Of a DNA stretch of 64,000 bases, positions 1 to 64,000 are shown piece by piece (the stretch's first letter is position 1; the number at the start of each line of letters is the position of its first letter). Position numbers and translations under genes: made by a program. This DNA comes from Paludibacter sp. (lineage in GTDB: Bacteria > Bacteroidota > Bacteroidia > Bacteroidales > Paludibacteraceae). The stretch covers positions 62,001-126,000 of the forward strand of contig NZ_WASO01000008.1 of the NCBI RefSeq assembly GCF_009712605.1, written 5' to 3'. The notes under the pieces are model-generated. The model was given only the letters and a program-made list of their open reading frames with translations, made no database searches and had not been told where the DNA came from.

Positions 1-316
1 CTACCAAACCCGACGTAATGGTTAAAAAGATCCGTGTATCGCCAAAAGTGTAAGCATTTGGTGCCGGATTCATTTCCAAGTAAAACTCAGGCTCTTCAAC
101 ACCCATTTTTCGACAAATGGGTGGCAACTTCTGATACAACTCCGGTAGCTGTTTTTCTGACAGCCGTATCTTCGAAGCCATGTTCACACCATACATGTAT
201 TGTTCTAATCCAGTTTTAAGGAATGCCTTTACAGCTGCCGAAAACCCGGGCACTGCTTCCATATTCCGGCGGGCTGCTTCGTCTTCGGGGTGGATAAAAT
301 CTTGGTAGTTGAGCAT
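1..316 (-). CDS. M48 family metallopeptidase, N-terminal part (cut by window edge)
   Basis: An open frame starts at the ATG at 316 and runs off the left edge, giving about 105 residues. The segment PNAYTFGDTRIFLTITSGLV near its end matches the conserved block just upstream of the HEXXH helix in M48 zinc proteases (PNAFxxG...TxGL). The catalytic HEXXH itself would lie beyond the window. The start is 7 bases after the stop of the nSTAND gene, so it is almost certainly the fourth gene of that operon. No signal peptide is visible in the N-terminus, which suggests a cytoplasmic or later membrane-anchored protease. Seen: the frame, the spacing and the motif. Inferred: zinc protease activity. Confidence 0.8.
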   Translation of the reverse strand, partial: MLNYQDFIHPEDEAARRNMEAVPGFSAAVKAFLKTGLEQYMYGVNMASKIRLSEKQLPELYQKLPPICRKMGVEEPEFYLEMNPAPNAYTFGDTRIFLTITSGLV

Positions 317-323
317 AGTTAGT

Positions 324-3300
324 TTACTTTAAAAGTTCACGTATTTTAGCGATATCCGGGTGAGTGATACCAGCCTTTTCTAGTTCATCAAAATCTCTCA
401 AAATATAATAATTAAAAGTTTTTGAAGGCTTTGGTGGATATGGTTGGTTCTTAAGTTCTAAATATATTTTTTTTGCATCTTTATATTTGTTCTGAAAAAG
501 TAATGCATGAGCTAAGTTGGTCTTTATCCATGTTTGTGTTGGATCAAGTTTCAGTGCAAGTATCGCATTTTTCTCAACTTTAGAAAATGATTTCTCAAAT
601 AATTGATACCATGACAAATTACCCAATGTTTGAACATACGATGAAAATAAATATTCATCATTTTTTAATAGATTATTATTTTGAGTACAAATATGTATTA
701 TTTGTTCACAATATAAAATTTTTTCTTTATCTGCACTTGTTGAGTCTACTGAGCAATTCCATAAATGTTGAATTACAGATTCAACGGTAGCCATAGCATC
801 ATATTCAGTATTTATTTTATTGCAAAACTTATTTATTCCAATTCTATCAACCCGTCCATTAAAATTGCTAATTTTAATGCAATTTTTATCGACACAAATA
901 TCTTGTTTAGAGCATGATATAATTAAACTAGCTGAAGATATGCCTGCCATCAACCCATATTTACCATCTAATTTAACCTTGTAGAAATTAACTTGTCCCG
1001 TTTTTTCATTATTTAGCTTAGCAATAGAATCATATTTACATTTTATAATTTCTACCTTATCAATCAGATTGTATATCCCTGTTGCTCCAGTTGAATTCTT
1101 AATTAAAACTTCCGAAAATTCATCATTAATGGGTATTATAGATTTATATAAGCATGGTAATATTTCAATTTTACCATTAATATCAAAAACGCCTTTATTA
1201 TTGGCAAAATTTGTAGTCACAATAATGTTTGGATATTGATAAGTTGATAATCTTTCTATTTTCTTGTATAAGCAAGGAATCTCATTACATTCTTCAGAAT
1301 GTAATTTGGAATTGGAAATGATGTTTAAAATGGGAACTGTATTTTTACATTTACTTTGACATGTCGAAATGTTAAAAATACCCCACTTCTTATTTTTACT
1401 AACCATTAACAGAGGAAGATCAAAGTCCTTTATATTATCGAATTCGACAGGGACTATCAGCCCTCTTCTGTCTCTTAACCCGTATTTACCTTTTGAATCT
1501 GTAATTAAATAAATACCTTGAGAGTTATAGCTCGTATTGAATTTTTTCACTAAAGCATATGCTGATTCAGAAAAATACACATTCCCTATTAAGAAAATAG
1601 GAATTAAGAAAAATGAAATAAAAAACAAAACTAATATTTTGCTTACGATTAATGACAACTGCTTTTTATTAATCTGTTTAATCACAATAAAAGATATTCC
1701 AATAAAAGACAACCAAATTAGTATATATATATATATCTTATCAAACACAAAGGTCTCAAATTGAGCACATACCAATATAACAAATAACGCCAACACTACT
1801 ATTGATGTAAATATAAGCGTTTTAACTTTGGGTTTATTTGCCGATTTATACATTAGTATTGAACAAAAAGAAGCTAAAATGAGAGGAGAACCATATATTG
1901 CAGAATATACATTTTTACATTTTAATCCTATTGTCATTGATATCAATAATAAAACAAATTGGACTAAGTAAATATTTCTATAATTCTTTATTACTTTAGG
2001 ACAAGTTACAAGGCTCAACCAAGTAACATTATTATTTGTCGATTTCCAATTAAAAAAAACTTTTCCCATGTAATAAAGCACTGGGAAAGTAAGAAATTCT
2101 AATATGATTAAGAAGCCAAAATAATCAGATATTTTAGTCCCTTCCCACGAGCTACATAAGATATAGTTATCAAAAAAAGCCATTAACTGTCTACATCCAA
2201 AACCTAATTTTCCAGTTAAACAGATTATAACAGAGACAAAACAAATAAACAAAACAGAGGCATATAACCCTTTTTTTTCGTTTGATAAGATGAGAAGACT
2301 TATATTGACACGAAAAATCAGCAAAAAGAATGTAACAAGAATATATGGAATAAAAGGAATGTGCGCATAAATTTCAGATGAGTCAAACGGGTAATCCAAA
2401 AATGTCTTTGTGAAAAAAAAAGACAATAACCCAATTATTCCCAAATCAACACCGACCAATATTTTTAAAAAACTACGTCTTTCTTTTTCTAACTCTCTTA
2501 TTTTTTTTTGTTCACTTCGGAGCTTCATTTCGGCATATCGCTTATCTCTTTTTCCTTTAGCCACTTTACACAATACATCATGCGTAAATTCAATGCGTTT
2601 GGTACCATCCCATTCATCAACATGAATTAATCTGTTTTGTTGCAAGGTGTCAATCTCGTCAGGAGTTACTCCATAATCAAAAGCATCCCCCAAAGCAATT
2701 GAATCCCTATACCCTTTTTTAGTCAGTAGCGAATTTTCTAAATACAGCATTGTTTTTTCAGAAACCAATGCCATCGTATTTTCATAATATTCCGAAATAA
2801 TGTTATCTCCAAATTTCTCAACCAAATCCAATGTTATCTCAGGCAATCCATCATCAAGTCTTTTCTTGTTTAACTCGTTACAAAAAAGAGACAGCAAAGC
2901 TGTTTCTACTGTTATTTCTGGAATTCCATCAATTTTAAAATTCGAATTATTGGTAACTTTTTTGATAATTTCAATCGCGACATTTTCGGAAACCATGCCT
3001 TTCGATGGTTTCATTATAATATCCATTGCCTGCTCTTCGTTAATTGACTGCAAACTAAACCGATTCCGACGTAGAGATGGTATATTTACAGCATACTCTT
3101 CTAATCTGGCAAGAAAATCTTCTCGAAGTGTAAGTACCAACCGATAATTGACTTTATCAGAGTATTCTTTTCGCAAATCATTATCATTGAGAAAATTTTT
3201 CAAGTATTGAGGCATTTTATTGTCACATAAGTCAGATAATTCCACAAAGAATTCCCGTACAGTTGATTTGTCTTTTGTTAATGTGAATATTTCCTCAAAT

Positions 3301-3725
3301 TGATCGATAACAATCAGTGGCGTAACTGGATAATTATCTTTATTCCAAAATTCATTTCCATGAAAGAATTCCCATAGACTTATTTTATCATCAAAAATGG
3401 GTTTAACTACATTATCGATTTCTCCACCAATTTCTTTCACTGAGCTGGTAATTTTCTCTATAATTTGTGCCGTATAATTTTCATTTGCACCATGACTTAA
3501 TCTAATATAGATTGGTAGAAAATTATTTTGTCTCGCAACCGTAAAGATACCGGCTTTAATTATTGAAGTCTTCCCTGTTCCAGAAGGTCCATAAACAACA
3601 GTTTGAGTATTATTAAAAATATCTCCAGACAATTCTCTGATTTCGGCTTCTCTTCCATAAAAAAGATGTGCATCTTTTTCCTCATACGACATAAGGCCTA
3701 ACCACGGTGATGTAGATGTGCTCAT
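324..3725 (-). CDS. nSTAND1-type NTPase with membrane helices, WG repeats and C-terminal TPRs
   Basis: A 1133-residue protein. The N-terminus has the nSTAND1 entry motif WLGLMSYEEKDAHLFYGRE, Walker A GPSGTGKTS (46-54) and Walker B PLIVIDQFEE (136-145), followed by STAND-like helical and winged-helix sequence to about residue 400. A short charged coiled coil (about 400-425) leads into several hydrophobic helices (about 430-760). Next come WG-type beta repeats (KYGLRDRRGL, KWGIF, KGVFDINGK, ATGIYN, KYGLMA; about 770-960) and TPR-like helices (about 1040-1115). STAND ATPases are nucleotide-driven oligomeric switches in which the C-terminal repeats usually sense the trigger. No separate effector domain is visible, so its partners (TIR, SIR2 and the M48 protease) may be the outputs. 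The next gene upstream, SIR2-TIR, ends 30 bases away. Confidence 0.85.
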   Translation of the reverse strand: MSTSTSPWLGLMSYEEKDAHLFYGREAEIRELSGDIFNNTQTVVYGPSGTGKTSIIKAGIFTVARQNNFLPIYIRLSHGANENYTAQIIEKITSSVKEIGGEIDNVVKPIFDDKISLWEFFHGNEFWNKDNYPVTPLIVIDQFEEIFTLTKDKSTVREFFVELSDLCDNKMPQYLKNFLNDNDLRKEYSDKVNYRLVLTLREDFLARLEEYAVNIPSLRRNRFSLQSINEEQAMDIIMKPSKGMVSENVAIEIIKKVTNNSNFKIDGIPEITVETALLSLFCNELNKKRLDDGLPEITLDLVEKFGDNIISEYYENTMALVSEKTMLYLENSLLTKKGYRDSIALGDAFDYGVTPDEIDTLQQNRLIHVDEWDGTKRIEFTHDVLCKVAKGKRDKRYAEMKLRSEQKKIRELEKERRSFLKILVGVDLGIIGLLSFFFTKTFLDYPFDSSEIYAHIPFIPYILVTFFLLIFRVNISLLILSNEKKGLYASVLFICFVSVIICLTGKLGFGCRQLMAFFDNYILCSSWEGTKISDYFGFLIILEFLTFPVLYYMGKVFFNWKSTNNNVTWLSLVTCPKVIKNYRNIYLVQFVLLLISMTIGLKCKNVYSAIYGSPLILASFCSILMYKSANKPKVKTLIFTSIVVLALFVILVCAQFETFVFDKIYIYILIWLSFIGISFIVIKQINKKQLSLIVSKILVLFFISFFLIPIFLIGNVYFSESAYALVKKFNTSYNSQGIYLITDSKGKYGLRDRRGLIVPVEFDNIKDFDLPLLMVSKNKKWGIFNISTCQSKCKNTVPILNIISNSKLHSEECNEIPCLYKKIERLSTYQYPNIIVTTNFANNKGVFDINGKIEILPCLYKSIIPINDEFSEVLIKNSTGATGIYNLIDKVEIIKCKYDSIAKLNNEKTGQVNFYKVKLDGKYGLMAGISSASLIISCSKQDICVDKNCIKISNFNGRVDRIGINKFCNKINTEYDAMATVESVIQHLWNCSVDSTSADKEKILYCEQIIHICTQNNNLLKNDEYLFSSYVQTLGNLSWYQLFEKSFSKVEKNAILALKLDPTQTWIKTNLAHALLFQNKYKDAKKIYLELKNQPYPPKPSKTFNYYILRDFDELEKAGITHPDIAKIRELLK

Positions 3726-3755
3726 AGAAACTATTTTATAATTTATAAAAGAGGA

Positions 3756-5039
3756 TTATCTCCTGATAGATCGAATTATTTTTTTGACGTTATCCTCGAA
3801 ATCACTTTTAAAGAAATCAACTTTTTGCAACGAGGAAAATTTCACAGGAATCAGTTCGTTTTGAATATTAATATCGTCTATAGTAATTGGAAAAATATAT
3901 GGAGATGGATTGATCCATTCAGATTGTTCAATACCCCAAGTCCATTCTCTTTTGAAAAATCTTCTTTCTGGGGTCATCACATGTTTTGAAAGAATAGGAA
4001 CGAACGCTTTACTTTTCTCAATGTTTTTCTTTATTACTTTCAGATATTCATCCGCAGGTTCCAATGCTCGTTTGTCAAACCACACTGTCACCCCTAATTT
4101 TCTGAATGTTTCAGCAACCAAAGATGCTGAATGTTCATCTTCACTGGCATAAGAAATGAACACATCCTTATATTCTGAGAGCAGTTCATCCGGATTGTCA
4201 ATTTTATATTGGACCCATCTTTCAGCCAATTCATTTATAAACTCTTCCGCAGGGATATACATTTGTGCATCTAACCGGGAGAGGTAGGCGATTAGATCAC
4301 TATCCATATTTGATTCTGCGATCATGCCAATTTTAGATTTAGGTGTAGATTGTGTCGAGAATTTCATAGAATGTAAGAAGAAACGAAAAAGCCAATTCGG
4401 GTAATTACAGCCAATAATAAGTAAGTATTTTTCCCTTAAGATATTCGATATTTTTTTGGGTTTGTAATTATCATTGAGCCAAAAGTGTAAAAATTCCAAG
4501 AGATCATCTTCTGTTAGCACATAAGAATGAGACTCATTGCTAGCCTTACCAAACATATGATATAATATAGGCTGATTTAATGTTTCAATATCTTGGCCAT
4601 TAGTTCTTTTCTCATATGATAACCGTTTAAAATTTCCTATACCCCATTTTTTTTCAAAAGACTTCGTGCAGATATTGTCAAAAGTCGTGGTGAGTACTAA
4701 TTTAAACTTATCAATATCAAGCAGCTTTGAAACAGATGGAGAAACATCAAAATCCGTTTCCTTAATTAGTTTATAAGTCTCATAGTAGGGATCCGAATCT
4801 ATTTCACGCCATTTAAGCATACATGACTGACATGTCAACTGTTCAAAATCTAACCCGGGAACATATTCAATATCAATAATCTCACACAACGATTTTACAA
4901 TATATTCGTAAAATGGTTGTTCTTGTCCATTTATTTTTATTTTAAGCAATTCATTGCCTAAAATCGGAACAACATTGCCCTTGTCAATTTCGGATAAAAG
5001 CTTCTCCCAACCTCTCTCATTAAGTTTATTTTTTGCCAT
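3756..5039 (-). CDS. SIR2-like domain fused to C-terminal TIR domain
   Basis: From the ATG at 5039 the protein has 427 residues. The longer reading from 5066 begins with GTG inside the upstream gene and is less likely. The N-terminal part looks like a SIR2-type Rossmann domain: VVPILGNELL, then TTTFDN (cf. TTNFD), YHMFGK (cf. the H-x-x-G catalytic region) and YLLIIGCNYPNW. The C-terminal part (about 290-390) is a TIR domain: DVFISYASEDEHSA, VWFDKRALEPADEY and FFKREWTWGIEQS, the last carrying a conserved W/E pair. Both domains belong to families that bind or consume NAD, so one chain could carry two NAD-directed activities. The ATG lies 11 bases after the stop of the TIR-PDZ gene, which indicates one operon. 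Fold calls come from motifs; activity is inferred. Confidence 0.82.
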   Translation of the reverse strand: MAKNKLNERGWEKLLSEIDKGNVVPILGNELLKIKINGQEQPFYEYIVKSLCEIIDIEYVPGLDFEQLTCQSCMLKWREIDSDPYYETYKLIKETDFDVSPSVSKLLDIDKFKLVLTTTFDNICTKSFEKKWGIGNFKRLSYEKRTNGQDIETLNQPILYHMFGKASNESHSYVLTEDDLLEFLHFWLNDNYKPKKISNILREKYLLIIGCNYPNWLFRFFLHSMKFSTQSTPKSKIGMIAESNMDSDLIAYLSRLDAQMYIPAEEFINELAERWVQYKIDNPDELLSEYKDVFISYASEDEHSASLVAETFRKLGVTVWFDKRALEPADEYLKVIKKNIEKSKAFVPILSKHVMTPERRFFKREWTWGIEQSEWINPSPYIFPITIDDINIQNELIPVKFSSLQKVDFFKSDFEDNVKKIIRSIRR

Positions 5040-5050
5040 GATATTTTGTT

Positions 5051-7036
5051 TTAATTTTCTTCCCACAAATTCATCATACCTACCAACACCTTACAATCCG
5101 GCGAAATAGTTTTGGTTAACACACTGAGCTTTCCTCCTGCAATACGAATGATTTTTAAAACATTAGGACTTGGCATTTCTTTCAATTTTGCATAGGTCTC
5201 AATACGATCAATAGCTCTACCTTTGCGTTCAATAATAACATCTCCGATTTTCAGAACGGGATGTGGTATATTATTATCGGTTCCTATCATTAAGATCCCT
5301 GTCGGTTCGAGCTTATGCTCGCCAACCAATTGATAATATCGTTTTACAGCAGGAATATACACCTTTACATTGGGATCAGTCTCTTTATTATACCCCTGGT
5401 ATATATCCAATCGCTTTTGCACTTCTGTAAAAACTTCTCTGGCGGATATAGTGGCTGTTATTGGCTCAACAGTATTGGGATCTTGACCCGCTTTTGAGGC
5501 TTCTTTCTTGAGTCGTTCAGTCTCAACTTTACATTTATTTTCTGCCAGTACCTGTGAATAGCCAAACTGAGCTAAATGGATGATCTTTCCCCACATCATC
5601 CCCTGCTCTTCGTTCTTACCGAACGAACATTTTGCTAGTATCCGTTTATAGGACTCCCGAAGTTCTTGTTTTTTGTTGTCAAGTTCATTTTTTTTTTGGA
5701 ATAAGGCTTGTTTCTTACCTTCCACCACCTTCTTTAAAGAATCAATCTTAGGTGATTTTATAACAGTAACCGGTATAATTTTTTTTCGATGCTTCAGTGA
5801 ATCCAATTGATTACTCATCCACGAGACAATTTTGTTTTCATCTCCAATAATTACCGAATATTTACTCAATAGTTCTTCGCATTTCTTCATGCTTTTTGCT
5901 TGCATAGCTTCCAATTCTGTCCGTGTTTTGGAATAATCCATCTCGTAGGTATATTTAGTGAGATTAGGCGCAAATTTAGCATACACATCTCTCACGTTCA
6001 CAGGCATTTCAAGAATGAGTTCATTAAAACTGAATATGCCGCAATTTATCATCTCTCTGTCCATCGAAGCCAAAATATCCATTGATTCGTCTAGTTGTAG
6101 TGGCCACGACATATCAGGGACTGACAACCAGTATTTCATTTTCATCAAATACTCTTTAGTTTGTTCCAAATCAGTATCAAACATCATCTTAGCACCTTTT
6201 ATATCTTCGGTACTAATACTATATTTAGCTAATAGCTCTTCGTGTGCAGGGGTCAGCTTTATGAGAGTATTATTGGCTGTGTCACTTATTTGTTTGAGTT
6301 TAAAATCAATAAATGTTATCAGTTCGCTTTTCAATCGGTTCTTGTACAATCGATCATTAGATTTTACATATTCAGCATGAAACTTTCTCCACTCAATATT
6401 GGCTTCATCAATAGTAGAAAGCAATATATTCCCTTTTCCAAAGCCAACAGCCATTTCCGACACAACTTCTTTACAAACCTGTTCTAATTGGATATATTCT
6501 CCGTGTTTTTTGTAAAAATGGATGAATAATAGAGCTGCTGTAAGCAATAAAATGGGGACAGTTGTAAATAGCAACTGCTTTCTAAATCGAGGCAATGTGA
6601 AGTGGCGTTTGCTGACAAGCATACTCCTAAGTTTGACCAAAAATGCTCCGAACAATTCTTGTGATGCCTCAATACCTTCATAATTTAACAATTCAGAAAT
6701 GTCGGCAGGAAGAGGAATAGTGGATCGGTTAAAATTTCGTAGAAAAATCGGAATGATATTTTTATTTGTTTTAATAGCATGAGCAACCTCTAATCTTACC
6801 CAATCATCATCATTGATACATCTTTCCAGACTATTTTCACCGAGTACTACAATAAAATCTTTGCAATAATCAATCTGATTATATATTTGCTCATTAAATT
6901 TACCCGAACGTAAATTTTCAATATCCATAAAAACCTTGTATCCAGCTTGTGTCAAACGATCATGAATAAGGTTTGCGGTTTCAAATCCACCTCCTTGTCG
7001 GCGGTAACTGATGAAAATGTCAAAATTTTGGTTCAT
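5051..7036 (-). CDS. TIR domain - transmembrane - coiled coil - PDZ-like protein
   Basis: A 661-residue protein and the first gene of the operon. Residues 5-130 are a TIR domain (FDIFISYRRQGGGFETANLI, YKVFMDIENLRSG, and DDWVRLEVAHA with the conserved W and putative catalytic E). One hydrophobic helix (about 153-175, TTVPILLLTAALLFIHFY) follows. A long helical region has a strong coiled coil near 430-470. The last 80 or so residues resemble a PDZ domain (GILMIGTDN, LKIGDVIIERKGRAID, VLKIIRIAGG). No signal peptide precedes the TIR, so it is probably cytoplasmic, and the helix would place the coiled-coil and PDZ part in the periplasm. That topology would suit an envelope-stress or infection sensor passing a signal inward. 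The domain order is seen; topology and role are inferred. Confidence 0.8.
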   Translation of the reverse strand: MNQNFDIFISYRRQGGGFETANLIHDRLTQAGYKVFMDIENLRSGKFNEQIYNQIDYCKDFIVVLGENSLERCINDDDWVRLEVAHAIKTNKNIIPIFLRNFNRSTIPLPADISELLNYEGIEASQELFGAFLVKLRSMLVSKRHFTLPRFRKQLLFTTVPILLLTAALLFIHFYKKHGEYIQLEQVCKEVVSEMAVGFGKGNILLSTIDEANIEWRKFHAEYVKSNDRLYKNRLKSELITFIDFKLKQISDTANNTLIKLTPAHEELLAKYSISTEDIKGAKMMFDTDLEQTKEYLMKMKYWLSVPDMSWPLQLDESMDILASMDREMINCGIFSFNELILEMPVNVRDVYAKFAPNLTKYTYEMDYSKTRTELEAMQAKSMKKCEELLSKYSVIIGDENKIVSWMSNQLDSLKHRKKIIPVTVIKSPKIDSLKKVVEGKKQALFQKKNELDNKKQELRESYKRILAKCSFGKNEEQGMMWGKIIHLAQFGYSQVLAENKCKVETERLKKEASKAGQDPNTVEPITATISAREVFTEVQKRLDIYQGYNKETDPNVKVYIPAVKRYYQLVGEHKLEPTGILMIGTDNNIPHPVLKIGDVIIERKGRAIDRIETYAKLKEMPSPNVLKIIRIAGGKLSVLTKTISPDCKVLVGMMNLWEEN

Positions 7037-7712
7037 AATATTTTGGGGAATGATGTTTTAATGTGGTTCAAAAAGAATGCTTTGATAACTATCCGATTTA
7101 TTACATACAAAATATGGATACCAAACTGCAGAATATTTATTATTTTAAACGAAAAAAAAATCGTTTTATTTACTAAAAATTTACACACGCCTGATTATCA
7201 ACAAAATAAATTTACAAACATTTTATAACAAAGTACGAGAAAAATCCCGATATATTAAAGCTATTTGAGACAAAACAATATCTTCTTGTATTAAAATTGA
7301 CAAAAACTCAATTTTTGTATATTAGTAAATGCAAGCCTATTTTACTTATCTTTTCTCATCTTCAAAAAGATGTTTGTCTGATGCGGCATATCTACTTATG
7401 TAAGTTAAATACCAGTTACATTTTTTTTAATCCTCAATTTTTGTCATTCATTGCCAAAGTTGCTGATCTTAGTTCTCTTTATACATCATCTATGTATCGG
7501 GGTTAACTGTTCAAATCAAGCACAAGTCTCCCCCTTCTTTTTCATCCAGTTCAGTTTGCTTTACTAACTCACTTTAGTGCATTTAGACCTTATGGAGTAT
7601 AAAACAAAACACCCCAATCTGAATATAATCAGATTGAGGTGTTTTGTTAGAACATTTTTCAAGAAACATGAAACCTTTGGACGTTGAAAAACATTATACT
7701 ACCCGTAGTTAT
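7037..7712. other. Intergenic region upstream of the TIR operon
   Basis: About 680 very AT-rich bases between the start of the TIR operon and the end of the restriction operon. It must contain the promoter of the minus-strand TIR operon, but I cannot place one confidently. Open frames here (for example 7297-7506, plus strand) have no recognisable composition or start signal. The only clear element is the long terminator hairpin at 7603-7648. Confidence 0.5.
7603..7648 (-). terminator. Long hairpin terminator of the restriction-like operon
   Basis: Two arms of about 20 bases (AACAAAACACCCCAATCTGA and its near-perfect complement) are separated by about 5 bases, with one mismatch. It lies about 65 bases after the last gene of the minus-strand operon (stop at 7713). 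Its A/T-rich outer arms give U-runs in either direction, so it may also insulate the TIR operon. Confidence 0.75.
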
Positions 7713-8627
7713 TTAGATAATCACAGCTTGTTTTACCAAACTCATTATATATTGAAGGTCTTTATCGCTATCTACACGTAATTCATAATCACCATTCAAA
7801 GAATGTCCTTTCAAAATAGACACATCTCGCATTAAATGCTTTGGATCATCCAATTTGCCAACTTTCAGGTTGACACTGATTTTGATTGTATTCTTTTGTA
7901 TTTCGATATCAGAAACATTCGTTCCGTTTTTCTTAAAAGCAATATACCATTTCTGCGGCTTTATTTCGATATCGGGAGAGAGATCCAAAATCGCCGATTT
8001 GAATTTTTCATAGAGTTCTACAGTCTCATCCGGTTTACCGCTCAAATGATCTTCCTCGGTATAGACTTTTATCTCTTTGGTGATCTCTTGTAGTTCGGTA
8101 TTACGATCCGTAATGGCTTTGATACTTTCGGCCGCCCCACTCTTTTTAATTTGATTGATAGAAACAATGCCACCTTCGTATTGTTTGACTTCCCATAGTT
8201 CAATAGCAATATCCTTGAAATTGGTGGCTTCCCTCTGATTCTCGGTAAAACCCTGAGAAACAAAGGCAACACGGGTTTGCGACCAGTCTACATCATCTCG
8301 TTTCAAAGTTTTTTTCAATCCTTCGTTATATTCCAGAATAAAATCAGCTTTGTTTTGTAGCATCAGGTTAAGATAAGTAAACCCCTGATCTACAACACTA
8401 TTATTACGTTCCCGCTTGTATTCAATAATCACAAATGATTTGGTTTGCGGATCAAAGCCAAGAGTATCGATTCGTTTGTTTTTAATGGAAAATTCAGACT
8501 TTACCATTTCCAAACCCATAATCATCGACAAATTGTTTTCAAATAATCGTTGAATCTCCTTTTCAAGCTTGAAAGGAAGTTCTTTGATTAAATCAAGCAT
8601 TGATTGTGTCTGTTTAAAAAGAGCCAT
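7713..8627 (-). CDS. PD-(D/E)XK nuclease-like protein with DUF5655-type C-terminus
   Basis: 304 residues. The N-terminal half has a nuclease-type core: RIDTLGFD (D54), then SFVIIEYKRER (E69, K71), the D...ExK arrangement of PD-(D/E)XK enzymes, with an upstream helix EKEIQRLFENNL typical of restriction-like folds. The C-terminal half (about 195-300, ETVELYEKFKSAILDL, PQKWYIAFKKNGTNV) resembles the DUF5655 domain found in many bacterial restriction-associated proteins. It is the last gene of the operon: its start is 1 base from the stop of the OLD-like gene. The likely role is DNA cleavage or assistance to cleavage within the defence module. No helicase or methylase motif is present. Confidence 0.7.
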   Translation of the reverse strand: MALFKQTQSMLDLIKELPFKLEKEIQRLFENNLSMIMGLEMVKSEFSIKNKRIDTLGFDPQTKSFVIIEYKRERNNSVVDQGFTYLNLMLQNKADFILEYNEGLKKTLKRDDVDWSQTRVAFVSQGFTENQREATNFKDIAIELWEVKQYEGGIVSINQIKKSGAAESIKAITDRNTELQEITKEIKVYTEEDHLSGKPDETVELYEKFKSAILDLSPDIEIKPQKWYIAFKKNGTNVSDIEIQKNTIKISVNLKVGKLDDPKHLMRDVSILKGHSLNGDYELRVDSDKDLQYIMSLVKQAVII

Positions 8628-8628
8628 A

Positions 8629-10353
8629 TTACAACAGATTAAATCGATTTATCAACACTTCCAATAAAGGGACAAAGCCATTAAAATAGTCATCAGAAAA
8701 ACTTGATAAATAGTTTGTCTCAATATGTTTTTTGATTCGATCATGAGTTGCACCCTGATTGTTAGATTTAAACTCTCTAAATTTACACTTAGCATGAATA
8801 TCAGCTACTATACTACCATAACTCTCTTTTGCAAACATGTCTTCTATAAAAAAATCATTTTCAACTCCTTTCTCGTACTCCTTAGTATAGTCTTCCTGAT
8901 AAAAAACATAATCTAACTTTGGATATTCCTCTTTGAATTTCATTATCGCAGTTGCTCCATCTCTACCTGGTTTATCAAAATCATATATATAGAGAATTTT
9001 ATTTGCATTCAAATGCAATGCTTTCACCACATCATCAAAAAAACTTTTTGTATTTCCGGCACTTCCTTGAGGTATGAAGGACAATTCATCCAGTTTATAA
9101 TATTTAGAATCACGTATACCAAATATTTGAATTGCCTTTCTAATATATTTAATATCGTACGTACCTTCTACAATTACGATTTTTTTAGATGTAGCTATAA
9201 ATGCACCTTCAATATAATTGATTTCGCCTCCAGTCAATTTATTAATCTGACATATCTTGTCTGCATTTTCCAACTTGCCGTTGTTAAGAAAAATCAGATT
9301 TTTAAATTTCATTTTATTCGCAAGAATGGAAGAATGTGTAGTAACCAAGCTACATCTATTAGGATTATCGATTAATCTTATAAGCTCATTTTTTCTAGAA
9401 ATATGAATATGAGAATCCGGCTCATCAAATAGACATAAGCTATTTTCGTTTGCTATCACATCAGTTATACATTTAATCAGTATGAGTTTCTTTTCTCCCT
9501 CGCTCAACTCTCTTAATGTAATTCCATTGAAAGATACATTGATTTTTTCAAATAGTTTTTTATCCTTATCACTTCCAACTGCATGCAATAGGAAAAAAAG
9601 TTTTCTTACTTTTTTTGTGTTATCAGGATTAGATATAAAAATAATATCTTGAATATTATCAAATGTCAGAAATGAGTTCCCCTGACTCTCCTTTATTATG
9701 CGAATCAGATTAAGTGCATCATTTTGAGCTTCGGTGCCAGTTTCTGTTATTTTCACATAGTTCTTTCGTCTGGTATCATAATTAGCAGGGAAATTAAATC
9801 TTATTTCTACATCAGAGATATTGGATACATTCAATAGATTTTTAATATATTCTTTCGAATTATCATGGCAAAGCAGCGTAACTAATGCAATCTCCCAAAC
9901 ATATTTGTTTATATACACTAATTTGTGTTTCTCTTGGGTAGCCCCCTTTTTTATTTTGCTTATATAGCTAAAGTAAAACGTTGAATAAACATCAGTCCAT
10001 AATCTTAGCTCATCTCCACTATAACATGCTATAATTTCATCCGGCAGATAATTACTAATATTTGAACCAATAATGCGATTACGTAAATCCCCTGATTCCT
10101 TTGTTAATCTGACAACTCGATCTATTACATTAACTTCATACTGTCTTATCTCATACGTTATGTTGTAACTGAAATTAATTGCAAACCTTCTTGGGCTATG
10201 AAGGTTTGCAAATATATAGCTTATTGCTTCTAAGATATTGCTTTTACCAGAACCATTTACCCCAATAAAACTAACATAATTAGAAGTATTTGATAAATCT
10301 AAATCTACATCTAAATTTTTATATCCAGAGATTTTTAATTTCAGTATCCTCAT
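8629..10353 (-). CDS. OLD-type AAA ATPase with C-terminal TOPRIM domain
   Basis: 574 residues. Residues 1-340 form an SMC/RecF-like ATPase: Walker A GVNGSGKS (31-38), signature LSEGEKKLI (about 287) and Walker B LCLFDEPDSHIH (about 310). After about residue 385 comes a TOPRIM domain with IVIVEGTYD (metal-binding E) and LYIYDFDKPG (the DxD pair). This is the architecture of OLD-family nucleases, as in GajA and AriA defence proteins. It sits between hsdS and the DUF5655 nuclease, 6 bases from hsdS and 1 base from the nuclease gene, so it is an integral operon member. It could supply ATP-dependent DNA cleavage or sensing in place of the missing HsdR. Activity is inferred from the motifs. Confidence 0.8.
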   Translation of the reverse strand: MRILKLKISGYKNLDVDLDLSNTSNYVSFIGVNGSGKSNILEAISYIFANLHSPRRFAINFSYNITYEIRQYEVNVIDRVVRLTKESGDLRNRIIGSNISNYLPDEIIACYSGDELRLWTDVYSTFYFSYISKIKKGATQEKHKLVYINKYVWEIALVTLLCHDNSKEYIKNLLNVSNISDVEIRFNFPANYDTRRKNYVKITETGTEAQNDALNLIRIIKESQGNSFLTFDNIQDIIFISNPDNTKKVRKLFFLLHAVGSDKDKKLFEKINVSFNGITLRELSEGEKKLILIKCITDVIANENSLCLFDEPDSHIHISRKNELIRLIDNPNRCSLVTTHSSILANKMKFKNLIFLNNGKLENADKICQINKLTGGEINYIEGAFIATSKKIVIVEGTYDIKYIRKAIQIFGIRDSKYYKLDELSFIPQGSAGNTKSFFDDVVKALHLNANKILYIYDFDKPGRDGATAIMKFKEEYPKLDYVFYQEDYTKEYEKGVENDFFIEDMFAKESYGSIVADIHAKCKFREFKSNNQGATHDRIKKHIETNYLSSFSDDYFNGFVPLLEVLINRFNLL

Positions 10354-10359
10354 GTCGAA

Positions 10360-11733
10360 TTAATTGTATCCAAATATTTCTTTTTCAAATTCTTCCAGAG
10401 CTAACATAATATTAATATTCGCTTCAGATTTTAAATTTATGATTAGCCCTCTATCTCCTTTAATTTTTTCAACAATCTCTTCTTGAAATTGCAAAGATTC
10501 TGGCACAGGCATAATGATTCTATTTAGATTTCCTACACCTAATTCAGTTTGTTTAGTTGCTTGTGCAGATTTTAAATCATTTACCTGACTTTGCCCAAAT
10601 GAACTATTGAAAAGCTCCACAAATAATTCAGGATTCATTATGTTTGAGTCTATTCGTAGCAATAACATATGACTATCATATAATAACCCCTGATACTCAT
10701 TTTTGATATAAGTTGCTCGTCCAATTGTACCTTCGCCGGTAGAATTAATTAAAATATCTCCTTCCTTAGTAAAAAAAGACTCATCTATAGATGAGAACCA
10801 TTTGTCATCTACATTCTTTGCAAAAGAGACATCTAATAAATTCCATCGATTACATTTTTGATTTAGAATAAAGACGGGTGATTCATTCTTATAAACAGGA
10901 CTTTTACCTCGGAATACTTCTATGGCAAGCTTAACAACAGGAAAGTTTTTGAATTCCGATCTATTACTTTTTCCAATACTTTTGATTTTATCAAAACCCC
11001 ATTCTGTTATATCGTTGAAAGAATAAAATTGAAGCCCTTTGATTTTAGTAGATTTCCTATTTTTTTCTATGCCTAATTTCTCAAATAAGTATTCTTCTAT
11101 CCCTATCTCCAATTCTTCCGCCTTTGTCTCCAATTCTTTCGCTCTATCAATTTTCTCATTATAAGCATTTACAATGCGTTCTTGGTCTGCAAGTGAAGGA
11201 AGTGGAATTTTTTGCTTTAGGAAAAGATCTACATCCATCCTTTGCCGATTGGTTGTACCACTACTGCAACTCTGTGCAAAGTCAATAAAGGCGTTTGTCG
11301 TTGTAATCAGAACCAAAAACTCCGGTAATATTTTTGATTTATCAACATCAAAAAGAGGAAAATCATTAGTAACTACAGCCCCATCTAAACCGTCAGAAAT
11401 TAACCCAAAGGCTCCGTTTCTTGCATCAATTTTTGAAAGTATAAATTGGCCTCCCTTAGCAATAAATTGTTTTTTTGTACCAATATCAATTCCTTTTATA
11501 GTTTTAGTATCTCTTTCTTCAACTCCACCATTTCTTATCTTTATGCGGATTCTTCTATAAATTGTATTATCTTCTATATCAACAACATTCCTGCTTTTTT
11601 TCAAAAAATCACCAATAGGTACTAAAATGAACTTCTTATTGTATGCAACCTTTTTGTCTAGCAAGCTTTGAACACTCCAAGTCTCCAATTGACTAATAGT
11701 AATTAGAGTCAAATATGTTTTTACATCATTCAT
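10360..11733 (-). CDS. hsdS: Type I restriction-modification specificity subunit (HsdS)
   Basis: From the ATG at 11733 the protein has 457 residues. Longer readings begin inside hsdM. It has the two-repeat layout of HsdS: target-recognition region 1 (to about 185, ending PLPSLADQERIV), a conserved helix (NAYNEKIDRAKELETKAEELE), target-recognition region 2, then a second helix (QFQEEIVEKIKGDRG). The motif KIPLPSLADQ is typical of HsdS central regions. The ATG lies 1 base after the hsdM stop, so translation is coupled. It would give the methylase, and any associated nuclease, a bipartite recognition sequence. The intact length suggests a functional subunit. Confidence 0.88.
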   Translation of the reverse strand: MNDVKTYLTLITISQLETWSVQSLLDKKVAYNKKFILVPIGDFLKKSRNVVDIEDNTIYRRIRIKIRNGGVEERDTKTIKGIDIGTKKQFIAKGGQFILSKIDARNGAFGLISDGLDGAVVTNDFPLFDVDKSKILPEFLVLITTTNAFIDFAQSCSSGTTNRQRMDVDLFLKQKIPLPSLADQERIVNAYNEKIDRAKELETKAEELEIGIEEYLFEKLGIEKNRKSTKIKGLQFYSFNDITEWGFDKIKSIGKSNRSEFKNFPVVKLAIEVFRGKSPVYKNESPVFILNQKCNRWNLLDVSFAKNVDDKWFSSIDESFFTKEGDILINSTGEGTIGRATYIKNEYQGLLYDSHMLLLRIDSNIMNPELFVELFNSSFGQSQVNDLKSAQATKQTELGVGNLNRIIMPVPESLQFQEEIVEKIKGDRGLIINLKSEANINIMLALEEFEKEIFGYN

Positions 11734-11734
11734 C

Positions 11735-13993
11735 TTACTTCCCATAAAATTTCTGAGGTTCACCCACATTACCATTCACAACGGGGATACGGTAAATATG
11801 ATTTTCGGGGGTAACGTCGTAGATTACGGTTTCGAACTTATTTTGCCATAGCTTTTTCCCTTCTGCATACCCCCGAAATTCTACGGCAAGTGGTTTCAGT
11901 TCATTTTCTATTTCAGCTCCGGTACTGCTGATGCCTGCTTTCTCTACTTCAGCTATCGGTATTTCGTAATCGAAATCACGCTTTATCTGTGCCTTAATTT
12001 CAGCTGCGATTTTCTCTTCTATTTGTTTCAATTCGGCTTTCAGTGCTTTTTTATCGTTTACAGATGCCGTTTTATCTTTGAGCTTTTCCTCAATAGTGTG
12101 AAGCTGTTCTGCATAGTTTGATTTAATTTCTTTATCGGCTTTTCTGCTTATTTTCTTCCAGTTGGTAGCTTCTTCCTCCGTAAATTTCTTAAAGAAAAGC
12201 AAACTTGGTTTTACCGTCGCTCCGCTGGCAATAAATACATCCTGAGGAATAGATGTAATCAGCAATATTTTTGCCTTGCTTTCCACATAATCGCGCACTT
12301 TTTGCAGATTGGAGTTATTCAATACCCCTTCGGGCAATACAATGCCCATACGTCCACCGGGCTTTAGCAATCGTAAACAGCGTTCGATAAAAAGCACTTC
12401 TGTCAATCCGCTCATCTTACCCACATCAAAAAGGTCAATCAACGGTTTTCCTATATTGTCGTTTACCTGCTTCAAGGCTTTATCGTATGCTTCGCCATAG
12501 CGTTCGCGATATTTCGCGATACGCGCAGCATCGGTATATTTATCAGCTTCTGTAATCTTCAGGCTTTTCTCCACCCGCGCTCCGAAAGGAGGATTAGTTA
12601 GAATCACATCAAAACGGTTTTCAAAAATTCCGTTCACATTGAGTAAACCGTCATTATGGTGTACTCCTCCATGCCCGTCACCGTGCATAATCATATTCAT
12701 TTTGGCGGTGCGACTCATCCGGGGGTTAGCATCAGTCCCGAAGATACAGTCATACGAAAGAGTACGTAATCGGCTTTTATTGTTATTAATATCCAATTCG
12801 TAGTTCAACTTATTGAACAGGTCGGTTACTTTTTCGTCGATCTCCGCTCTCTTTTTCTCGGGCATTGATTCATACGATTCCGTATAAAAATCGGTCTTTA
12901 TTTTGTCTTTTGCTCGATGTATCTCTTCCTCAATTTTTGACCGCACATATTCGAACGCTTTAATCAAAAATCCACCGCTACCACAGCAAGGATCACAGAT
13001 AGTTTCACCCTCCTGCGGATCAAGAATATCCACCATAAAATCCACAATGGTACGGGGAGTAAAAAACTGACCCAATTCACCACGAAATGTTTTACCAAGG
13101 AACTGTTCAAAGGCAATCCCTTTCACATCGTCCGACGTAGTAGAGAGGTTATAAATCTCCAACTCTTTTACAATAGCCTCGAAGCTGTTTTCCCGAATCC
13201 GTATGATTTCATTGGGTTCAAACAGATCATCATCTTTGAAATCCTCTTTGGTTTGTTCAAATAAGAATTGATAAAACTCTGCCCCATCTTTTGGCCGGTA
13301 TTTATTATAGCTCTCCTTAGCTTTCTTAAACTCCTCGCTTGAAAAGATTTGAGCTCCCGTATTCTGGCGCTCGTAGCGTATCTTAATGAAGAGAATCTTG
13401 CTGATTTCATCAAAGGAAGCTTCAGGTGATAGTTTATCGTTATTGCGGATAATATTATGACATTTGAACAACAGCTTTGAGAATTCATCACGGGTAAAGG
13501 CTTTGGTTTGTTTCAACAATTCATCCACCTTTTTGCTGTTATTGACTACATCCGCTTTCGGAATATCAATAATTTCATCCAGGCGCTTAGGAATCTCACC
13601 TTTAATAACCCTGAAAATACGGGTTTCTTTAAGGTTAGTGGTAACAAAAAAATCGGCTCCCGCCCATGATGCATAATTATACCCCTGAAAGTAATCTTCT
13701 TCTCGGATTGTAATATGTTCAGCCTTGCATTCTACTACAATAATGGGACTTTTGCTTTCGGCTTTCTCAATTGCATTCCGCCATACCACAATATCGGCGC
13801 GTGCACTTCCTTGTCCTCGTTGGGAGTTGCTGACCTGTATTTCCTGATCCATCTGATCGAGAGAAAATCCGTAATAATTCACCAAACGACAAATATAGGT
13901 TTGGCGAACTCTTTCTTCGGGTTTCTCCACTAACCATTTATCTTTCAATGGAGCAAATATTTTACTATCCTTACTTAGTACCTCTAATGGCAT
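11735..13993 (-). CDS. hsdM: Type I N6-adenine methylase (HsdM) with fused N-terminal PD-(D/E)XK domain
   Basis: 752 residues, first gene of the operon. Residues 1-150 resemble the N-terminal nuclease domain of type I R subunits: ADIVVW (D67) and PIIVVECKAEH (E88, K90), the D...ExK site, with an upstream EER helix. A helical N6_N-like region follows, then the methylase core: GQFFTPRTIVDFM, motif I DPCCGSGGFL and motif IV LTNPPFGAR. The C-terminal 120 residues are coiled-coil rich. With HsdS it should form a methyltransferase, and the fused nuclease could cleave unmodified DNA in the manner of type IIG enzymes. No DEAD-box translocase gene is present in the operon, which is unusual for a type I locus. 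Confidence 0.85.
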   Translation of the reverse strand: MPLEVLSKDSKIFAPLKDKWLVEKPEERVRQTYICRLVNYYGFSLDQMDQEIQVSNSQRGQGSARADIVVWRNAIEKAESKSPIIVVECKAEHITIREEDYFQGYNYASWAGADFFVTTNLKETRIFRVIKGEIPKRLDEIIDIPKADVVNNSKKVDELLKQTKAFTRDEFSKLLFKCHNIIRNNDKLSPEASFDEISKILFIKIRYERQNTGAQIFSSEEFKKAKESYNKYRPKDGAEFYQFLFEQTKEDFKDDDLFEPNEIIRIRENSFEAIVKELEIYNLSTTSDDVKGIAFEQFLGKTFRGELGQFFTPRTIVDFMVDILDPQEGETICDPCCGSGGFLIKAFEYVRSKIEEEIHRAKDKIKTDFYTESYESMPEKKRAEIDEKVTDLFNKLNYELDINNNKSRLRTLSYDCIFGTDANPRMSRTAKMNMIMHGDGHGGVHHNDGLLNVNGIFENRFDVILTNPPFGARVEKSLKITEADKYTDAARIAKYRERYGEAYDKALKQVNDNIGKPLIDLFDVGKMSGLTEVLFIERCLRLLKPGGRMGIVLPEGVLNNSNLQKVRDYVESKAKILLITSIPQDVFIASGATVKPSLLFFKKFTEEEATNWKKISRKADKEIKSNYAEQLHTIEEKLKDKTASVNDKKALKAELKQIEEKIAAEIKAQIKRDFDYEIPIAEVEKAGISSTGAEIENELKPLAVEFRGYAEGKKLWQNKFETVIYDVTPENHIYRIPVVNGNVGEPQKFYGK

Positions 13994-14161
13994 ATTATGT
14001 GACTTATTATATTGAGTATTAACAATTACAAAGCTACAAATTAGACTTGAAATAATTAATATTTAGTTATTTTTTTAGATGTTTATTTCATAAACATCTA
14101 AAGTTTTATATTTCAGTAATTCACGGATGTGTAGTAGCGCGATTATTTTCAAAAAACGAAT

Positions 14162-14169
14162 TATCTTTG
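14162..14169 (+). promoter_or_regulatory. Bacteroidota -7 promoter element candidate
   Basis: TATCTTTG fits the TAnnTTTG core of Bacteroidota sigma-ABfr promoters and points toward the micro-ORF at 14265, giving a leader of about 90 bases. No convincing upstream TTG element is seen at the usual spacing. Confidence 0.4.
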
Positions 14170-14264
14170 TGTTGTAAAAAGGCTCGGATAGTTCTAAATC
14201 GATATAGGAAAGCTCACTCTCGGAAGTTTGGATTCTTGATGTATAATCTAAAAAATAAATAATT

Positions 14265-14369
14265 ATGGAAGCAATTGTCTTTTATGGCACTCTAATTGTT
14301 TTGTCTTTTATCGGGATAGCTTATATTCTGATCCACGACAGAAAGAGAAAGTCCAAGCATGAAAAATAA
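14265..14369 (+). CDS. 34-residue single-helix membrane micro-protein
   Basis: The ATG at 14265 opens a 34-codon frame: a short N-terminus, one hydrophobic helix (residues 4-23, IVFYGTLIVLSFIGIAYIL) and a very basic tail (DRKRKSKHEK). The composition is what one expects of a small inner-membrane protein, either a subunit of a larger complex or a type I toxin. It reads opposite to every other gene of the island and has a promoter-like TATCTTTG about 95 bases upstream. I do not recognise a family. Support is the composition and upstream element only; it could be chance. Confidence 0.45.
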   Translation: MEAIVFYGTLIVLSFIGIAYILIHDRKRKSKHEK

Positions 14370-14418
14370 ACCACTATGGACAATTTTCGCCGCTTTTGGT
14401 ATTTATTTATTACGCTAA
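14359..14418 (+). CDS. Overlapping 19-residue hydrophobic micro-ORF
   Basis: It starts at an ATG inside the last codons of the preceding micro-ORF (11-base overlap) and encodes a short hydrophobic peptide (KPLWTIFAAFGIYLL). The overlap suggests translational coupling, or the remnant of a longer gene. A weak stem (GGTTCAA/TTGAACC) follows at about 14432. Evidence is slight. Confidence 0.2.
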   Translation: MKNKPLWTIFAAFGIYLLR

Positions 14419-14750
14419 AAGGAAGAACGTGGTTCAAATAGCTTGATTGAACCTGCATAAAATTCAAAATTACAACTATTGCATATTAATCAGAATGTGC
14501 CCGAAGACTGTTTCGATGAAAATCAAATCATATTTCCTTGCCAACTCTATTATCCAAAAGTGCTTTAATCGCTTTAATGGACAATTCCTTTGCTTATAAA
14601 GCGGGATTGGTTGCTAAATTAATAGCCGTCTTTCCCTATGTCATAGTGTTTTGGACTTTATAATACAAATGTCTCTCTATGGAGAAGTGCCCTTGTTCTA
14701 TATTGGAGATAAGTTTGTTTTTTGCTTTACTTGTAATACTGTGAGCGTCT

Positions 14751-14801
14751 TAACTAGAAGAGAGCGAGTTTTTATGGGCACAAACTACTCTCTTCTAGTT
14801 A
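14751..14801. repeat. Perfect 14-bp inverted repeat with 23-base loop
   Basis: TAACTAGAAGAGAG at 14751-14764 is exactly complementary to 14788-14801, and GTTT/AAAC inside the loop can extend the pairing. There is no U-run, so it is not a standard terminator. It may be a protein-binding site, a processing hairpin or part of a transfer origin. Confidence 0.55.
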
Positions 14802-14955
14802 CAATCAAACAATTCAAAACACATCATTAATTTGACTACCATTTATCAAACCGGATAGAATTATTTTCCAAATACAACAGATACAAGTGTTTACTCTTCA
14901 GATATAAGTATCTATAGAATCTTCCGTTTCCGGTCAATATTCTATCTTGTATGTT

Positions 14956-15576
14956 TTACCGTTGTTTATTCTTATCAAGAAGTTCTTCAAGCATTTTAGT
15001 TACAACAATCATATCGCCTTTCTCAATCATATACAGGCTTCTATCAAACATGGCAGGCTTAGAAATATCCTGAATTTTTGATTTAATTTCTTTTATCAAA
15101 GAGGTACTATATGCTGAATCTGAATTACTTGCTTTTAGCTTATACATCTCTTTTTCTTTTCTTTCAGTTTCTAAAAGATGATTCATTTGATCTAATTGTT
15201 GCTGCAAGGTTTCATTAATAGTGATAATTTTTTGAAGCTCCTCCACTGTAATCAAATCTGTTGTTTCCGATGGCTCCTCTTCTAACCTTTCGATAACAGT
15301 CGTGCCAAAAATATGCTCAAATAAACGGTCAGTTTTATCCTCAATTTTCATTATCCTCCCTTTCTCTATTGCCCGAATAAGCTTTAAAACATCTTCAAAC
15401 CGCTTAAGAATCTTATCGGTTCTGTCTACAATTTTATCACGCGGATTAATCCCTGTAACTGAAAAGTAAGCCAACATTGAAGAGATGTAATCATCAATTG
15501 TTATACGTTTACGAGACAGGTCAAGGAGCGCCTTTGTTTCTCTAGAAACCTTAACAGTAACATCACTTTGTGTCAT
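14956..15576 (-). CDS. BfmA/BtgA-like mobilization accessory protein
   Basis: From the ATG at 15576 it has 206 residues; the longer frame to 15666 lacks a good start context. The N-terminus (VTVKVSRETKALLDLSRKRI, then DDYISSMLAYFSVTGINPRD) matches the ribbon-helix-helix-like start and the GINPRD motif of BfmA/BtgA proteins of Bacteroides mobilizable elements. The rest is helical with a coiled coil (LQKIITINETLQQQLDQMNH). Such proteins normally bind the transfer origin beside a relaxase gene. No relaxase follows here, so the element may be immobile or rely on another element. Confidence 0.7.
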   Translation of the reverse strand: MTQSDVTVKVSRETKALLDLSRKRITIDDYISSMLAYFSVTGINPRDKIVDRTDKILKRFEDVLKLIRAIEKGRIMKIEDKTDRLFEHIFGTTVIERLEEEPSETTDLITVEELQKIITINETLQQQLDQMNHLLETERKEKEMYKLKASNSDSAYSTSLIKEIKSKIQDISKPAMFDRSLYMIEKGDMIVVTKMLEELLDKNKQR

Positions 15577-16037
15577 AATAAATAGTTTATTAGTAATAAT
15601 ATTAGTAATACGCAATAATCTATAACTGAATGTTATACATCTAAATATTACGCAATCGTTACTCATTAATGCGTAATTACGAATATAGATTCTATTAATA
15701 TACTGTCATTTAAAAAATAAAAGAATCACTTTCTCCTCCCTCTTCTTGCTTATACATTCACACTCATTTTGATCCCATTTTCTACTCTATTCATATTTTT
15801 GCTTTTGTGGTGAATAACAATGTAAATATGAGCAAAAAGACAAGGACGAAGAAATAAAAAAAACTACCCGAGGAACGAAGGCGGAGATTTTTGTTTTAGA
15901 GTGCATTTTACCCTTTATCTTGTGAGAAGATGGATTAATTTCGCATCTACGATTGCAAGAAAAACACAATTACCTATAAAGGCTTTCTGTTCTTCTGTAC
16001 ATTTTCTTTTCATTGTAATAATTCCCGGCTTAAAGGG
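15577..16037. other. Intergenic region upstream of the mobilization gene
   Basis: About 460 AT-rich bases between the BfmA-like gene and the replication-protein gene. In Bacteroides elements the transfer origin usually lies beside the BfmA-like gene, so oriT may be here, but I see no diagnostic nick-site sequence. A minus-strand open frame (15787-15969) is Cys- and Ser-rich and not convincing. Confidence 0.3.
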
Positions 16038-16694
16038 CTAAGATTTCAATCTTGAAAGAATGAACTTCACCGGCAATCTGATTTGTTGATTATTTTGATC
16101 TATAGTAGAAAACAGACCCCAAATCGGATTTCCTATTTCCCCATAGTTCGAAAGTCTATATACTTCCTGTATTTCAGCCGGTGAAGCTCTAAATTGAAAT
16201 AATCGACGATTAAGTGCAGATAGATTTCTTTCAACGTTATCATCTGGAGGAATTTCAATTATTCCACATCCTTCTACAGAAGAAGTTGTATTTTCTTTAT
16301 TTTCCTTTTCTTTAATAGCATTACGGTCAGTCTTTGATTGAAATACGTCCGTATTGCCATTGTTCTTCCAACGAAATGCGACCGATTTACGAGCCTTTTC
16401 TGATTTCTCCTTACACATTCCTATACGTTTCAATACGGTATTCGACCAAAATTTAACACCGTCATTTTCAAACAACAAACTATCATAAATTAGATACTTT
16501 ATAAGATCGTTCGACGTTCGTAATTCATATGAAATACGTTCGTATTCATCTAATTTCAGATAGCCTCCTTCTTCGTATAGAGACTCTATAATACACCAAT
16601 ATGCGCCAACTATTTCCAGACCATATTTCATTGTTGCAGCAACAAGTTTTTTATCGTGCCTTGCGTGATAATCATGAGAAAAGTAGTAGTTCAT
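16038..16694 (-). CDS. DUF4373 (Lin1244/Lin1753-like) replication-organizer protein
   Basis: 218 residues from the ATG at 16694 (an in-frame TTG lies two codons upstream). The N-terminal segment YYFSHDYHARHDKKLVAATMKYGLEIVGAYWCIIESLYEEGGYL is typical of the winged-helix DUF4373 domain at the start of replisome-organizer-like proteins in phages and Bacteroides mobile elements. A basic linker (SEKARKSVAFRWKNN) and a variable C-terminus follow. It probably helps the excised element replicate or binds its own DNA. It lies 9 bases from the upstream HTH gene. Confidence 0.72.
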   Translation of the reverse strand: MNYYFSHDYHARHDKKLVAATMKYGLEIVGAYWCIIESLYEEGGYLKLDEYERISYELRTSNDLIKYLIYDSLLFENDGVKFWSNTVLKRIGMCKEKSEKARKSVAFRWKNNGNTDVFQSKTDRNAIKEKENKENTTSSVEGCGIIEIPPDDNVERNLSALNRRLFQFRASPAEIQEVYRLSNYGEIGNPIWGLFSTIDQNNQQIRLPVKFILSRLKS

Positions 16695-16703
16695 GATCAA
16701 TGA

Positions 16704-17033
16704 CTATTTATTTTTTCGTGCATTAGTAGATTCAATCATCAATTCACTGATAGTCTTCCTCTTACCTAACATTAAATATTCATCAATTTCACTCTGTAAA
16801 AACCGAAGTCTCTTTCCGCTTTTGTGGCAAGGAATCCGACGGGAACAGACCCAACCATAAATGGTAGCTTTTGCTGGGTGATCAGGCAAATATTCCTGTA
16901 ATTCATCAATATTAAGCCATCTATCTTCATGTTTTACGACTTTTTCTTGTTGCTCTAATTTACTTTTAAGTGCTCGCACTTCTGCAATAAGAGTACCTAC
17001 TGCATTAGGTAATTGATCGAAAGTGATTTCCAT
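16704..17033 (-). CDS. Excisionase-like helix-turn-helix protein
   Basis: 109 residues from the ATG at 17033. A short coiled coil (LIAEVRALKSKLEQQEKV) is followed by a MerR/HTH_17-type winged helix: WLNIDELQEYLPDHPAKATIYGWVCSRRIPCHKSGKRLRFLQSEIDEYL, in which ATIYGW and RIPxHKxGKRLRF are the recognition and wing segments. Proteins like this beside tyrosine integrases in Bacteroides elements act as excisionases or regulators. It belongs to the integration module, upstream of the DUF4373 gene. Confidence 0.75.
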   Translation of the reverse strand: MEITFDQLPNAVGTLIAEVRALKSKLEQQEKVVKHEDRWLNIDELQEYLPDHPAKATIYGWVCSRRIPCHKSGKRLRFLQSEIDEYLMLGKRKTISELMIESTNARKNK

Positions 17034-17149
17034 ATTCTTATTTTGTAAGACCATTAGATTTGTTCTTCAATAAAAAAACAAATCGCAAAACACACTATGT
17101 GAATTGCGATGACAAAGAAACATGCATATACGAGTTGTTATTTAGCATG

Positions 17150-18079
17150 CTAACTCATGCTTATTAAATCCAATAATTGCTTCTCATATTTCTTCGTATA
17201 AGTCTCACTCTGATTATCAATAGAAGCTCCTCCTATCGAAAAATCAACAATCACCTCACTCAAAATATTGGCTAGATTCTTACGATTCAAACCTCTCCTC
17301 AAAATCCCCCGATTCTTCAAATATCTAAACCATTGAGCAATGCAACCTCTTTCCGTATTTTCATTCCCTATATATATATAGCGAGTCCCCTCTTTTTTTA
17401 GTAGTGGAGGTGTGCATAATGTCAATACATCAACATACGTTTCCCAATCATTAACAGCAAATATTTCAGACAAAGCAATGACATTTTCATTACTCACTTC
17501 ATTTGCAGACAGCTGAACACCTCCGACACTCTTTAAAGATAGTTGTTCAGAATACTTTGATAGTAAGATATCTGAAAAGTCGCTAATTCTCCATATGTTC
17601 GGAAGAATAATGACACTCTTCAAAGCATACGGTGATAGTAAATCTTCTGTTTTAGTATGTATATTGAAGACTGATAATAGTTTTTCTGTTATAGATTCCG
17701 ATTCTATAATCTTTTTTATTAGCAACCTAAAGGCATCAAGTTTTTTCTGATCTTCATCGCCAATACGATTATTCTTGTTATTGCTATACAACCATCGAAA
17801 ACTTTCTTGATACAAATACTCTAAATAATTAGAGACAGTACAGTCTACTAAATTATACGTCTCCTCCAAGGTAATACTATTTCTAATGGCTTTATAAGCC
17901 TGTATACGCAGTGAATAATTGGAGAACTTCTTAACATCTCTAATCATCAGTTTTAATGGATACTCGGAAAAGTTATCCGTTTTACACTGTATATAGTTTA
18001 ATTGATCAATATCAGCTATTTCTGTTACAAGTAGCTCATTCAGAAATTCAAACAAAGGTAATTCTGTGTACGTCATCAT
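17150..18079 (-). CDS. Hypothetical protein of the integration module
   Basis: 309 residues, predominantly helical, with no motif I recognise and no signal peptide or membrane helix. It lies 6 bases after the integrase gene, so it is co-transcribed with it. The C-terminal region (TERGCIAQWFRYLKNRGIL, then RKNLANILSEVIVDFSIGG) resembles the helical, DNA-binding-like ends of unnamed proteins found beside Bacteroides integrases. Position suggests a role in element maintenance or regulation; this is inference only. Confidence 0.6.
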   Translation of the reverse strand: MMTYTELPLFEFLNELLVTEIADIDQLNYIQCKTDNFSEYPLKLMIRDVKKFSNYSLRIQAYKAIRNSITLEETYNLVDCTVSNYLEYLYQESFRWLYSNNKNNRIGDEDQKKLDAFRLLIKKIIESESITEKLLSVFNIHTKTEDLLSPYALKSVIILPNIWRISDFSDILLSKYSEQLSLKSVGGVQLSANEVSNENVIALSEIFAVNDWETYVDVLTLCTPPLLKKEGTRYIYIGNENTERGCIAQWFRYLKNRGILRRGLNRKNLANILSEVIVDFSIGGASIDNQSETYTKKYEKQLLDLISMS

Positions 18080-18085
18080 ATTTAT

Positions 18086-19351
18086 CTATAATATCCTATC
18101 TGTATTCATTTTTAATTTTATGATATTTACTGCCTTTTGCTTCTTTTCATCGACCACTTTTGCATAAATCTGTGTGGTTTTCACATTTGTATGTCCTAAC
18201 ATTTTGGATACTGTATAAATATCAGTTCCTCCGGCTAATTGCAATGTAGCATAAGTATGGCGAAAGCAATGAAATGTGATTTTTCGTGTAATCCCCGCTG
18301 ATTCAATCCAACGTTTTAGTGGAACCGAAATCCATGAAGGATCTGGTAAATCCTCAAAAACAGGCTGATCTGGTTTTCGAGGATCTCCACATAAAGAATA
18401 GGCCTGTTCTGAAATTGGCATGTATTCGACTCCCTTTGTCTTTTGCTGGGTAAAATTTAGTCTATAATTATCTCCATTCTTTTGAATCTCTGCCCATTTC
18501 AATTTCTGTATATCACAATGTCGCAAGCCAGTTAAAGCAGAAAAGAGAGCTGCTCGTTTTAGTATAGGACGATCACAAGGCGTTTCTGCCAGCAAATTTA
18601 ATTCCTCTACAGTGAGATGTTCCCTACGACTTTCCTGTTCCTGAATTCCTTTTATCTTAGCTGATATGTCAACAGAAAAATAACCATCAATAAATGCCTG
18701 TTTTAATCCTGCTTTAAATATGCTAAAATAAGTAGCGGCTGTATTACGAGATACTATACCTTCCTTGTTTCCGCCACATGGAGCTGAAAGCATAAAATAG
18801 CGAATTTCTTCAGCCTTCCCCATGTTAATTTGGGAAAACAAAAGCGGTTTTCCTCCGGTAAAGATTTTTAGCAGTTCGACTACCCTATTCCAATTCACAA
18901 GAATTGAATCGGAACTATTCCTATGTTTGCTGATTGTTACGTTTTGCAAGTATGTTATAAAATCCGTTTGTTGTAATTGCTGCATTTCTTCTAACTCAGC
19001 CTCCTTTTCCGTGTATAAATCTGCATTGTCATATTCCTTTTGCCGGAGCATACGTACACCATCTGCATAAATACATGCCTCCTGATCCAAATTACTTTTA
19101 CATTGAATAATCCCATTGAGATCTCTTTTAGGTTTGAACGTCGACGTTCCATCCGACAGCGTTCTGGCCGTACGAGTTTTGTCCCACACCGGAGTCGTTA
19201 TTATTCTGTTTAGAGTTTCAATGATTCGCTGTGGTTTATCACTACCATTTGTAAACACAGGATAACTCTCAAGAATCAAATACCACTCTTTACGATATTC
19301 TGATTTACGTAATTTGACGGTACATTTGGTTTTGGCAAGCTTCTTTTTCAT
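18086..19351 (-). CDS. Tyrosine recombinase / integrase
   Basis: 421 residues from the ATG at 19351 (a TTG precedes it by one codon). The N-terminal arm-type DNA-binding part (KSEYRKEWYLILESYPVF) and SAM-like domain are followed by the catalytic domain, with R in ALTGLRHCDI (about 278), HxxR in HCFRHTYA (about 362-365), H in MLGHTN (about 387) and the nucleophile Y in TTQIYAKV (about 397). All catalytic residues are present. This is the Bacteroides mobile-element type. It is 6-9 bases from its neighbours on both sides and probably integrates and excises the island whose right end lies near 19910-20040. Confidence 0.92.
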   Translation of the reverse strand: MKKKLAKTKCTVKLRKSEYRKEWYLILESYPVFTNGSDKPQRIIETLNRIITTPVWDKTRTARTLSDGTSTFKPKRDLNGIIQCKSNLDQEACIYADGVRMLRQKEYDNADLYTEKEAELEEMQQLQQTDFITYLQNVTISKHRNSSDSILVNWNRVVELLKIFTGGKPLLFSQINMGKAEEIRYFMLSAPCGGNKEGIVSRNTAATYFSIFKAGLKQAFIDGYFSVDISAKIKGIQEQESRREHLTVEELNLLAETPCDRPILKRAALFSALTGLRHCDIQKLKWAEIQKNGDNYRLNFTQQKTKGVEYMPISEQAYSLCGDPRKPDQPVFEDLPDPSWISVPLKRWIESAGITRKITFHCFRHTYATLQLAGGTDIYTVSKMLGHTNVKTTQIYAKVVDEKKQKAVNIIKLKMNTDRIL

Positions 19352-19360
19352 CAATCTAAT

Positions 19361-19909
19361 TTATTTGCGAGAGAATATTCGGTCTATTTCTACTTTTGGC
19401 ACATAAACAAATCTACCTATTTGCTTCTTAGGAATACTATACTTACGAATTGTCTTATTTACAGTAGAATCTGAGACTTCAAATTTCTTTGAAATTTCAC
19501 CTATTGTATAACATTCTTCCTTGTCATAATTGAGCTTTGTAGTTACAGGTTTCAGATTTACAGTTTCCATCTTTGGAAACATTGACTCCAAATGATCTCT
19601 GTTTATTCGTGTCAAACGAACGCCCATATTTATTGCAGAAATCCTCCCTGACCTAATTAACCGATGAATAGTATCTTTTGAGAGGTTAAACAGGACACAT
19701 GCCTCTCGAACAGAAATGTACAATCTATCTCTTGGTATAGACGATATAAATTTCTGTCTGATTACTTCTGCTTCTCTCTCTTTTGCAAGTTTCCGTGCAG
19801 CTGCATTTCCACATTTGTGAGAACAATATCGGGTAATTATCGTTTTAGCCAAAAATGGGGTTCCACAAATTTCACACACTTTTGGAATTTTCATCTTACT
19901 ATATCCCAT
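19361..19909 (-). CDS. Zinc-ribbon protein with two excisionase-like HTH domains
   Basis: 182 residues. It starts with a CxxC...CxxxC zinc motif (CEICG, RYCSHKCG), then two winged HTH units: YISVREACVLFNLSKDTIHRLIRSGRI and YTIGEISKKFEVSDSTVNKTIRKYSI, each followed by a basic wing. It is the first gene of the integrase operon and ends 9 bases before the integrase start. The likely role is regulating or directing recombination. No equivalent third HTH is seen. Confidence 0.75.
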   Translation of the reverse strand: MGYSKMKIPKVCEICGTPFLAKTIITRYCSHKCGNAAARKLAKEREAEVIRQKFISSIPRDRLYISVREACVLFNLSKDTIHRLIRSGRISAINMGVRLTRINRDHLESMFPKMETVNLKPVTTKLNYDKEECYTIGEISKKFEVSDSTVNKTIRKYSIPKKQIGRFVYVPKVEIDRIFSRK

Positions 19910-20040
19910 TTGAAAATCTGATATTTATAAAATTTAAGACCAAATAAGGCGCACATTATCTTTTACTAAGACGCGTAACAAATATGTAGCAAATATAAGC
20001 AAAATATCCATAAAATTCAATACACAAATCAAAAGTTTAA

Positions 20041-20079
20041 AAACAAAAAACCGCCATAAACAAATAGTTTATAGCGGTT
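20041..20079 (-). terminator. dnaK intrinsic terminator
   Basis: On the minus strand the arms GTTTATGGCGGT and ACCGCTATAAAC pair with one or two mismatches around a 6-base loop, followed by a run of U. It lies about 35 bases after the dnaK stop. Together with the absence of island-type genes to its right, it brackets the island end to 19910-20040. Confidence 0.8.
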
Positions 20080-20112
20080 TAATTATTAATATTTATCGTT
20101 ATTTATAGCTGA

Positions 20113-22032
20113 TCATTTCACTTCTTCGTAGTCAACATCCGTTACGTTGTCTTTTCCGTCATTGGAAGAAGCGCCTTCGTTCGGTTGTTGGTATTGTTGT
20201 TGCTGTGCTCCCTGAGCACCTTGTGCACCGGCCTGAGCATTGTACATCTCCTGGCTTGCTGCATGGAATACTGTTTCCAGTTCTTTGGTTGCGGTATCAA
20301 TAGCTGCCAAATCCTGAGCTTTATGAGCTTCTTTCAACTTAGCAAGTGCTGCTTCGATCGGAGCTTTTTTGTCTGCCGGTAATTTATCGCCAAACTCAGA
20401 TAATTGTTTTTCTGTCTGGAAAATCAAAGAGTCTGCATGGTTCATTTTCTCGATGCGTTCTTTTTCTTTAGCATCTGCTTCTGCGTTGGCAGCAGCTTCG
20501 TCTTTCATACGTTTGATTTCAGCATCGGTCAATCCGCTTGATGCTTCAATACGAATGCTCTGTTCCTTGCCTGTTGCTTTATCTTTGGCAGAAACCTTCA
20601 GAATACCGTTAGCATCGATATCGAAAGAGACTTCAATCTGAGGAACCCCACGAGGAGCAGAAGGAATACCATCAAGGTGGAATACACCGATCTGCTTGTT
20701 ATCGCGTGCCATCGGACGTTCGCCCTGTAATACGTTGATCTGCACTGAAGGCTGATTATCAGCTGCTGTACTGAACACTTCCGATTTCTTGGTCGGGATA
20801 GTAGTATTGGCTTCGATCAGTTTTGTCATTACGCCTCCGTAGGTTTCAATACCCAGTGAAAGCGGAGTTACGTCGAGCAAAAGAACGTCTTTTACATCCC
20901 CTGTCAACACAGCACCCTGAATTGCAGCACCAACAGCTACCACTTCGTCAGGATTTACACCTTTGGAAGGAGCCTTACCGAAGAATTTTTCCACAATTGT
21001 CTGGATAGCCGGGATACGGGTAGAACCACCAACAAGGATTACTTCGTCAATGTCAGAAGCGCTCAAACCAGCATCAGAAAGAGCTTTACGGCAGGGTTCA
21101 ACGGTTGCCTGAATCAAGGTGTCGGCCAACTGTTCGAATTTAGCACGGGTCAGCGTTTTTACCAAGTGTTTTGGAATACCGTTAACCGGCATGATATACG
21201 GCAGGTTGATTTCTGTAGATGTTGAGCTTGACAGTTCGATTTTTGCTTTTTCAGCAGCCTCTTTCAAACGTTGCAAAGCCATCGGATCCTGACGGAGATC
21301 AATACCTTCATCATTGATGAATTCCTGAGCCAGCCAATCAATAATCACGTGGTCGAAGTCGTCACCACCCAGGTGAGTGTCACCGTTGGTTGATTTTACT
21401 TCAAACACACCGTCACCCAATTCAAGGATAGAGATATCGAAAGTACCGCCACCAAGGTCGAATACAGCGATCTTCATGTCCTTGTGAGTTTTGTCCAAAC
21501 CGTAAGCCAAGGAAGCAGCTGTCGGTTCATTCACAATACGACGCACATTCAAACCTGCAATTTCGCCGGCTTCTTTGGTAGCCTGACGTTGAGATTCGCT
21601 AAAGTAAGCGGGAACGGTAATAACCGCATCTGTCACTTCCTGTCCGAGGTAGTCTTCAGCTGTTTTCTTCATTTTTTGAAGAACCATTGCTGAAATTTCC
21701 TGCGGAGTATAAAGACGACCATCAATGTCAACACGTGGCGTATTGTTGTCTCCTTTGGCCACTTCATATGGCACACGGGCAATCTCTTTTTGAACCTGAT
21801 CGTATGTTTCTCCCATGAAACGTTTGATGGAGAAGATCGTTTTTTTAGGATTTGTGATAGCCTGACGTTTTGCAGGATCTCCTACTTTACGTTCTCCACC
21901 TTCAATAAATGCAACAATAGAAGGGGTTGTACGTTTTCCTTCGCTGTTTGCAATTACGACAGGTTCGTTACCTTCCATAACGGCCACACATGAATTTGTG
22001 GTACCTAAGTCAATTCCAATAATTTTTCCCAT
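20113..22032 (-). CDS. dnaK: Chaperone DnaK (Hsp70)
   Basis: 639 residues, the usual length. It has the ATPase motifs [27 protein letters not shown] and [14 protein letters not shown], the linker [19 protein letters not shown], a substrate-binding domain and a Q/G-rich tail ending DVDYEEVK. It folds and refolds cytoplasmic proteins with DnaJ and GrpE, neither of which is adjacent. The gene stands alone, with its own terminator and about 350 bases of upstream DNA. No CIRCE element is visible upstream. Confidence 0.98.
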
Positions 22033-22379
22033 AGTTGTCTGTAATATATATGTTTTGTATTAATTTTTTTCGTGTCTGTTAGTGTCGATTGACGTTTTCC
22101 TAAAAGCAAACCTTATGCCAAGAAGCCGATTTTAGCATTAAAAAGACTCACAAAACAACTATTAAACATTGATTACATGACACTTACATCAAAACGCCAT
22201 AACATAACACTTTCTACAACCATGCAATACCTTTTTGGGTCCGCGGGTTATTTTGACAGCAAACAGAAAATTTCCTCCTTTTTTTTGACAAAAGATATGA
22301 CAAAACGACAGACATGCATACAAAAAAAAGACCATCCGCAAGGACAGTCTTTTCAATATTTTGAATAGTATACTATATT
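22033..22379. other. Intergenic region upstream of dnaK
   Basis: About 350 bases. It must hold the dnaK promoter, but I cannot single one out. Apart from the terminator at 22322-22353 nothing is recognised. Confidence 0.5.
22322..22353 (-). terminator. Intrinsic terminator of the ECF sigma operon
   Basis: On the minus strand AAAGACTGTCC and GGATGGTCTTT pair around TTGC and are followed by a run of U. It lies about 27 bases after the stop of the last operon gene. Confidence 0.8.
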
Positions 22380-22817
22380 TTACTTATGCTTGGCTTCGTT
22401 GGCTTTTCGCTTTATTTCTTCCAAAACCTTTTCTTTGAAATCACGTTCTGCAATATAATATCGGAACAATTTTTCCGGTGGAAGAATTTTCTTAAATTGT
22501 TCATGATAAGTTCTTGCCAGTTTAGCTCGCGTAACTTCGCTGTAGATATACAAATCGTTTAATTTGGCAAAATCAGTATTTCCATCCTTTTTGGTCAATC
22601 TCCACTGGTCTCGTTGTTTGCTGATTTCCCATCTTTTTTGTTCCAGCTCGTTATAAAGCGGCCAAAATGCTTTTTCTTCATCATCTGTCATGTTGACCCG
22701 CTGTTTGATAAAAGCAATTTTCTTGGCTCGTAGCTCTTCTAATTGCGGATTACGTTGCTGTCCAAACAATACAGTTGAAGCAAAGACAACAATAGCACAT
22801 AAAATTAATCTTCTCAT
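22380..22817 (-). CDS. Secreted helical protein, Spy/CpxP-like in size and layout
   Basis: 145 residues with a signal peptide (LILCAIVVFASTVLFGQ). The mature part is almost wholly helical and charged: an RAKKIAFIKQRVNMTDDEEKAFWPLYNELEQKR segment, then ILPPEKLFRYYIAERDFKEKVLEEIKRK. This pattern (helix, TxxEExxFWPLY, helix) recurs in Bacteroidota periplasmic proteins encoded beside ECF sigma factors, and it recalls Spy/CpxP. It is the last gene of the sigma operon, 5 bases after the putative anti-sigma gene. It probably acts in envelope-stress sensing or periplasmic chaperoning; this is inference. Confidence 0.65.
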   Translation of the reverse strand: MRRLILCAIVVFASTVLFGQQRNPQLEELRAKKIAFIKQRVNMTDDEEKAFWPLYNELEQKRWEISKQRDQWRLTKKDGNTDFAKLNDLYIYSEVTRAKLARTYHEQFKKILPPEKLFRYYIAERDFKEKVLEEIKRKANEAKHK

Positions 22818-22822
22818 AGCTT

Positions 22823-23155
22823 TTACTTATTAGAAGTTTGTCCTTCTGCATCAGCATTACACAAATAATTAGCCAAACTGGATTCATCCATCTGACTTAA
22901 TATGTATGATTCTTCAACACTATGCTGCTGAGCAACAGTTTTGGACGCCATTTCTACCGGCATCAGTAATTTAGCGCCAATTAATACCCCTGACAATGTC
23001 GCTGCAATAGCGATCCAGGATTTTGTCTTTTTATACCATGCCAAACTTGGCATTGATGTTTGGGTCATCGAAGCCATCTTTGAAGCAAAATCCTCAAAAT
23101 ATCCATCTGGCACCGTGAATGGATTTCTTTTGTCAAAGTTGGAATTCATATTCAT
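22823..23155 (-). CDS. Single-pass membrane protein, putative anti-sigma factor
   Basis: 110 residues (an ATG two codons in is an alternative start). The N-terminus NPFTVPDGYFEDFASKM is a motif seen in many Bacteroidota proteins encoded directly after ECF sigma genes. One transmembrane helix follows (WIAIAATLSGVLIGAKLLM, about 47-66), then a polar C-terminus (ESYILSQMDESSLANYL). Size, topology and position suggest an anti-sigma factor that holds the sigma factor at the membrane. No classical ZAS zinc motif is present. Confidence 0.6.
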   Translation of the reverse strand: MNMNSNFDKRNPFTVPDGYFEDFASKMASMTQTSMPSLAWYKKTKSWIAIAATLSGVLIGAKLLMPVEMASKTVAQQHSVEESYILSQMDESSLANYLCNADAEGQTSNK

Positions 23156-23199
23156 CTTCTTTAGTTTTTTGTATTTAGACTGATCGTCTTCGTAATAGT

Positions 23200-23751
23200 T
23201 TAAATTTCGCTTAATAAATATGCCTCTATTTTTTTAACGGCATGGTGGTACGAAGCTTTTAATGCTCCTACCGATGTACCTAAGATCTCTTCCATTTCTT
23301 CGTATTTGAGATCATCAAAATATTTCATATTGAATACCAGGCGCTGTTTATCGGGCAATGTCATAATAGCTTTCTGAAATTTCAATTGCGCCTCATCTCC
23401 TGAAAAATATGGATCTGCTTCCAGATTTTGCGCCATTGAACTCTCAATATCATCCGTTGAGTAGCTATTCTTATTTCTTTGACTGTTTAAAAACGTAATG
23501 GTTTCATTTACGGCAATACGAAATAACCAGGTCGAAATCTTAGACTCTCCTCTAAAGCTATCGAGAGCACTCCATGCCTTCATAAAAGTAGTCTGCATAA
23601 CATCATTGGCATCGTCATGGTTCAACACCATTTTACGGATATGCCAATAAATAGGCTGCTGATACTCCTGAACAATTCGTCCAAAAGCAGCACTACGGTG
23701 CTTTGGACTATTGAGTTTGGCTAACCATTCGGCTTCGTTAAATCCATTCAT
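23200..23751 (-). CDS. ECF RNA polymerase sigma factor (RpoE-like)
   Basis: 183 residues. Region 2 is clear (NHDDANDVMQTTFMKAWSAL, FRGESKISTWLFRIAVNETI) and region 4 as well (LPDKQRLVFNMKYFDDLKYEEMEEILGTSVGALKASYHHAVKKIEAYL). No extra domains. The start codon overlaps the stop of the PAP2 gene by 4 bases (ATGA-type overlap), so it is translated with the enzyme gene upstream. It probably directs transcription of an envelope-stress regulon together with the two small genes that follow. Confidence 0.93.
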   Translation of the reverse strand: MNGFNEAEWLAKLNSPKHRSAAFGRIVQEYQQPIYWHIRKMVLNHDDANDVMQTTFMKAWSALDSFRGESKISTWLFRIAVNETITFLNSQRNKNSYSTDDIESSMAQNLEADPYFSGDEAQLKFQKAIMTLPDKQRLVFNMKYFDDLKYEEMEEILGTSVGALKASYHHAVKKIEAYLLSEI

Positions 23752-24644
23752 AAAGCTCGAGTCGAGGGTTGTAAACGACGGTTAAGTCTGTGCCACAGCC
23801 ATACACTATAGAAGTAAAACGGAAATGCCAGTGCAGCTCCGGTTATTACATCAATAACATAATGCGCTTTTATATAGACAGTTGAAAGAGCCAATAATAT
23901 TGAAAACGGCAATATCCAGTAAAATAATTTACGGGCATGATACCAGAATAGAATCATATATGTCACCATCAGTCCTATATGCGAACTGGGAATTGCCCCC
24001 GTAGGACGTTCTCCTTCAGACTGCAGCCACATCAGCAACCCTCGCATTGGTCCATAGTTCGGAATGGCAGCCGATGGATGAGAGCAAATGTAGAACTGAG
24101 GCCCTTCCGCAGGGAAAAATATGTAAAACATATAAAACAACAGGAATGAACTCAATAAAACAAAGGAGGCAAAGAACGCTTTTTCTGTTTTAACCTTGAG
24201 AAAATAGAGATGAACAAAAGCTAGTGCCAGATAAAAAGACATGTATGCAAAATTCATCAATTCATTAAACCATGCTGCCGGAGCCCACACTTCAGAAAAA
24301 AGTGTACTGGGCTGACATCCGCACACCCATTGATCGGCGGCTATCAAAAACTTATCTATATCTTTAAAAAACAGTTGATTATAATAATATGTTTCCGGAT
24401 ACCAATAAGTAATAAGCACGATAGGAGCCAACTGCCTGAAATAGGTAAGAAACTGCCATCCGCTCACCCGGTGAAGTAGCATCACACCCACACATCCTGC
24501 CATAATTGTTCCTCGCATCATCAACAAATGCACCCAGGTTGTTTCTCGCACCGATGAAGGAAAAAGTAAAATGAAAAGACCGGTAGTAATGATCCAGATA
24601 AATGTAATTATTTCAATAGGGTATATCGGTAAATAGCGTTTCAT
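23748..24644 (-). CDS. PAP2-superfamily membrane enzyme, Aur1/inositol-phosphorylceramide synthase-like
   Basis: 298 residues with about six to seven membrane helices. The two active-site blocks are visible: RPTGAIPSSHIGLMVTY and YIKAHYVIDVITGAALAFP (His and Asp). This spacing, with the RPTGAIPSSH block, fits the PAP2_3/Aur1 branch rather than soluble PAP2 phosphatases. Members of this branch act on lipids, either dephosphorylating lipid phosphates or moving a phospho-headgroup onto ceramide. Bacteroidota make sphingolipids, and the neighbour upstream is a GNAT-fold protein, so sphingolipid head-group chemistry is a reasonable inference. Substrate is unproven. Confidence 0.75.
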   Translation of the reverse strand: MKRYLPIYPIEIITFIWIITTGLFILLFPSSVRETTWVHLLMMRGTIMAGCVGVMLLHRVSGWQFLTYFRQLAPIVLITYWYPETYYYNQLFFKDIDKFLIAADQWVCGCQPSTLFSEVWAPAAWFNELMNFAYMSFYLALAFVHLYFLKVKTEKAFFASFVLLSSFLLFYMFYIFFPAEGPQFYICSHPSAAIPNYGPMRGLLMWLQSEGERPTGAIPSSHIGLMVTYMILFWYHARKLFYWILPFSILLALSTVYIKAHYVIDVITGAALAFPFYFYSVWLWHRLNRRLQPSTRAL

Positions 24645-24705
24645 TGACAGTCAGACAAAATTAAATTCAGTTTGGCTTTAGGTTATTTATTTCAAATTGT
24701 ATCGG

Positions 24706-25821
24706 TCAGTCTTTAATAAAACAACGAGTTCTGAAATACGGTTCTTTTTCATAGTTATCCCAGATTCCTACCGCATTAATATTCGTTTCGAGCTGTCCGG
24801 TTGAAATGGCATATTTTACATTGTGTTTCCTGTATTGCTCATTCAATGCCACATAGTAAAGAGAATGGATTCCTTTTTTTTGCCAGTCAGGATGTACTCC
24901 ATTAAAATACAAATCCACAGTATCGTATTTTCTAAGCGCTTTCAGTATATGAAAGAATCCGAAAGGAAAAATTCGGCCCTTCGCTTTTTGAAATGCCTTG
25001 GAGAGAGATGGAAAGCTAATTCCAAACCCAACTATATTGCTGCTTTCGTCCAGCAGAAAACATAAAAGCTCCGGTCGCGCAAACCCCAGATAAGCTTTAA
25101 TGTAAAACTCAATCTGACGGTCAGACAATTCGGCAAATCCGTAAAGATCTTTGAATGCAGCATTCAATGTTTCAAAAAACTGGGGTGCATAGCGCTTGAT
25201 TTCCTTTTTATTTTTAGGAATCACCACTTCCACCTTATATTTTTGCATTATCAATTCATTGATACGCTTCACTTTATCAGGAATTTCCTGCGCAGCATTA
25301 AATTTATACTGCACCCAATCCACCGACTTCCTGAAACCAAGGTGTTCAATATGTTTAGGAAAATATGGAAAATTGCAAGCCGTCGTGATACTCGGTTCAT
25401 TATCAAAACCTTCCACCTGCATTCCTTCCTGATCAAGATCGGAAAAACCTAAAGGACCATGAATCCCCTTCATGCCTTTTGAAGCTCCCCAGGCTTCAGC
25501 GGCATCCAACAATGCCTTCGACACCTCCGGATCATCAATAAAAGCTACCCACCCAAACCGTGTTAGCTTTTCATCCCATCGAACATTTGCTTTGTGGTTA
25601 ATGATCGCTGCAATTCTCCCAACGACTTCGTTATCCTGATATGCTAAAAAATAGGCTGCTTCACAATGATCGAAAGCCGGATTCTTCCTGCTGTCCAGCG
25701 TATTCCACTCGTCCATAATCAGAGGTGGAACCCAATTTTTATTGTTTTTATAAAGTTCGAAAGGAAACATGATAAATTGCTTCAGTTCCTTCCGATTAGC
25801 TACTTCCTTTATCGTTATCAT
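24706..25821 (-). CDS. GNAT-fold acyltransferase-like protein (YghO/bacterial ceramide synthase-like candidate)
   Basis: 371 residues, soluble. The N-terminal half contains FPFELYKNNKNWVPPLIMDEWNTLDSRKNPAFDHCEA and YFLAYQDNEVVGRIAAIINH, then HGPLGFSDLDQEGMQVEGFD. The C-terminal half has a second GNAT-like unit ending GVHPDWQKKGIHSLYYVAL. This two-half arrangement is the family of E. coli YghO; I recall that Caulobacter ceramide synthase (bCerS) is related, which I cannot confirm here. The gene lies 61 bases before the Aur1-like gene in the same direction. N-acylation of a sphingoid base would fit that pairing; a simple N-acetyltransferase is the alternative. Confidence 0.65.
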   Translation of the reverse strand: MITIKEVANRKELKQFIMFPFELYKNNKNWVPPLIMDEWNTLDSRKNPAFDHCEAAYFLAYQDNEVVGRIAAIINHKANVRWDEKLTRFGWVAFIDDPEVSKALLDAAEAWGASKGMKGIHGPLGFSDLDQEGMQVEGFDNEPSITTACNFPYFPKHIEHLGFRKSVDWVQYKFNAAQEIPDKVKRINELIMQKYKVEVVIPKNKKEIKRYAPQFFETLNAAFKDLYGFAELSDRQIEFYIKAYLGFARPELLCFLLDESSNIVGFGISFPSLSKAFQKAKGRIFPFGFFHILKALRKYDTVDLYFNGVHPDWQKKGIHSLYYVALNEQYRKHNVKYAISTGQLETNINAVGIWDNYEKEPYFRTRCFIKD

Positions 25822-26068
25822 AGATTATCGACGGCCTCTTTTTATAAAACTGCCCCTTCAGGCAATGAAAAATCAGGCAAATATACGCATTTTTCATTGC
25901 CCTATAATGTTATTTTTAAGCAAAAATTATGCGAAAGCATTTTGAAGAATGCCTTTTAGGCAACAATAGCAAAGTGCTCGAGTTATTTTCAGCAAAATAT
26001 TTTGAAAGCTTTGTGAAAAGCTATAACTTGCAACAAATTTCGATTTTTGTATTTTTAAGTTGCAATAT

Positions 26069-27196
26069 ATGTCCGCACATGTAAGCCGTCCGTTTACCTT
26101 CGACAGAGTTGTCAGATTAATAATTGGCCTCATAATTCTGGTTTCGCTCTATTTTCTGGTCAATTATCTCAGTAGTGTTTTACTCCCTTTTCTGCTGGGC
26201 TGGCTCATCGCCTACATGATGAATCCGATGGTGAACTTTTTTCAGTTCAAACTAAAATTACATTATCGCTCGTTGGCTATTTTTGTATCCTTTGTGACTC
26301 TTATCGGAATTGCTTTCGTTTGTGTTTTACTGCTCATCGATCCGGTTTCGTCTGAAGTTTCAAGGGCAAGTCAGCTTATATCACAATACCTCATAAACCC
26401 TAAAACTCATCAGTTCCAACTCTCGTTTTTACCGGCTGAATGGCAGCAATACGTAGTTGATCATTTTTCGTACAAAGAGTTGCAGAACTTAATGAACAGC
26501 TCTTCATTCCAGGAAGTGATAAGCAAGGTTCAACCCCATTTTATGAGCTTCCTGTCCAGCACTCTTCAATTTATTCTGGGCTTATTTATCGGCTTTGTGA
26601 TTTTATTGTATGTGATTTTCATTCTGCTCGATTACGAAAAGATAACCAACGGATGGAGAAGCGCAATTCCCTCCAAATACCGCCCTTTCTTTGAAGGATT
26701 GGTAGACGATTTGATGATGGGAATGAACCGTTATTTCAGAGGACAGGCTTTTGTGGCAGGAATGGTAGGAATAATGTGTGCAGTTGGTTTTTCCATTATC
26801 GGGCTACCACTGGCAATCGTCATGGGCCTGTTTATCGGCTTACTCAACATGGTGCCTTACCTGCAATGGTTCGGTTATATTCCGGTTACCTTTCTGATGT
26901 GGATTCGATCTGTGGAAACCGGACAAAGTTTCCCCATGCTGTTTTTGGAATTGGCAATTGTGGTTGCGATTGTACAAATAGTACAGGATCTTTTTCTGAT
27001 TCCTAAAATAATGGGAAAAATGACGGGCCTGAAACCGGCTCTCATTTTACTTTCACTGTCGATCTGGGGAGCACTATTAGGAATTGTAGGTATGATTATC
27101 GCCCTTCCGCTCACCACGCTGATTATATCATACTACAAGCGTTACGTTCTTAATGTTGACGAGCCGGAAAGTGAAGAAACACCCCCAGTGTTATAG
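26069..27196 (+). CDS. AI-2E family transporter / PerM-type membrane protein
   Basis: 375 residues from the ATG at 26069 (an in-frame TTG lies three codons upstream). It has about seven to eight transmembrane helices with the family layout: two N-terminal helices, a large soluble stretch (about 95-175), then a helix cluster with GLLNMVPYLQWFGYIPV and VQDLFLIPKIMGKMTGLKPALILLSLSIWGALLGIVGMIIALP, which are family signatures. Family members export small molecules or ions; the substrate here is unknown. Its 3' end overlaps the convergent gene on the other strand by 47 bases. Confidence 0.88.
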   Translation: MSAHVSRPFTFDRVVRLIIGLIILVSLYFLVNYLSSVLLPFLLGWLIAYMMNPMVNFFQFKLKLHYRSLAIFVSFVTLIGIAFVCVLLLIDPVSSEVSRASQLISQYLINPKTHQFQLSFLPAEWQQYVVDHFSYKELQNLMNSSSFQEVISKVQPHFMSFLSSTLQFILGLFIGFVILLYVIFILLDYEKITNGWRSAIPSKYRPFFEGLVDDLMMGMNRYFRGQAFVAGMVGIMCAVGFSIIGLPLAIVMGLFIGLLNMVPYLQWFGYIPVTFLMWIRSVETGQSFPMLFLELAIVVAIVQIVQDLFLIPKIMGKMTGLKPALILLSLSIWGALLGIVGMIIALPLTTLIISYYKRYVLNVDEPESEETPPVL

Positions 27197-27860
27197 ACAC
27201 AAATTTATTACCTGAACTCCCGAAGGTATCTTTTTTTGAATTGGGAAAAATATCACTCAGACCAAAAGAATAACGACCTTCTAAGGTGTAACTGGTAGAA
27301 CCGGCACAAAGTTCGAAGCCGGTACCGACACAAAATCCATAGTCGAATTTATTGGCAATCGGCATTGTGTATTCTTCGTGAGACGAAGAAGCTACTGCAT
27401 TTTGAGAGCTTTCGGACAGCAGATAACCAATTTTAGGACCAAAATTGAGCATCCACCGGAATTTATTGCCAAGGTAAAAATGGGTAAGCACCGGCATTTC
27501 AAAATAATTGAGCCTGCGTTGAAAAGTTCCTGCTGTTGCCTGCTCTTTCCATCCGCGCTGAGAATAATTCAGCTCCACCTGCAATCCGAAACATTTTTCC
27601 GAAACATAGTTGGCTGCAATACCGCCATAATACCCCATAAGTTGCTGCTGAACAACTGCCGGATAAAAATTGATACTAGAAAAACTAACCCCATGAGAAG
27701 TGCCAAAACTAAAATAGGGATGAAAGTCGGACGATTGAGCTTTGCAAAAGATTGACAATCCGGCAAAACAGGCAATTACAGCAAACCGTTGAATGGTCTT
27801 GGCTATCTGAATTCTGAATATTTTCACGCTTAATTTGGTTGTATTATAAAAATCATTCAC
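27150..27860 (-). CDS. PorT-like outer-membrane beta-barrel protein
   Basis: 236 residues with a signal peptide (FAVIACFAGLSIFCKAQ). The remainder alternates aromatic and polar residues as in small barrels, with the OMP_b-brl_2 pattern GFQVELNYSQRGW-like (here CFGLQVELNYSQRGWKE), KFRWMLNFGPKIGYLL and a C-terminal aromatic strand. The start is uncertain: the frame opens with GTG at 27860, overlapping the end of the LysM gene by 8 bases, and another GTG lies 11 codons later. It follows the LysM gene in one operon and runs convergently into the AI-2E gene. Confidence 0.75.
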   Translation of the reverse strand: MNDFYNTTKLSVKIFRIQIAKTIQRFAVIACFAGLSIFCKAQSSDFHPYFSFGTSHGVSFSSINFYPAVVQQQLMGYYGGIAANYVSEKCFGLQVELNYSQRGWKEQATAGTFQRRLNYFEMPVLTHFYLGNKFRWMLNFGPKIGYLLSESSQNAVASSSHEEYTMPIANKFDYGFCVGTGFELCAGSTSYTLEGRYSFGLSDIFPNSKKDTFGSSGNKFVSITLGVFLHFPARQH

Positions 27861-29697
27861 CTATAAGAGTCACTCCCTTGCCACTTTTGTAGTTAAGCAA
27901 ATGCAACTCATTATTCTGAAAACCACCTCCGGCAGCAACTCTTTTAAAAGCAAACCGGGATTCAATATTTTCGGGCAACTGAGCTGATAAATGTTGAGTA
28001 AAACCCGGAACCCCGTATTTGCTCATCATTGATATGAAATACAACGACAGATCGTAACCCAGCAAATCGAACCGTATTACTTCTCCCGAATTAGGATTCA
28101 AATGAAACCACTTGGTATATTCGCGGTTATAGTCTGCCAGACTCTCTTTGTCATGACTATAAAACAACGAGGCATAATATAGATTGGGATAAACGTTTGT
28201 TTCAGGCTCCCAGTCTAAAAAACCGTACAAAGAGACATGTTTGCTTTCGGAGTTTAAGCCTGCAAAAGCTGACAGGTATGGCGCTGCTTTTTCAGCATTG
28301 GAGGTTGCAAGAACTACAATTGCCGGTTTACCTTCTGTAATCCATGGTTTTATTGGCTCCAGATTTCCGCCCTGCAACACTGCCGTATGGTAGGCTATGT
28401 GGTTTTGTTTCAGTTTCGACATCAGGCTTTCGGCAAAAACAGTTCCGTCATCATTGTTATTACCGTTAACTGGTTGAGCGATCACGATATTAAAATTGCG
28501 GAACTGCTTAACAAACAACGATGCGGCTTGCACATACTGCGAATGAATGGATGGATTAAACTGAAACAGGTAAGGATTAGTTGCTATTCCATCCACTTTC
28601 TGTGTGAAAGGAATGATAGTATATATTTTATGCTGTTTAGCAAAATCAGCCACAGGCTTGGTTTGTGCAGCATAAGCCGGTCCTATAATCAAATCCACAT
28701 GAGAAAGCTCTTCGTTTTCAAGTACTTTTGTAACGCCTGCAACAGTTTTGGCTATATCGTACGTATGAATATCCACAGAGATACCCTTTTCTTTCAGGTC
28801 AGACAGCGCAAGTAACACTCCTCTGTAAAAGTCGACAAACTTTTCAATCGTCGGATCATCTTTTGCACCATCCAACGAAAAGGGCAAAAGTACAGCCACT
28901 TTCACCAGGCTCTTGCTTACGGATGTTGTTGGGATAGGTTCCTGCTTTACGAGCGGTTTACGTTCTGACACTATCGGCTTTGCCACAGCCTTAGCCGTGT
29001 CCGAAGGTATGATCACTGTTTCTCCGGTTTTCAAAACCTCAACGGTAGGGTTGGCATTTTTGATTGACTCAACCGACACTTTGTACATACGGCTCAGACT
29101 ATAAAAAGTCTCACCGGCAACTACCTGATGATGAACACCGTCTTTAGTCACAGTCTGTTTTGGTGCAGCTATAACCTGCTTCTTCTCTTCTTTCGCAACT
29201 GCAGGAGTCTCTTTTATGCTCTTTTTCACCAGCTCTTCCGGCTCTTTATAAGCCTCGCTTGCTTTCTTCGCCTGAGGAGGTGGAATTTGCAACACATCTC
29301 CCTCTTTTATGCCTTTCGCAGCATCCGGATTCATCGCAACAATGGCTTCTACTGTCACTCCATACTGATATGCAATCGAATACAGGGTTTGTTTCTTTAT
29401 CACGGTATGTTGCCTTGTTGTGGTTACCGTAGGCAGGGTTTGGGTAGATAACGGAATTTTGATCACCTGGCCGGCCTTCAATCCTTCAGCTATTGACGGA
29501 TTGCAATTCAGAATATCCGCCTGTGTCACGTTAAACTTATGGCTGACAGCATATAATCCCTCTTTCGCATCCACAGTGTAGAGGTAGAACTTTTGTCCAT
29601 GTTCTTCTACCACAGGATAATTCAGTTCCTGACAGTATGCTGTAAGAGCAAGCAAAAGCATGAATATTCCAAAACAAAAAATTCGGGAGTACTTCAT
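27853..29697 (-). CDS. LysM-repeat protein with periplasmic-binding (type I) domain
   Basis: 614 residues with a signal peptide (IFCFGIFMLLLALTAYC). Three LysM repeats bind peptidoglycan: about 35-82, 94-140 and 190-235 (for example HTVIKKQTLYSIAYQYGV and HQVVAGETFYSLSRMYKV). A linker leads to a type I periplasmic-binding fold (about 265-590: VAVLLPFSLDG, DLIIGPAYAAQTKPVADFAKQ, IPFTQKVDG). The domain pairing is common in Bacteroidota and recalls LpoA-type activators of peptidoglycan synthases. It acts in the periplasm. The next gene encodes a small outer-membrane barrel, so the pair may span the envelope. Confidence 0.88.
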   Translation of the reverse strand: MKYSRIFCFGIFMLLLALTAYCQELNYPVVEEHGQKFYLYTVDAKEGLYAVSHKFNVTQADILNCNPSIAEGLKAGQVIKIPLSTQTLPTVTTTRQHTVIKKQTLYSIAYQYGVTVEAIVAMNPDAAKGIKEGDVLQIPPPQAKKASEAYKEPEELVKKSIKETPAVAKEEKKQVIAAPKQTVTKDGVHHQVVAGETFYSLSRMYKVSVESIKNANPTVEVLKTGETVIIPSDTAKAVAKPIVSERKPLVKQEPIPTTSVSKSLVKVAVLLPFSLDGAKDDPTIEKFVDFYRGVLLALSDLKEKGISVDIHTYDIAKTVAGVTKVLENEELSHVDLIIGPAYAAQTKPVADFAKQHKIYTIIPFTQKVDGIATNPYLFQFNPSIHSQYVQAASLFVKQFRNFNIVIAQPVNGNNNDDGTVFAESLMSKLKQNHIAYHTAVLQGGNLEPIKPWITEGKPAIVVLATSNAEKAAPYLSAFAGLNSESKHVSLYGFLDWEPETNVYPNLYYASLFYSHDKESLADYNREYTKWFHLNPNSGEVIRFDLLGYDLSLYFISMMSKYGVPGFTQHLSAQLPENIESRFAFKRVAAGGGFQNNELHLLNYKSGKGVTLIGE

Positions 29698-30085
29698 TGT
29701 TTCAATATTTAAATAGATCCGGCTTCAAATTCAATTATCAAAAGCTGACGTCACAATAGCAGTTACTCTTTCTATTATTCCAATACTGCCACAAACCCGC
29801 TAATGAAATATAATGCAAATGTAATGAAAAAATAGGGAAACGAACGGACTTGTTCCTACCTGAATCACCAAACACAGAAGTGTTGACGACTACGAACAAA
29901 AACAACACAAACATTATATACAAATACATTACACCACTTTTAAACATCCTTTACAACAATAATAAGAGATCTAAATTTCCGATCAAACAGCCTTTTCGTC
30001 TACTCAATTGGCGCATTCGTCTATTATTTTTTCACCTCCAAAAGAGAGCTTATACCTTTGTTGCGTCAAAAAACAAAAGTAACAA
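29698..30085. other. Divergent intergenic region
   Basis: About 390 bases between the LysM operon (leftward) and the TonB receptor operon (rightward). It holds a promoter-like element at 30053-30060. Nothing else is recognised; a minus-strand frame at 29738-29947 has no support. Confidence 0.5.
30053..30060 (+). promoter_or_regulatory. Bacteroidota promoter core of the TonB receptor operon
   Basis: TACCTTTG matches TAnnTTTG and lies 25 bases before the start of the STN-domain gene, the expected distance for a short leader. The upstream -33 element is not clear. Confidence 0.55.
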
Positions 30086-30445
30086 ATGAACTATCGGAAG
30101 TGGACATTGACCTTTTTCTTTATAACAACATTTACTGTCGCTCAATCACAAAATATAGGCAAGACCAAGCTTGAATGGAATTATAACGGCACACTCGACA
30201 ATGTTCTGAAAGCAATTGGTGACGACTATAATATTCACTTCGTTTACGATTCTCTGCAACTGCAAAATATCAACGTCACTTACTATGCTTTTGAGGAGAA
30301 CACTCTTTCCAGATTGTTTGATGAATGGAAAAATCAATGGAACCTTTTTTCTTATGTCGAAAAAGACCGAACCGTTCTTATAACAAATAAGCCACTCACT
30401 CATAATGAACGGAAAGAGCGTATTACAGAGCTAACAAAAAAATAA
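30086..30445 (+). CDS. Secreted STN-domain protein
   Basis: 119 residues with a signal peptide (WTLTFFFITTFTVAQSQ). The mature part looks like a single STN / DUF4974-type domain: EWNYNGTLDNVLKAIGDDYNIHFVYDSLQLQNINVTY, then LSRLFDEW and RTVLITN. STN domains usually sit at the N-terminus of TonB receptors or secretins. Here the domain is a separate gene 9 bases before the receptor, so it may act as a detached signalling or plug module. Confidence 0.7.
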   Translation: MNYRKWTLTFFFITTFTVAQSQNIGKTKLEWNYNGTLDNVLKAIGDDYNIHFVYDSLQLQNINVTYYAFEENTLSRLFDEWKNQWNLFSYVEKDRTVLITNKPLTHNERKERITELTKK

Positions 30446-30454
30446 AAATAGCAC

Positions 30455-33277
30455 ATGAGGAATTACTACTCAAATTTCAAGATCAAAAGATTGCTGATAG
30501 GTATTTTCTTATTCTCCGCAATTGCCGCTTCCGCTCAGGACATTACGGGCAAGGTAATTGACGGCAACTCAAAACAAACGATACCCAACGCCGGCATAGC
30601 ACTCTATGGCAGCACTGGTTCTCTCATCTCCAGCACTATAAGCACATCGACCGGCACATTCGATCTGCATTATAAGCTGTCGGGAGTCTACCGGCTTAGG
30701 GTTTCGTTCGTTGGCTACCAAACATATGAAAGAGACATTAAACTCGACGGGCAGGGCGTAAGCGTGGGAACTCTTTCGTTAAAAGAGAAGACACAAGACA
30801 TTAGCGAAGTAGTTGTTAAAGCCTCTGTGCCACTTGCAACTCAACGTGGAGACACTACGGTGATGAATGCGAGTGCCTACAAAACTAACCCCGATGCCAA
30901 TGTACAGGATTTGGTGCAAAAAATGCCCGGAATTGTTGTACAAAATGGCACGTTACAAGCTCATGGTGAAGACGTAAAACAGGTATTGGTGGATGGAAAA
31001 GAATTTTTCAAAGACGATATTACAGCTGCATTAAAAAATCTTCCGGCTTCGATTGTAAATGAAATTCAGATATATGACAGCCAGAGTGAGCAAACCCGTT
31101 TCACAGGATTTGATGATGGCAACAGACTCAAAACCATCAATATCGTTACCAAAACCGGGGTAACCAAAAGCCAGTTCGGACGATTGTATGCCGGAGCAGG
31201 ATCAGACAAGCTGTATTCTGCCGGTGGCAACCTCAGTCTTTTCAGAAACGACCGCCGCATCACCATTATAGGACAAACAAACAACACCAATGAACGGAAT
31301 TTCGCCATGGGAAATATCTTTGCCGGCGGAGGCAATCCCAATGGCCCTCCGGGTGCTCAGATTGCAGCCATGGGTGGCGGATCTTCAAGCAGTGACGGAG
31401 TAAACAACTATTCAGTCGATACCCAAAATGGCATCAACAAAATAAACTCTATCGGATTCAACTATTCCGATCAGTTGAGCAAAAAAATCAAACTTGACGG
31501 CAACTATTTCTTCAGTTCGTTGAACAACACGTCAGCACAAAGTTCGCTGTACGATTACACGGCAAGACAAGGGCAAAGTTACCTCGAAAACAAAAATACA
31601 ACTGCGCATGTCGTCAATCACCGGTTCAATTTCAGGCTTGATTATGACATTGACGACAGAAACTCGCTCTTCATCAGGCCGAACATATCTTTTCAACAAA
31701 GCGATGGAACCAGCAGAACCCTGGCACACACGGATTCCGTATCGAAACCTTTGAGCGCTTTTTCAAGCTCAACCGCCCCGTCGCTGACAGGAGCCACTAT
31801 TTCCGGCCAGATTCTTTTTCGTCATAAATTCGACCGGAAAGGAAGAACTTTGTCTCTGGATGTTAACTCGACCTCACAAACCAAAAACGGGAATAACTAC
31901 CTGAATTCAATAACGGACTATTACACATCCAACACGGTCGATACGATACGTGAATATTCCAATCTGCATTCTACCGGGTATTCTTTTTCCGCAAACGCTT
32001 CTTATACAGAACCTATTAACAGAAGGAGCATGATCATGTTCAATTACATGTATGGTTATCAAACGGGCAAATCAAATCAGAAAGCGTTCAACTACAATAG
32101 CAAGACCGGTTTGTATGATGATCCAGATCTATCGTTGACCAGCATTTACAAAAGCAACTATCAAACAAACTCGGGTGGCATGTCTTACTTATATCACACC
32201 CGTAAGATGAACCTGAACACAAACCTCAACTACCAACATGGAACATTGAAGGGTGAAAACGAGTTGAGCAATGCTTTTGCTATTCCTTCAAAAACCTACA
32301 ACAACCTATTGCCATCGATGATGCTGCGTTACAGTTTTTCGTCAATGGCGAATTTGCAGGTCGATTACAGAACATCAGCAAGTGCACCGTCCATTGCACA
32401 ATTACAGGAGGTATTGGACAAAACAAACCCAACCCAGCTTACCGTAGGAAATTCACATCTGGCTCAAACATACCAGCACAGTCTTAATGTACGACTGATT
32501 GCCCCCAATACCTCGACGGCCTCAGTATTCATGGCTTTTATCAACGGAAGTTTGTCCAATAACTTCATAGCATCCAATACGCTAATAGCTCATTCCGACA
32601 CACTTTTATCGAAATACAACCAGACACTTGCCAAAGGCGGACAGTTGACCACTTACCAAAACCTCAGCGGATATTATAATCTGAACGGAATGGTAGGATA
32701 CGGATTCCCATTTACCGCGATTAAAACCAATCTTCACCTGATGTTAAACGCCAACGCCAGCCGGACTCCCAGCATAATCAACAATCAGAAAAACTATTCC
32801 AAGCAGTTTTCATGGGGCGGTAATTTGGTTATGAGCAGCAATATCAGCCAAAACGTTGATTTCACGATTAACTCCAGGGCTAATTTCAGCTCCGTAAACA
32901 ATACCCTTCCGGGACAAACCGATACTCATTTCTGGAATCTCAGCTCGGGAGCCAATTTAACCTGGATTGCTTTGAACCACATCGTTTTTCAATCGGGCTA
33001 TTCCTTTTCCGGCTACTTTCAGCAAGGGAGCAAGAATGAAATCACCAATATGCTGAATTGTTCGCTTGGGGTAAAATTCCTGAAGAAGAATGCCGGAGAC
33101 CTTCGCTTTTCCTGCAACGACTTACTGAATCAGAACACAAATTTCAGTCGCAGTACAACACCACTCTACACGTTGACCCATCAAAGCAATGTGGTCGGGC
33201 GGTATTACATGCTGACATTCACGTATACATTAGGCAATTTCAATGGAGGGAATCAGGGAGCCCCACGTCCGATGTAA
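30455..33277 (+). CDS. TonB-dependent outer-membrane receptor with CarboxypepD-reg domain
   Basis: 940 residues with a signal peptide (LLIGIFLFSAIAASAQ). A CarboxypepD_reg-like domain (about 28-115: ITGKVIDGNSKQTIPNAGIALYG, YRLRVSFVGYQTYERDI) is followed by a plug (about 120-235: NPDANVQDLVQKMPGIVVQNG, VLVDGKEFFKDD) and a long barrel of the OMP_b-brl_3 type with a final aromatic strand (YMLTFTYTLGNF). The substrate is unknown; no SusD-like partner follows. It is the second gene of a probable operon with the STN gene, the repeat protein and the two-component pair. Confidence 0.85.
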   Translation: MRNYYSNFKIKRLLIGIFLFSAIAASAQDITGKVIDGNSKQTIPNAGIALYGSTGSLISSTISTSTGTFDLHYKLSGVYRLRVSFVGYQTYERDIKLDGQGVSVGTLSLKEKTQDISEVVVKASVPLATQRGDTTVMNASAYKTNPDANVQDLVQKMPGIVVQNGTLQAHGEDVKQVLVDGKEFFKDDITAALKNLPASIVNEIQIYDSQSEQTRFTGFDDGNRLKTINIVTKTGVTKSQFGRLYAGAGSDKLYSAGGNLSLFRNDRRITIIGQTNNTNERNFAMGNIFAGGGNPNGPPGAQIAAMGGGSSSSDGVNNYSVDTQNGINKINSIGFNYSDQLSKKIKLDGNYFFSSLNNTSAQSSLYDYTARQGQSYLENKNTTAHVVNHRFNFRLDYDIDDRNSLFIRPNISFQQSDGTSRTLAHTDSVSKPLSAFSSSTAPSLTGATISGQILFRHKFDRKGRTLSLDVNSTSQTKNGNNYLNSITDYYTSNTVDTIREYSNLHSTGYSFSANASYTEPINRRSMIMFNYMYGYQTGKSNQKAFNYNSKTGLYDDPDLSLTSIYKSNYQTNSGGMSYLYHTRKMNLNTNLNYQHGTLKGENELSNAFAIPSKTYNNLLPSMMLRYSFSSMANLQVDYRTSASAPSIAQLQEVLDKTNPTQLTVGNSHLAQTYQHSLNVRLIAPNTSTASVFMAFINGSLSNNFIASNTLIAHSDTLLSKYNQTLAKGGQLTTYQNLSGYYNLNGMVGYGFPFTAIKTNLHLMLNANASRTPSIINNQKNYSKQFSWGGNLVMSSNISQNVDFTINSRANFSSVNNTLPGQTDTHFWNLSSGANLTWIALNHIVFQSGYSFSGYFQQGSKNEITNMLNCSLGVKFLKKNAGDLRFSCNDLLNQNTNFSRSTTPLYTLTHQSNVVGRYYMLTFTYTLGNFNGGNQGAPRPM

Positions 33278-33314
33278 TTCAACACAATAAAACAAACAGC
33301 TAATTCAGAATCAT

Positions 33315-34226
33315 ATGAACAAGACACACTATTTTCGCACATTGATCTGCATAATCGTCGCCGGTTGCCTTTCGGTATCGGCTTACGCAAAGACCAAACT
33401 GGTTGCCCAGAGTCAGTATTGCGCCGATTTTGCCTCCGTTACCCCACCCGATAGCTCAACGATGTTTGCTTCGTTTGCCGACGGAAAAGTTCTCATACGG
33501 GCATTCAATAATCCGACCGGCTTTTTCATTCAGTTGGTTGCAGCGGACGAACAAACCCAGCAAAAGCTATTGTTTAACGGCATGACTGTTTATGTTGATC
33601 CTACCGGGAAAGAAAAAGACAAATACGCTGTTATTTTTCCTTCCATGATGTCGCTAAGGCAACAAACGGGACAAGCAGGCATGAATCAGGAAGAAACCAG
33701 ACCGCAACCACAGGATGCCGGGCAGGAGCAGGGAAACCAAAGTCAGCAAAGAGGGCCAAGACGGCCTGATCCTTCAAAAATGGCACAACAGATAAATCTG
33801 AAAGGCGCCACCTTCGATATTGACGGAGATTCCCGCGCGGTAGGTATCGAATGGGTAAAACTGACAATAACTCCAAACCAGAAAATCTGCTACAACATCA
33901 AGCTTCCTTATTCTGTTTTCAACCTCAAAAATTCGTCTTCTGAATTCCTGAGCATAGGTCTTCTATCTGAATTTAGTTTACCTCAGGGTATGCAATCCGG
34001 CGGCGGAATGGGTGGACCCGGTGGTGGAATGGGCGGTCCCGGCGGCGGAATGGGAGGACCTGGTGGCGGTATGGGAGGACCTGGTGGTGGCATGGGCGGA
34101 CCCGGCGGTGGCATGGGTGGTCCCGGCGGCATGGGACAAAATTCCGGTAATGCACGTTCTATGTTTGCCGAAATGGGAAAACCCGTAAAAGGATGGATTC
34201 AAACGAAACTGGATGCAGCTCATTAA
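33315..34226 (+). CDS. Secreted protein with Gly/Met/Pro heptad repeats
   Basis: 303 residues with a signal peptide (ICIIVAGCLSVSAYA). The N-terminal 210 residues are unlike anything I recognise, apart from a Q/P-rich stretch (about 118-155). From 33999 to 34124 the protein has six perfect GGGMGGP heptads, then a short tail. The repeats add six evenly spaced Met residues; Met-rich segments are known in copper-binding proteins, but a flexible linker is equally possible. It sits between the TonB receptor and the sensor kinase gene in the same direction, so it is probably part of that envelope function. Confidence 0.6.
   Translation: MNKTHYFRTLICIIVAGCLSVSAYAKTKLVAQSQYCADFASVTPPDSSTMFASFADGKVLIRAFNNPTGFFIQLVAADEQTQQKLLFNGMTVYVDPTGKEKDKYAVIFPSMMSLRQQTGQAGMNQEETRPQPQDAGQEQGNQSQQRGPRRPDPSKMAQQINLKGATFDIDGDSRAVGIEWVKLTITPNQKICYNIKLPYSVFNLKNSSSEFLSIGLLSEFSLPQGMQSGGGMGGPGGGMGGPGGGMGGPGGGMGGPGGGMGGPGGGMGGPGGMGQNSGNARSMFAEMGKPVKGWIQTKLDAAH
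33999..34124 (+). repeat. Six 21-bp in-frame tandem repeats
   Basis: Six copies of a unit encoding GGGMGGP. Third positions differ between copies, so the array is under protein-level selection or is old rather than a recent slippage product. Confidence 0.85.
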
Positions 34227-34251
34227 GCAGTAAAAACAGGACTGAACAGGC

Positions 34252-35247
34252 ATGAACTTCAATAAAAAATACGGCAAAGCCATTAACGTGTTAATCCACA
34301 TTTGTTTTTGGATAGGATTTATTGCTATACCCGCTATTTTACCGAAGCCCCAGCACAGACCATTTCATCCTCCGTTTCCCCCGGGATTACATCCGGACAT
34401 GCAAATAATAGCGATAACCATCGCGTTGCAGATCGGATATTTTTACCTGAATTATTTCGTTTTCTTCAAATTATTCAAAACACGGCGATACTATCTGTTC
34501 TTCATTGTCAACCTTGCTATTCTATCGGTTATTTTTGTAATAAGGTGTGTTTATAACCGGTTCGATGGTTTGAATATGATGATCTTCAGAGAACTATCGC
34601 CGTATATTTTTTTCTTTCTGGCAGGAACGTCATTGCGAATTATCAGGGATCAATTCAGACTTCAAAGCGAGTTGCTCGAAAACGAAGTCACCTTTTTGCG
34701 CAATCAGATCAACCCGCATTTTTTGTTTAATGTATTGAACATGGTCAACTCGTTTGCACGGACACGACCTGAGCTGATTGAGCCTACGGTGGAGAAGCTG
34801 TCGAACCTGATGCGATACATGCTGTACAATACCGACAAACAAACCTCATTAATGGATGAAGTTGAGCACATGAACAACTACATCGAACTGCAAAGAACCC
34901 GGTACAACGATTCTGTGAAGATCAGTTACCATACGGAAGGCGAAATTCCTGACAAGACAATCGAACCTATGCTGCTAATTCCTATCGTTGAAAATGCATT
35001 CAAGCATGGCACGGCACTGATAGATTCGCCCGAAATCCACATCAAGCTCTCAAGCTCAGAGAAAACCCTTTCATTAGAAGTAAGCAATCGTTACAAAAAC
35101 GACTTGCAGGAAAATTTAAGCCCCTACAGCGGCATTGGGTTACAAAACATCATCAGAAGGTTGGAACTGCTCTACCCTGATTCGCACGTACTGAACCATT
35201 TTGCAGAAAACGGTTGGTATAAAATACAATTGACGATTGCTTTATGA
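34252..35247 (+). CDS. LytS-family sensor histidine kinase
   Basis: 331 residues. Four transmembrane helices (about 10-120) are followed by the His_kinase domain: VTFLRNQINPHFLFNVLNMV with the phosphoacceptor His in NPHFLFN, then the ATPase part with PIVENAFKHG and GIGLQNIIRRLELLYP. There is no extracellular ligand domain, so signals are likely sensed in the membrane. Its stop overlaps the start of the LytTR regulator gene (ATGA), making a coupled pair. It lies just after the TonB/repeat-protein genes, which it may regulate. Confidence 0.92.
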   Translation: MNFNKKYGKAINVLIHICFWIGFIAIPAILPKPQHRPFHPPFPPGLHPDMQIIAITIALQIGYFYLNYFVFFKLFKTRRYYLFFIVNLAILSVIFVIRCVYNRFDGLNMMIFRELSPYIFFFLAGTSLRIIRDQFRLQSELLENEVTFLRNQINPHFLFNVLNMVNSFARTRPELIEPTVEKLSNLMRYMLYNTDKQTSLMDEVEHMNNYIELQRTRYNDSVKISYHTEGEIPDKTIEPMLLIPIVENAFKHGTALIDSPEIHIKLSSSEKTLSLEVSNRYKNDLQENLSPYSGIGLQNIIRRLELLYPDSHVLNHFAENGWYKIQLTIAL

Positions 35248-35954
35248 TTAGTTGCATTGCCGTTGACGACGAAAAATATGCCCTCGATTTATTGACCGAC
35301 AATATCAGCAGGGTTCCTTTTCTGGAGTTGAAAGAGACGTTCAGAAATGGCGTAGACGCGTTGCATTATCTGGAAAAGAATCCGGTCGATCTGGCATTCC
35401 TCGATATTCAGATGCCGGTTCTGAACGGACTGCAAATACTTCGTAAATTGCAGGTAAGACCGATGATTGTGATCGTATCAGCCTTCAAAAGTTATGCCCT
35501 TGAAAGTTATGAACTTGATGTACTGGATTATCTTCTAAAGCCGGTGTCGTACGAACGATTTCAGAGGGCTGCGAACAAAGCCAACGACTATTTTCAGCTG
35601 AAATATGCAAAAAACGGGCAACGGAATGATTATATTTTTGTCAATGCCGACTACCGTCTGGTAAAAATCAACATCGACACAATTTTGTATATCGAAGGAA
35701 TGAAGGACTACGTGAAAATTTTTGTGGAAAACAGTTCCAAAGCCATCGTTACCAAATTATCGCTTAAAATGGTTGAAGAAATGCTGCCCGGCGATCGCTT
35801 TGCCCGCATTCATAAGTCCTTTATAGTAAATGTCAGGAAGGTGATTGCATTGCAGAAGAAAAAGGTGCAACTCCATGGCGATATTATTATTCCGCTAAGC
35901 AGCAATTATCGTGAGGCATACCATCAGTTAATGGAAAGTCCGGCAGAAAATTGA
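35244..35954 (+). CDS. LytTR-family response regulator
   Basis: 236 residues. Receiver domain (1-120) with the acidic pocket (CIAVDDEKYALD), phosphoacceptor Asp in LAFLDIQMPVLNG and Lys in YLLKPVSYERF. LytTR DNA-binding domain (about 140-232: DYRLVKINIDTILYIEGMKDYVKI, RIHKSFIVNVRKV). It is coupled to the LytS kinase by a 4-base overlap. LytTR regulators bind paired 9-bp sites; candidates upstream of the TonB operon were not resolved by eye. Confidence 0.93.
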   Translation: MISCIAVDDEKYALDLLTDNISRVPFLELKETFRNGVDALHYLEKNPVDLAFLDIQMPVLNGLQILRKLQVRPMIVIVSAFKSYALESYELDVLDYLLKPVSYERFQRAANKANDYFQLKYAKNGQRNDYIFVNADYRLVKINIDTILYIEGMKDYVKIFVENSSKAIVTKLSLKMVEEMLPGDRFARIHKSFIVNVRKVIALQKKKVQLHGDIIIPLSSNYREAYHQLMESPAEN

Positions 35955-35958
35955 TTGT

Positions 35959-36756
35959 CTATTCCCCCATCAACAGTATAGCTATAGCAACCAGAGCCAT
36001 ACCGCTAATTAACCCGATTTTCGAAAACAAACCTTTACCATAATGGTGTGCTGTAGGGATCAACTCATCTATAGCGATATACACCATGGTGGCCGACACA
36101 GCTCCCAGCACAATACCTTCCAGCATTGGCGACCAGTAAGGCAATATAAACAGCCAGGCCAAAAATGCTCCCATCGGAGTGGAAAGACCCGCAGCCACCG
36201 TTAACAAGAGTGCCTTACGACGATTTCCAGTAGCATGATACATTGGTGCTGAAATAGACAGGCCAATGGGAACGTTATGGATAATAATTGCCAGCAAAAT
36301 AGGGAACGCGAGGCGATAATCCGAAACGCCTATCGTAAACATTGCAATTCCTTCGGGAATATTGTGCAAAGTAACCGCCAGAGCAATTAAAAGGCTCATT
36401 TTTTTGTGCCTCCTCTTCAATTGATCGCTTTCAGAGTCGGTATTATCAGCAACCTCCACATGATGGGGAAACAACATATCAATCAGTGCCATAACCACAA
36501 TTCCCAGAAAAAAAGAACAGATAGCATAAACAAATGCGTGTGAGGAATTGTTTGTTGATTCAAAGCAGCGAATCGATTCGGGAAATATTTCGACAAAAGA
36601 GACGAAAAGTAATACCCCGGCTGCCAGACCCAATGAGAAAGCGAGAAAAGAGCGGTTGGTTTGTTTTGAAAAGTATGTTAAGAGACCTCCGATACCGGTT
36701 GACAATCCGGCAGTAAGGGTTAGACCAAAAGCTATCAATAAATTATGATGTTCCAT
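35959..36756 (-). CDS. zupT: ZIP-family zinc/divalent metal transporter (ZupT-like)
   Basis: 265 residues and eight membrane helices. Family blocks: GLAAGVLLFVSFVEIFPES, ALAVTLHNIPEGIAMFTIGV (His and Glu of helix 4) and LAIIIHNVPIGLSISAPM (helix 5), plus TMVYIAIDELIPTAHHYGKG. A His/Asp/Glu-rich loop (about 90-115) lies between helices 3 and 4, as in ZupT. It imports Zn or other divalent metals across the inner membrane. It converges on the LytTR gene, 4 bases away. Confidence 0.92.
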   Translation of the reverse strand: MEHHNLLIAFGLTLTAGLSTGIGGLLTYFSKQTNRSFLAFSLGLAAGVLLFVSFVEIFPESIRCFESTNNSSHAFVYAICSFFLGIVVMALIDMLFPHHVEVADNTDSESDQLKRRHKKMSLLIALAVTLHNIPEGIAMFTIGVSDYRLAFPILLAIIIHNVPIGLSISAPMYHATGNRRKALLLTVAAGLSTPMGAFLAWLFILPYWSPMLEGIVLGAVSATMVYIAIDELIPTAHHYGKGLFSKIGLISGMALVAIAILLMGE

Positions 36757-36961
36757 TTATATCTGATACTTAATTACAAAGGTAACAAAATAAACGACAA
36801 ACGAGATGAAGAATTCTTCTCATCATATCCCGCTGAGTGTAAGCGTAGATTAACGGCTTAAACCACCGGTTATTTTAGCCGGCTTTTATAAAAAAACATA
36901 ACATACTCAATTTCCGGGAACATCCGATTCAAGGCCGGTATTTTAATTTAACAAAAACAAT

Positions 36962-36969
36962 TAACTTTG
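36962..36969 (+). promoter_or_regulatory. Bacteroidota promoter core before the LPS kinase gene
   Basis: TAACTTTG followed by C matches TAnnTTTG and sits about 20 bases before the start codon. The -33 element is not clear. Confidence 0.5.
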
Positions 36970-36989
36970 CCTGCTTTCGTGAAAACAAT

Positions 36990-37706
36990 ATGAAGACAGT
37001 AGTAATTATCGCTCCGGCATACCAGCAATACACCAGTTTTATCCATTCTTTGCCTCTGATTTTCAATTCGGAAGGGACTTCTATCTATAAGGCCCGAAAT
37101 GAAATTAAGAATTTTGAGCTTGATGGGAAAACGCTAACCGTAAAAGGTTATAAGCGGCCACATATCATCAACCGTATTGCATATGGCACCTTCCGCCAAA
37201 GCAAAGCCAAACGGGCTTATGATTACGCATTGCGCCTTCTGGAGAAGAACATCTCCACTCCGGAACCTGTAGCCTACATAGAACAATACGAATGTGGCTT
37301 ACTGTGCAACTCCTATTTTGTCTCGTTGTTTGCCACAGAATCTCATCTTCTCAGAGAACTTCACGACTATAAAGTAGAGGGAAATGAAGCGCTACTCAAC
37401 GCACTGGCTGCGTATACGGCTTACGTTCATGAAAGAGATGTGTTTCCTATCGATTATTCGCCCGGCAATGTTATGTTTGAAAAGGAAAACGGGAAGTTCA
37501 GGTTCACGCTACTCGACATCAACAGAATGCAATTCAGAGTCGTTACCCAAAAGATGGCTGTCAGATGCTTTCGGCGCTTTACCATGGATCAGTCGTTGAT
37601 CGATTTCATCGCAAAGGAGTACGCACGTATAAGAGGATATGAACCAACTGCATTCGCGTGCGAAGCCACCAAGCATCACACCATTTTTTGGAAAAGACGA
37701 CAATAA
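36990..37706 (+). CDS. InaA/Kdo-kinase-like lipopolysaccharide kinase
   Basis: 238 residues with a protein-kinase-like fold. Seen are the nucleotide-binding Lys region (LTVKGYKRPHIINRIAYG), a catalytic-loop equivalent (VFPIDYSPGNVMF) and a metal-binding equivalent (FTLLDINRMQF). This is the pattern of the LPS core kinases (InaA/WaaP/KdkA group) in Bacteroidota, which phosphorylate a core sugar of LPS in the cytoplasm. A promoter core (TAACTTTG, 36962-36969) lies 20 bases upstream. A shared terminator lies just after its stop. Confidence 0.8.
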   Translation: MKTVVIIAPAYQQYTSFIHSLPLIFNSEGTSIYKARNEIKNFELDGKTLTVKGYKRPHIINRIAYGTFRQSKAKRAYDYALRLLEKNISTPEPVAYIEQYECGLLCNSYFVSLFATESHLLRELHDYKVEGNEALLNALAAYTAYVHERDVFPIDYSPGNVMFEKENGKFRFTLLDINRMQFRVVTQKMAVRCFRRFTMDQSLIDFIAKEYARIRGYEPTAFACEATKHHTIFWKRRQ

Positions 37707-37747
37707 AGCTATCCCCGGGAAAAAGTCTATTTTTCCAGATAGCTTTT
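37705..37747. terminator. Bidirectional terminator between convergent genes
   Basis: AAAGCTATC at 37705-37713 pairs with GATAGCTTT at 37738-37746, with A/T runs on both flanks. An inner stem (GGAAAAA/TTTTTCC) extends it. The hairpin overlaps the last codons of the TPR gene on the other strand. Confidence 0.7.
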
Positions 37748-39445
37748 TGTTTCTATTTTCTTCTTTAACAAAGGAGAAGTATTTCCTGCATTCACGGCTT
37801 TTTGCCACCATACAAGAGCCTCTTCTTTTTCGCCGGCCATAAACAGAATATCGCCGTAGTGTTCAAGCACTTCTGGGCTTTTATCACCCCCATTGTCAAT
37901 TGCCTGTTTTTCATATATTTTGGCCAGCGAGTAATTTCCTTCCACAAAGAAAATCCACGCGTAAGTATCGAGATATGTGGCATTCGTTGGTTCGGCTGCA
38001 ACGGTTTTGGCGCTCATACTTTCGGCCTTTTGCAATTCCCGTTTTTCCAGTGATAAATAATAGGCATAATTATTCAATGTTCCTATATTATTCGGCTGAT
38101 ATTTGAGCGATTGAGTATAAGCTACAAAAGTCGAATCTTTCATTCCCAGTTTATAATAAGTGTCCCCCAGTTGGGTATAAATCTGAGAGCGCATTACAAT
38201 ATTTTCATCCGGCACCAACTGAAGCGCCTTATTGCAATGTAAAATTGCCTCCTTGTATTTTCCCGATTGATACAGAGCGATTGCCTTATAAAAATAAAAA
38301 TCAACATCGTCGGCAAAATACCCGAGGGCTTTACTACACAAAGAATCGATAGCCGGAAAGTTTTCCTGTTTCAGTTTCATATCGATCATCCGCATCCATG
38401 TCACCTTGTTTTGAGGATTGAGGTCGAGCATGATTTTCAGCTCATTTTCAGCAGCTTCGTTTTTTTGCCGCATCATCAGAAAAAGGTAATTGTAATTGTG
38501 GAGGCTCTCTTCTTCCGGATACATTTCGAGCAAGGAACTGAGATAGCCCTCCACCTTTTGCATTTCAGAGGGGCGGGTAACAAGGTCTTTGAGAACCGAC
38601 AGCTTGGGTTCCAGATCAACGTTTTTATTGCGCATCATCTGATCGAGTACCGACATCATCGACACGGTATCGCCTACTGCCTTATAGTATTTGGATAACG
38701 AAAACAAAGCATCCCCGTTATTAGGATCATTATTCAATACTTGCTGATAACAGGCCAACGCTTCTTTCTGCATTTTCTGATCGAGATAAATATCTCCTCT
38801 TAAAACCTGATATTTAGCCTCATTCGGATATGTTTTCACCAGCTTGTCTATCTCGGCAATTCCCTTTTTATTTTGATTTTGTATAAAATAGAGTCTGGCC
38901 TTCTCCATGGTAATATCCTGATTCATGCCCTGAACCTTCTCCAACATATTCAAAGCCCCTATCGCTTCAGTGTATTTTTCCGATTGCGAGTAAATATTGA
39001 TAAGCATCATCAACGCTTCATCGTTTTCGGGGTCAATTTTCACGATGGCGTTATACACTTCAACGGCTTTGTCTATTTTCTGAGAAGAAAGATATTGCTC
39101 GGCCAGCGCAGTTTTAAACCACAGGTTTTCAGGCTGAGCAACAGTAGCCTTTTCCAGACACGCAATCGCCTTATCGGTTTGTTTGGTAACGACGTAAATT
39201 TTTGACAGCTCATACATCACATTGCCGTCGTTCGGTTTGATCCGGTTACAGTTGTTCAACAAATCGATTGCAGCATCGTAATGACCGGCCAGTCTTTCAC
39301 GCAAGGCATCGTCAAAAAAGTAATTGAATTGGATATCGACAGGAGTCACCTCTTCAAAATGTTTCAGCACTGCTTTTTTAGAAGCGAACATTTGCAAAGA
39401 AACACTCACACAAAGGGATAATATAACGATGCGGATTAATTTCAT
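37727..39445 (-). CDS. Secreted tetratricopeptide-repeat protein
   Basis: 572 residues with a signal peptide (IVILSLCVSVSLQMFA). It is built from about 14 TPR units over the whole length (for example AIDLLNNCNRIKPNDGNVMYEL, AIACLEKATVAQPENLWFKTAL, AVEVYNAIVKIDPENDEALMML). No catalytic domain is seen. Periplasmic TPR proteins of this size in Bacteroidota often scaffold outer-membrane or gliding/secretion complexes, but nothing here points to one. It stands alone between LPS kinase and recO. Confidence 0.85.
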   Translation of the reverse strand: MKLIRIVILSLCVSVSLQMFASKKAVLKHFEEVTPVDIQFNYFFDDALRERLAGHYDAAIDLLNNCNRIKPNDGNVMYELSKIYVVTKQTDKAIACLEKATVAQPENLWFKTALAEQYLSSQKIDKAVEVYNAIVKIDPENDEALMMLINIYSQSEKYTEAIGALNMLEKVQGMNQDITMEKARLYFIQNQNKKGIAEIDKLVKTYPNEAKYQVLRGDIYLDQKMQKEALACYQQVLNNDPNNGDALFSLSKYYKAVGDTVSMMSVLDQMMRNKNVDLEPKLSVLKDLVTRPSEMQKVEGYLSSLLEMYPEEESLHNYNYLFLMMRQKNEAAENELKIMLDLNPQNKVTWMRMIDMKLKQENFPAIDSLCSKALGYFADDVDFYFYKAIALYQSGKYKEAILHCNKALQLVPDENIVMRSQIYTQLGDTYYKLGMKDSTFVAYTQSLKYQPNNIGTLNNYAYYLSLEKRELQKAESMSAKTVAAEPTNATYLDTYAWIFFVEGNYSLAKIYEKQAIDNGGDKSPEVLEHYGDILFMAGEKEEALVWWQKAVNAGNTSPLLKKKIETKSYLEK

Positions 39446-39601
39446 TTTTGTTGCTTTGAGCTATTGAAAGAGCCGGGATCAGGCTGCATCAACAGATAAA
39501 ATAAATAATCAGTTACTTATGCAAATGTACGTATTTCGAATGAAAAAACTGTCACCAAAACATTTAGAAAAACTAAAACAGATAACGAATTGCGCCGGGT
39601 T

Positions 39602-40327
39602 TCAATCGAACAATTCCATCAACACCGGCAACGATTTTATTTCTCCGATTTCGGACAAATGAATACGATAATACGAAAGCATATATTCAAGAATGGCGAC
39701 ACGTTCACCTCTCGAGAAACGAAACATGTGCATATTTGTATAGTTGATCCGCATCAGTTGGTACAACACGGCGCTCTCTGCAGGCCGCAGAAAATGTTTG
39801 TGCAAAGGACAGGTGGAAGTAAATACACCATTGACCATGTCAAAATAGAAGTGCAATCCGAGATTTTCCGTACTGGGAAAGAAACCGAGGAAACGGGTCA
39901 AATGAAGCATCATCACCAAATGAAAATTGGCAACGCCCTGCTCCGACCGTTCTAGGATTTGCACTGATTCCTGCAAGAAACGAAACAACATTTTGTCAGT
40001 CTGGCTATCACGCAGGGTGCGATACAAAAATTCGGCAAGAAACAACGCCAACGCATTTTTCACCGGATTCATTTGTATCGAAGTAATAATATTGTAAGGC
40101 CGGGCTTCTTTTATTTGGTGCAGTTCGCGGTCAGGCAGCATCTCTATTTCAAGATCAACCAAAGTCAACGGCTGCAGGAATGCCATTTTCGATCCGCTTT
40201 TTTTTCTCGAAGCACCATAAACGATACAGGCCAAACGTCCCCGTTCCTCAGAAATAAGGTGCACGATATTCGCCTTATCGGAATACTTGAGGCAGTGAAG
40301 AATGATGGCTTTCGTTTTGAGAAACAT
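39602..40327 (-). CDS. recO: DNA repair protein RecO
   Basis: 241 residues from the ATG at 40327; the longer frame begins with hydrophobic sequence alien to RecO. The N-terminal OB fold is clear (FLKTKAIILHCLKYSDKANIVHLISEERGRLACIVYGASRKKSG), followed by the helical C-terminal part. RecO anneals DNA and loads RecA with RecR. The zinc cysteines of some RecO proteins are only partly present (CPLH near the C-terminal third). Confidence 0.9.
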   Translation of the reverse strand: MFLKTKAIILHCLKYSDKANIVHLISEERGRLACIVYGASRKKSGSKMAFLQPLTLVDLEIEMLPDRELHQIKEARPYNIITSIQMNPVKNALALFLAEFLYRTLRDSQTDKMLFRFLQESVQILERSEQGVANFHLVMMLHLTRFLGFFPSTENLGLHFYFDMVNGVFTSTCPLHKHFLRPAESAVLYQLMRINYTNMHMFRFSRGERVAILEYMLSYYRIHLSEIGEIKSLPVLMELFD

Positions 40328-40382
40328 ATCAGAAAGGAAGAAAATACATTTAGCTAAACAAAGATAGGCTATTTTGAGCGCA

Positions 40383-40420
40383 TAAAAAAAACAGCATGAC
40401 ACATATCTGCGCCATGCTGT
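40383..40420 (-). terminator. Intrinsic terminator of ald
   Basis: On the minus strand ACAGCATGGCGC and a complementary CATGCTGT arm form a stem with a U-run immediately after it. It lies about 25 bases after the ald stop. Confidence 0.85.
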
Positions 40421-40444
40421 AGTATAGTATATCAAGTAAGTCTT

Positions 40445-41530
40445 TTACCCCTGGAATGCTTCTCGAACAGCCGGATAAACGATTTCACCCTTCACGATGT
40501 TGAGACCTTTGCAAAGTTCTTCATTCACTTCACAAGCCTTTTCCCAGCCCAGATTAGCCAGTTGGATCGCATAAGGCAAAGTAGCATTTGTCAATGCAAG
40601 GGTTGAAGTGTAAGGCACTGCACCCGGAATGTTAGCCACACAATAATGAACCACACCATCAATGGTATAAATAGGATCATTGTGTGTCGTAGGACGGGAA
40701 GTTTCAAAGCAACCACCCTGATCAATAGCAACGTCTACCATCACAGCTCCTTTTTGCATCGTAGACAACATGGCTGCTGTCACAAGATGAGGGGCTTTTG
40801 CTCCGGTTACCAACACCGCACCGATTACCAAATCTGCAGATTTAACTTCTTCCGCAATCACATATTCGGAAGACACCAATGTTTTTACGTTTTTGGGCAA
40901 CACGTCAGACAAATAACGCAAGCGAGGTAGCGAAATGTCAGCCAGGGTAACATCAGCACCCAATCCGGCAGCCATCCATGCAGCCTGAGTACCAACAACG
41001 CCACCACCAAGCACAAGCACTTTTGCCGGTTTCACACCCGGTACGCCACCAAGCAGAATACCTTTTCCTCCATTGGGGCGTTCAAGATACTTTGCTCCTT
41101 CCTGAATTGACATTCGGCCAGCCACTTCCGACATTGGAATCAATAAAGGAAGGCTCCGGTCTGCTTTTTCTACTGTTTCATAGGCAAGACAAACGGCTCC
41201 GCTGTCGATCATTGCTTTTGTCAGGCCGGCATTAGAGGCAAAGTGAAAATACGTAAAAAGCAACTGATCTTTCTTGATCAACCGATATTCAGGCTCAATC
41301 GGCTCTTTTACTTTTACAATCATGTCTGAAGCGGCATATACCTCTTCTATTGAAGGCAACAATGTTGCACCTACCTTCAAATACAATTCATCACTAAAGC
41401 CACTGTTCACCCCTGCACCTTCCTGAATGTAAACAATATGGCCTTGTTTAACAAGTGCAGACACGCCTGCGGGTGTTAATCCCACGCGATTTTCGTTGTT
41501 CTTAATTTCTTTTGGGGTTCCAATTTTCAT
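40445..41530 (-). CDS. ald: Alanine dehydrogenase
   Basis: 361 residues from the ATG at 41530 (a TTG lies three codons upstream). The start MKIGTPKEIKNNENRVGLTPAG and the NAD-binding block KVLVLGGGVVGTQAAWMAAGLGADVTLADI are typical of Ald, as are the pyruvate-binding K in VKVKEP and the late block YCVANIPGAVPYTSTLALTNATLPY. It interconverts L-alanine with pyruvate, ammonia and NADH in the cytoplasm. It stands alone with its own terminator. Confidence 0.96.
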   Translation of the reverse strand: MKIGTPKEIKNNENRVGLTPAGVSALVKQGHIVYIQEGAGVNSGFSDELYLKVGATLLPSIEEVYAASDMIVKVKEPIEPEYRLIKKDQLLFTYFHFASNAGLTKAMIDSGAVCLAYETVEKADRSLPLLIPMSEVAGRMSIQEGAKYLERPNGGKGILLGGVPGVKPAKVLVLGGGVVGTQAAWMAAGLGADVTLADISLPRLRYLSDVLPKNVKTLVSSEYVIAEEVKSADLVIGAVLVTGAKAPHLVTAAMLSTMQKGAVMVDVAIDQGGCFETSRPTTHNDPIYTIDGVVHYCVANIPGAVPYTSTLALTNATLPYAIQLANLGWEKACEVNEELCKGLNIVKGEIVYPAVREAFQG

Positions 41531-41726
41531 ACTCTTCAATTTAAAGGTAATTAATATGTCTCAAAGATCAATGTTTTTTATTGTAATTGCAAAGATAAAG
41601 TACAAAAAAGTGTTATTAAACCTGTTTTTAAACATAAATATGTCCATATATCATAATTAAAGATTGTTTTATCTGTTTTTATTAACACCAAAAAACATGA
41701 ATAACATTATTTAACTTATTTCTTAG

Positions 41727-41760
41727 ACTGTTGATAAAAAGACAATTATTTATCAACAGT
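41727..41760. promoter_or_regulatory. Paired, inverted DnaA-box-like sites
   Basis: Two perfect 12-bp arms contain TTATCAACA, one on each strand, separated by 10 bases. One change from TTATCCACA makes DnaA binding plausible. This would allow DnaA autoregulation. Confidence 0.55.
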
Positions 41761-41769
41761 ATCATATCT

Positions 41770-41812
41770 TGTTTATTATCAGCACGTTAAATTAACACAC
41801 TGATAATAAACA
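41770..41812. repeat. 13-bp inverted repeat upstream of dnaA
   Basis: Perfect arms TGTTTATTATCAG and CTGATAATAAACA with a 17-base centre containing a small GTTAA/TTAAC stem. It may act with the neighbouring DnaA-like boxes, or be a hairpin in the dnaA leader. Confidence 0.6.
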
Positions 41813-41911
41813 TTGTACAAAAAAACATGAAAAATAGCTCAAAACAGCTATTTTTTATGTGGAAAATCTTTAGGATATTTGTCAGTCCAAAAAGACTTAA
41901 GACCCTAAAAG

Positions 41912-43306
41912 ATGAAAGTGAACAGCGCCAACGACTTGTGGCATCGATGCCTGCGTGTGATACGCGACAATGTATCTGAAACTACGTTTTCGACGTGGTT
42001 TTTGCCCATTGTACCCCTAAACTATGAGAACAATATTTTCACAGTTCAAGTCCCAAGCCAGTTCTTCTACGAATATATTGAAGAAACTTTTGTCGATTTA
42101 TTAAGAATGACCATTCACCGCGAAATCGGAGAAGGGACTCGTTTGATGTACCGGGTTTTGGTCGACCGTACTTCGGGCACAAGCACCACAATTCCCAGTG
42201 ATGACAAATTAAAGCCTAATCAGCTTTACAACTCACCCAAACAGGAAAATCCTTTTGCACGAAAAGAAGCTATCCCAAATATCGATCCACAGCTTAATCC
42301 GATCTATAATTTTAACACTTTTGTAGAAGGTACCAGCAATAAACTTGCCCGTACCGCCGGGATCAGCATCGGTAATAACCCGGGAACAACCATTTTCAAT
42401 CCTTTGTTCGTATACGGACAATCCGGAGTTGGAAAAACTCACCTGGTACATGCCATCGGTATTCAGGCAAAACAAACACACCCGGACAAGCGTGTACTTT
42501 ATGTTTCTGCAAATTTATTTCAGATTCAATATACGGATGCCGTACGCAACAATAGCGTTAATGACTTCCTGAACTTCTATCAGAGCATTGACGTGTTGAT
42601 TTTGGATGACATTCACGAATTTGCCGGCAAAAACGGAACTCAGAATACATTTTTCCATATTTTCAATCACCTGCACCAAAATGGCAAACAGTTAATCCTT
42701 ACATCCGACCGTTCGCCCATGGTATTGCAGGGACTTGAACAGCGCCTCATCACTCGCTTCAAATGGGGTTTGTCTGCCGAGATATCAAAACCTGATTTTG
42801 AATTGCGCAAAGGCATCCTAAAACACAAAATATTCAAAGACGGACTTGACATTGATGACGAAGTTGTAAACTACATTGCTGAAAATGTAACCGACAACAT
42901 CAGAGATTTGGAAGGTGTCATCATTTCGCTGTTGGCCTACTCTACCCTTACTGACAAACCCATTAATTTGGAACTTGCTCACAAAGCAGTCAGCAATGTG
43001 GTGAACGTGACTCCGAAAGTTGTTACAATCGAGCAAATCAGAAATGTTGTCTGTGAACACTTCGGCCTCAAAATCGAAGAAATGTTATCAAAACGCCGTA
43101 ACAGAGAACTGGCTCAGGCTCGTCAGATTGCAATGTATCTTGCCAAATGCCATACAAAACATTCACTTTCTTCTATCGGAGAAATGATTGGCAAGCGAGA
43201 CCATGCGACCGTGCTTCATGCTTGCAAAGTGGTCAACGATTTGATGGAGATCGACAAACAATACAGAGCCTGCATTCAGGAAATCCAAAATAAGATCAAA
43301 GCATAA
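41912..43306 (+). CDS. dnaA: Chromosomal replication initiator DnaA
   Basis: 464 residues. Domain I (WHRCLRVIRDNVSETTFSTWFLPIVPL), a short linker, AAA+ domain III with Walker A GQSGVGKTHL and Walker B VLILDDIHEFAGK, then domain IV with the DnaA-box-binding signature RDHATVLHACKVV. It binds oriC and opens the duplex. Length and motifs are complete. A terminator follows at 43321. Confidence 0.98.
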   Translation: MKVNSANDLWHRCLRVIRDNVSETTFSTWFLPIVPLNYENNIFTVQVPSQFFYEYIEETFVDLLRMTIHREIGEGTRLMYRVLVDRTSGTSTTIPSDDKLKPNQLYNSPKQENPFARKEAIPNIDPQLNPIYNFNTFVEGTSNKLARTAGISIGNNPGTTIFNPLFVYGQSGVGKTHLVHAIGIQAKQTHPDKRVLYVSANLFQIQYTDAVRNNSVNDFLNFYQSIDVLILDDIHEFAGKNGTQNTFFHIFNHLHQNGKQLILTSDRSPMVLQGLEQRLITRFKWGLSAEISKPDFELRKGILKHKIFKDGLDIDDEVVNYIAENVTDNIRDLEGVIISLLAYSTLTDKPINLELAHKAVSNVVNVTPKVVTIEQIRNVVCEHFGLKIEEMLSKRRNRELAQARQIAMYLAKCHTKHSLSSIGEMIGKRDHATVLHACKVVNDLMEIDKQYRACIQEIQNKIKA

Positions 43307-43320
43307 CTGCAAAAAAGTTA

Positions 43321-43349
43321 AATCCTCTCATTCGAGAGGATTTTTTTTA
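43321..43349 (+). terminator. dnaA intrinsic terminator
   Basis: AATCCTCTC and GAGAGGATT pair around a 4-base loop and are followed by eight T. Confidence 0.9.
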
Positions 43350-43538
43350 TTCCTTCTTTCCTTCCGACTTCTCTCACCTCATTATCACACAAAGGATTGT
43401 TCTTAACATAAGACAAAGAAACTCCTTTCAAACATAGAATTGCACTGCAAAAAAAACATAATGCTATTTGCAATTTCCTTTTTTATACGCTATATTTATT
43501 GCGTGAATTTAACTCATGTTTTAACCTTATAATATCGC

Positions 43539-43796
43539 ATGATTATGACTAGAACTATCACATTTAACGAGCTGAGAAAAATCAAAGACAGCCTTCCGTC
43601 TGGCAGTATGGGGAAAATTGCCGCAGATTTAGGTCTGACCGACGAAACAGTACGTAATTATTTCGGCGGTCATAATTTTAAAGATGGAAAGAGTTGTGGT
43701 GTTCATATTGAACCCGGTCCGGACGGCGGTTTGGTAATGCTAGACGATACAACAATTTTAGATCATGCTCTTCACCTACTTGAAGAAGTCCACTAA
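43539..43796 (+). CDS. Small helix-turn-helix DNA-binding protein
   Basis: 85 residues (an ATG two codons downstream is an alternative start). ITFNELRKIKDSLPSGSMGKIAADLGLTDETVRNYFGG is a compact HTH with GLTDETVRNYF as the recognition helix, followed by a beta hairpin (GVHIEPGPDGGLVMLDD). This small family is common in Bacteroidales, of unknown role. It has its own terminator. Confidence 0.75.
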   Translation: MIMTRTITFNELRKIKDSLPSGSMGKIAADLGLTDETVRNYFGGHNFKDGKSCGVHIEPGPDGGLVMLDDTTILDHALHLLEEVH

Positions 43797-43818
43797 CCTA
43801 AAACCCACAAAAAGCATA

Positions 43819-43858
43819 AAAAAACGCAGCTGATTGTCGAAATCAGCTGCGTTTTTTA
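43819..43858. terminator. Strong bidirectional terminator
   Basis: AAAAAACGCAGCTGATT and AATCAGCTGCGTTTTTT are perfect 17-base arms around GTCGA, with A and T runs on both sides. Confidence 0.92.
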
Positions 43859-43877
43859 TCTCTTTGATCATTTTAAT

Positions 43878-43952
43878 TTGTTCTTTGCCTGCGGCAGGCC
43901 TTACTTTTTGGCGCAAAAAGTAAGCAAAAACATTGACGGAAAGAACTCGTTC
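43878..43952. repeat. REP-like element, copy A
   Basis: A GCCTGC-G-GCAGGC stem (43887-43899) is followed at once by CTTACTTTTTG/CAAAAAGTAAG (43900-43924), then a shared tail ACGGAAAGAA. A second copy lies at 60239-60310 with 1-base differences. Confidence 0.8.
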
Positions 43953-44160
43953 GCTCGGCCATAAAATATTTACTCATTCACAAACTTCTGCAGCTGGCCT
44001 ACTCACTCAAACAGCTTTCCGTCAGTTTGGTATTCTTTGTTTGTCCCTTCGGGTCTGGTTGTCTATAGATTATAAAAACAATCCGGTTATATTTTTATAA
44101 ATCTTGCTCATGCAGATTGGAGCGGCCTTGTCCGGTGAGACAACCAACGGTCAGCGTAAG

Positions 44161-44195
44161 CTAAAAAACAAGTGAGGAGACGAAAATCTCACCCC
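44161..44195 (-). terminator. Probable terminator after the small membrane protein gene
   Basis: On the minus strand GGTGAG and CTCACT form a short stem about an A/U-rich loop, followed by UUGUUUUUU. It is weaker than the others but correctly placed directly after the stop at 44196. Confidence 0.5.
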
Positions 44196-44549
44196 TTAAT
44201 TTGACTGCTTCTGTTTGGGCAATCTGAAACTAATATATAGATCGAGTATGGTTGCAATAAGCAGGCCTGCAATCCAAAGGTAATAATGAATAAACATTCC
44301 ATAAGCGCTCGCCACTAAAACCAGTGTTGCAAAAGCATGTATCTTATTCAATCGCTTTGTACTGAAATCTGTTTGATCAATTGGCAACACCACTCTCACC
44401 ACTACAAGAAAGAGAACTCCCAGAGAAAATACATAGGGAGCTACCTTCACCTGTGAAAAATAAAGTACTGTCGCGACCATCAACAAAACATAACCGGCTC
44501 CGTATAGTAGTTGAAGAATTCTGCTTCTTTGTTTTTCTGTAATTTGCAT
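44196..44549 (-). CDS. Four-helix small membrane protein
   Basis: 117 residues from the ATG at 44549. Four hydrophobic helices span nearly the whole length (LLYGAGYVLLMVATVLYF, YVFSLGVLFLVVVRVVL, FATLVLVASAYGMF, YLWIAGLLIATILDLYI). No family is recognised. Its start overlaps the stop of the DivIC-like gene by one base (TGATG), so it is translationally coupled with a division gene and may have an envelope role. Confidence 0.75.
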   Translation of the reverse strand: MQITEKQRSRILQLLYGAGYVLLMVATVLYFSQVKVAPYVFSLGVLFLVVVRVVLPIDQTDFSTKRLNKIHAFATLVLVASAYGMFIHYYLWIAGLLIATILDLYISFRLPKQKQSN

Positions 44550-44866
44550 CAATCCTTTTCTTTAATAATAAATATGTCTTCGTTAGGCCGCTTCATCAGG
44601 TGTTCTTCCCTGGCAAATTTTTCCAGATTTGCATTACTGGTTTGTAGCTCATTAATCTTTTCACGGTTGTCTTTAATACTCTGATCATACTGCTCGATCT
44701 GATCTTCCAGATTTTGGATTTCCCGTTGATTAGCAATGCGCTTGAAAAAATTATTTTCATCCACAAAACACATGATTACCAAAAACGTTACGGCAACTAC
44801 CCAGTATTTAATATGCTTGGTTTGCCCTACCCGTTTGCGCAATTTCAACCATATTTGTTTCTGCAT
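44549..44866 (-). CDS. Septum formation initiator, DivIC/FtsB-like
   Basis: 105 residues. A short basic N-terminus, one transmembrane helix (YWVVAVTFLVIMCFV, about 20-36) and a coiled coil (NQREIQNLEDQIEQYDQSIKDNREKINELQTSNANLEKFAREEHLMK), the layout of DivIC/FtsB. The FAREEHLMKRPNEDIFII end is typical. Such proteins join FtsL and FtsQ at the division site. It follows rseP by 23 bases. Confidence 0.85.
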   Translation of the reverse strand: MQKQIWLKLRKRVGQTKHIKYWVVAVTFLVIMCFVDENNFFKRIANQREIQNLEDQIEQYDQSIKDNREKINELQTSNANLEKFAREEHLMKRPNEDIFIIKEKD

Positions 44867-44889
44867 AACCCTATAGTTTTATATCACAC

Positions 44890-46374
44890 TTATTTGAACA
44901 ACCTGAAAATATCATTTCCGTTAGCATAAATAAGCAAAGCAAACAGAAGAAATATACCCACCATTTGTGCATACTCCAGAAACTTATCACTCGGTTTACG
45001 TCCCGTTACCATTTCATAAAGGAGGAACAAGGTGTGTCCGCCATCAAGAGCAGGAATCGGAAGGATATTCATAAACGCCAGAATAATAGAAAGGAATGCG
45101 GTCAATGCCCAAAAGTTTTGCCAATCCCAAACATCAGGGAAGAGACTACCGATAGTACCGAACCCACCGATTTGTTTTGCCCCTTCTTTGGTAAAGATAA
45201 ATTTAAGCTGCTTCACATACGAAGTCAGTGTTTCAACACCCTTGTTTATCCCTGCCGGAATAGACTCAAAGAAGCCATATGAGATGCGTTTGGTAACAAA
45301 GTTTCCTGCAAATGTTTTAAGGGCGACGCCGATTTTTCCGCTCTCGCTGACAACCAGCGAAGTCGAAAGATGCTTCCCGGAACGGACAAACTCAATTGGA
45401 ACGGTTTTCCCTTTGCAGGAATCCAATTGCACCGAAATATCCTGAATGGCAAACATCGCCTTACCGTTAACAGACACCACGCTGTCTCCCTTTTGCATAC
45501 CTGCTTTGGCAGCAGCCGAACCATTCACCGTTTTTTCAACCACGAATGGCACGCGCGGTGTCATAAACTGTTTCGAATTGGAGGCAATAATCTGACGGGT
45601 AAAATTAGAAGGAAGAATAAACGTAGTCTTTTTCCCATCACGCAAAACGGTTACAGACTGCGAACCATCCACCAAGATCTTTTTTATTGCTTCTGACGAT
45701 TCTTCTACCGGTTTATTATTAATCGCCAGCAATATATCGCCATTTCGGAATCCATTCTTAACTGCCACTTCGCTAAATTGCATTCCGAACTTGGCATTCT
45801 GCAAAGGAAGGTATTCTTCTCCCCAAACCAGAAGAATCATGGAATAGATAGCAAGGGCGGTGATAAAGTTCACCAAAACACCTCCCACCATTATAAAAAG
45901 GCGTTGCCATGCCGGCTTGCTACGGAACTCCCACGGCTGTGCAGGTTTCTTCATTGCCTCGGTATCCATCGACTCGTCGATCATCCCTGCAATTTTGCAA
46001 TAGCCACCCAGCGGCAACCATCCAATCCCCCACTCTGTATCGTCCGTGTGTTTTCTCCAGTCGTCTTGTGACAAATCGGCCATAGAGATTTCTTCCATCA
46101 CATCCTTGCCTTTTTCATCTTTCACCACATTGCCAAAAGCATCCAACTTTTTGCGGTACATATCGGGTACGTTACGGGCAAAAAACTTAAATTGCCACTT
46201 ACCATTGATTTTCTTACAACGCAACAGAGAAATATAGGGATTGAAAAAGAGGTAGAATTTATCTACCCTCGTCTTGAAGATGCGAGCAAAAGCAAAGTGA
46301 CCCAACTCATGCAAAAACACCAATATCGACAAACTCAGTATCAGTTGTGCGGCTTTAATTAAAAAAGTCTCCAT
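44890..46374 (-). CDS. rseP: RIP metalloprotease RseP (site-2 protease)
   Basis: 494 residues. Zinc site HELGH in SILVFLHELGHFAFARIF at the N-terminus and the second metal block FMNILPIPALDGGHTLFLLYE near the C-terminus; four membrane helices; two PDZ domains between about 210 and 350 (VKNGFRNGDILLAINNKPV, AKAGMQKGDSVVSVNGKAM). It cleaves anti-sigma factors and signal peptides within the membrane. It might process the anti-sigma candidate at 22823, which is inference. Longer than many RseP proteins because of a 40-residue loop after the active site. Confidence 0.95.
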   Translation of the reverse strand: METFLIKAAQLILSLSILVFLHELGHFAFARIFKTRVDKFYLFFNPYISLLRCKKINGKWQFKFFARNVPDMYRKKLDAFGNVVKDEKGKDVMEEISMADLSQDDWRKHTDDTEWGIGWLPLGGYCKIAGMIDESMDTEAMKKPAQPWEFRSKPAWQRLFIMVGGVLVNFITALAIYSMILLVWGEEYLPLQNAKFGMQFSEVAVKNGFRNGDILLAINNKPVEESSEAIKKILVDGSQSVTVLRDGKKTTFILPSNFTRQIIASNSKQFMTPRVPFVVEKTVNGSAAAKAGMQKGDSVVSVNGKAMFAIQDISVQLDSCKGKTVPIEFVRSGKHLSTSLVVSESGKIGVALKTFAGNFVTKRISYGFFESIPAGINKGVETLTSYVKQLKFIFTKEGAKQIGGFGTIGSLFPDVWDWQNFWALTAFLSIILAFMNILPIPALDGGHTLFLLYEMVTGRKPSDKFLEYAQMVGIFLLFALLIYANGNDIFRLFK

Positions 46375-46441
46375 TCAATATAGTTATGTATAGAATTACA
46401 AATCAAAAAAACGATAACCAATAAAAATGATTATCAACCTC

Positions 46442-47626
46442 TTAGCAACATTTACCCACCAATTCGGAAGCTATAGCGCGGGCTTCCATATCGGTTGCCA
46501 CATAATCTTCATAAGTCGGTTGAAGCATAAACGACACTTTGGCCATTGTCGTCTCAATGACGTCCGACATTTGCAGAAAGCCGATAGCGTCCTTCAGGAA
46601 AGCTGCCACAACAACCTCATTAGCAGCATTCAATATACAAGCTGCATTACCTTTGCGTTGCATTGCATCATACGCAAAAGAAAGATTCCTGAATTTCGTC
46701 ATGTCCGGCTTTTCGAAAGTCAACTGAGGGTAATCGGCAAAATTCAAGCGCGGATAATCCGTTTTCAGTCTGTCCGGATAAGAAAAGGCATACAATATCG
46801 GCAATTTCATGTCCGGCAAACCCATTTGAGCTTTGATTGCTCCATCGGCAAACTGAACCATCGAATGTATGATGGACTGCGGATGCACCACGACATCAAT
46901 CTGTTCCGGAGTGAGCCCAAACAACCATTTCGCCTCAATCACTTCAAAACCCTTGTTCATCATGCTGGCAGAGTCAATCGTGATTTTTGCGCCCATATCC
47001 CAGTTGGGATGCTTTAGAGCCTCACGCTTGGTAACACTTTGCAAATAGCTGAGTTCCTTATCGCGGAATGGTCCTCCGGAAGCCGTAAGAATAATCTTTT
47101 CGATGTCGTTCCCGACCTCGCCGGTGAGACACTGAAAAATAGCGGAATGTTCAGAGTCAACCGGAATGATAGGACTGTGATAGCGTTGCGCCAACTCGCA
47201 AACCAATTCACCGGCCACCACCATTGTTTCTTTATTGGCCAGGGCAATTTTTTTCCCTGCTTTAAGCGCTTTTAGCGTCGGCAACAAACCGGAATAACCC
47301 ACCATGGCCGTCAATACCACATCAACAGTCTCCATTTCTGCAATCTGAGCAATTGACTCACTTCCCGAAAAAACCTTGATAGGCAGATCTGCCAATGCTT
47401 CTTTCAAGGTAAAATAATGGGCATCATTGGCTATTGCAACCACTTCGGGCTGAAATTGACGAGCCTGTTTGATAAGCAAATCGATACTTTGATTCGCCGT
47501 CAGCGCATATACTTCAAAACGGTCGGGATGAGCGGATATGACTTCAAGGGCTTGAGTACCAATTGAGCCAGTAGAACCAAGAATGGCTATTTGTTGTTTT
47601 TGTCCGGTAACTAATGACGATTTCAT
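46442..47626 (-). CDS. dxr: 1-deoxy-D-xylulose 5-phosphate reductoisomerase
   Basis: 394 residues. NADPH site QIAILGSTGSIGTQALEVI, the metal and substrate blocks IIPVDSEHSAIFQCL, ILTASGGPFRD and KITIDSASMMNKGFEVIEAKWLF, and HPQSIIHSMVQFADG. It converts DXP to MEP, the committed step of non-mevalonate isoprenoid synthesis. It precedes rseP in the same direction, a gene order common in Bacteroidota. Confidence 0.97.
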   Translation of the reverse strand: MKSSLVTGQKQQIAILGSTGSIGTQALEVISAHPDRFEVYALTANQSIDLLIKQARQFQPEVVAIANDAHYFTLKEALADLPIKVFSGSESIAQIAEMETVDVVLTAMVGYSGLLPTLKALKAGKKIALANKETMVVAGELVCELAQRYHSPIIPVDSEHSAIFQCLTGEVGNDIEKIILTASGGPFRDKELSYLQSVTKREALKHPNWDMGAKITIDSASMMNKGFEVIEAKWLFGLTPEQIDVVVHPQSIIHSMVQFADGAIKAQMGLPDMKLPILYAFSYPDRLKTDYPRLNFADYPQLTFEKPDMTKFRNLSFAYDAMQRKGNAACILNAANEVVVAAFLKDAIGFLQMSDVIETTMAKVSFMLQPTYEDYVATDMEARAIASELVGKCC

Positions 47627-47807
47627 AACGAATTAAAAGACAGGAATTCCCGCAAAGAACATTTTACTTCTCTGCATAAAAGACCATGATGCAAAGTTAA
47701 AAAAATTTTTGTTCCATAAAAGAAGCTACCTGTCATTTTACCTTATTTTAGCAGGATTTCACCGCAATTCTAAAGAATAAATTCTGGGGATTCCCGTTAT
47801 TATTGGG

Positions 47808-47815
47808 TAACTTTG
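47808..47815 (+). promoter_or_regulatory. Bacteroidota promoter core before the hydrolase gene
   Basis: TAACTTTG followed by C fits TAnnTTTG; it lies 70 bases before the start codon. Confidence 0.5.
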
Positions 47816-47885
47816 CAATGGAGATACAAAAAGTGTTCTGCTTTTACATCCGTTGTTTAATTCAAAATAACATAACCGAAAACTC

Positions 47886-49106
47886 ATGGATTATTTAGAT
47901 TTGTATAATTTACTGGAGGCTAAGGTCAATCCGAATGAAACAGAAATTGTAATAGATGAATTTGTAACTGTACAAAACCAAACGTTCAAATCTGCCAACT
48001 GGACTATTTTACAGGGACATTCGCATTTACGTTGCGAAGAACACAACATGGACTTTTCTGACGAAATATTCAAAACCGAGCTCGGTTATACGGAAGAAGG
48101 TTTGGATCTGATTGATTCGGAAGTAAATGACAACAAAGAGTTTAACTTTCACATTTTCGTTCCCAGACAGCAGAGAAACGAAAAAGAAGCCATCTTATTG
48201 ATGCACGGTTTCAATGAGAAATCATGGCCGAAATATTTGCCCTGGGCATATCGACTGGCAAAAGACACTCACCGCTGCGTGGTACTCTGCCCGATGGCTT
48301 TTCACATGAACCGCGCCCTGTCCACATGGAGTGACCGCCGACTGATGCATAGCGTGAGTTTATGCCGCAAAGAACATTTCCCCGATTTGCTGCAATCATC
48401 CTTCTCCAACGTTGCCATCAGCACCCGGGTACAATCCAAACCACAACGTTTTATCTGGTCGGGGCTGCAAACTTATTACGACATAGTGCAATTTATTGAC
48501 GAAGTGAAAGCCGGCAAATATCCTCCTCTCACAGCCGGTATGCAATTTCACTTTTTCTCTTATTCTATCGGAACTTTCCTTTCGGAAATTTTGAAACTGA
48601 CAGACCCAAAGGGTTATTTTACAGACTCCAAGCTGCTTGCTTTCTGCGGAGGACCAACATTCAACCGGCTCACTCCGGTTTCGAAAGCCATTCTCGACAG
48701 CGAGGCCAATGTTGCACTCTATTCGTATCTGGTGGAACATCTCGAAAGCCACCTGAAACGGGAAAAACGACTCCATCACTATCTGGAAGAACACCCGGAA
48801 GGCCATTCGTTCCGTATGATGCTCGACTTTAAAGTAATGCGTCAGGAACGCGAGAAACGCTTCCGTGAAATCAGCTCGCAGGTGTTTGCCATCGCGCTGG
48901 AACAGGACAAAGTAATTCCGGCATACGATGTGGTAAGCACCCTCAAAGGTGCCGCACACGACATCCCGACCGAAGTCATCGTCACCGATTTTGATTACCC
49001 TTACACACACGAAAATCCATTCGTCAACAAAGAAAGCATACGGGATAAGGTAGATACTGCGTTCCAAACAACCTTTGATAAATTTTGTGATTACCTGAAT
49101 GCATGA
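47886..49106 (+). CDS. Alpha/beta-hydrolase fold protein (DUF6051-like)
   Basis: 406 residues, cytoplasmic. AILLMHGFNEKSWPKYLPWAYRLA gives the oxyanion strand-turn; HFFSYSIGTFLSEI holds a nucleophile-elbow-like S-Y-S-I-G; late EQDKVIP and a terminal His (YTHENP) could be the acid and base. Large insertions precede the elbow. The substrate is unknown. The next gene starts within its stop (ATGA overlap). Confidence 0.7.
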   Translation: MDYLDLYNLLEAKVNPNETEIVIDEFVTVQNQTFKSANWTILQGHSHLRCEEHNMDFSDEIFKTELGYTEEGLDLIDSEVNDNKEFNFHIFVPRQQRNEKEAILLMHGFNEKSWPKYLPWAYRLAKDTHRCVVLCPMAFHMNRALSTWSDRRLMHSVSLCRKEHFPDLLQSSFSNVAISTRVQSKPQRFIWSGLQTYYDIVQFIDEVKAGKYPPLTAGMQFHFFSYSIGTFLSEILKLTDPKGYFTDSKLLAFCGGPTFNRLTPVSKAILDSEANVALYSYLVEHLESHLKREKRLHHYLEEHPEGHSFRMMLDFKVMRQEREKRFREISSQVFAIALEQDKVIPAYDVVSTLKGAAHDIPTEVIVTDFDYPYTHENPFVNKESIRDKVDTAFQTTFDKFCDYLNA

Positions 49107-49501
49107 TGAATTTAAATAAACGCATAATACTTACTGCCGTTATCGCTTTAGCCGTCGGTGTCATTTCAACGCTGCTTATCCAGCAATATGTATTGCCGCC
49201 CAAAACTGAGACTATTTTACTACAGCTTTCAAACAATTTCAATGGAAAATGTCCGGTAATGGTCGACAAAATTACCCGTTTTGACAACACCTCTGTGGGA
49301 AACAATGAATTACGGTTCAACTACACCATTTTAACCGCAGTGAAAGACTCGGTCGATTCCACAGAGTTGCACAGTCATCTGGAACCGATTGTCCGAAACA
49401 ATCCTCAGGTCGGCATGCTGAAACAAAACCACATTAGTGTTTTGTGCCGTTATCGGGATCGTAAAGGAGCACTTCTTACCGAAATAAAAGTGACTCCTTA
49501 A
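49103..49501 (+). CDS. Small membrane-anchored protein
   Basis: 132 residues. One N-terminal transmembrane helix (RIILTAVIALAVGVISTLLIQQYVL) followed by about 100 residues of mixed strands and helices (NFNGKCPVMVDKITRFDN). No family recognised. It is coupled to the hydrolase gene by a 4-base overlap and followed by a terminator. Confidence 0.7.
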   Translation: MMNLNKRIILTAVIALAVGVISTLLIQQYVLPPKTETILLQLSNNFNGKCPVMVDKITRFDNTSVGNNELRFNYTILTAVKDSVDSTELHSHLEPIVRNNPQVGMLKQNHISVLCRYRDRKGALLTEIKVTP

Positions 49502-49579
49502 CAGCGATAAACAGTTCAAACCACTTCCTTCGAGTCCAACTCACAAGCCAGTTTGTCGACGAAGGGAAAAAGTTGCATC

Positions 49580-49612
49580 GCCTTCCGGGCCGAAAACCGG
49601 AAGGCTTTTTTT
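49580..49612 (+). terminator. Intrinsic terminator of the hydrolase operon
   Basis: GCCTTCCGG and CCGGAAGGC pair around an 8-base loop, followed by seven T. Confidence 0.92.
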
Positions 49613-49938
49613 ATTGCATGAAGCCTTCGCACGACAGTGTCATTTCACCTTTTTAGTGCAGCATCGCATCGTCGAAAAGAACCATCGCAGCAATCCGGTG
49701 TGTCATCGCACTGTGACGATCAAACAACGCAACAATTTAAAGAATATATTCTTTTAGTATGTTAATTATTTGTAGTACGTTTGTATTAACGTTTCCGATT
49801 AGCTGAAAAGAGGTGTATTACCACCACATTGTATAAAAGCATTTAACAAATTGGATATGTGCGACAATGCAAATTTAAAAAACATACCTATCTAAACAAA
49901 AGTATATTACAAAATAGAATAAACAGCATAATTGCGAA

Positions 49939-49976
49939 ATATGTGCGACGCTGTCGCACATACACAGATGTTAGGC
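49939..49976 (+). other. attC-like hairpin and R'-type box opening cassette 1
   Basis: TATGTGCGAC and GTCGCACATA form a perfect 10-bp hairpin around GCT; eight bases further is GTTAGGC (49970-49976), a full match to the integron core GTTRRRY. It is followed by GTCAGTGTAAAAAAAA, which recurs after the second attC-like site. The ATATGTGCGAC half also occurs as a direct repeat at 49855-49865. Confidence 0.55.
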
Positions 49977-50021
49977 GTCAGTGTAAAAAAAAGAAAATCA
50001 ACTTCTATAAAAGGGAAATAT

Positions 50022-50843
50022 ATGCTTACGAGATTAATGGTTATACAGAAGATTAATAAAAACGGACATGTTGATGTTCACCAGATTTCATCTGACAATT
50101 TTCAGTGGACATTTGAGAACAGAAGAAAAAAGATAGAGTCTGACAAAGAATATTTCCCATTCTCTTTAAATGGTAACCTGAATATTCTGAAACGACCTGC
50201 AGGAGCTGAAACAAAGACTTATATTAAAGAAAATGAGATTACATTTTGTGATGACTACGGTGTTCCCGGAGGAACAGTAATTGCAATCTTATTTCCTGAA
50301 AATTATATTCCAGACATAATCAAATTCAAAGATAAACCATATATGCCGGTAGGACTTATTGGTCAAGTGACATCAAGACCTCCAGGACAAATTCAAGTAC
50401 TATATAATCACTTTGAGAAAAAATGCGCTATTATATTCAATATTCACGAGAATATTGTATTTGGCTTTAAATGTATTGCTGTAAAAGTTAGTGATGATAA
50501 ATTTCCGAAAAATGAAAGCATTTTTGCGAGCGACTTATTCGACATTACTTTGAGCAGAGAATTCCTTAACGTGGAAGCTATATCAAATAATGATTTAAAG
50601 CTCATAAATGAGACATTAAACATAACAGACATAACCGAGATTCAAGAAACTCTGAATGAACTTCTAAGTGCTTTAAAGTCGGGACAGAAAGAAAAATCGA
50701 ATACACTATTAAACAAAGCTGGCTCCTTAATACTAAGCGGGACTAGCGTTGCAAGCAGTTTGACAACTATTATAGACAGTTATAAAGCAGGTGGCGCAGT
50801 TCACCAATTTGTCGCTCGAATAATTGAACATGCGACTTTATGA
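50022..50843 (+). CDS. Cassette 1 protein, unknown function
   Basis: 273 residues from the ATG at 50022, chosen because AAGGGA lies just upstream; the longer frame runs back into the attC-like hairpin. Soluble, no signal peptide. A beta-rich first part (NFQWTFENRRKKIESDKEYFPFSL, DDYGVPGGTVIAILFPENYIPDIIKF) and a helical end (EIQETLNELLSALKSGQKEK, then SLILSGTSVASSLTTIIDSY). I recognise no family. It is bordered by attC-like sequences on both sides, like an integron gene cassette. Confidence 0.7.
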   Translation: MLTRLMVIQKINKNGHVDVHQISSDNFQWTFENRRKKIESDKEYFPFSLNGNLNILKRPAGAETKTYIKENEITFCDDYGVPGGTVIAILFPENYIPDIIKFKDKPYMPVGLIGQVTSRPPGQIQVLYNHFEKKCAIIFNIHENIVFGFKCIAVKVSDDKFPKNESIFASDLFDITLSREFLNVEAISNNDLKLINETLNITDITEIQETLNELLSALKSGQKEKSNTLLNKAGSLILSGTSVASSLTTIIDSYKAGGAVHQFVARIIEHATL

Positions 50844-50857
50844 AAATCAAACACCGA

Positions 50858-50992
50858 ACCGCTAACACACGCCTATGTTCATTGGCTGGCTGACGTGTAT
50901 TCCGCAGGTTTTGCGCCCGCATTCACCTATTGTTGTGCGACAGTGAACGCTCCCGCAAACCGCCAATGCCCATAGCCTCGGTCGTTAGCGGT
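50858..50992 (+). other. attC-like recombination site between two cassettes
   Basis: About 135 bases that fold as a long imperfect hairpin: ACCGCTAAC with GTTAGCGGT at the ends, CTATG with CATAG, CATTGGC with GCCAATG, then GGTTTTGCG...GCATTCAC with GTGAACGC...CGCAAACC. The end boxes CGCTAAC/GTTAGCG are complementary, but GTTAGCG deviates from GTTRRRY in the last two bases. It is followed by GTCAGTGTAAAAAAA, as at 49977. Confidence 0.6.
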
Positions 50993-51030
50993 CAGTGTAA
51001 AAAAATAAAACAACATTTAAAAATTTCACC

Positions 51031-51831
51031 ATGGGACAATCTATTTTAGTATTTGTAAGTCATTCTTCAGAAGACAAAGAAGATTTTATTGAACCAATAG
51101 TAGACGATTTAGAAAAATGCTATATAAACGTTTGGTTAGACAAAAAGAAGATAATGCCTGGTGAAAATCTAAGAAACTCAATTTTAAAAGACGGATTAGA
51201 TAAAGCAGATATTGTTTTGATTTTCTTTACAGAAAAGTCTCTAAAATCCCCCTGGGTTGACCGAGAAATTAAACATGTTTTAAGAGGAGAAACAAAAAAA
51301 AGTAGCAACTTCGATTTGAACAAAATTATATCAGTATTTGACTCAAAAAACACTTACGATGAAATAGTTAACAGGTATCCAGAATTAACCGATGATTTAT
51401 TGCATTTAATGCCTAAAGATTATTCAAAATTACATTTAGGACAACTTGTTTCTGCAATTTGGGGTAAATACTTCTCAATTCAAGGTGGTAGTATAGAAAC
51501 AGAAAAGCAATTATTAAGTAAGGACAAAGAATTATTTCAGAAAGACAAAGAAATACAAGAATATAAATTGAAAATAGAAGAAATCAGCTCTAAAAACTCA
51601 AAATCTACTTTGTATGATGAATTTGAGATGTTCGTTAATTCTGGAGCAATAGATAATTTCATAAAAAATAAAGACTTATTTATAGGCCTTGATTTACAAT
51701 CTACTTCTATACCAGATTTTTCGAATGCGGTAGCATTTGGACTCATGGGAGAAAGCAAAATATATACAGGATATTTTAGTATATCTGAAAAAGGAAAAGA
51801 ATTTTTCAAATGGTATGTTTTGAATAGATAA
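51031..51831 (+). CDS. TIR-domain protein (cassette 2)
   Basis: 266 residues. Residues 1-130 are a TIR domain: ILVFVSHSSEDKEDFIEPIVDDLE, INVWLDKKKIMPGENLRNSI, and SLKSPWVDREIKHVLRG, which keeps the conserved W and Glu. A coiled coil follows (about 155-190) and a short C-terminal domain (DNFIKNKDLFIGLDLQS, AVAFGLMGESKIYTGYF) I do not recognise, perhaps the sensing part. There is no visible partner effector or second defence gene. Flanked by attC-like sequences. Likely a defence or NAD-signalling protein; inferred from the fold. Confidence 0.82.
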   Translation: MGQSILVFVSHSSEDKEDFIEPIVDDLEKCYINVWLDKKKIMPGENLRNSILKDGLDKADIVLIFFTEKSLKSPWVDREIKHVLRGETKKSSNFDLNKIISVFDSKNTYDEIVNRYPELTDDLLHLMPKDYSKLHLGQLVSAIWGKYFSIQGGSIETEKQLLSKDKELFQKDKEIQEYKLKIEEISSKNSKSTLYDEFEMFVNSGAIDNFIKNKDLFIGLDLQSTSIPDFSNAVAFGLMGESKIYTGYFSISEKGKEFFKWYVLNR

Positions 51832-51856
51832 AACACCGAACCGCTAACACACCCCC

Positions 51857-51891
51857 GCTGCCGCACGATTAGCGCAGCGTATCGTGTGGCC
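51857..51891. repeat. REP element, left copy (RAYT-flanking)
   Basis: GCTGCCGCACGATTAGCG...TATCGTGTGGCC: GCCGCACGAT pairs with ATCGTGTGGC in a stem with one G-T. Near-perfect inverted copy at 52548-52582 (one difference over 35 bases) and a related copy at 54476-54510. Confidence 0.85.
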
Positions 51892-51931
51892 AAACCATAC
51901 GGTGGAGCAAACGTAAAACTCCATAAAAACA

Positions 51932-52495
51932 ATGACAATGAGTCGTAATTACAAATTTCACAATCCCAAAGGTGTCTATTTTATCAGCTTTGCCGTGGTG
52001 GAATGGTTGGATGTTTTTACGCGCAACGAATATAAGAACATTGTTATTGACAGTCTTGCCTATTGTCAAAAGAACAAAGGATTGGAAATATTTGCTTGGT
52101 GCATTATGACCAATCATGTACATCTTATTTTTAGAAGCGTCGAAGAGCGGGCTCCGGAACTCATTGTCGGCGATTTCAAACGATTTACAAGCAAAGCTAT
52201 TGTCAAAGCCATCATAGATAATCCACAAGAGAGTAGAAAAGCGTTTTTATTGGAGGCATTTAAAAAGGCCGCACAAGCATCTTCCAATGTTATAAAGCAT
52301 CAATTTTGGAGGCATGACAATAAACCGATAGAATTATGGAGCAGTAAGGTTATTGATGAAAAAATTAACTACATCCACAATAATCCGGTGGAAGAAGGCT
52401 ATGTTTTCAGACCCGAAGATTATTTATACAGTAGTGCTGTCGATTATGCAGGAGGCAAAGGTATTCTGGATGATGTAATAGTAACCAAGGGATAA
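51932..52495 (+). CDS. REP-associated tyrosine transposase (RAYT, Y1-type)
   Basis: 187 residues (an ATG two codons on is an alternative start). HUH signature in IMTNHVHLIFRS; catalytic Tyr probably in INYIHNNPVEEGY; typical ends GVYFISFAVVEWLDVF and DYLYSSAVDYAGG. This is the Y1_Tnp domain family that nicks single-stranded REP hairpins. It is not associated with IS200-type ends but with REP sequences about 40-50 bases from either end of the gene. The gene is complete. Confidence 0.9.
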   Translation: MTMSRNYKFHNPKGVYFISFAVVEWLDVFTRNEYKNIVIDSLAYCQKNKGLEIFAWCIMTNHVHLIFRSVEERAPELIVGDFKRFTSKAIVKAIIDNPQESRKAFLLEAFKKAAQASSNVIKHQFWRHDNKPIELWSSKVIDEKINYIHNNPVEEGYVFRPEDYLYSSAVDYAGGKGILDDVIVTKG

Positions 52496-52547
52496 TAGTT
52501 ATAAATGAATTGGTTTTCTGGCTTCCATAGTCAGAAATGTATGGCAT

Positions 52548-52582
52548 GGCCACACGATACGCTACGCTAATCGTGCGGCAGC
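52548..52582. repeat. REP element, right copy, inverted
   Basis: Reverse complement of the left copy except one base. It lies directly 20 bases before the GIY-YIG gene start. Confidence 0.85.
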
Positions 52583-52602
52583 AGGGAATTAAACTAATTG
52601 AC

Positions 52603-53160
52603 ATGAATACAGATAAATCAAATTATGTTTATGCGTTGAAAGATGGTCGTAAAAATCCAGCCAAGATATTTTATATTGGTAAAGGCTGTGGAATACGTAA
52701 GGAAGACCATTTATTGAATATTGATAATACCTCAAAAGGAAAATTTATTGAGGAAATAATTAATAGTGGAGGACAGGTTGTTGTTTCTGTGCTTTGTGAT
52801 GAATTGACAGAATATCAAGCTTTAAAAATAGAAGCCGAAATGATTTCTTCATTTGGCATTGAAAAGTATGGTGGAATTCTAAAAAATTCTGTGACGCCTA
52901 GCGGACAAAAACGAACAGATAAAAAACTAAATGTACCACAAGGTATTTATGAAAAAGCTCAATTAGGACTTCGTTTTCTTAGAGAAGCTACGACAGAATT
53001 TATTGAAGCAAATCCAAATGGAATTACAAATTCAGATTTAGCAAGATACCTTGATTTGCATTCTGATAATAATGGGAAACAAAAAGATTACTTAACTTAT
53101 AGCATATTGGGTATTCTAATGAGAGACAACTTGATATATAAGGATAGAGATCGTAAATAA
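52603..53160 (+). CDS. GIY-YIG (LEM-3-like) nuclease family protein
   Basis: 185 residues from the ATG at 52603; the longer frame reads through the REP. The N-terminus NYVYALKDGRKNPAKIFYIGKGCGIRKEDHL is a GIY-YIG domain of the LEM-3-like type (YVY...FYIGKG), with Glu in LKIEAEMISSF as probable metal ligand. A winged-helix-like C-terminus (GITNSDLARYLDLHS, YSILGILMRDNLIYKD) could bind DNA. Its upstream DNA is REP sequence, so its native promoter may be gone. Confidence 0.75.
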   Translation: MNTDKSNYVYALKDGRKNPAKIFYIGKGCGIRKEDHLLNIDNTSKGKFIEEIINSGGQVVVSVLCDELTEYQALKIEAEMISSFGIEKYGGILKNSVTPSGQKRTDKKLNVPQGIYEKAQLGLRFLREATTEFIEANPNGITNSDLARYLDLHSDNNGKQKDYLTYSILGILMRDNLIYKDRDRK

Positions 53161-53491
53161 AAAAAGAAATAATTGGACATAACAAGGGTCCCTGATGGTG
53201 CAAGTATGGCAGATTGAATAGTTCAAGTTTGAGCGCAGCGGTAACTTGGACTGGAAAGATTACCAAGTTGTACTTGGTTGTGGTTGCAAACCACTTTGGT
53301 TACCAGCACAAGTTACGCTATCGCTAAACTTGCGCTAAACAACAGGCAACCTTGGAACAAGAGGAGCAATTAACAATCAGCGATAGCTAAGTCCGACGGG
53401 ACGGGCTGAAATGAAAGTAAAACCCTAAAATCGCTATATAACCGAAAGACTTTAAAACTTCTAATATTCTCTACTTAACAATCAATGACCC
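53161..53491. other. Intergenic region with a REP-like inverted pair
   Basis: About 330 bases. CAAGTTTGAGCGCAGCGG (53224-53248 with its TAACTTG end) and CAAGTTACGCTATCGC (53309-53332) are related hairpins in opposite orientation. No gene visible. Confidence 0.6.
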
Positions 53492-54391
53492 ATGAAAACG
53501 CCCCATTTAATTCTGACGATTTGTATCACAACTATACTTTTTAGTTGTTCTTCAAAAAAAAGTGAAGAAGCGCCAAAAGCTGATTCTGTTGCAGCTTATA
53601 CTTCTTCGGCTCCACCTCCTCCGGTTTCATCTTCAGCTGCCGTTGAAAATAAAAATGACAGCAATCGAAAATTTGTGCGTACGGCTGATCTTCGCTTCAA
53701 GGTTAAGAATGTAATTAAATCATCATACGACATAGAAGCAATTGTTGGTCAACAAGGAGGATTCATTACTTCGACTGAATTACACAGTGAAATCAATGAC
53801 ACTCAAAAAGAGCGAATTAGTCGTGATTCTATTCTGGAGATGACTCGTTTTTCGGTTATCAATAATATTACAATTCGTGTACCCAACACTAAGCTCGACA
53901 CCACCTTAAAACTAATTGCCCGAAACATCATCTTTCTTGATTACCGCAACATCAAAGCTAATGATGTGTCGTTGCAGTTGTTATCAAATAATCTGACCCA
54001 GAAACGAACAGCCAGACACGCAGACCGCCTCACAAAGGCAGTGGATGAAAAAGGTAAAAAACTTGCTGAATCAACAGATGCCGAAGAATTAATACTTAAG
54101 CAACAAGAAGACGCCGACAATGCAAAAATAGCTAACCTCGATCTAACAGACCAGATAAAATTCAGCACAATAACTCTATGCATCTATCAAGATGAATCGG
54201 TGAGAAAGGAAATTATCGCCAATACAATTGACAACAATGCACCTGGATTTTGTAGCAAAATCTGGGATTCCGTCCTCTTCGGCTGGGACATTCTGTCTTA
54301 TCTCATCACGCTTATTATTAAGCTCTGGTCGTTTATCATAATTGGTGGAATAATAGTTTTTGTGTATCAAAAATTCTTCCGCAAAAAATAA
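53492..54391 (+). CDS. DUF4349 lipoprotein
   Basis: 299 residues. Lipoprotein signal ending ILFSC (Cys about 18). A low-complexity Ser/Pro/Ala stretch, then the DUF4349 domain: RKFVRTADLRFKVKNVIKSSYDIEAIVGQQGGFITSTE, NNITIRVPNTKLDTTL, a coiled coil (ADRLTKAVDEKGKKLAESTDAEELILKQQEDADNAK), and a C-terminal transmembrane helix (LIIKLWSFIIIGGIIVFVY). Probable envelope-anchored protein; role unknown. A terminator follows. Confidence 0.85.
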   Translation: MKTPHLILTICITTILFSCSSKKSEEAPKADSVAAYTSSAPPPPVSSSAAVENKNDSNRKFVRTADLRFKVKNVIKSSYDIEAIVGQQGGFITSTELHSEINDTQKERISRDSILEMTRFSVINNITIRVPNTKLDTTLKLIARNIIFLDYRNIKANDVSLQLLSNNLTQKRTARHADRLTKAVDEKGKKLAESTDAEELILKQQEDADNAKIANLDLTDQIKFSTITLCIYQDESVRKEIIANTIDNNAPGFCSKIWDSVLFGWDILSYLITLIIKLWSFIIIGGIIVFVYQKFFRKK

Positions 54392-54409
54392 AATAGATAC
54401 ATCAAAACC

Positions 54410-54450
54410 CAAGAAAACCTCTGATCAATACATGATCAGAGGTTTTCTTG
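54410..54450. terminator. Perfect 18-bp hairpin terminator
   Basis: CAAGAAAACCTCTGATCA and its exact complement around ATACA. It lies 18 bases after the DUF4349 stop. Confidence 0.85.
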
Positions 54451-54475
54451 CTCCATGTGGCGCAAGTATTGCATA

Positions 54476-54510
54476 TGCCGCACGATTAGCGAAGTGTCTC
54501 GTGTGTCAGC
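54476..54510. repeat. REP element, third copy
   Basis: TGCCGCACGATTAGCGAAGTG... resembles the left RAYT-flanking copy over 35 bases with about six changes, and the same orientation as it. It lies without a transposase gene. Confidence 0.75.
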
Positions 54511-54577
54511 AGGGGTAAGTAAATCAATATTTTATACAACAATAATTTGAAATAATACTAATCTTAAAAAAAACATT

Positions 54578-54880
54578 ATGAAACGAATCCAAAAAACAAT
54601 CATTTTTCTTTTGACTTTATCTTTAGTATCAATTTACGCACAAAATCCAAAACAATTAAAATATTCCGTCAAAAAAACTGAACGAACAGAAACAAAGAAA
54701 GACTCAGATGGAACTCATTATATCTCAACACTTCAAATAGATTCAATTGTTGGTGATAGCCTTCATACGATAATAACAAAGAAAACCACAACTACACGCG
54801 TAAACGGAAACTCAACAGAAACAAAAGTCGTGAGTTCGACAACTAAAACGGTAAAGGAAAACAAAACGACTGAAAACTGA
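54578..54880 (+). CDS. Small secreted polar protein
   Basis: 100 residues: signal peptide (IIFLLTLSLVSIYA) and a Thr/Lys-rich mature part (TTTTRVNGNSTETKVVSSTTKTV). No family recognised. The downstream sequence starts AATCAAACACCGA, like the cassette ends. Confidence 0.6.
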   Translation: MKRIQKTIIFLLTLSLVSIYAQNPKQLKYSVKKTERTETKKDSDGTHYISTLQIDSIVGDSLHTIITKKTTTTRVNGNSTETKVVSSTTKTVKENKTTEN

Positions 54881-55134
54881 TACACAAAATTTACGAATCA
54901 AACACCGACCCCGTTCATCGTAGCGTGTAAAGCAGATTGGTGTTCGGCGTATGGCTCCGGCCTTGCAGCATCAAAATTAACTGCTTAGCAATACAATCCT
55001 CCCCTAAACAAAAATATTTCGACTTTTTTGTCTCACATATTTCAAATGTGCATTGCCGGAGCTATATTTGAAAGTCGAATGATTGACCAAAGAGAAAACA
55101 CAAAAGTGCATATTCCGCAACACACAAGGATGCA

Positions 55135-55875
55135 ATGAGAAAAATCGTTTATCTGTTATTTGCCGTACTGCTTTGCAGTTCCTGTTCAGGACTTAAAGAA
55201 TTGCAAACCAGCTTCAGGCAATTCGGAGCTAACCTTGAGTATGTTCACGACAGGCCAATCAGTGGCTGCCTAAAAAAAGATTCGGTTGTAATTATGATGC
55301 ACGACTATCTGATTGACGGAAAAACAACTGTACGAAAAGGAAGCATGCTTATTCTCCCTTTTCTGTTTTTCAATTATTTCGAACAAAACTATTGGATCAC
55401 ATTAGGACAGGAGGCATTGAACAACCGTTATGACGACTTTTTTAACGCCAACCTGACAGAAGAGTGCCATCGAAACGGATGTTTTAATCTGGCCTCCGTA
55501 ATCTCGAACGATTCGACTTACACTCTCGAAATCGGAGTGGACACCTGTTACACAAGAGCAAAATACAAGAGATTCTCTTCCTTTGTTTATTTCGGATACG
55601 GATACTCGTCTTTTAATGACGAATACGGCAAAACACCGAAAACGACACTAAAAGTTTCCGCCGTTTTACGACAAGCCGGAAATGTTATTTTTCGGAAACA
55701 GTATGTCAGCGAAAACAGCATATCGCGGGGAATAGAAGGCGGACAGGGAAAGAACGATCCAAGAGGCATCCTGATACGCAGCATGACCGGCTCATTGTCT
55801 CTGAGCACCAAACAATGTATCGAAGAGATAGTAACAGACATAAACAAAGCACTTCTACTAAACACAAAGCAATAA
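55135..55875 (+). CDS. Hypothetical lipoprotein
   Basis: 246 residues with a lipobox ending SSC (LLFAVLLCSSCSG). The mature part is mixed with strands (GKTTVRKGSMLILPFLFFNYF, TTLKVSAVLRQAG) and a helical end. I recognise no domain. Probably outer-membrane or periplasmic; it begins the core-like stretch after the hotspot. Confidence 0.7.
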   Translation: MRKIVYLLFAVLLCSSCSGLKELQTSFRQFGANLEYVHDRPISGCLKKDSVVIMMHDYLIDGKTTVRKGSMLILPFLFFNYFEQNYWITLGQEALNNRYDDFFNANLTEECHRNGCFNLASVISNDSTYTLEIGVDTCYTRAKYKRFSSFVYFGYGYSSFNDEYGKTPKTTLKVSAVLRQAGNVIFRKQYVSENSISRGIEGGQGKNDPRGILIRSMTGSLSLSTKQCIEEIVTDINKALLLNTKQ

Positions 55876-55911
55876 ATATCATCAACATACAATTCATTAA
55901 ACATTAAAATC

Positions 55912-56346
55912 ATGATCAATATCAATCCATACCTGGCATTTCCGGGTACATGCGAAGACGCATTCAAATTCTACGAACAAGTTTTTAACGCCAAAATTTC
56001 CAGACTGGAACGATTTAGCGATATGCCACAACAAGATGATCTGGTGGTACCCGAACCATTTATGAACAAAGTAATGCATGTTGCCCTGCCGATAAGCAAC
56101 GAAGCAATACTGATGGGAAGCGATGGCGGAGACGAATGGTCGCCGAAAATGACAACCGGAAACAACGTCACTCTTTCGGTTGCTGTGGATACGAATGAAG
56201 AAGCCGACCGCATATTTGAGGCATTGGCAGAAGATGGCAAAATTGCCATGCCCATGGGTATTACATTTTGGGGCGAATATTTTGGAATGTGTACCGATAA
56301 ATACGATATAAACTGGATGATAAGCAGTAAGCAAAGAAGCAAATAA
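55912..56346 (+). CDS. VOC-family protein, PhnB-like
   Basis: 144 residues. NINPYLAFPGTCEDAFKFYEQVFNAKISRLERFSDMP and MHVALPISNEAILMGSDG are the PhnB-type vicinal-oxygen-chelate pattern; WGEYFGMCTDKYDINWMI is its ending. Enzymatic role unassigned; this class often has no proven metal chemistry. Confidence 0.88.
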   Translation: MININPYLAFPGTCEDAFKFYEQVFNAKISRLERFSDMPQQDDLVVPEPFMNKVMHVALPISNEAILMGSDGGDEWSPKMTTGNNVTLSVAVDTNEEADRIFEALAEDGKIAMPMGITFWGEYFGMCTDKYDINWMISSKQRSK

Positions 56347-56368
56347 TCATCAGCTGTTTCCCTTATAG

Positions 56369-56409
56369 CAAGGTGTCTCCGCAGTCGAATAGCGAGAGGC
56401 ACCTTTTTT
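56369..56409 (+). terminator. Intrinsic terminator after the VOC gene
   Basis: AAGGTGTCTC pairs with GAGAGGCACCTT across a 14-base loop with a G-U pair, followed by six T. Confidence 0.8.
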
Positions 56410-56491
56410 ACGTTTGTCCGGAAAATATCGTCGTGACCTTTTAGAGCCAGCAAATATTTTTTGTACTTTTGACACAGCAATTGCCTTTATC

Positions 56492-57652
56492 ATGTTCACA
56501 AAGAAAAAACTCAAGATAAACCGTCACCTTTTTTATGAGACATCTCATTCCCCCTCTCTTGTTGATATTGTGGGAGAAAAGATGCTGTCGAAAGTAACCG
56601 ATTTTTGTTTTATTGCCAACCCCTATTTCCCGGACAAACGTCTCACAAAAAAATTACAGGATCGTTTGCCCATGCTGATGAAGTCGTACCCATCGAGCAA
56701 TCCGCGCCTGTCGCAGGAACTTCTGGCGAAAGTACTTCACGTCAAACCGGAACAGCTGCTTATCGGCAATGGAGCTTCAGAACTGATTACCATTATCCAA
56801 AAAGAGTTCATCGACGACTTTGCCATCCCGGTACCAACGTTCAGCGAATATACCGATAAACTGAAAAAGCAGGAATGCGCGCATCTTTTTCAGCTTCCGC
56901 CGGAAAAGAACTATCAGCTCGATCTGGATGAATATGCCCGGTGGATTGACGAACACGGAATCACATCGGCACTGATTATCAACCCCGGAAATCCTACAGG
57001 ACAGTTACTGTCTCTCAACGATATGATTGTGTTCCTCAACCGAATGCAACACCTACGGTTAATCATTGTTGATGAATCATTTATGGATTTTGCAGCCGAG
57101 GATATTCCTTCGCTGTTGCCTCATGTAAAACATCATCCTAACGTAATTATAGTGCGTTCCATGAGTAAACATTGCGGAGTTCCGGGCTTACGTCTGGGCT
57201 ATTGCTGCACGGCCAACATGGAATTATTGAAACGGTTGCGCGGACTTACTCCGGTTTGGAATATCAACACCATTGCAGAATATTTTGTATCGCAATTACC
57301 GGCCACCGACGCGCAGTATCAAAAAGCACGGCTACGTGTAATAAAAGATGTTCGCTATCTTTACAACGAATTAAAGAATCTGGACGGCTTTCTGGCCTAT
57401 CCTACCGCCAGCAATTTTGTACTGATAAAGATTCTTTGCGGGCTAAATGCGACCGAACTGCAACACAAGCTACTGGAAGAATACCATCTTTATGTGCGAG
57501 ATTGCAGTAACAAAACAGGCATGGACAAGCTGCATATCCGGGTGGCTTCGCAGGGAATGGCAAAAGACAAATTGCTGATTGCAGCACTGAAAGGAATAAG
57601 TGCGCAGTACACAGCAAGCAGTAAACAGCAGGAACTTCATCAGTCTAAATGA
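56492..57652 (+). CDS. PLP-dependent class I/II aminotransferase (HisC/CobD-like)
   Basis: 386 residues from the ATG at 56492 (the frame can extend to 56414). Fold type I motifs: LLIGNGASELI, IINPGNPTGQ (substrate/PLP Asn), IVDESFMDF (Asp), SMSKHCGVPGLRLGY (Schiff-base Lys and phosphate-binding Arg), and a late RxxVASQG-like block. Closest families are histidinol-phosphate and threonine-phosphate enzymes. It starts a run of three genes with a class I amidotransferase-like gene and a HAD phosphatase; joint substrate unknown. Confidence 0.85.
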   Translation: MFTKKKLKINRHLFYETSHSPSLVDIVGEKMLSKVTDFCFIANPYFPDKRLTKKLQDRLPMLMKSYPSSNPRLSQELLAKVLHVKPEQLLIGNGASELITIIQKEFIDDFAIPVPTFSEYTDKLKKQECAHLFQLPPEKNYQLDLDEYARWIDEHGITSALIINPGNPTGQLLSLNDMIVFLNRMQHLRLIIVDESFMDFAAEDIPSLLPHVKHHPNVIIVRSMSKHCGVPGLRLGYCCTANMELLKRLRGLTPVWNINTIAEYFVSQLPATDAQYQKARLRVIKDVRYLYNELKNLDGFLAYPTASNFVLIKILCGLNATELQHKLLEEYHLYVRDCSNKTGMDKLHIRVASQGMAKDKLLIAALKGISAQYTASSKQQELHQSK

Positions 57653-57718
57653 TGCCTGAACCACAGAAAAAAGCTAAATTGAAATCTTGAAATTTGAAAT
57701 ACTGAATCACATAAAAGT

Positions 57719-58435
57719 ATGTCGAAAAAGAAGAAAGTACTGATCGTCACACGACGTGAATTACGAAAAAACAAACTAATAAACTGGGTATCTGAAATAT
57801 ACCTTCAAATATTAGCACAGGGAGGTGTAATGCCCATCCTTGTACCTATTTCACAGGGCACCATTGCCAACCTTCCCGATTATCTCGAAGATTATGACGG
57901 GCTATTAATGTCGGAAGGTGGCGATATTAGTCCGGCGTATTATAATGAGTCGTACAGCGTGAGCAAGCTGGACGAATACGATCCGATTAAAGACGAAATA
58001 GAAATAGCTTGTTGTCGCCATGCCATGGAACACGACAAACCAATTCTTGGCTTCTGCCGTGGCATGCACATGATTAACGTGGCTTTCGGTGGCAGCCTGC
58101 ATCTTGATGTACACGAAGTGAACAAACGCAGCGTTGTCCATATCGACTATGACCATTACGACACGCATCGCCACCCGATTTCCATTTTTGAAAACACTCC
58201 ACTGATGAATTGGTACAAACAAAAAGACCTTTTGGTAAACACTTACCATCACCAGGGCATTAAAAAACTGGCACCAGAACTGATCGCCATGGCACAGGCA
58301 CCCGACGGATTGATCGAAGGAATCTATCATCCGAAACACAAATTTGTGGTGGGTTTGCAATTTCACCCCGAACGCATGTATCAGGAACACCCGGGCAACA
58401 AACTGGTATTCAAATCATTTATAGATTCATTGTAA
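57719..58435 (+). CDS. Peptidase C26 / gamma-glutamyl-GABA hydrolase-like protein
   Basis: 238 residues. Nucleophile Cys113 in GFCRGMHMINVAFGG; LQFHPERMYQ gives the catalytic His/Glu; LLMSEGGDISPAYY is the PuuD-type block. It hydrolyses gamma-glutamyl amides such as gamma-glutamyl-GABA in that family. It lies between the aminotransferase and HAD genes on the same strand; no separate promoter is evident. Confidence 0.87.
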   Translation: MSKKKKVLIVTRRELRKNKLINWVSEIYLQILAQGGVMPILVPISQGTIANLPDYLEDYDGLLMSEGGDISPAYYNESYSVSKLDEYDPIKDEIEIACCRHAMEHDKPILGFCRGMHMINVAFGGSLHLDVHEVNKRSVVHIDYDHYDTHRHPISIFENTPLMNWYKQKDLLVNTYHHQGIKKLAPELIAMAQAPDGLIEGIYHPKHKFVVGLQFHPERMYQEHPGNKLVFKSFIDSL

Positions 58436-58471
58436 CAACTCACATTTTATAATTCATAATTCACAATCACT

Positions 58472-59320
58472 ATGATGGGACTTGACGATTTTAAGGACGT
58501 TGCCTTGAAGTACAAGGTAATTTTTTTCGACGCTTACGGCGTATTGAAAAACTACAAGGGTATGTTACCTGGAGTGAAGGAGATGTTCCACTTTTTGCAG
58601 GAAAACAACATCGCTTTCTACATTCTGACCAACGATGCCTCTCGTAGCCCCGAACTACTGGCAAAATCATATATTGATGCCGGTATTGTGGAAGTCAACG
58701 AAAGCAAAATTATTTCGTCAGGCATGTTGGCCCGCGAATATATCCAAAACAAAGTGCAAAGAGGACGTATTGCTTATCTGGGAACCGAAGCTTCTGCCCA
58801 TTACATCGAAAACGAAGGCCTCAACACCATCTCGATTAAAGACGTAGACCTCGAAAACTACATAGACATCAGCGCATTAGTACTGCTCGACGATGAAGGC
58901 TTCGACTGGAATGTCGATTTAATCAAGGCGCTTAACCTGATCCGCAAAAAACCGATTCCTGTGATTGTGGCCAATACCGATGGTACCTATCCTGTAACCA
59001 GAAAAGATGTGGCTATTTCTGTCGGCGCTGTGGGAGACATGCTCGAAGCTCTTGCTCGTAAAACATTCATCCGCTTTGGTAAGCCGGACTCTCAGATGTT
59101 CAGTTTTGCATTCGATTATTGCGCTAAAGAACACGACGTTACCAAAAAAGACATTCTAATGGTGGGTGACTCTCTGATTACAGACATCATTGGGGGAAAC
59201 AAATTCGGAATCGATACTTGTCTTGTTCTGACCGGTAACGTTCAGCCAGACAGTTATGAGCTGATGATTCGCTCGTACGGCATTATCCCTGATTATATTT
59301 GTGAGTCTATTGTTTTATAA
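58472..59320 (+). CDS. HAD-IIA family phosphatase (NagD-like)
   Basis: 282 residues. Motif I FFDAYGVLKNY (nucleophile Asp, with A-Y-G instead of the usual D-G-T), motif II ILTNDASRS, Lys in RFGKPDSQMF, motif IV MVGDSLITDIIGG. The C2a cap of NagD-type enzymes lies between II and IV. Substrate unknown; it probably works with the two preceding genes. Confidence 0.87.
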   Translation: MMGLDDFKDVALKYKVIFFDAYGVLKNYKGMLPGVKEMFHFLQENNIAFYILTNDASRSPELLAKSYIDAGIVEVNESKIISSGMLAREYIQNKVQRGRIAYLGTEASAHYIENEGLNTISIKDVDLENYIDISALVLLDDEGFDWNVDLIKALNLIRKKPIPVIVANTDGTYPVTRKDVAISVGAVGDMLEALARKTFIRFGKPDSQMFSFAFDYCAKEHDVTKKDILMVGDSLITDIIGGNKFGIDTCLVLTGNVQPDSYELMIRSYGIIPDYICESIVL

Positions 59321-59399
59321 TCAAAATCGCAATAGTTTTTTTTAATGTTTGATTAATCTGATTAACACACTAACAAAAAGTGAATTAGAGAATCTGACT

Positions 59400-59407
59400 T
59401 ATCTTTG
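59400..59407 (+). promoter_or_regulatory. Bacteroidota promoter core
   Basis: TATCTTTG followed by CAA matches TAnnTTTG and lies 58 bases before the start at 59465. Confidence 0.55.
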
Positions 59408-59464
59408 CAAGTCGACTTTCTCTTTATCATTATTAATCAACCAACTGGTTATCTTACGTTCAAA

Positions 59465-60115
59465 ATGTTGCGGCTAACAACTATTTTCTTGTTGTGCATT
59501 TTAGGTTTTCGTTTCTCAACTGCACAGGAACTTAAACCCGACTTTAAATTGCCTTCCATTGGGAAATGGCTCGAAAAGCAAGATGGAGCTCCGGCTAATT
59601 GGCTGGGGAGGAAATTTCAGCACAAAGAACTCCGTGAACCCATCAACGTGGTTATTATCGATCCTTTTGCCAAAAGCAAAGAAGAAGCGATCAATAAACT
59701 GATGGCCGAATGCAAAAGGCATGGTTATAAGGATAAAATCGGACATTCGTCGGGCTATTGTGCAGAATTGGACAGCACGCGACTTTCCCAGTTACCCGGC
59801 GAACACAAAAGAGCACTGGCTAACAAAGGATTTATCAGAACGAATAATCATGGCAGAATATTAGGTCCGGAATTTTTCGATGGAAAATATATTTTTGTAG
59901 GGGCGTTCAGCCGTGAGGCTTTTCAGCTTTTCACCAAAGCCCACCACGCATACCGGTCATTCCTGATTGCACGCAACGACTTTTGTCAAAAGCTAAGTAA
60001 GGGCGAAACCTATAAAATAGTTGGCCAATACAATCTCGGGAACAACATTAACACAAATGAAGTTACTACAGGAGATCATGACGGCAAAGCAATTCTGCTA
60101 TTTGCCAACAGGTAA
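59465..60115 (+). CDS. Secreted protein of unknown function
   Basis: 216 residues from the ATG at 59465, chosen because it puts the signal peptide (TTIFLLCILGFRFSTAQ) at the N-terminus. Mature part: WLGRKFQHKELREPINVVIIDPFAKSKEEAINKLMAECKRHGY, then FFDGKYIFVGAFSREAF. The early block recalls the LssY C-terminal domain, weakly. Own promoter and terminator. Confidence 0.65.
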   Translation: MLRLTTIFLLCILGFRFSTAQELKPDFKLPSIGKWLEKQDGAPANWLGRKFQHKELREPINVVIIDPFAKSKEEAINKLMAECKRHGYKDKIGHSSGYCAELDSTRLSQLPGEHKRALANKGFIRTNNHGRILGPEFFDGKYIFVGAFSREAFQLFTKAHHAYRSFLIARNDFCQKLSKGETYKIVGQYNLGNNINTNEVTTGDHDGKAILLFANR

Positions 60116-60142
60116 ATAACGAATCATATCCATATAAAACAG

Positions 60143-60176
60143 AAAGAGACATACGACCGTGTGTCTCTTTTTGTTT
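60143..60176 (+). terminator. Terminator of the secreted-protein gene
   Basis: AAAGAGAC...GTCTCTTT stem with T-rich tail. The 28-base core is the reverse complement of 60869-60896 except for one base. Confidence 0.88.
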
Positions 60177-60238
60177 TACAATATGTTCATTTCGATTTTA
60201 CGCCTAAAACAAAATCTTTTCAACGCGCTGGGATTAAT

Positions 60239-60310
60239 TTGTTTTTTGCCTGCGGCATGCCTTATTTTTTGGCACAAAAAGTAAACAAAAACAGAGACGG
60301 AAAGAATTCG
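60239..60310. repeat. REP-like element, copy B
   Basis: Same order and spacing as 43878-43952: a GCCTGCGGCATGC stem, TTTTTTGGCACAAAAAG stem, then CAAAAAC and ACGGAAAGAA. Confidence 0.8.
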
Positions 60311-60868
60311 ATTGTCCCTCCAGGTCTGGCTTCACTAGAGGTTATAAAATAGACATTATATCGATTAAGCGTATATAAATTTTAATTGCAGACCTCTCCT
60401 CTCACGACGACTTCGTGTCGGAGTCAGATATTTATCGTCTGACCCAACCTCCTCCCCCAAGGGGAGGAGGAGTAAGACAGTGAAACATTTAGTATTTAGT
60501 TCATTTTGCAGATTTTCCCCCTCTCTTCGGGAGAGGGGCTAGGGGAGAGGTCAGATGCAAAAATTAAGAAATGAATTAAACGGTATAATGTCTAATATGA
60601 ATATCGGATTTGACACCTAAACCCTGTTAAGGGTTTACAGTAAATAACCGTGCGTGCAACGCGCGGTAGGCAATAAGCAAGCCTTTCAACCCCATAGTGG
60701 GTTGTCCGATTGTATAATAATGGGTAACCCCTAAAGGGTTGATAAATGCGGATGCTCTCTCTTCCCCGCACTACGTACGGGGTTATTCATAGTGAGTCCC
60801 TACAGGACAAACGTCTAAGCAAAATATCGGGATCCTATTCTAATTTTATAAGACTCACATTTAAAACA

Positions 60869-60896
60869 AAAGAGACACACGGTAGTATGTCTCTTT
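60869..60896 (-). terminator. Terminator of the fumarase gene
   Basis: On the minus strand AAAGAGACATACTACC and its complement pair and are followed by TTTTGTTTT. It is placed 28 bases after the fumarase stop. Confidence 0.88.
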
Positions 60897-60923
60897 TGTT
60901 TTTATGAATCCATATGGTTCGGA

Positions 60924-62555
60924 TTATACTCTGGGACGAATCTGTTTGAAGAAGTCGTTGCCTTTGTCATCCACCAGAATGAAAGCTGGAAAATCTTCCA
61001 CTTCGATTTGCCAGATGGCTTCCATACCCAATTCCGGGTATTCCACACATTTGATGCTCTTGATATTGTTCTTCGCAAGAATAGCAGCCGGCCCACCGAT
61101 CGAACCAAGATAGAAACCTCCATGCTTTTGGCAGGCATCTGTCACTTGTTGGCTACGGTTACCTTTAGCGATCATAATCATGCTTCCGCCTTTGCTCTGG
61201 AACAAATCTACGTAAGAGTCCATACGACCAGCAGTAGTGGGGCCCATTGAGCCACAAGCCATTCCTTCCGGAGTTTTTGCCGGACCTGCATAATAAATCG
61301 GGTGTTCTTTCAAATATTGAGGAAGATCTTCACCTCTGTCGAGACGTTCTTTTAGTTTTGCATGAGCAATGTCGCGACCTACGATAATGGTACCGCTAAG
61401 CAGCAAGAAGGTAGAAACCGGATATTGTGAAAGATCGGCCAAAACTTCGTTCATCGGACGGTTCAGGTTGATTTTCACACCGTGGCTGTGGCCTCCGGCT
61501 TGTTTGTATTGAGCAGGAATCAAACGGCCGGGGTTGCTATCCAGTTTTTCGATCCAGATACCGTCTTTGTTGATTTTAGCTTTCACGTTACGGTCGGCAC
61601 TACACGAAACACCCATACCCACCGGGCAGGAAGCACCGTGACGAGGCAAACGTACCACGCGAATGTCATGAGCATAATATTTACCGCCGAACTGAGCGCC
61701 AAGACCAATATTTTGTGCAGCTTTCAACAATTTAGCCTCCATTTCAAGGTCGCGGAAAGCTTGACCACCGTCGTTACCTTCAGTAGGCAATTCGTCGAGA
61801 TATTTCACTGAAGCAAGTTTCACGGTCTTGAGGTTAGCTTCGGCCGATGTACCACCAATCACAAATGCAATGTGATAAGGAGGACAAGCAGCTGTACCCA
61901 ACGTTTTCATCTTTTCAATCAGGAATTTTTCCAACGTATCAGGATTCAACAACGCCTTTGTTTCCTGGAAAAGATATGTTTTATTAGCAGATCCCCCACC
62001 CTTTGCGATGAAAAGGAATTTGTATTCGTTACCGTTAATAGAGTAAACATCGATTTGCGCCGGAAGATTACAACCAGTGTTCTTTTCGGTGTACATATCC
62101 AGCGCTACGGTTTGAGAGTAGCGAAGGTTATCTTGTGTGTAAGTGTTGTACACTCCGTGCGAAAGAGCTTCTTCGTCGCCACCACCGGTCCATACGTTTT
62201 GGCCTTTTTTAGCAACAATAGTAGCGGTACCTGTATCCTGACAGAAAGGCAACTGACCTTCTGCTGCAATTTCAGCGTTAAGCAACATTGTTAGCGCAAC
62301 AGCTTTATCGTTCTGACTTGCTTCGGGATCGCTCAGGATAGATGCCACCTGTTCGTTGTGAGCAGGGCGCAACATAAAGGAAAGATCGTGCATGGCGGCA
62401 CGAGCCAGCTTGGTCAAACCTTCCGGTTCAACTTTCAAAATTTCATTTCCTTCGAAATTGCTTACCGACACGTGTTCTTTAGTGAGCAGATAGTACTCTG
62501 TTTTGTCTTTCCCAAGAGGAAACGGCTCCTGGTACTTAAATTCGGGAGTTGCCAT
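60924..62555 (-). CDS. fumB: Fumarate hydratase, class I
   Basis: 543 residues, the usual length for class I enzymes. Cys ligands for the 4Fe-4S cluster: [30 protein letters not shown] and [15 protein letters not shown]. Alpha half to about 350, beta half follows ([34 protein letters not shown]). It interconverts fumarate and malate; oxygen-sensitive, as expected in an anaerobe. Stand-alone gene. Confidence 0.96.
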
Positions 62556-62697
62556 AAATTATTGATTTAGTTTTGATTATATTTTGAAGATAAATGATAG
62601 ATTTCCATCACAACACTTTATTATAAAAGTGTTTATGTAGTAGTAAATCAAGTTGATAGACCAAAAAATGACAAGTCATTTTTTCCTGCGGCTTATT

Positions 62698-62822
62698 TTC
62701 TCTCGCAAAGACGCAGAGACGCAAAGCACTCATAAATGATTGAACTACACATATTATGATTTAAGCCGCTATAAAGAAAAACCGAAAGTTTTTCTTTGTG
62801 ACTTTGCGGCTTTGCGTGAGAA
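62698..62822. repeat. CGCAAAG-type inverted repeat element
   Basis: TTCTCTCGCAAAGACGCAG at 62698 faces TTTGCGGCTTTGCGTGAGAA ending at 62822; arms match imperfectly over about 29 bases and enclose 67 bases. Confidence 0.65.
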
Positions 62823-63060
62823 ACACATTTTATAGCGAACCATTGCATCAAAAACGAGTTCAAAATTACTAAAACTATTCCATTCGGATGGAATATAAGT
62901 GGGCAAAATATACTTAAAAAAGACTTCCCTGTAAGTATTTCTGCTCGCTGAAAAAACATACACAATTGAATATCAATGCAAAACAGACAACCCCAACTAT
63001 TAAAACTGTTAAATTACCATAAATACACCCAAACTCAAACATAGATATAAAAACTTGCCG

Positions 63061-63068
63061 TATATTTG
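63061..63068 (+). promoter_or_regulatory. Bacteroidota promoter core of the ABC operon
   Basis: TATATTTG followed by CA matches TAnnTTTG; the palindrome begins 2 bases later, around the likely transcription start. Confidence 0.6.
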
Positions 63069-63070
63069 CA

Positions 63071-63092
63071 GTGTATTAATATAGTAATACAC
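63071..63092. promoter_or_regulatory. Palindromic operator, GntR/YtrA-type candidate
   Basis: GTGTATTA and TAATACAC are perfect 8-bp arms around ATATAG. Placed over the presumed transcription start, it would block transcription when bound. GntR/YtrA regulators often control this ABC family; none is in the window. Confidence 0.6.
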
Positions 63093-63107
63093 TAATACGA
63101 TAACATT

Positions 63108-63935
63108 ATGATTGAAATAGAAAACATGTCATTTTGGTACAAAGAAAAATCGAAAGTATTCGATTCTTTGACCATGCAATTGGAACCCGGAAAAATTTAT
63201 GGACTTCTGGGAGAAAATGGCGTTGGTAAAACCACTTTTCTGCGTCTCATTGCCGGCTTGCTTTTTCCCGCAGACGGCAATTGCAAAGTGATGGACTACA
63301 CTCCGGGCAAAAGACAGCCGGGCTTTTTATCTAAGATATTTTACCTGCCGGAAGAATTTATGGTGACACACCAGAAAGCAGATGAATATGCCCGCAATGT
63401 CGGCCCGTTTTATCCCAACTTCGAATACAACCATTATGCGACTCTGATGCAGGAGTTTGGGGTAGATGGCGAAAAGAAACTGCACGAGATGTCATTCGGA
63501 CAAAAAAAGAAAGCGATGATTTCGCTGGCTCTGGCTTGTAACACGGAGCTGTTGCTGCTAGACGAGCCCACCAATGGCCTCGACATCCCATCAAAATCAA
63601 TTTTCCGTCGGGTAGTGGCGCGTGCCGCTGATGACAACAAGTGTATCATCATTTCTACTCACCAGGTGCGTGACCTCGAATTTCTGATTGATCCGATTGT
63701 AATTCTCGAACGCAACAACGTGTTACTGAATGAATCGGTAGAATCGATTACCCGCAAACTGAAATTTGCAGTATTATCGTACGTTCCTGAAGATGCACTC
63801 TATTCGGAACCGATGATGGGTGGCTACGGAGTTGTAGTACCAAATACGGATGGAGAAGAGAGTAAAGTAAACATAGAATTGTTGTTTAACGCGGCGATTG
63901 CCAATCGTGCACGCTTTGCCGAATGGTTCAATTAA
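63108..63935 (+). CDS. ABC transporter ATP-binding protein
   Basis: 275 residues. Walker A GLLGENGVGKTTFL, Q-loop region YLPEEF, signature MSFGQKKKAM, Walker B LLLLDEPTNGLD, switch His in IISTHQVRD. This is the BcrA/YtrB-type group of drug or peptide ABC systems. The next gene starts 19 bases downstream and is the presumed permease. Confidence 0.92.
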   Translation: MIEIENMSFWYKEKSKVFDSLTMQLEPGKIYGLLGENGVGKTTFLRLIAGLLFPADGNCKVMDYTPGKRQPGFLSKIFYLPEEFMVTHQKADEYARNVGPFYPNFEYNHYATLMQEFGVDGEKKLHEMSFGQKKKAMISLALACNTELLLLDEPTNGLDIPSKSIFRRVVARAADDNKCIIISTHQVRDLEFLIDPIVILERNNVLLNESVESITRKLKFAVLSYVPEDALYSEPMMGGYGVVVPNTDGEESKVNIELLFNAAIANRARFAEWFN

Positions 63936-63954
63936 TTTTCAACACATTACGAAT

Positions 63955-64000
63955 ATGAACGAAACATTTAATATCCAGAGGTTTTTCCGTATTGTAAAAG
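63955..64000 (+). CDS. Start of the ABC permease gene (cut by window edge)
   Basis: ATG at 63955 opens MNETFNIQRFFRIVK, which runs to the edge. The short basic/aromatic start resembles permease partners of YtrB-type ATPases, but only 15 residues are visible. Confidence 0.55.
   Translation, partial: MNETFNIQRFFRIVK

What the first reader, a model, noticed from the sequence alone, without database searches (positions are those of the whole stretch)
1..7036. Four-gene TIR-PDZ / SIR2-TIR / nSTAND1 / M48-protease operon: candidate undescribed conflict system
Seen: four minus-strand genes with gaps of 11, 30 and 7 bases. Products in order: TIR-TM-coiled-coil-PDZ, SIR2-TIR, nSTAND1 ATPase with membrane helices, WG and TPR repeats, and an M48 peptidase. 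Known: TIR and SIR2 domains can consume NAD or make signals in phage defence; STAND ATPases are sensor switches. Inference: a membrane-linked sensor triggers NAD depletion or proteolysis. The combination of two TIRs, SIR2, STAND and protease is not one I can name as a described system.
Basis: partly seen in the sequence, partly recalled or inferred. Interest (0 to 1): 0.9.

Follow-up and report, generated by a model that had tools for sequence, protein, structure and literature searches.

The report
TIR enzymes wired to ryanodine-type channels
A bacterial gene cluster that looks like an immune system puts enzymes of the kind that turn NAD into signal molecules beside predicted ion channels and a predicted gene switch that carry the ligand-binding domain of animal ryanodine receptors, which suggests a pathway from an NAD-derived signal to an ion channel in bacteria.

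Summary
The four genes are real, but the window edge cuts the cluster. It continues on the same strand with Zn-ribbon, TIR-FISUMP, RCK membrane protein, RyR-domain, ECF sigma, C39-peptidase-RyR (predicted anti-sigma), WG and TPR-protease genes. Of 19 sampled genomes with the SIR2-TIR gene, only this one has all four; SIR2-TIR and an nSTAND1 homologue are neighbours in 17. SIR2 as a working NADase is not supported: its catalytic His is lost in all 20 homologues inspected. The TIR of TIR-PDZ is SARM1-like. The most informative part lies outside the window: RyR domains (PF02026), whose phage members bind or cleave 2'/3'cADPR (preprint PMC13232231), here keep the published ligand residues and sit in or beside channel-like tandem-RCK proteins; 13 of 13 Bacillota partner subunits carry TVGYGD. 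A TIR gene lies within 10 kb of 15 of 34 such RCK loci, in several phyla. Best reading: a TIR product gates an RyR-bearing ion channel and, here, an RyR-bearing anti-sigma factor. Nothing was tested at the bench, and a key preprint (Yirmiya 2025) could not be read.

The parts
5051..7036 (-). TIR-TM-coiled-coil-PDZ protein, 661 aa; first gene of the cluster
6617..7036 (-). SARM1/TIR-1-like TIR domain; the Glu of DWVRLE aligns with that of DWVHKE in TIR-1 (that this is the catalytic Glu is recalled)
   Evidence: phmmer against PDB: 19 of 19 sequences at E <= 0.001 are SARM1, TIR-1 or a chimera of them, best E 1.1e-21; Foldseek ranks 1-35 the same
5099..5302 (-). PDZ-like domain (approximate limits)
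   Evidence: profile hits to DegP, E 6.5e-5; beta-rich in the model
3756..5066 (-). SIR2-TIR protein, 436 aa (ATG start would be 5039)
4176..5009 (-). SIR2-like half with catalytic Asn and His replaced: probable pseudo-sirtuin
   Evidence: alignment of 12 homologues and profile match to KomC
3759..4175 (-). TIR half; Glu374 invariant in 12 of 12 aligned homologues
324..3725 (-). nSTAND1 ATPase with several TM helices, weak WG and TPR repeats, 1133 aa
2..316 (-). M48 peptidase with C-terminal Zn-ribbon, first 105 codons only; continues to the left of the window (296 aa in all)
7037..7712 (-). intergenic stretch upstream of TIR-PDZ, presumed promoter region of the cluster (inference)
   Evidence: gap between genes

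Best explanation
A modular, membrane-linked TIR signalling system. nSTAND1 and the repeat and PDZ or FISUMP parts are the likely infection or damage sensors (inferred). One or more TIR domains (SARM1-like TIR of TIR-PDZ, TIR of SIR2-TIR, TIR-FISUMP) convert NAD into an ADP-ribose-type signal (inferred from the conserved Glu). RyR domains (PF02026) bind that signal (inferred from the residues that bind 2'/3'cADPR in phage RyDEP). The RyR-bearing tandem-RCK membrane protein, probably with the 91-aa RyR protein, is a ligand-gated ion channel that upsets ion gradients or potential and stops growth (inferred). A second RyR on a C39-peptidase anti-sigma factor lets the same signal free the ECF sigma factor and raise expression (inferred). 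Shown here: gene content, recurrence of modules, linkage of TIR with RyR/RCK genes in several phyla, pocket residues, channel-like predicted fold, TVGYGD in the Bacillota subunits, loss of the SIR2 active site. Not shown: any ligand, product, current or phage protection.
For: The own cluster contains three TIR genes, RCK, RyR, ECF sigma and C39-RyR. The RyR quartet H, W(+3), H(+25), D(+42), which is the spacing of RyDEP H75/W78/H100/D117 (PMC13232231), is complete in 17 of 19 standalone and 21 of 27 fused RyR domains found by a local profile; at the corresponding columns of 31 RCK proteins H, W and D are kept in 31 and the second H in 28. A phage RyR protein aligns at the same columns. A TIR gene lies within 10 kb of 15 of 34 RCK loci, 12 with all genes between on one strand, and of 12 of 26 RyR loci of the order outside the own genome (11, L023 by position; L079, L136, L142 without), against 259 TIR_2 matches in 295 genomes (summed; expectation). 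Fibrobacterota contig L097: RCK-RyR fusion, SIR2-TIR, nSTAND1 and a further TIR gene in a row. L150, same family as the window: SIR2-TIR, nSTAND1, two more genes, a protein matching the C-terminal part of the RCK family, and RyR on one strand. Bacillota partner subunits: TVGYGD in 13 of 13; Pfam Ion_trans_2 plus RyR over cut-off in 3 of 3 scanned. MscS-type channel beside RyR in L075 and L080. AlphaFold model of L097 (mean pLDDT 79.3): best Foldseek match is the CASTOR gating ring, E 5.9e-5. Sigma gene directly upstream of the C39 gene in 9 of 9 loci; one of these has an HxxxCxxC N-terminus.
Against: The RyR ligand rests on one preprint about phage proteins; in the parts read no bacterial RyR protein was assayed. 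About half of the RyR or RCK loci have no TIR gene within the DNA held; some sit beside a nucleoside hydrolase instead (L109, L112). The Bacteroidota RCK proteins show no TVGYGD, so their pore is unproven. Foldseek TM-scores to CASTOR are low (0.30/0.43), and ranks 4-9 and most of the rest are S-adenosylhomocysteine hydrolases and other Rossmann enzymes, with potassium channels only from rank 10, E 4.6e-3. Gaps of 267, 88, 138 and 107 bases between outer genes leave room for several transcripts. Defence-island clustering inflates proximity. Most related loci with a name are MAGs. The local RyR, RCK and TIR profiles were built from some of the sequences that they then scored. The TIR hit in L086 comes from a genome in which Pfam TIR_2 finds none among those listed, and that in L104 is not among the 25 Pfam families shown.
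Confidence: 0.5

Rival explanations
1. RyR domains are the off switch: like phage RyDEP they bind or cleave the TIR signal to prevent self-poisoning, and the RCK protein senses NAD(H) or ion state rather than the signal.
For: All four RyDEP residues, including the catalytic pair, are kept in 17 of 19 standalone RyR proteins; the second RCK Rossmann of the own protein has GFGQIG, typical of dinucleotide binding (recalled).
Against: RyR domains are also fused to channel pores (L105, L109, L113), to RCK proteins and to a C39 protein beside a sigma gene, where an input domain is expected; 6 of 8 tested phage homologues bound and the homologues tested did not cleave (PMC13232231).
Confidence: 0.2
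2. Plain abortive infection by NAD depletion: nSTAND1 senses phage, TIR domains destroy NAD, the other genes are accessory.
For: TIR Glu invariant in 12 of 12 aligned SIR2-TIR proteins; SIR2-TIR plus nSTAND1 is the most constant pair, 17 of 19 genomes, and 13 of these 19 show no RyR or RCK gene in the DNA held.
Against: Does not explain the recurrent RyR, RCK, channel and sigma parts; the SIR2 half has lost its active site.
Confidence: 0.15
3. An envelope or redox stress regulon rather than defence: ECF sigma/anti-sigma, M48 (HtpX-like), PDZ, WG, TPR-protease, with TIRs as stress enzymes.
For: ECF sigma over the NCBIfam cut-off; M48 closest to HtpX models though far below their cut-offs; membrane helices in several products.
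Against: Patchy presence (7 of 150 family genomes; none of the 7 other same-genus genomes listed), low-GC stretch next to a recombinase and defence-like genes, TIR/STAND content.
Confidence: 0.1
4. Coincidence: several independent systems packed into one defence island.
For: Variable gene order and subsets; gaps over 80 bases between some outer genes.
Against: The same modules recur together in different orders and phyla (L020, L028, L081, L097, L099, L100, L103, L137, L150), some with overlapping reading frames.
Confidence: 0.05

Closest known systems
Thoeris (TIR makes cADPR isomers that switch on an effector)
   Same: TIR genes in one cluster with a predicted ligand-gated effector; ThsB_TIR (PF08937) hits in related loci L074 and L080
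   Different: No SLOG or macro domain in the ten main products; the predicted receptor is an RyR domain on RCK or Ion_trans_2 proteins; nSTAND1, M48, sigma/anti-sigma present
Phage RyDEP and RyR-domain sponges (PMC13232231)
   Same: PF02026 domain with the same four ligand residues at the same spacing
   Different: In bacterial genomes, near TIR genes and fused to channels and a C39 protein, instead of phage-encoded evasion proteins
Animal ryanodine receptor (R12 repeats) and the SARM1/CD38-cADPR axis
   Same: RyR domain linked to an ion channel, beside a SARM1-like TIR; the own C39-RyR matches RyR1-3 chains in PDB
   Different: Channel is RCK or Ion_trans_2 type; ion and ligand unknown
KomC and other SIR2 NADases
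   Same: SIR2-like by profile (KomC E 1.2e-6, ThsA E 0.0036)
   Different: Catalytic His and mostly Asn replaced
nSTAND1 conflict systems (Kaur et al. 2021, PMC8195603, passages read)
   Same: nSTAND1 ATPase with TIR, FGS-like and repeat parts
   Different: No mention of RyR, M48, RCK or TrkA in the main text searched (term counts 0)
CASTOR and Slo-type RCK channels
   Same: Predicted tandem RCK gating ring
   Different: C-terminal RyR-like domain; no TVGYGD in the Bacteroidota members

Membership tests
Thoeris | TIR protein with the conserved Glu | tested here: met
Thoeris | described effector (SIR2-SLOG ThsA, TM-macro, caspase-like; list partly recalled) | tested here: not met
   no SLOG, macro or caspase domain in the Pfam scan of the ten main products; NCBIfam ThcB4 at most 33.3 bits against cut-off 220 in the own cluster
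Thoeris | TIR product is a cADPR isomer or related signal that activates the effector | not testable with these tools
   needs biochemistry
RyR domain family PF02026 | score over the curated cut-off | tested here: met
   108.8 and 83.5 bits against 27.4
RyR domain family PF02026 | ligand residues H75, W78, H100, D117 of RyDEP | tested here: met
   own RyR and C39-RyR carry all four at the published spacing; the RyDEP sequence itself was not aligned
RCK-gated ion channel | tandem RCK fold after a membrane pore region | tested here: inconclusive
   model and Foldseek of homologue L097 support it at modest TM-scores; own protein only by homology (30-37% identity within its close family)
RCK-gated ion channel | K+ selectivity filter TVGYG | tested here: inconclusive
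   present in 13 of 13 Bacillota partner subunits; not seen in the 7-sequence alignment of Bacteroidota RCK proteins, own one included
SIR2 NADase | catalytic Asn and His | tested here: not met
   of 12 aligned homologues His 0, Asn 2; no His in 8 more
ECF sigma / anti-sigma pair | adjacent sigma and anti-sigma genes | tested here: inconclusive
   sigma 45.7 bits over cut-off 42.9 and directly upstream of the C39 gene in 9 of 9 loci; that the C39 protein is the anti-sigma is inferred
Known PADLOC system | system-specific model hits | tested here: not met
   generic TIR hits and weak hits to mad8, mad3 and AbiQ models

The most novel reading that the evidence does not exclude
Bacteria run a complete pathway from NAD to an ADP-ribose-type signal to an RyR-gated channel, in which a SARM1-like TIR makes the signal and an RyR-RCK (in Bacillota a K+-selective) channel is opened by it: a prokaryotic counterpart, and perhaps source, of the cADPR-ryanodine receptor axis, with an RyR-controlled protease anti-sigma as its transcriptional amplifier.
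Probability: 0.35. Interest if true: 0.95.

Novelty: new variant of a known kind. Interest (0 to 1): 0.85.

Why it matters
How cADPR acts on ryanodine receptors has long been debated (recalled), and the preprint PMC13232231 only raises the R12 domain as a possible site. A bacterial cluster that places a SARM1-like TIR beside small RyR-bearing, channel-like proteins would give a compact, testable system for that question, would add ligand-gated ion channels and a sigma switch to the outputs of TIR immunity, and would explain why phages carry RyR sponges and an RyR glycosidase.

Tried and rejected
SIR2 as NAD-consuming effector: rejected on active-site loss. Four-gene set as the unit: rejected, 1 of 19 genomes. 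Naming by PADLOC/NCBIfam: no system fits. PDB sequence search with the own RCK protein found nothing at E <= 1, so its fold rests on a homologue. The model of TIR-PDZ (3 sequences, pTM 0.36) only settles the TIR part; its Foldseek list shows no PDZ among the 50 rows. C39 N-terminal query in the own genome found only itself. SIR2-TIR of L097 on plasmids: one distant hit, 28.7% identity, in a 2.6-Mb Paraburkholderia caribensis record. The 340-aa gene in L028 is FGE-sulfatase-like.

Papers: PMC13232231 read in parts 1, 2 and 5 of 6 plus passages; PMC8195603 and PMC13142454 passages; PMC7159879 and PMC9503650 only term counts, 0 hits; all others search listing only. Ten full-text searches showed in their listings no report of a bacterial TIR-RyR-channel cluster; only the listed rows were looked at. 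Not held, hence unread: Yirmiya et al. 2025 (10.64898/2025.12.03.692087), Burroughs 2015 and 2020, PMC13243611.

Counting limits: the ORF caller found no RyR ORF in L023 and L079 and no RCK ORF in L106 (35 loci fetched, 34 counted); L094, L095, L096, L098 appear to be the same contigs as L083, L081, L082, L084. The SIR2-TIR alignment holds 12 of the 14 order genomes; the two left out (L027, L031) resemble L026 and L030. The p-values assume independence and a mean genome of 3.5 Mb (my assumption) and are not corrected for phylogeny. The genome-level overlap of SIR2-TIR and RyR is 6 genomes (hypergeometric p 3.8e-4, 2.0e-3 without the own genome). RyR domains were located by their H..W motif inside profile hits; every one of the 46 hits had one.

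Full report
Observation. The window is G000:C6:62001-126000. The four genes are present as described, with the stated gaps if SIR2-TIR starts at ATG 5039. Pfam confirms TIR, SIR2_2, nSTAND1 and M48; PDZ is supported by a profile of three homologues.

The cluster is larger than the window. Left of the window, same strand, in transcription order after M48 (L005; window position = L005 position minus 10000): Zn-ribbon protein 163 aa, TIR-TM-FISUMP 416 aa, a gap of 267 bases, membrane TrkA_N/RCK protein 688 aa, RyR-only protein 91 aa (frames overlap by 23 bases), gap 88, ECF sigma 188 aa, C39-peptidase-RyR-Zn-ribbon 373 aa (frames overlap by 14 bases), gap 138, WG 341 aa, gap 107, TPR-aspartyl protease 682 aa. 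TrkA_N and C39 are below Pfam's cut-offs. The outer genes may be separate transcripts. GC is 34% in the cluster and 41% in the two flanks measured. Right of it lie DUF5655, AAA_21, genes that I read as HsdS and HsdM (no Pfam run on these two) and a tyrosine recombinase at 18086-19354.

Recurrence. SIR2-TIR homologues occur in 14 of 295 genomes of the order and 7 of 150 of the family (two shared), 19 genomes in all; none of the 7 other same-genus genomes listed has one. An nSTAND1 homologue (BLAST to the own protein) is the next gene called in 17 of 19; in L026 and L027 it is not, and in L026 the next gene is NuoF-like. In one of the 17 (L151) it is split into two ORFs. All four reported genes occur together only in the own genome. 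G242 has TIR-PDZ, SIR2-TIR, nSTAND1, RCK and RyR; G208 has sigma, C39-RyR, M48, a small gene, Zn-ribbon, SIR2-TIR, nSTAND1, WG in that order. RyR or RCK genes were found in the neighbourhood held in 6 of 19 (G000, G208, G028, G237, G242, G411), not in the other 13, some of which are cut by contig ends.

The RyR-RCK theme. PF02026 occurs in 25 of 295 order genomes and in 0 of 14 control genomes. In many loci a standalone RyR gene of about 95-135 codons lies beside a membrane protein of the RCK family with a C-terminal RyR-like domain, or beside an MscS-type channel (L075, L080). A scan of 84,980 species genomes with an alignment of five RCK proteins gave 35 loci in Bacteroidota, Fibrobacterota, Spirochaetota and Bacillota. 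A TIR gene lies within 10 kb in 15 of 34 loci with an RCK ORF, 12 with all genes between on one strand. For RyR loci of the order outside the own genome it is 12 of 26: 11 of the 22 with a called RyR ORF, plus L023 by position, with L079, L136 and L142 without. The background is 259 TIR_2 matches in 295 genomes, about 0.006 expected per locus under a uniform model; a 20-fold island enrichment still leaves p near 1e-5 to 1e-6, though loci are not independent. L097 (Fibrobacterota) has RCK fused to a further RyR domain, then SIR2-TIR, nSTAND1 and a WD40-bearing gene with a TIR hit that is below Pfam's cut-off.

Channel evidence. The model of L097 RCK-RyR (mean pLDDT 79.3) shows an N-terminal helical region, two Rossmann domains and a helical RyR-like domain; the extra C-terminal RyR is of low confidence. 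Foldseek ranks the CASTOR gating ring first (E 5.9e-5, TM 0.30/0.43); then come S-adenosylhomocysteine hydrolases and other Rossmann enzymes, with potassium channels from rank 10 (E 4.6e-3). In Bacillota the neighbouring RyR protein (504-585 aa, one cut at 444) is a channel subunit: TVGYGD in 13 of 13 (several are close relatives), Ion_trans_2 and RyR both over cut-off in 3 of 3 scanned.

Ligand evidence. [quoted passage not shown] of eight further phage homologues six bind and none is reported to cleave. The same residues at the same spacing are complete in 17 of 19 standalone and 21 of 27 fused RyR domains found by a local profile, and at the corresponding alignment columns of 31 RCK proteins H, W and D are invariant and the second H is kept in 28. 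The RyDEP sequence itself was not aligned; a Pectobacterium phage RyR protein was, and shares the columns.

TIR and SIR2. The TIR of TIR-PDZ matches only SARM1 and TIR-1 among PDB sequences at E <= 0.001 (19 of 19, best E 1.1e-21), with the DWVxxE Glu aligned. In SIR2-TIR the TIR Glu is invariant in 12 of 12 aligned homologues, while the SIR2 His before the Gly (H146 in KomC) is Phe or Leu in 12 of 12 and the Asn is kept in 2 of 12; 8 further homologues, by eye, also lack the His.

Sigma arm. C39 homologues lie directly downstream of a sigma gene in 9 of 9 loci (L005, L020, L136-L142); 4 of 9 carry RyR. L138 has an HxxxCxxC N-terminus, as in zinc anti-sigma factors (recalled). L137 has sigma, C39, M48, a small gene, Zn-ribbon, RCK in a row.

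Mechanism. Most likely: sensors (nSTAND1, repeats, PDZ/FISUMP) trigger TIR conversion of NAD to an ADP-ribose-type signal; RyR domains receive it; the RCK-RyR channel changes ion flux and stops growth; C39-RyR releases sigma. Each functional step is inference. The standalone RyR may instead be a buffer or a signal-cleaving reset.

Novelty. TIR-to-nucleotide-to-effector is a known principle (Thoeris). RyR-bearing channels and an RyR-bearing anti-sigma as receivers in bacterial TIR clusters did not appear in the listings of ten full-text searches, but Yirmiya et al. 2025 and the Burroughs papers could not be read. I therefore rate it a new variant of a known kind, with the stronger reading in the section on the most novel reading.

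Noticed in passing
window 51031-51831: A further TIR gene (266 aa, TIR_2 69.1 bits) away from the cluster.
   Followed up: no
window 7713-13993 and 18086-19354: DUF5655, AAA_21, genes that read as HsdS and HsdM, and a tyrosine recombinase next to the cluster: looks like a mobile defence island.
   Followed up: partly
L109:8876-13345 and L112:8708-13384: TVGYGD-RyR and RCK-RyR channel-like genes directly followed by an inosine-uridine nucleoside hydrolase instead of a TIR gene.
   Followed up: no
L075:6887-9389 and L080:6803-9373: MscS-type channel gene beside an RyR-like protein and a standalone RyR gene; L080 also has a ThsB-like TIR downstream.
   Followed up: partly
phage records MT837259.1, MT836850.1, MT835673.1: Metagenomic 'Bacteriophage sp.' records with RyR proteins 54-58% identical to a bacterial one, and one with an RCK-RyR-like stretch; may be phage, or bacterial contigs.
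   Followed up: no
L089:5693-12409: TIR protein whose C-terminus resembles EgtB/SenA enzymes, a SLATT_1 protein and an 881-aa RyR protein in one strand run.
   Followed up: no
L105:12843-15794: TIR-Sel1 protein with an N-terminal Zn-ribbon and a TPR-S hit beside the K+ channel-RyR genes.
   Followed up: no
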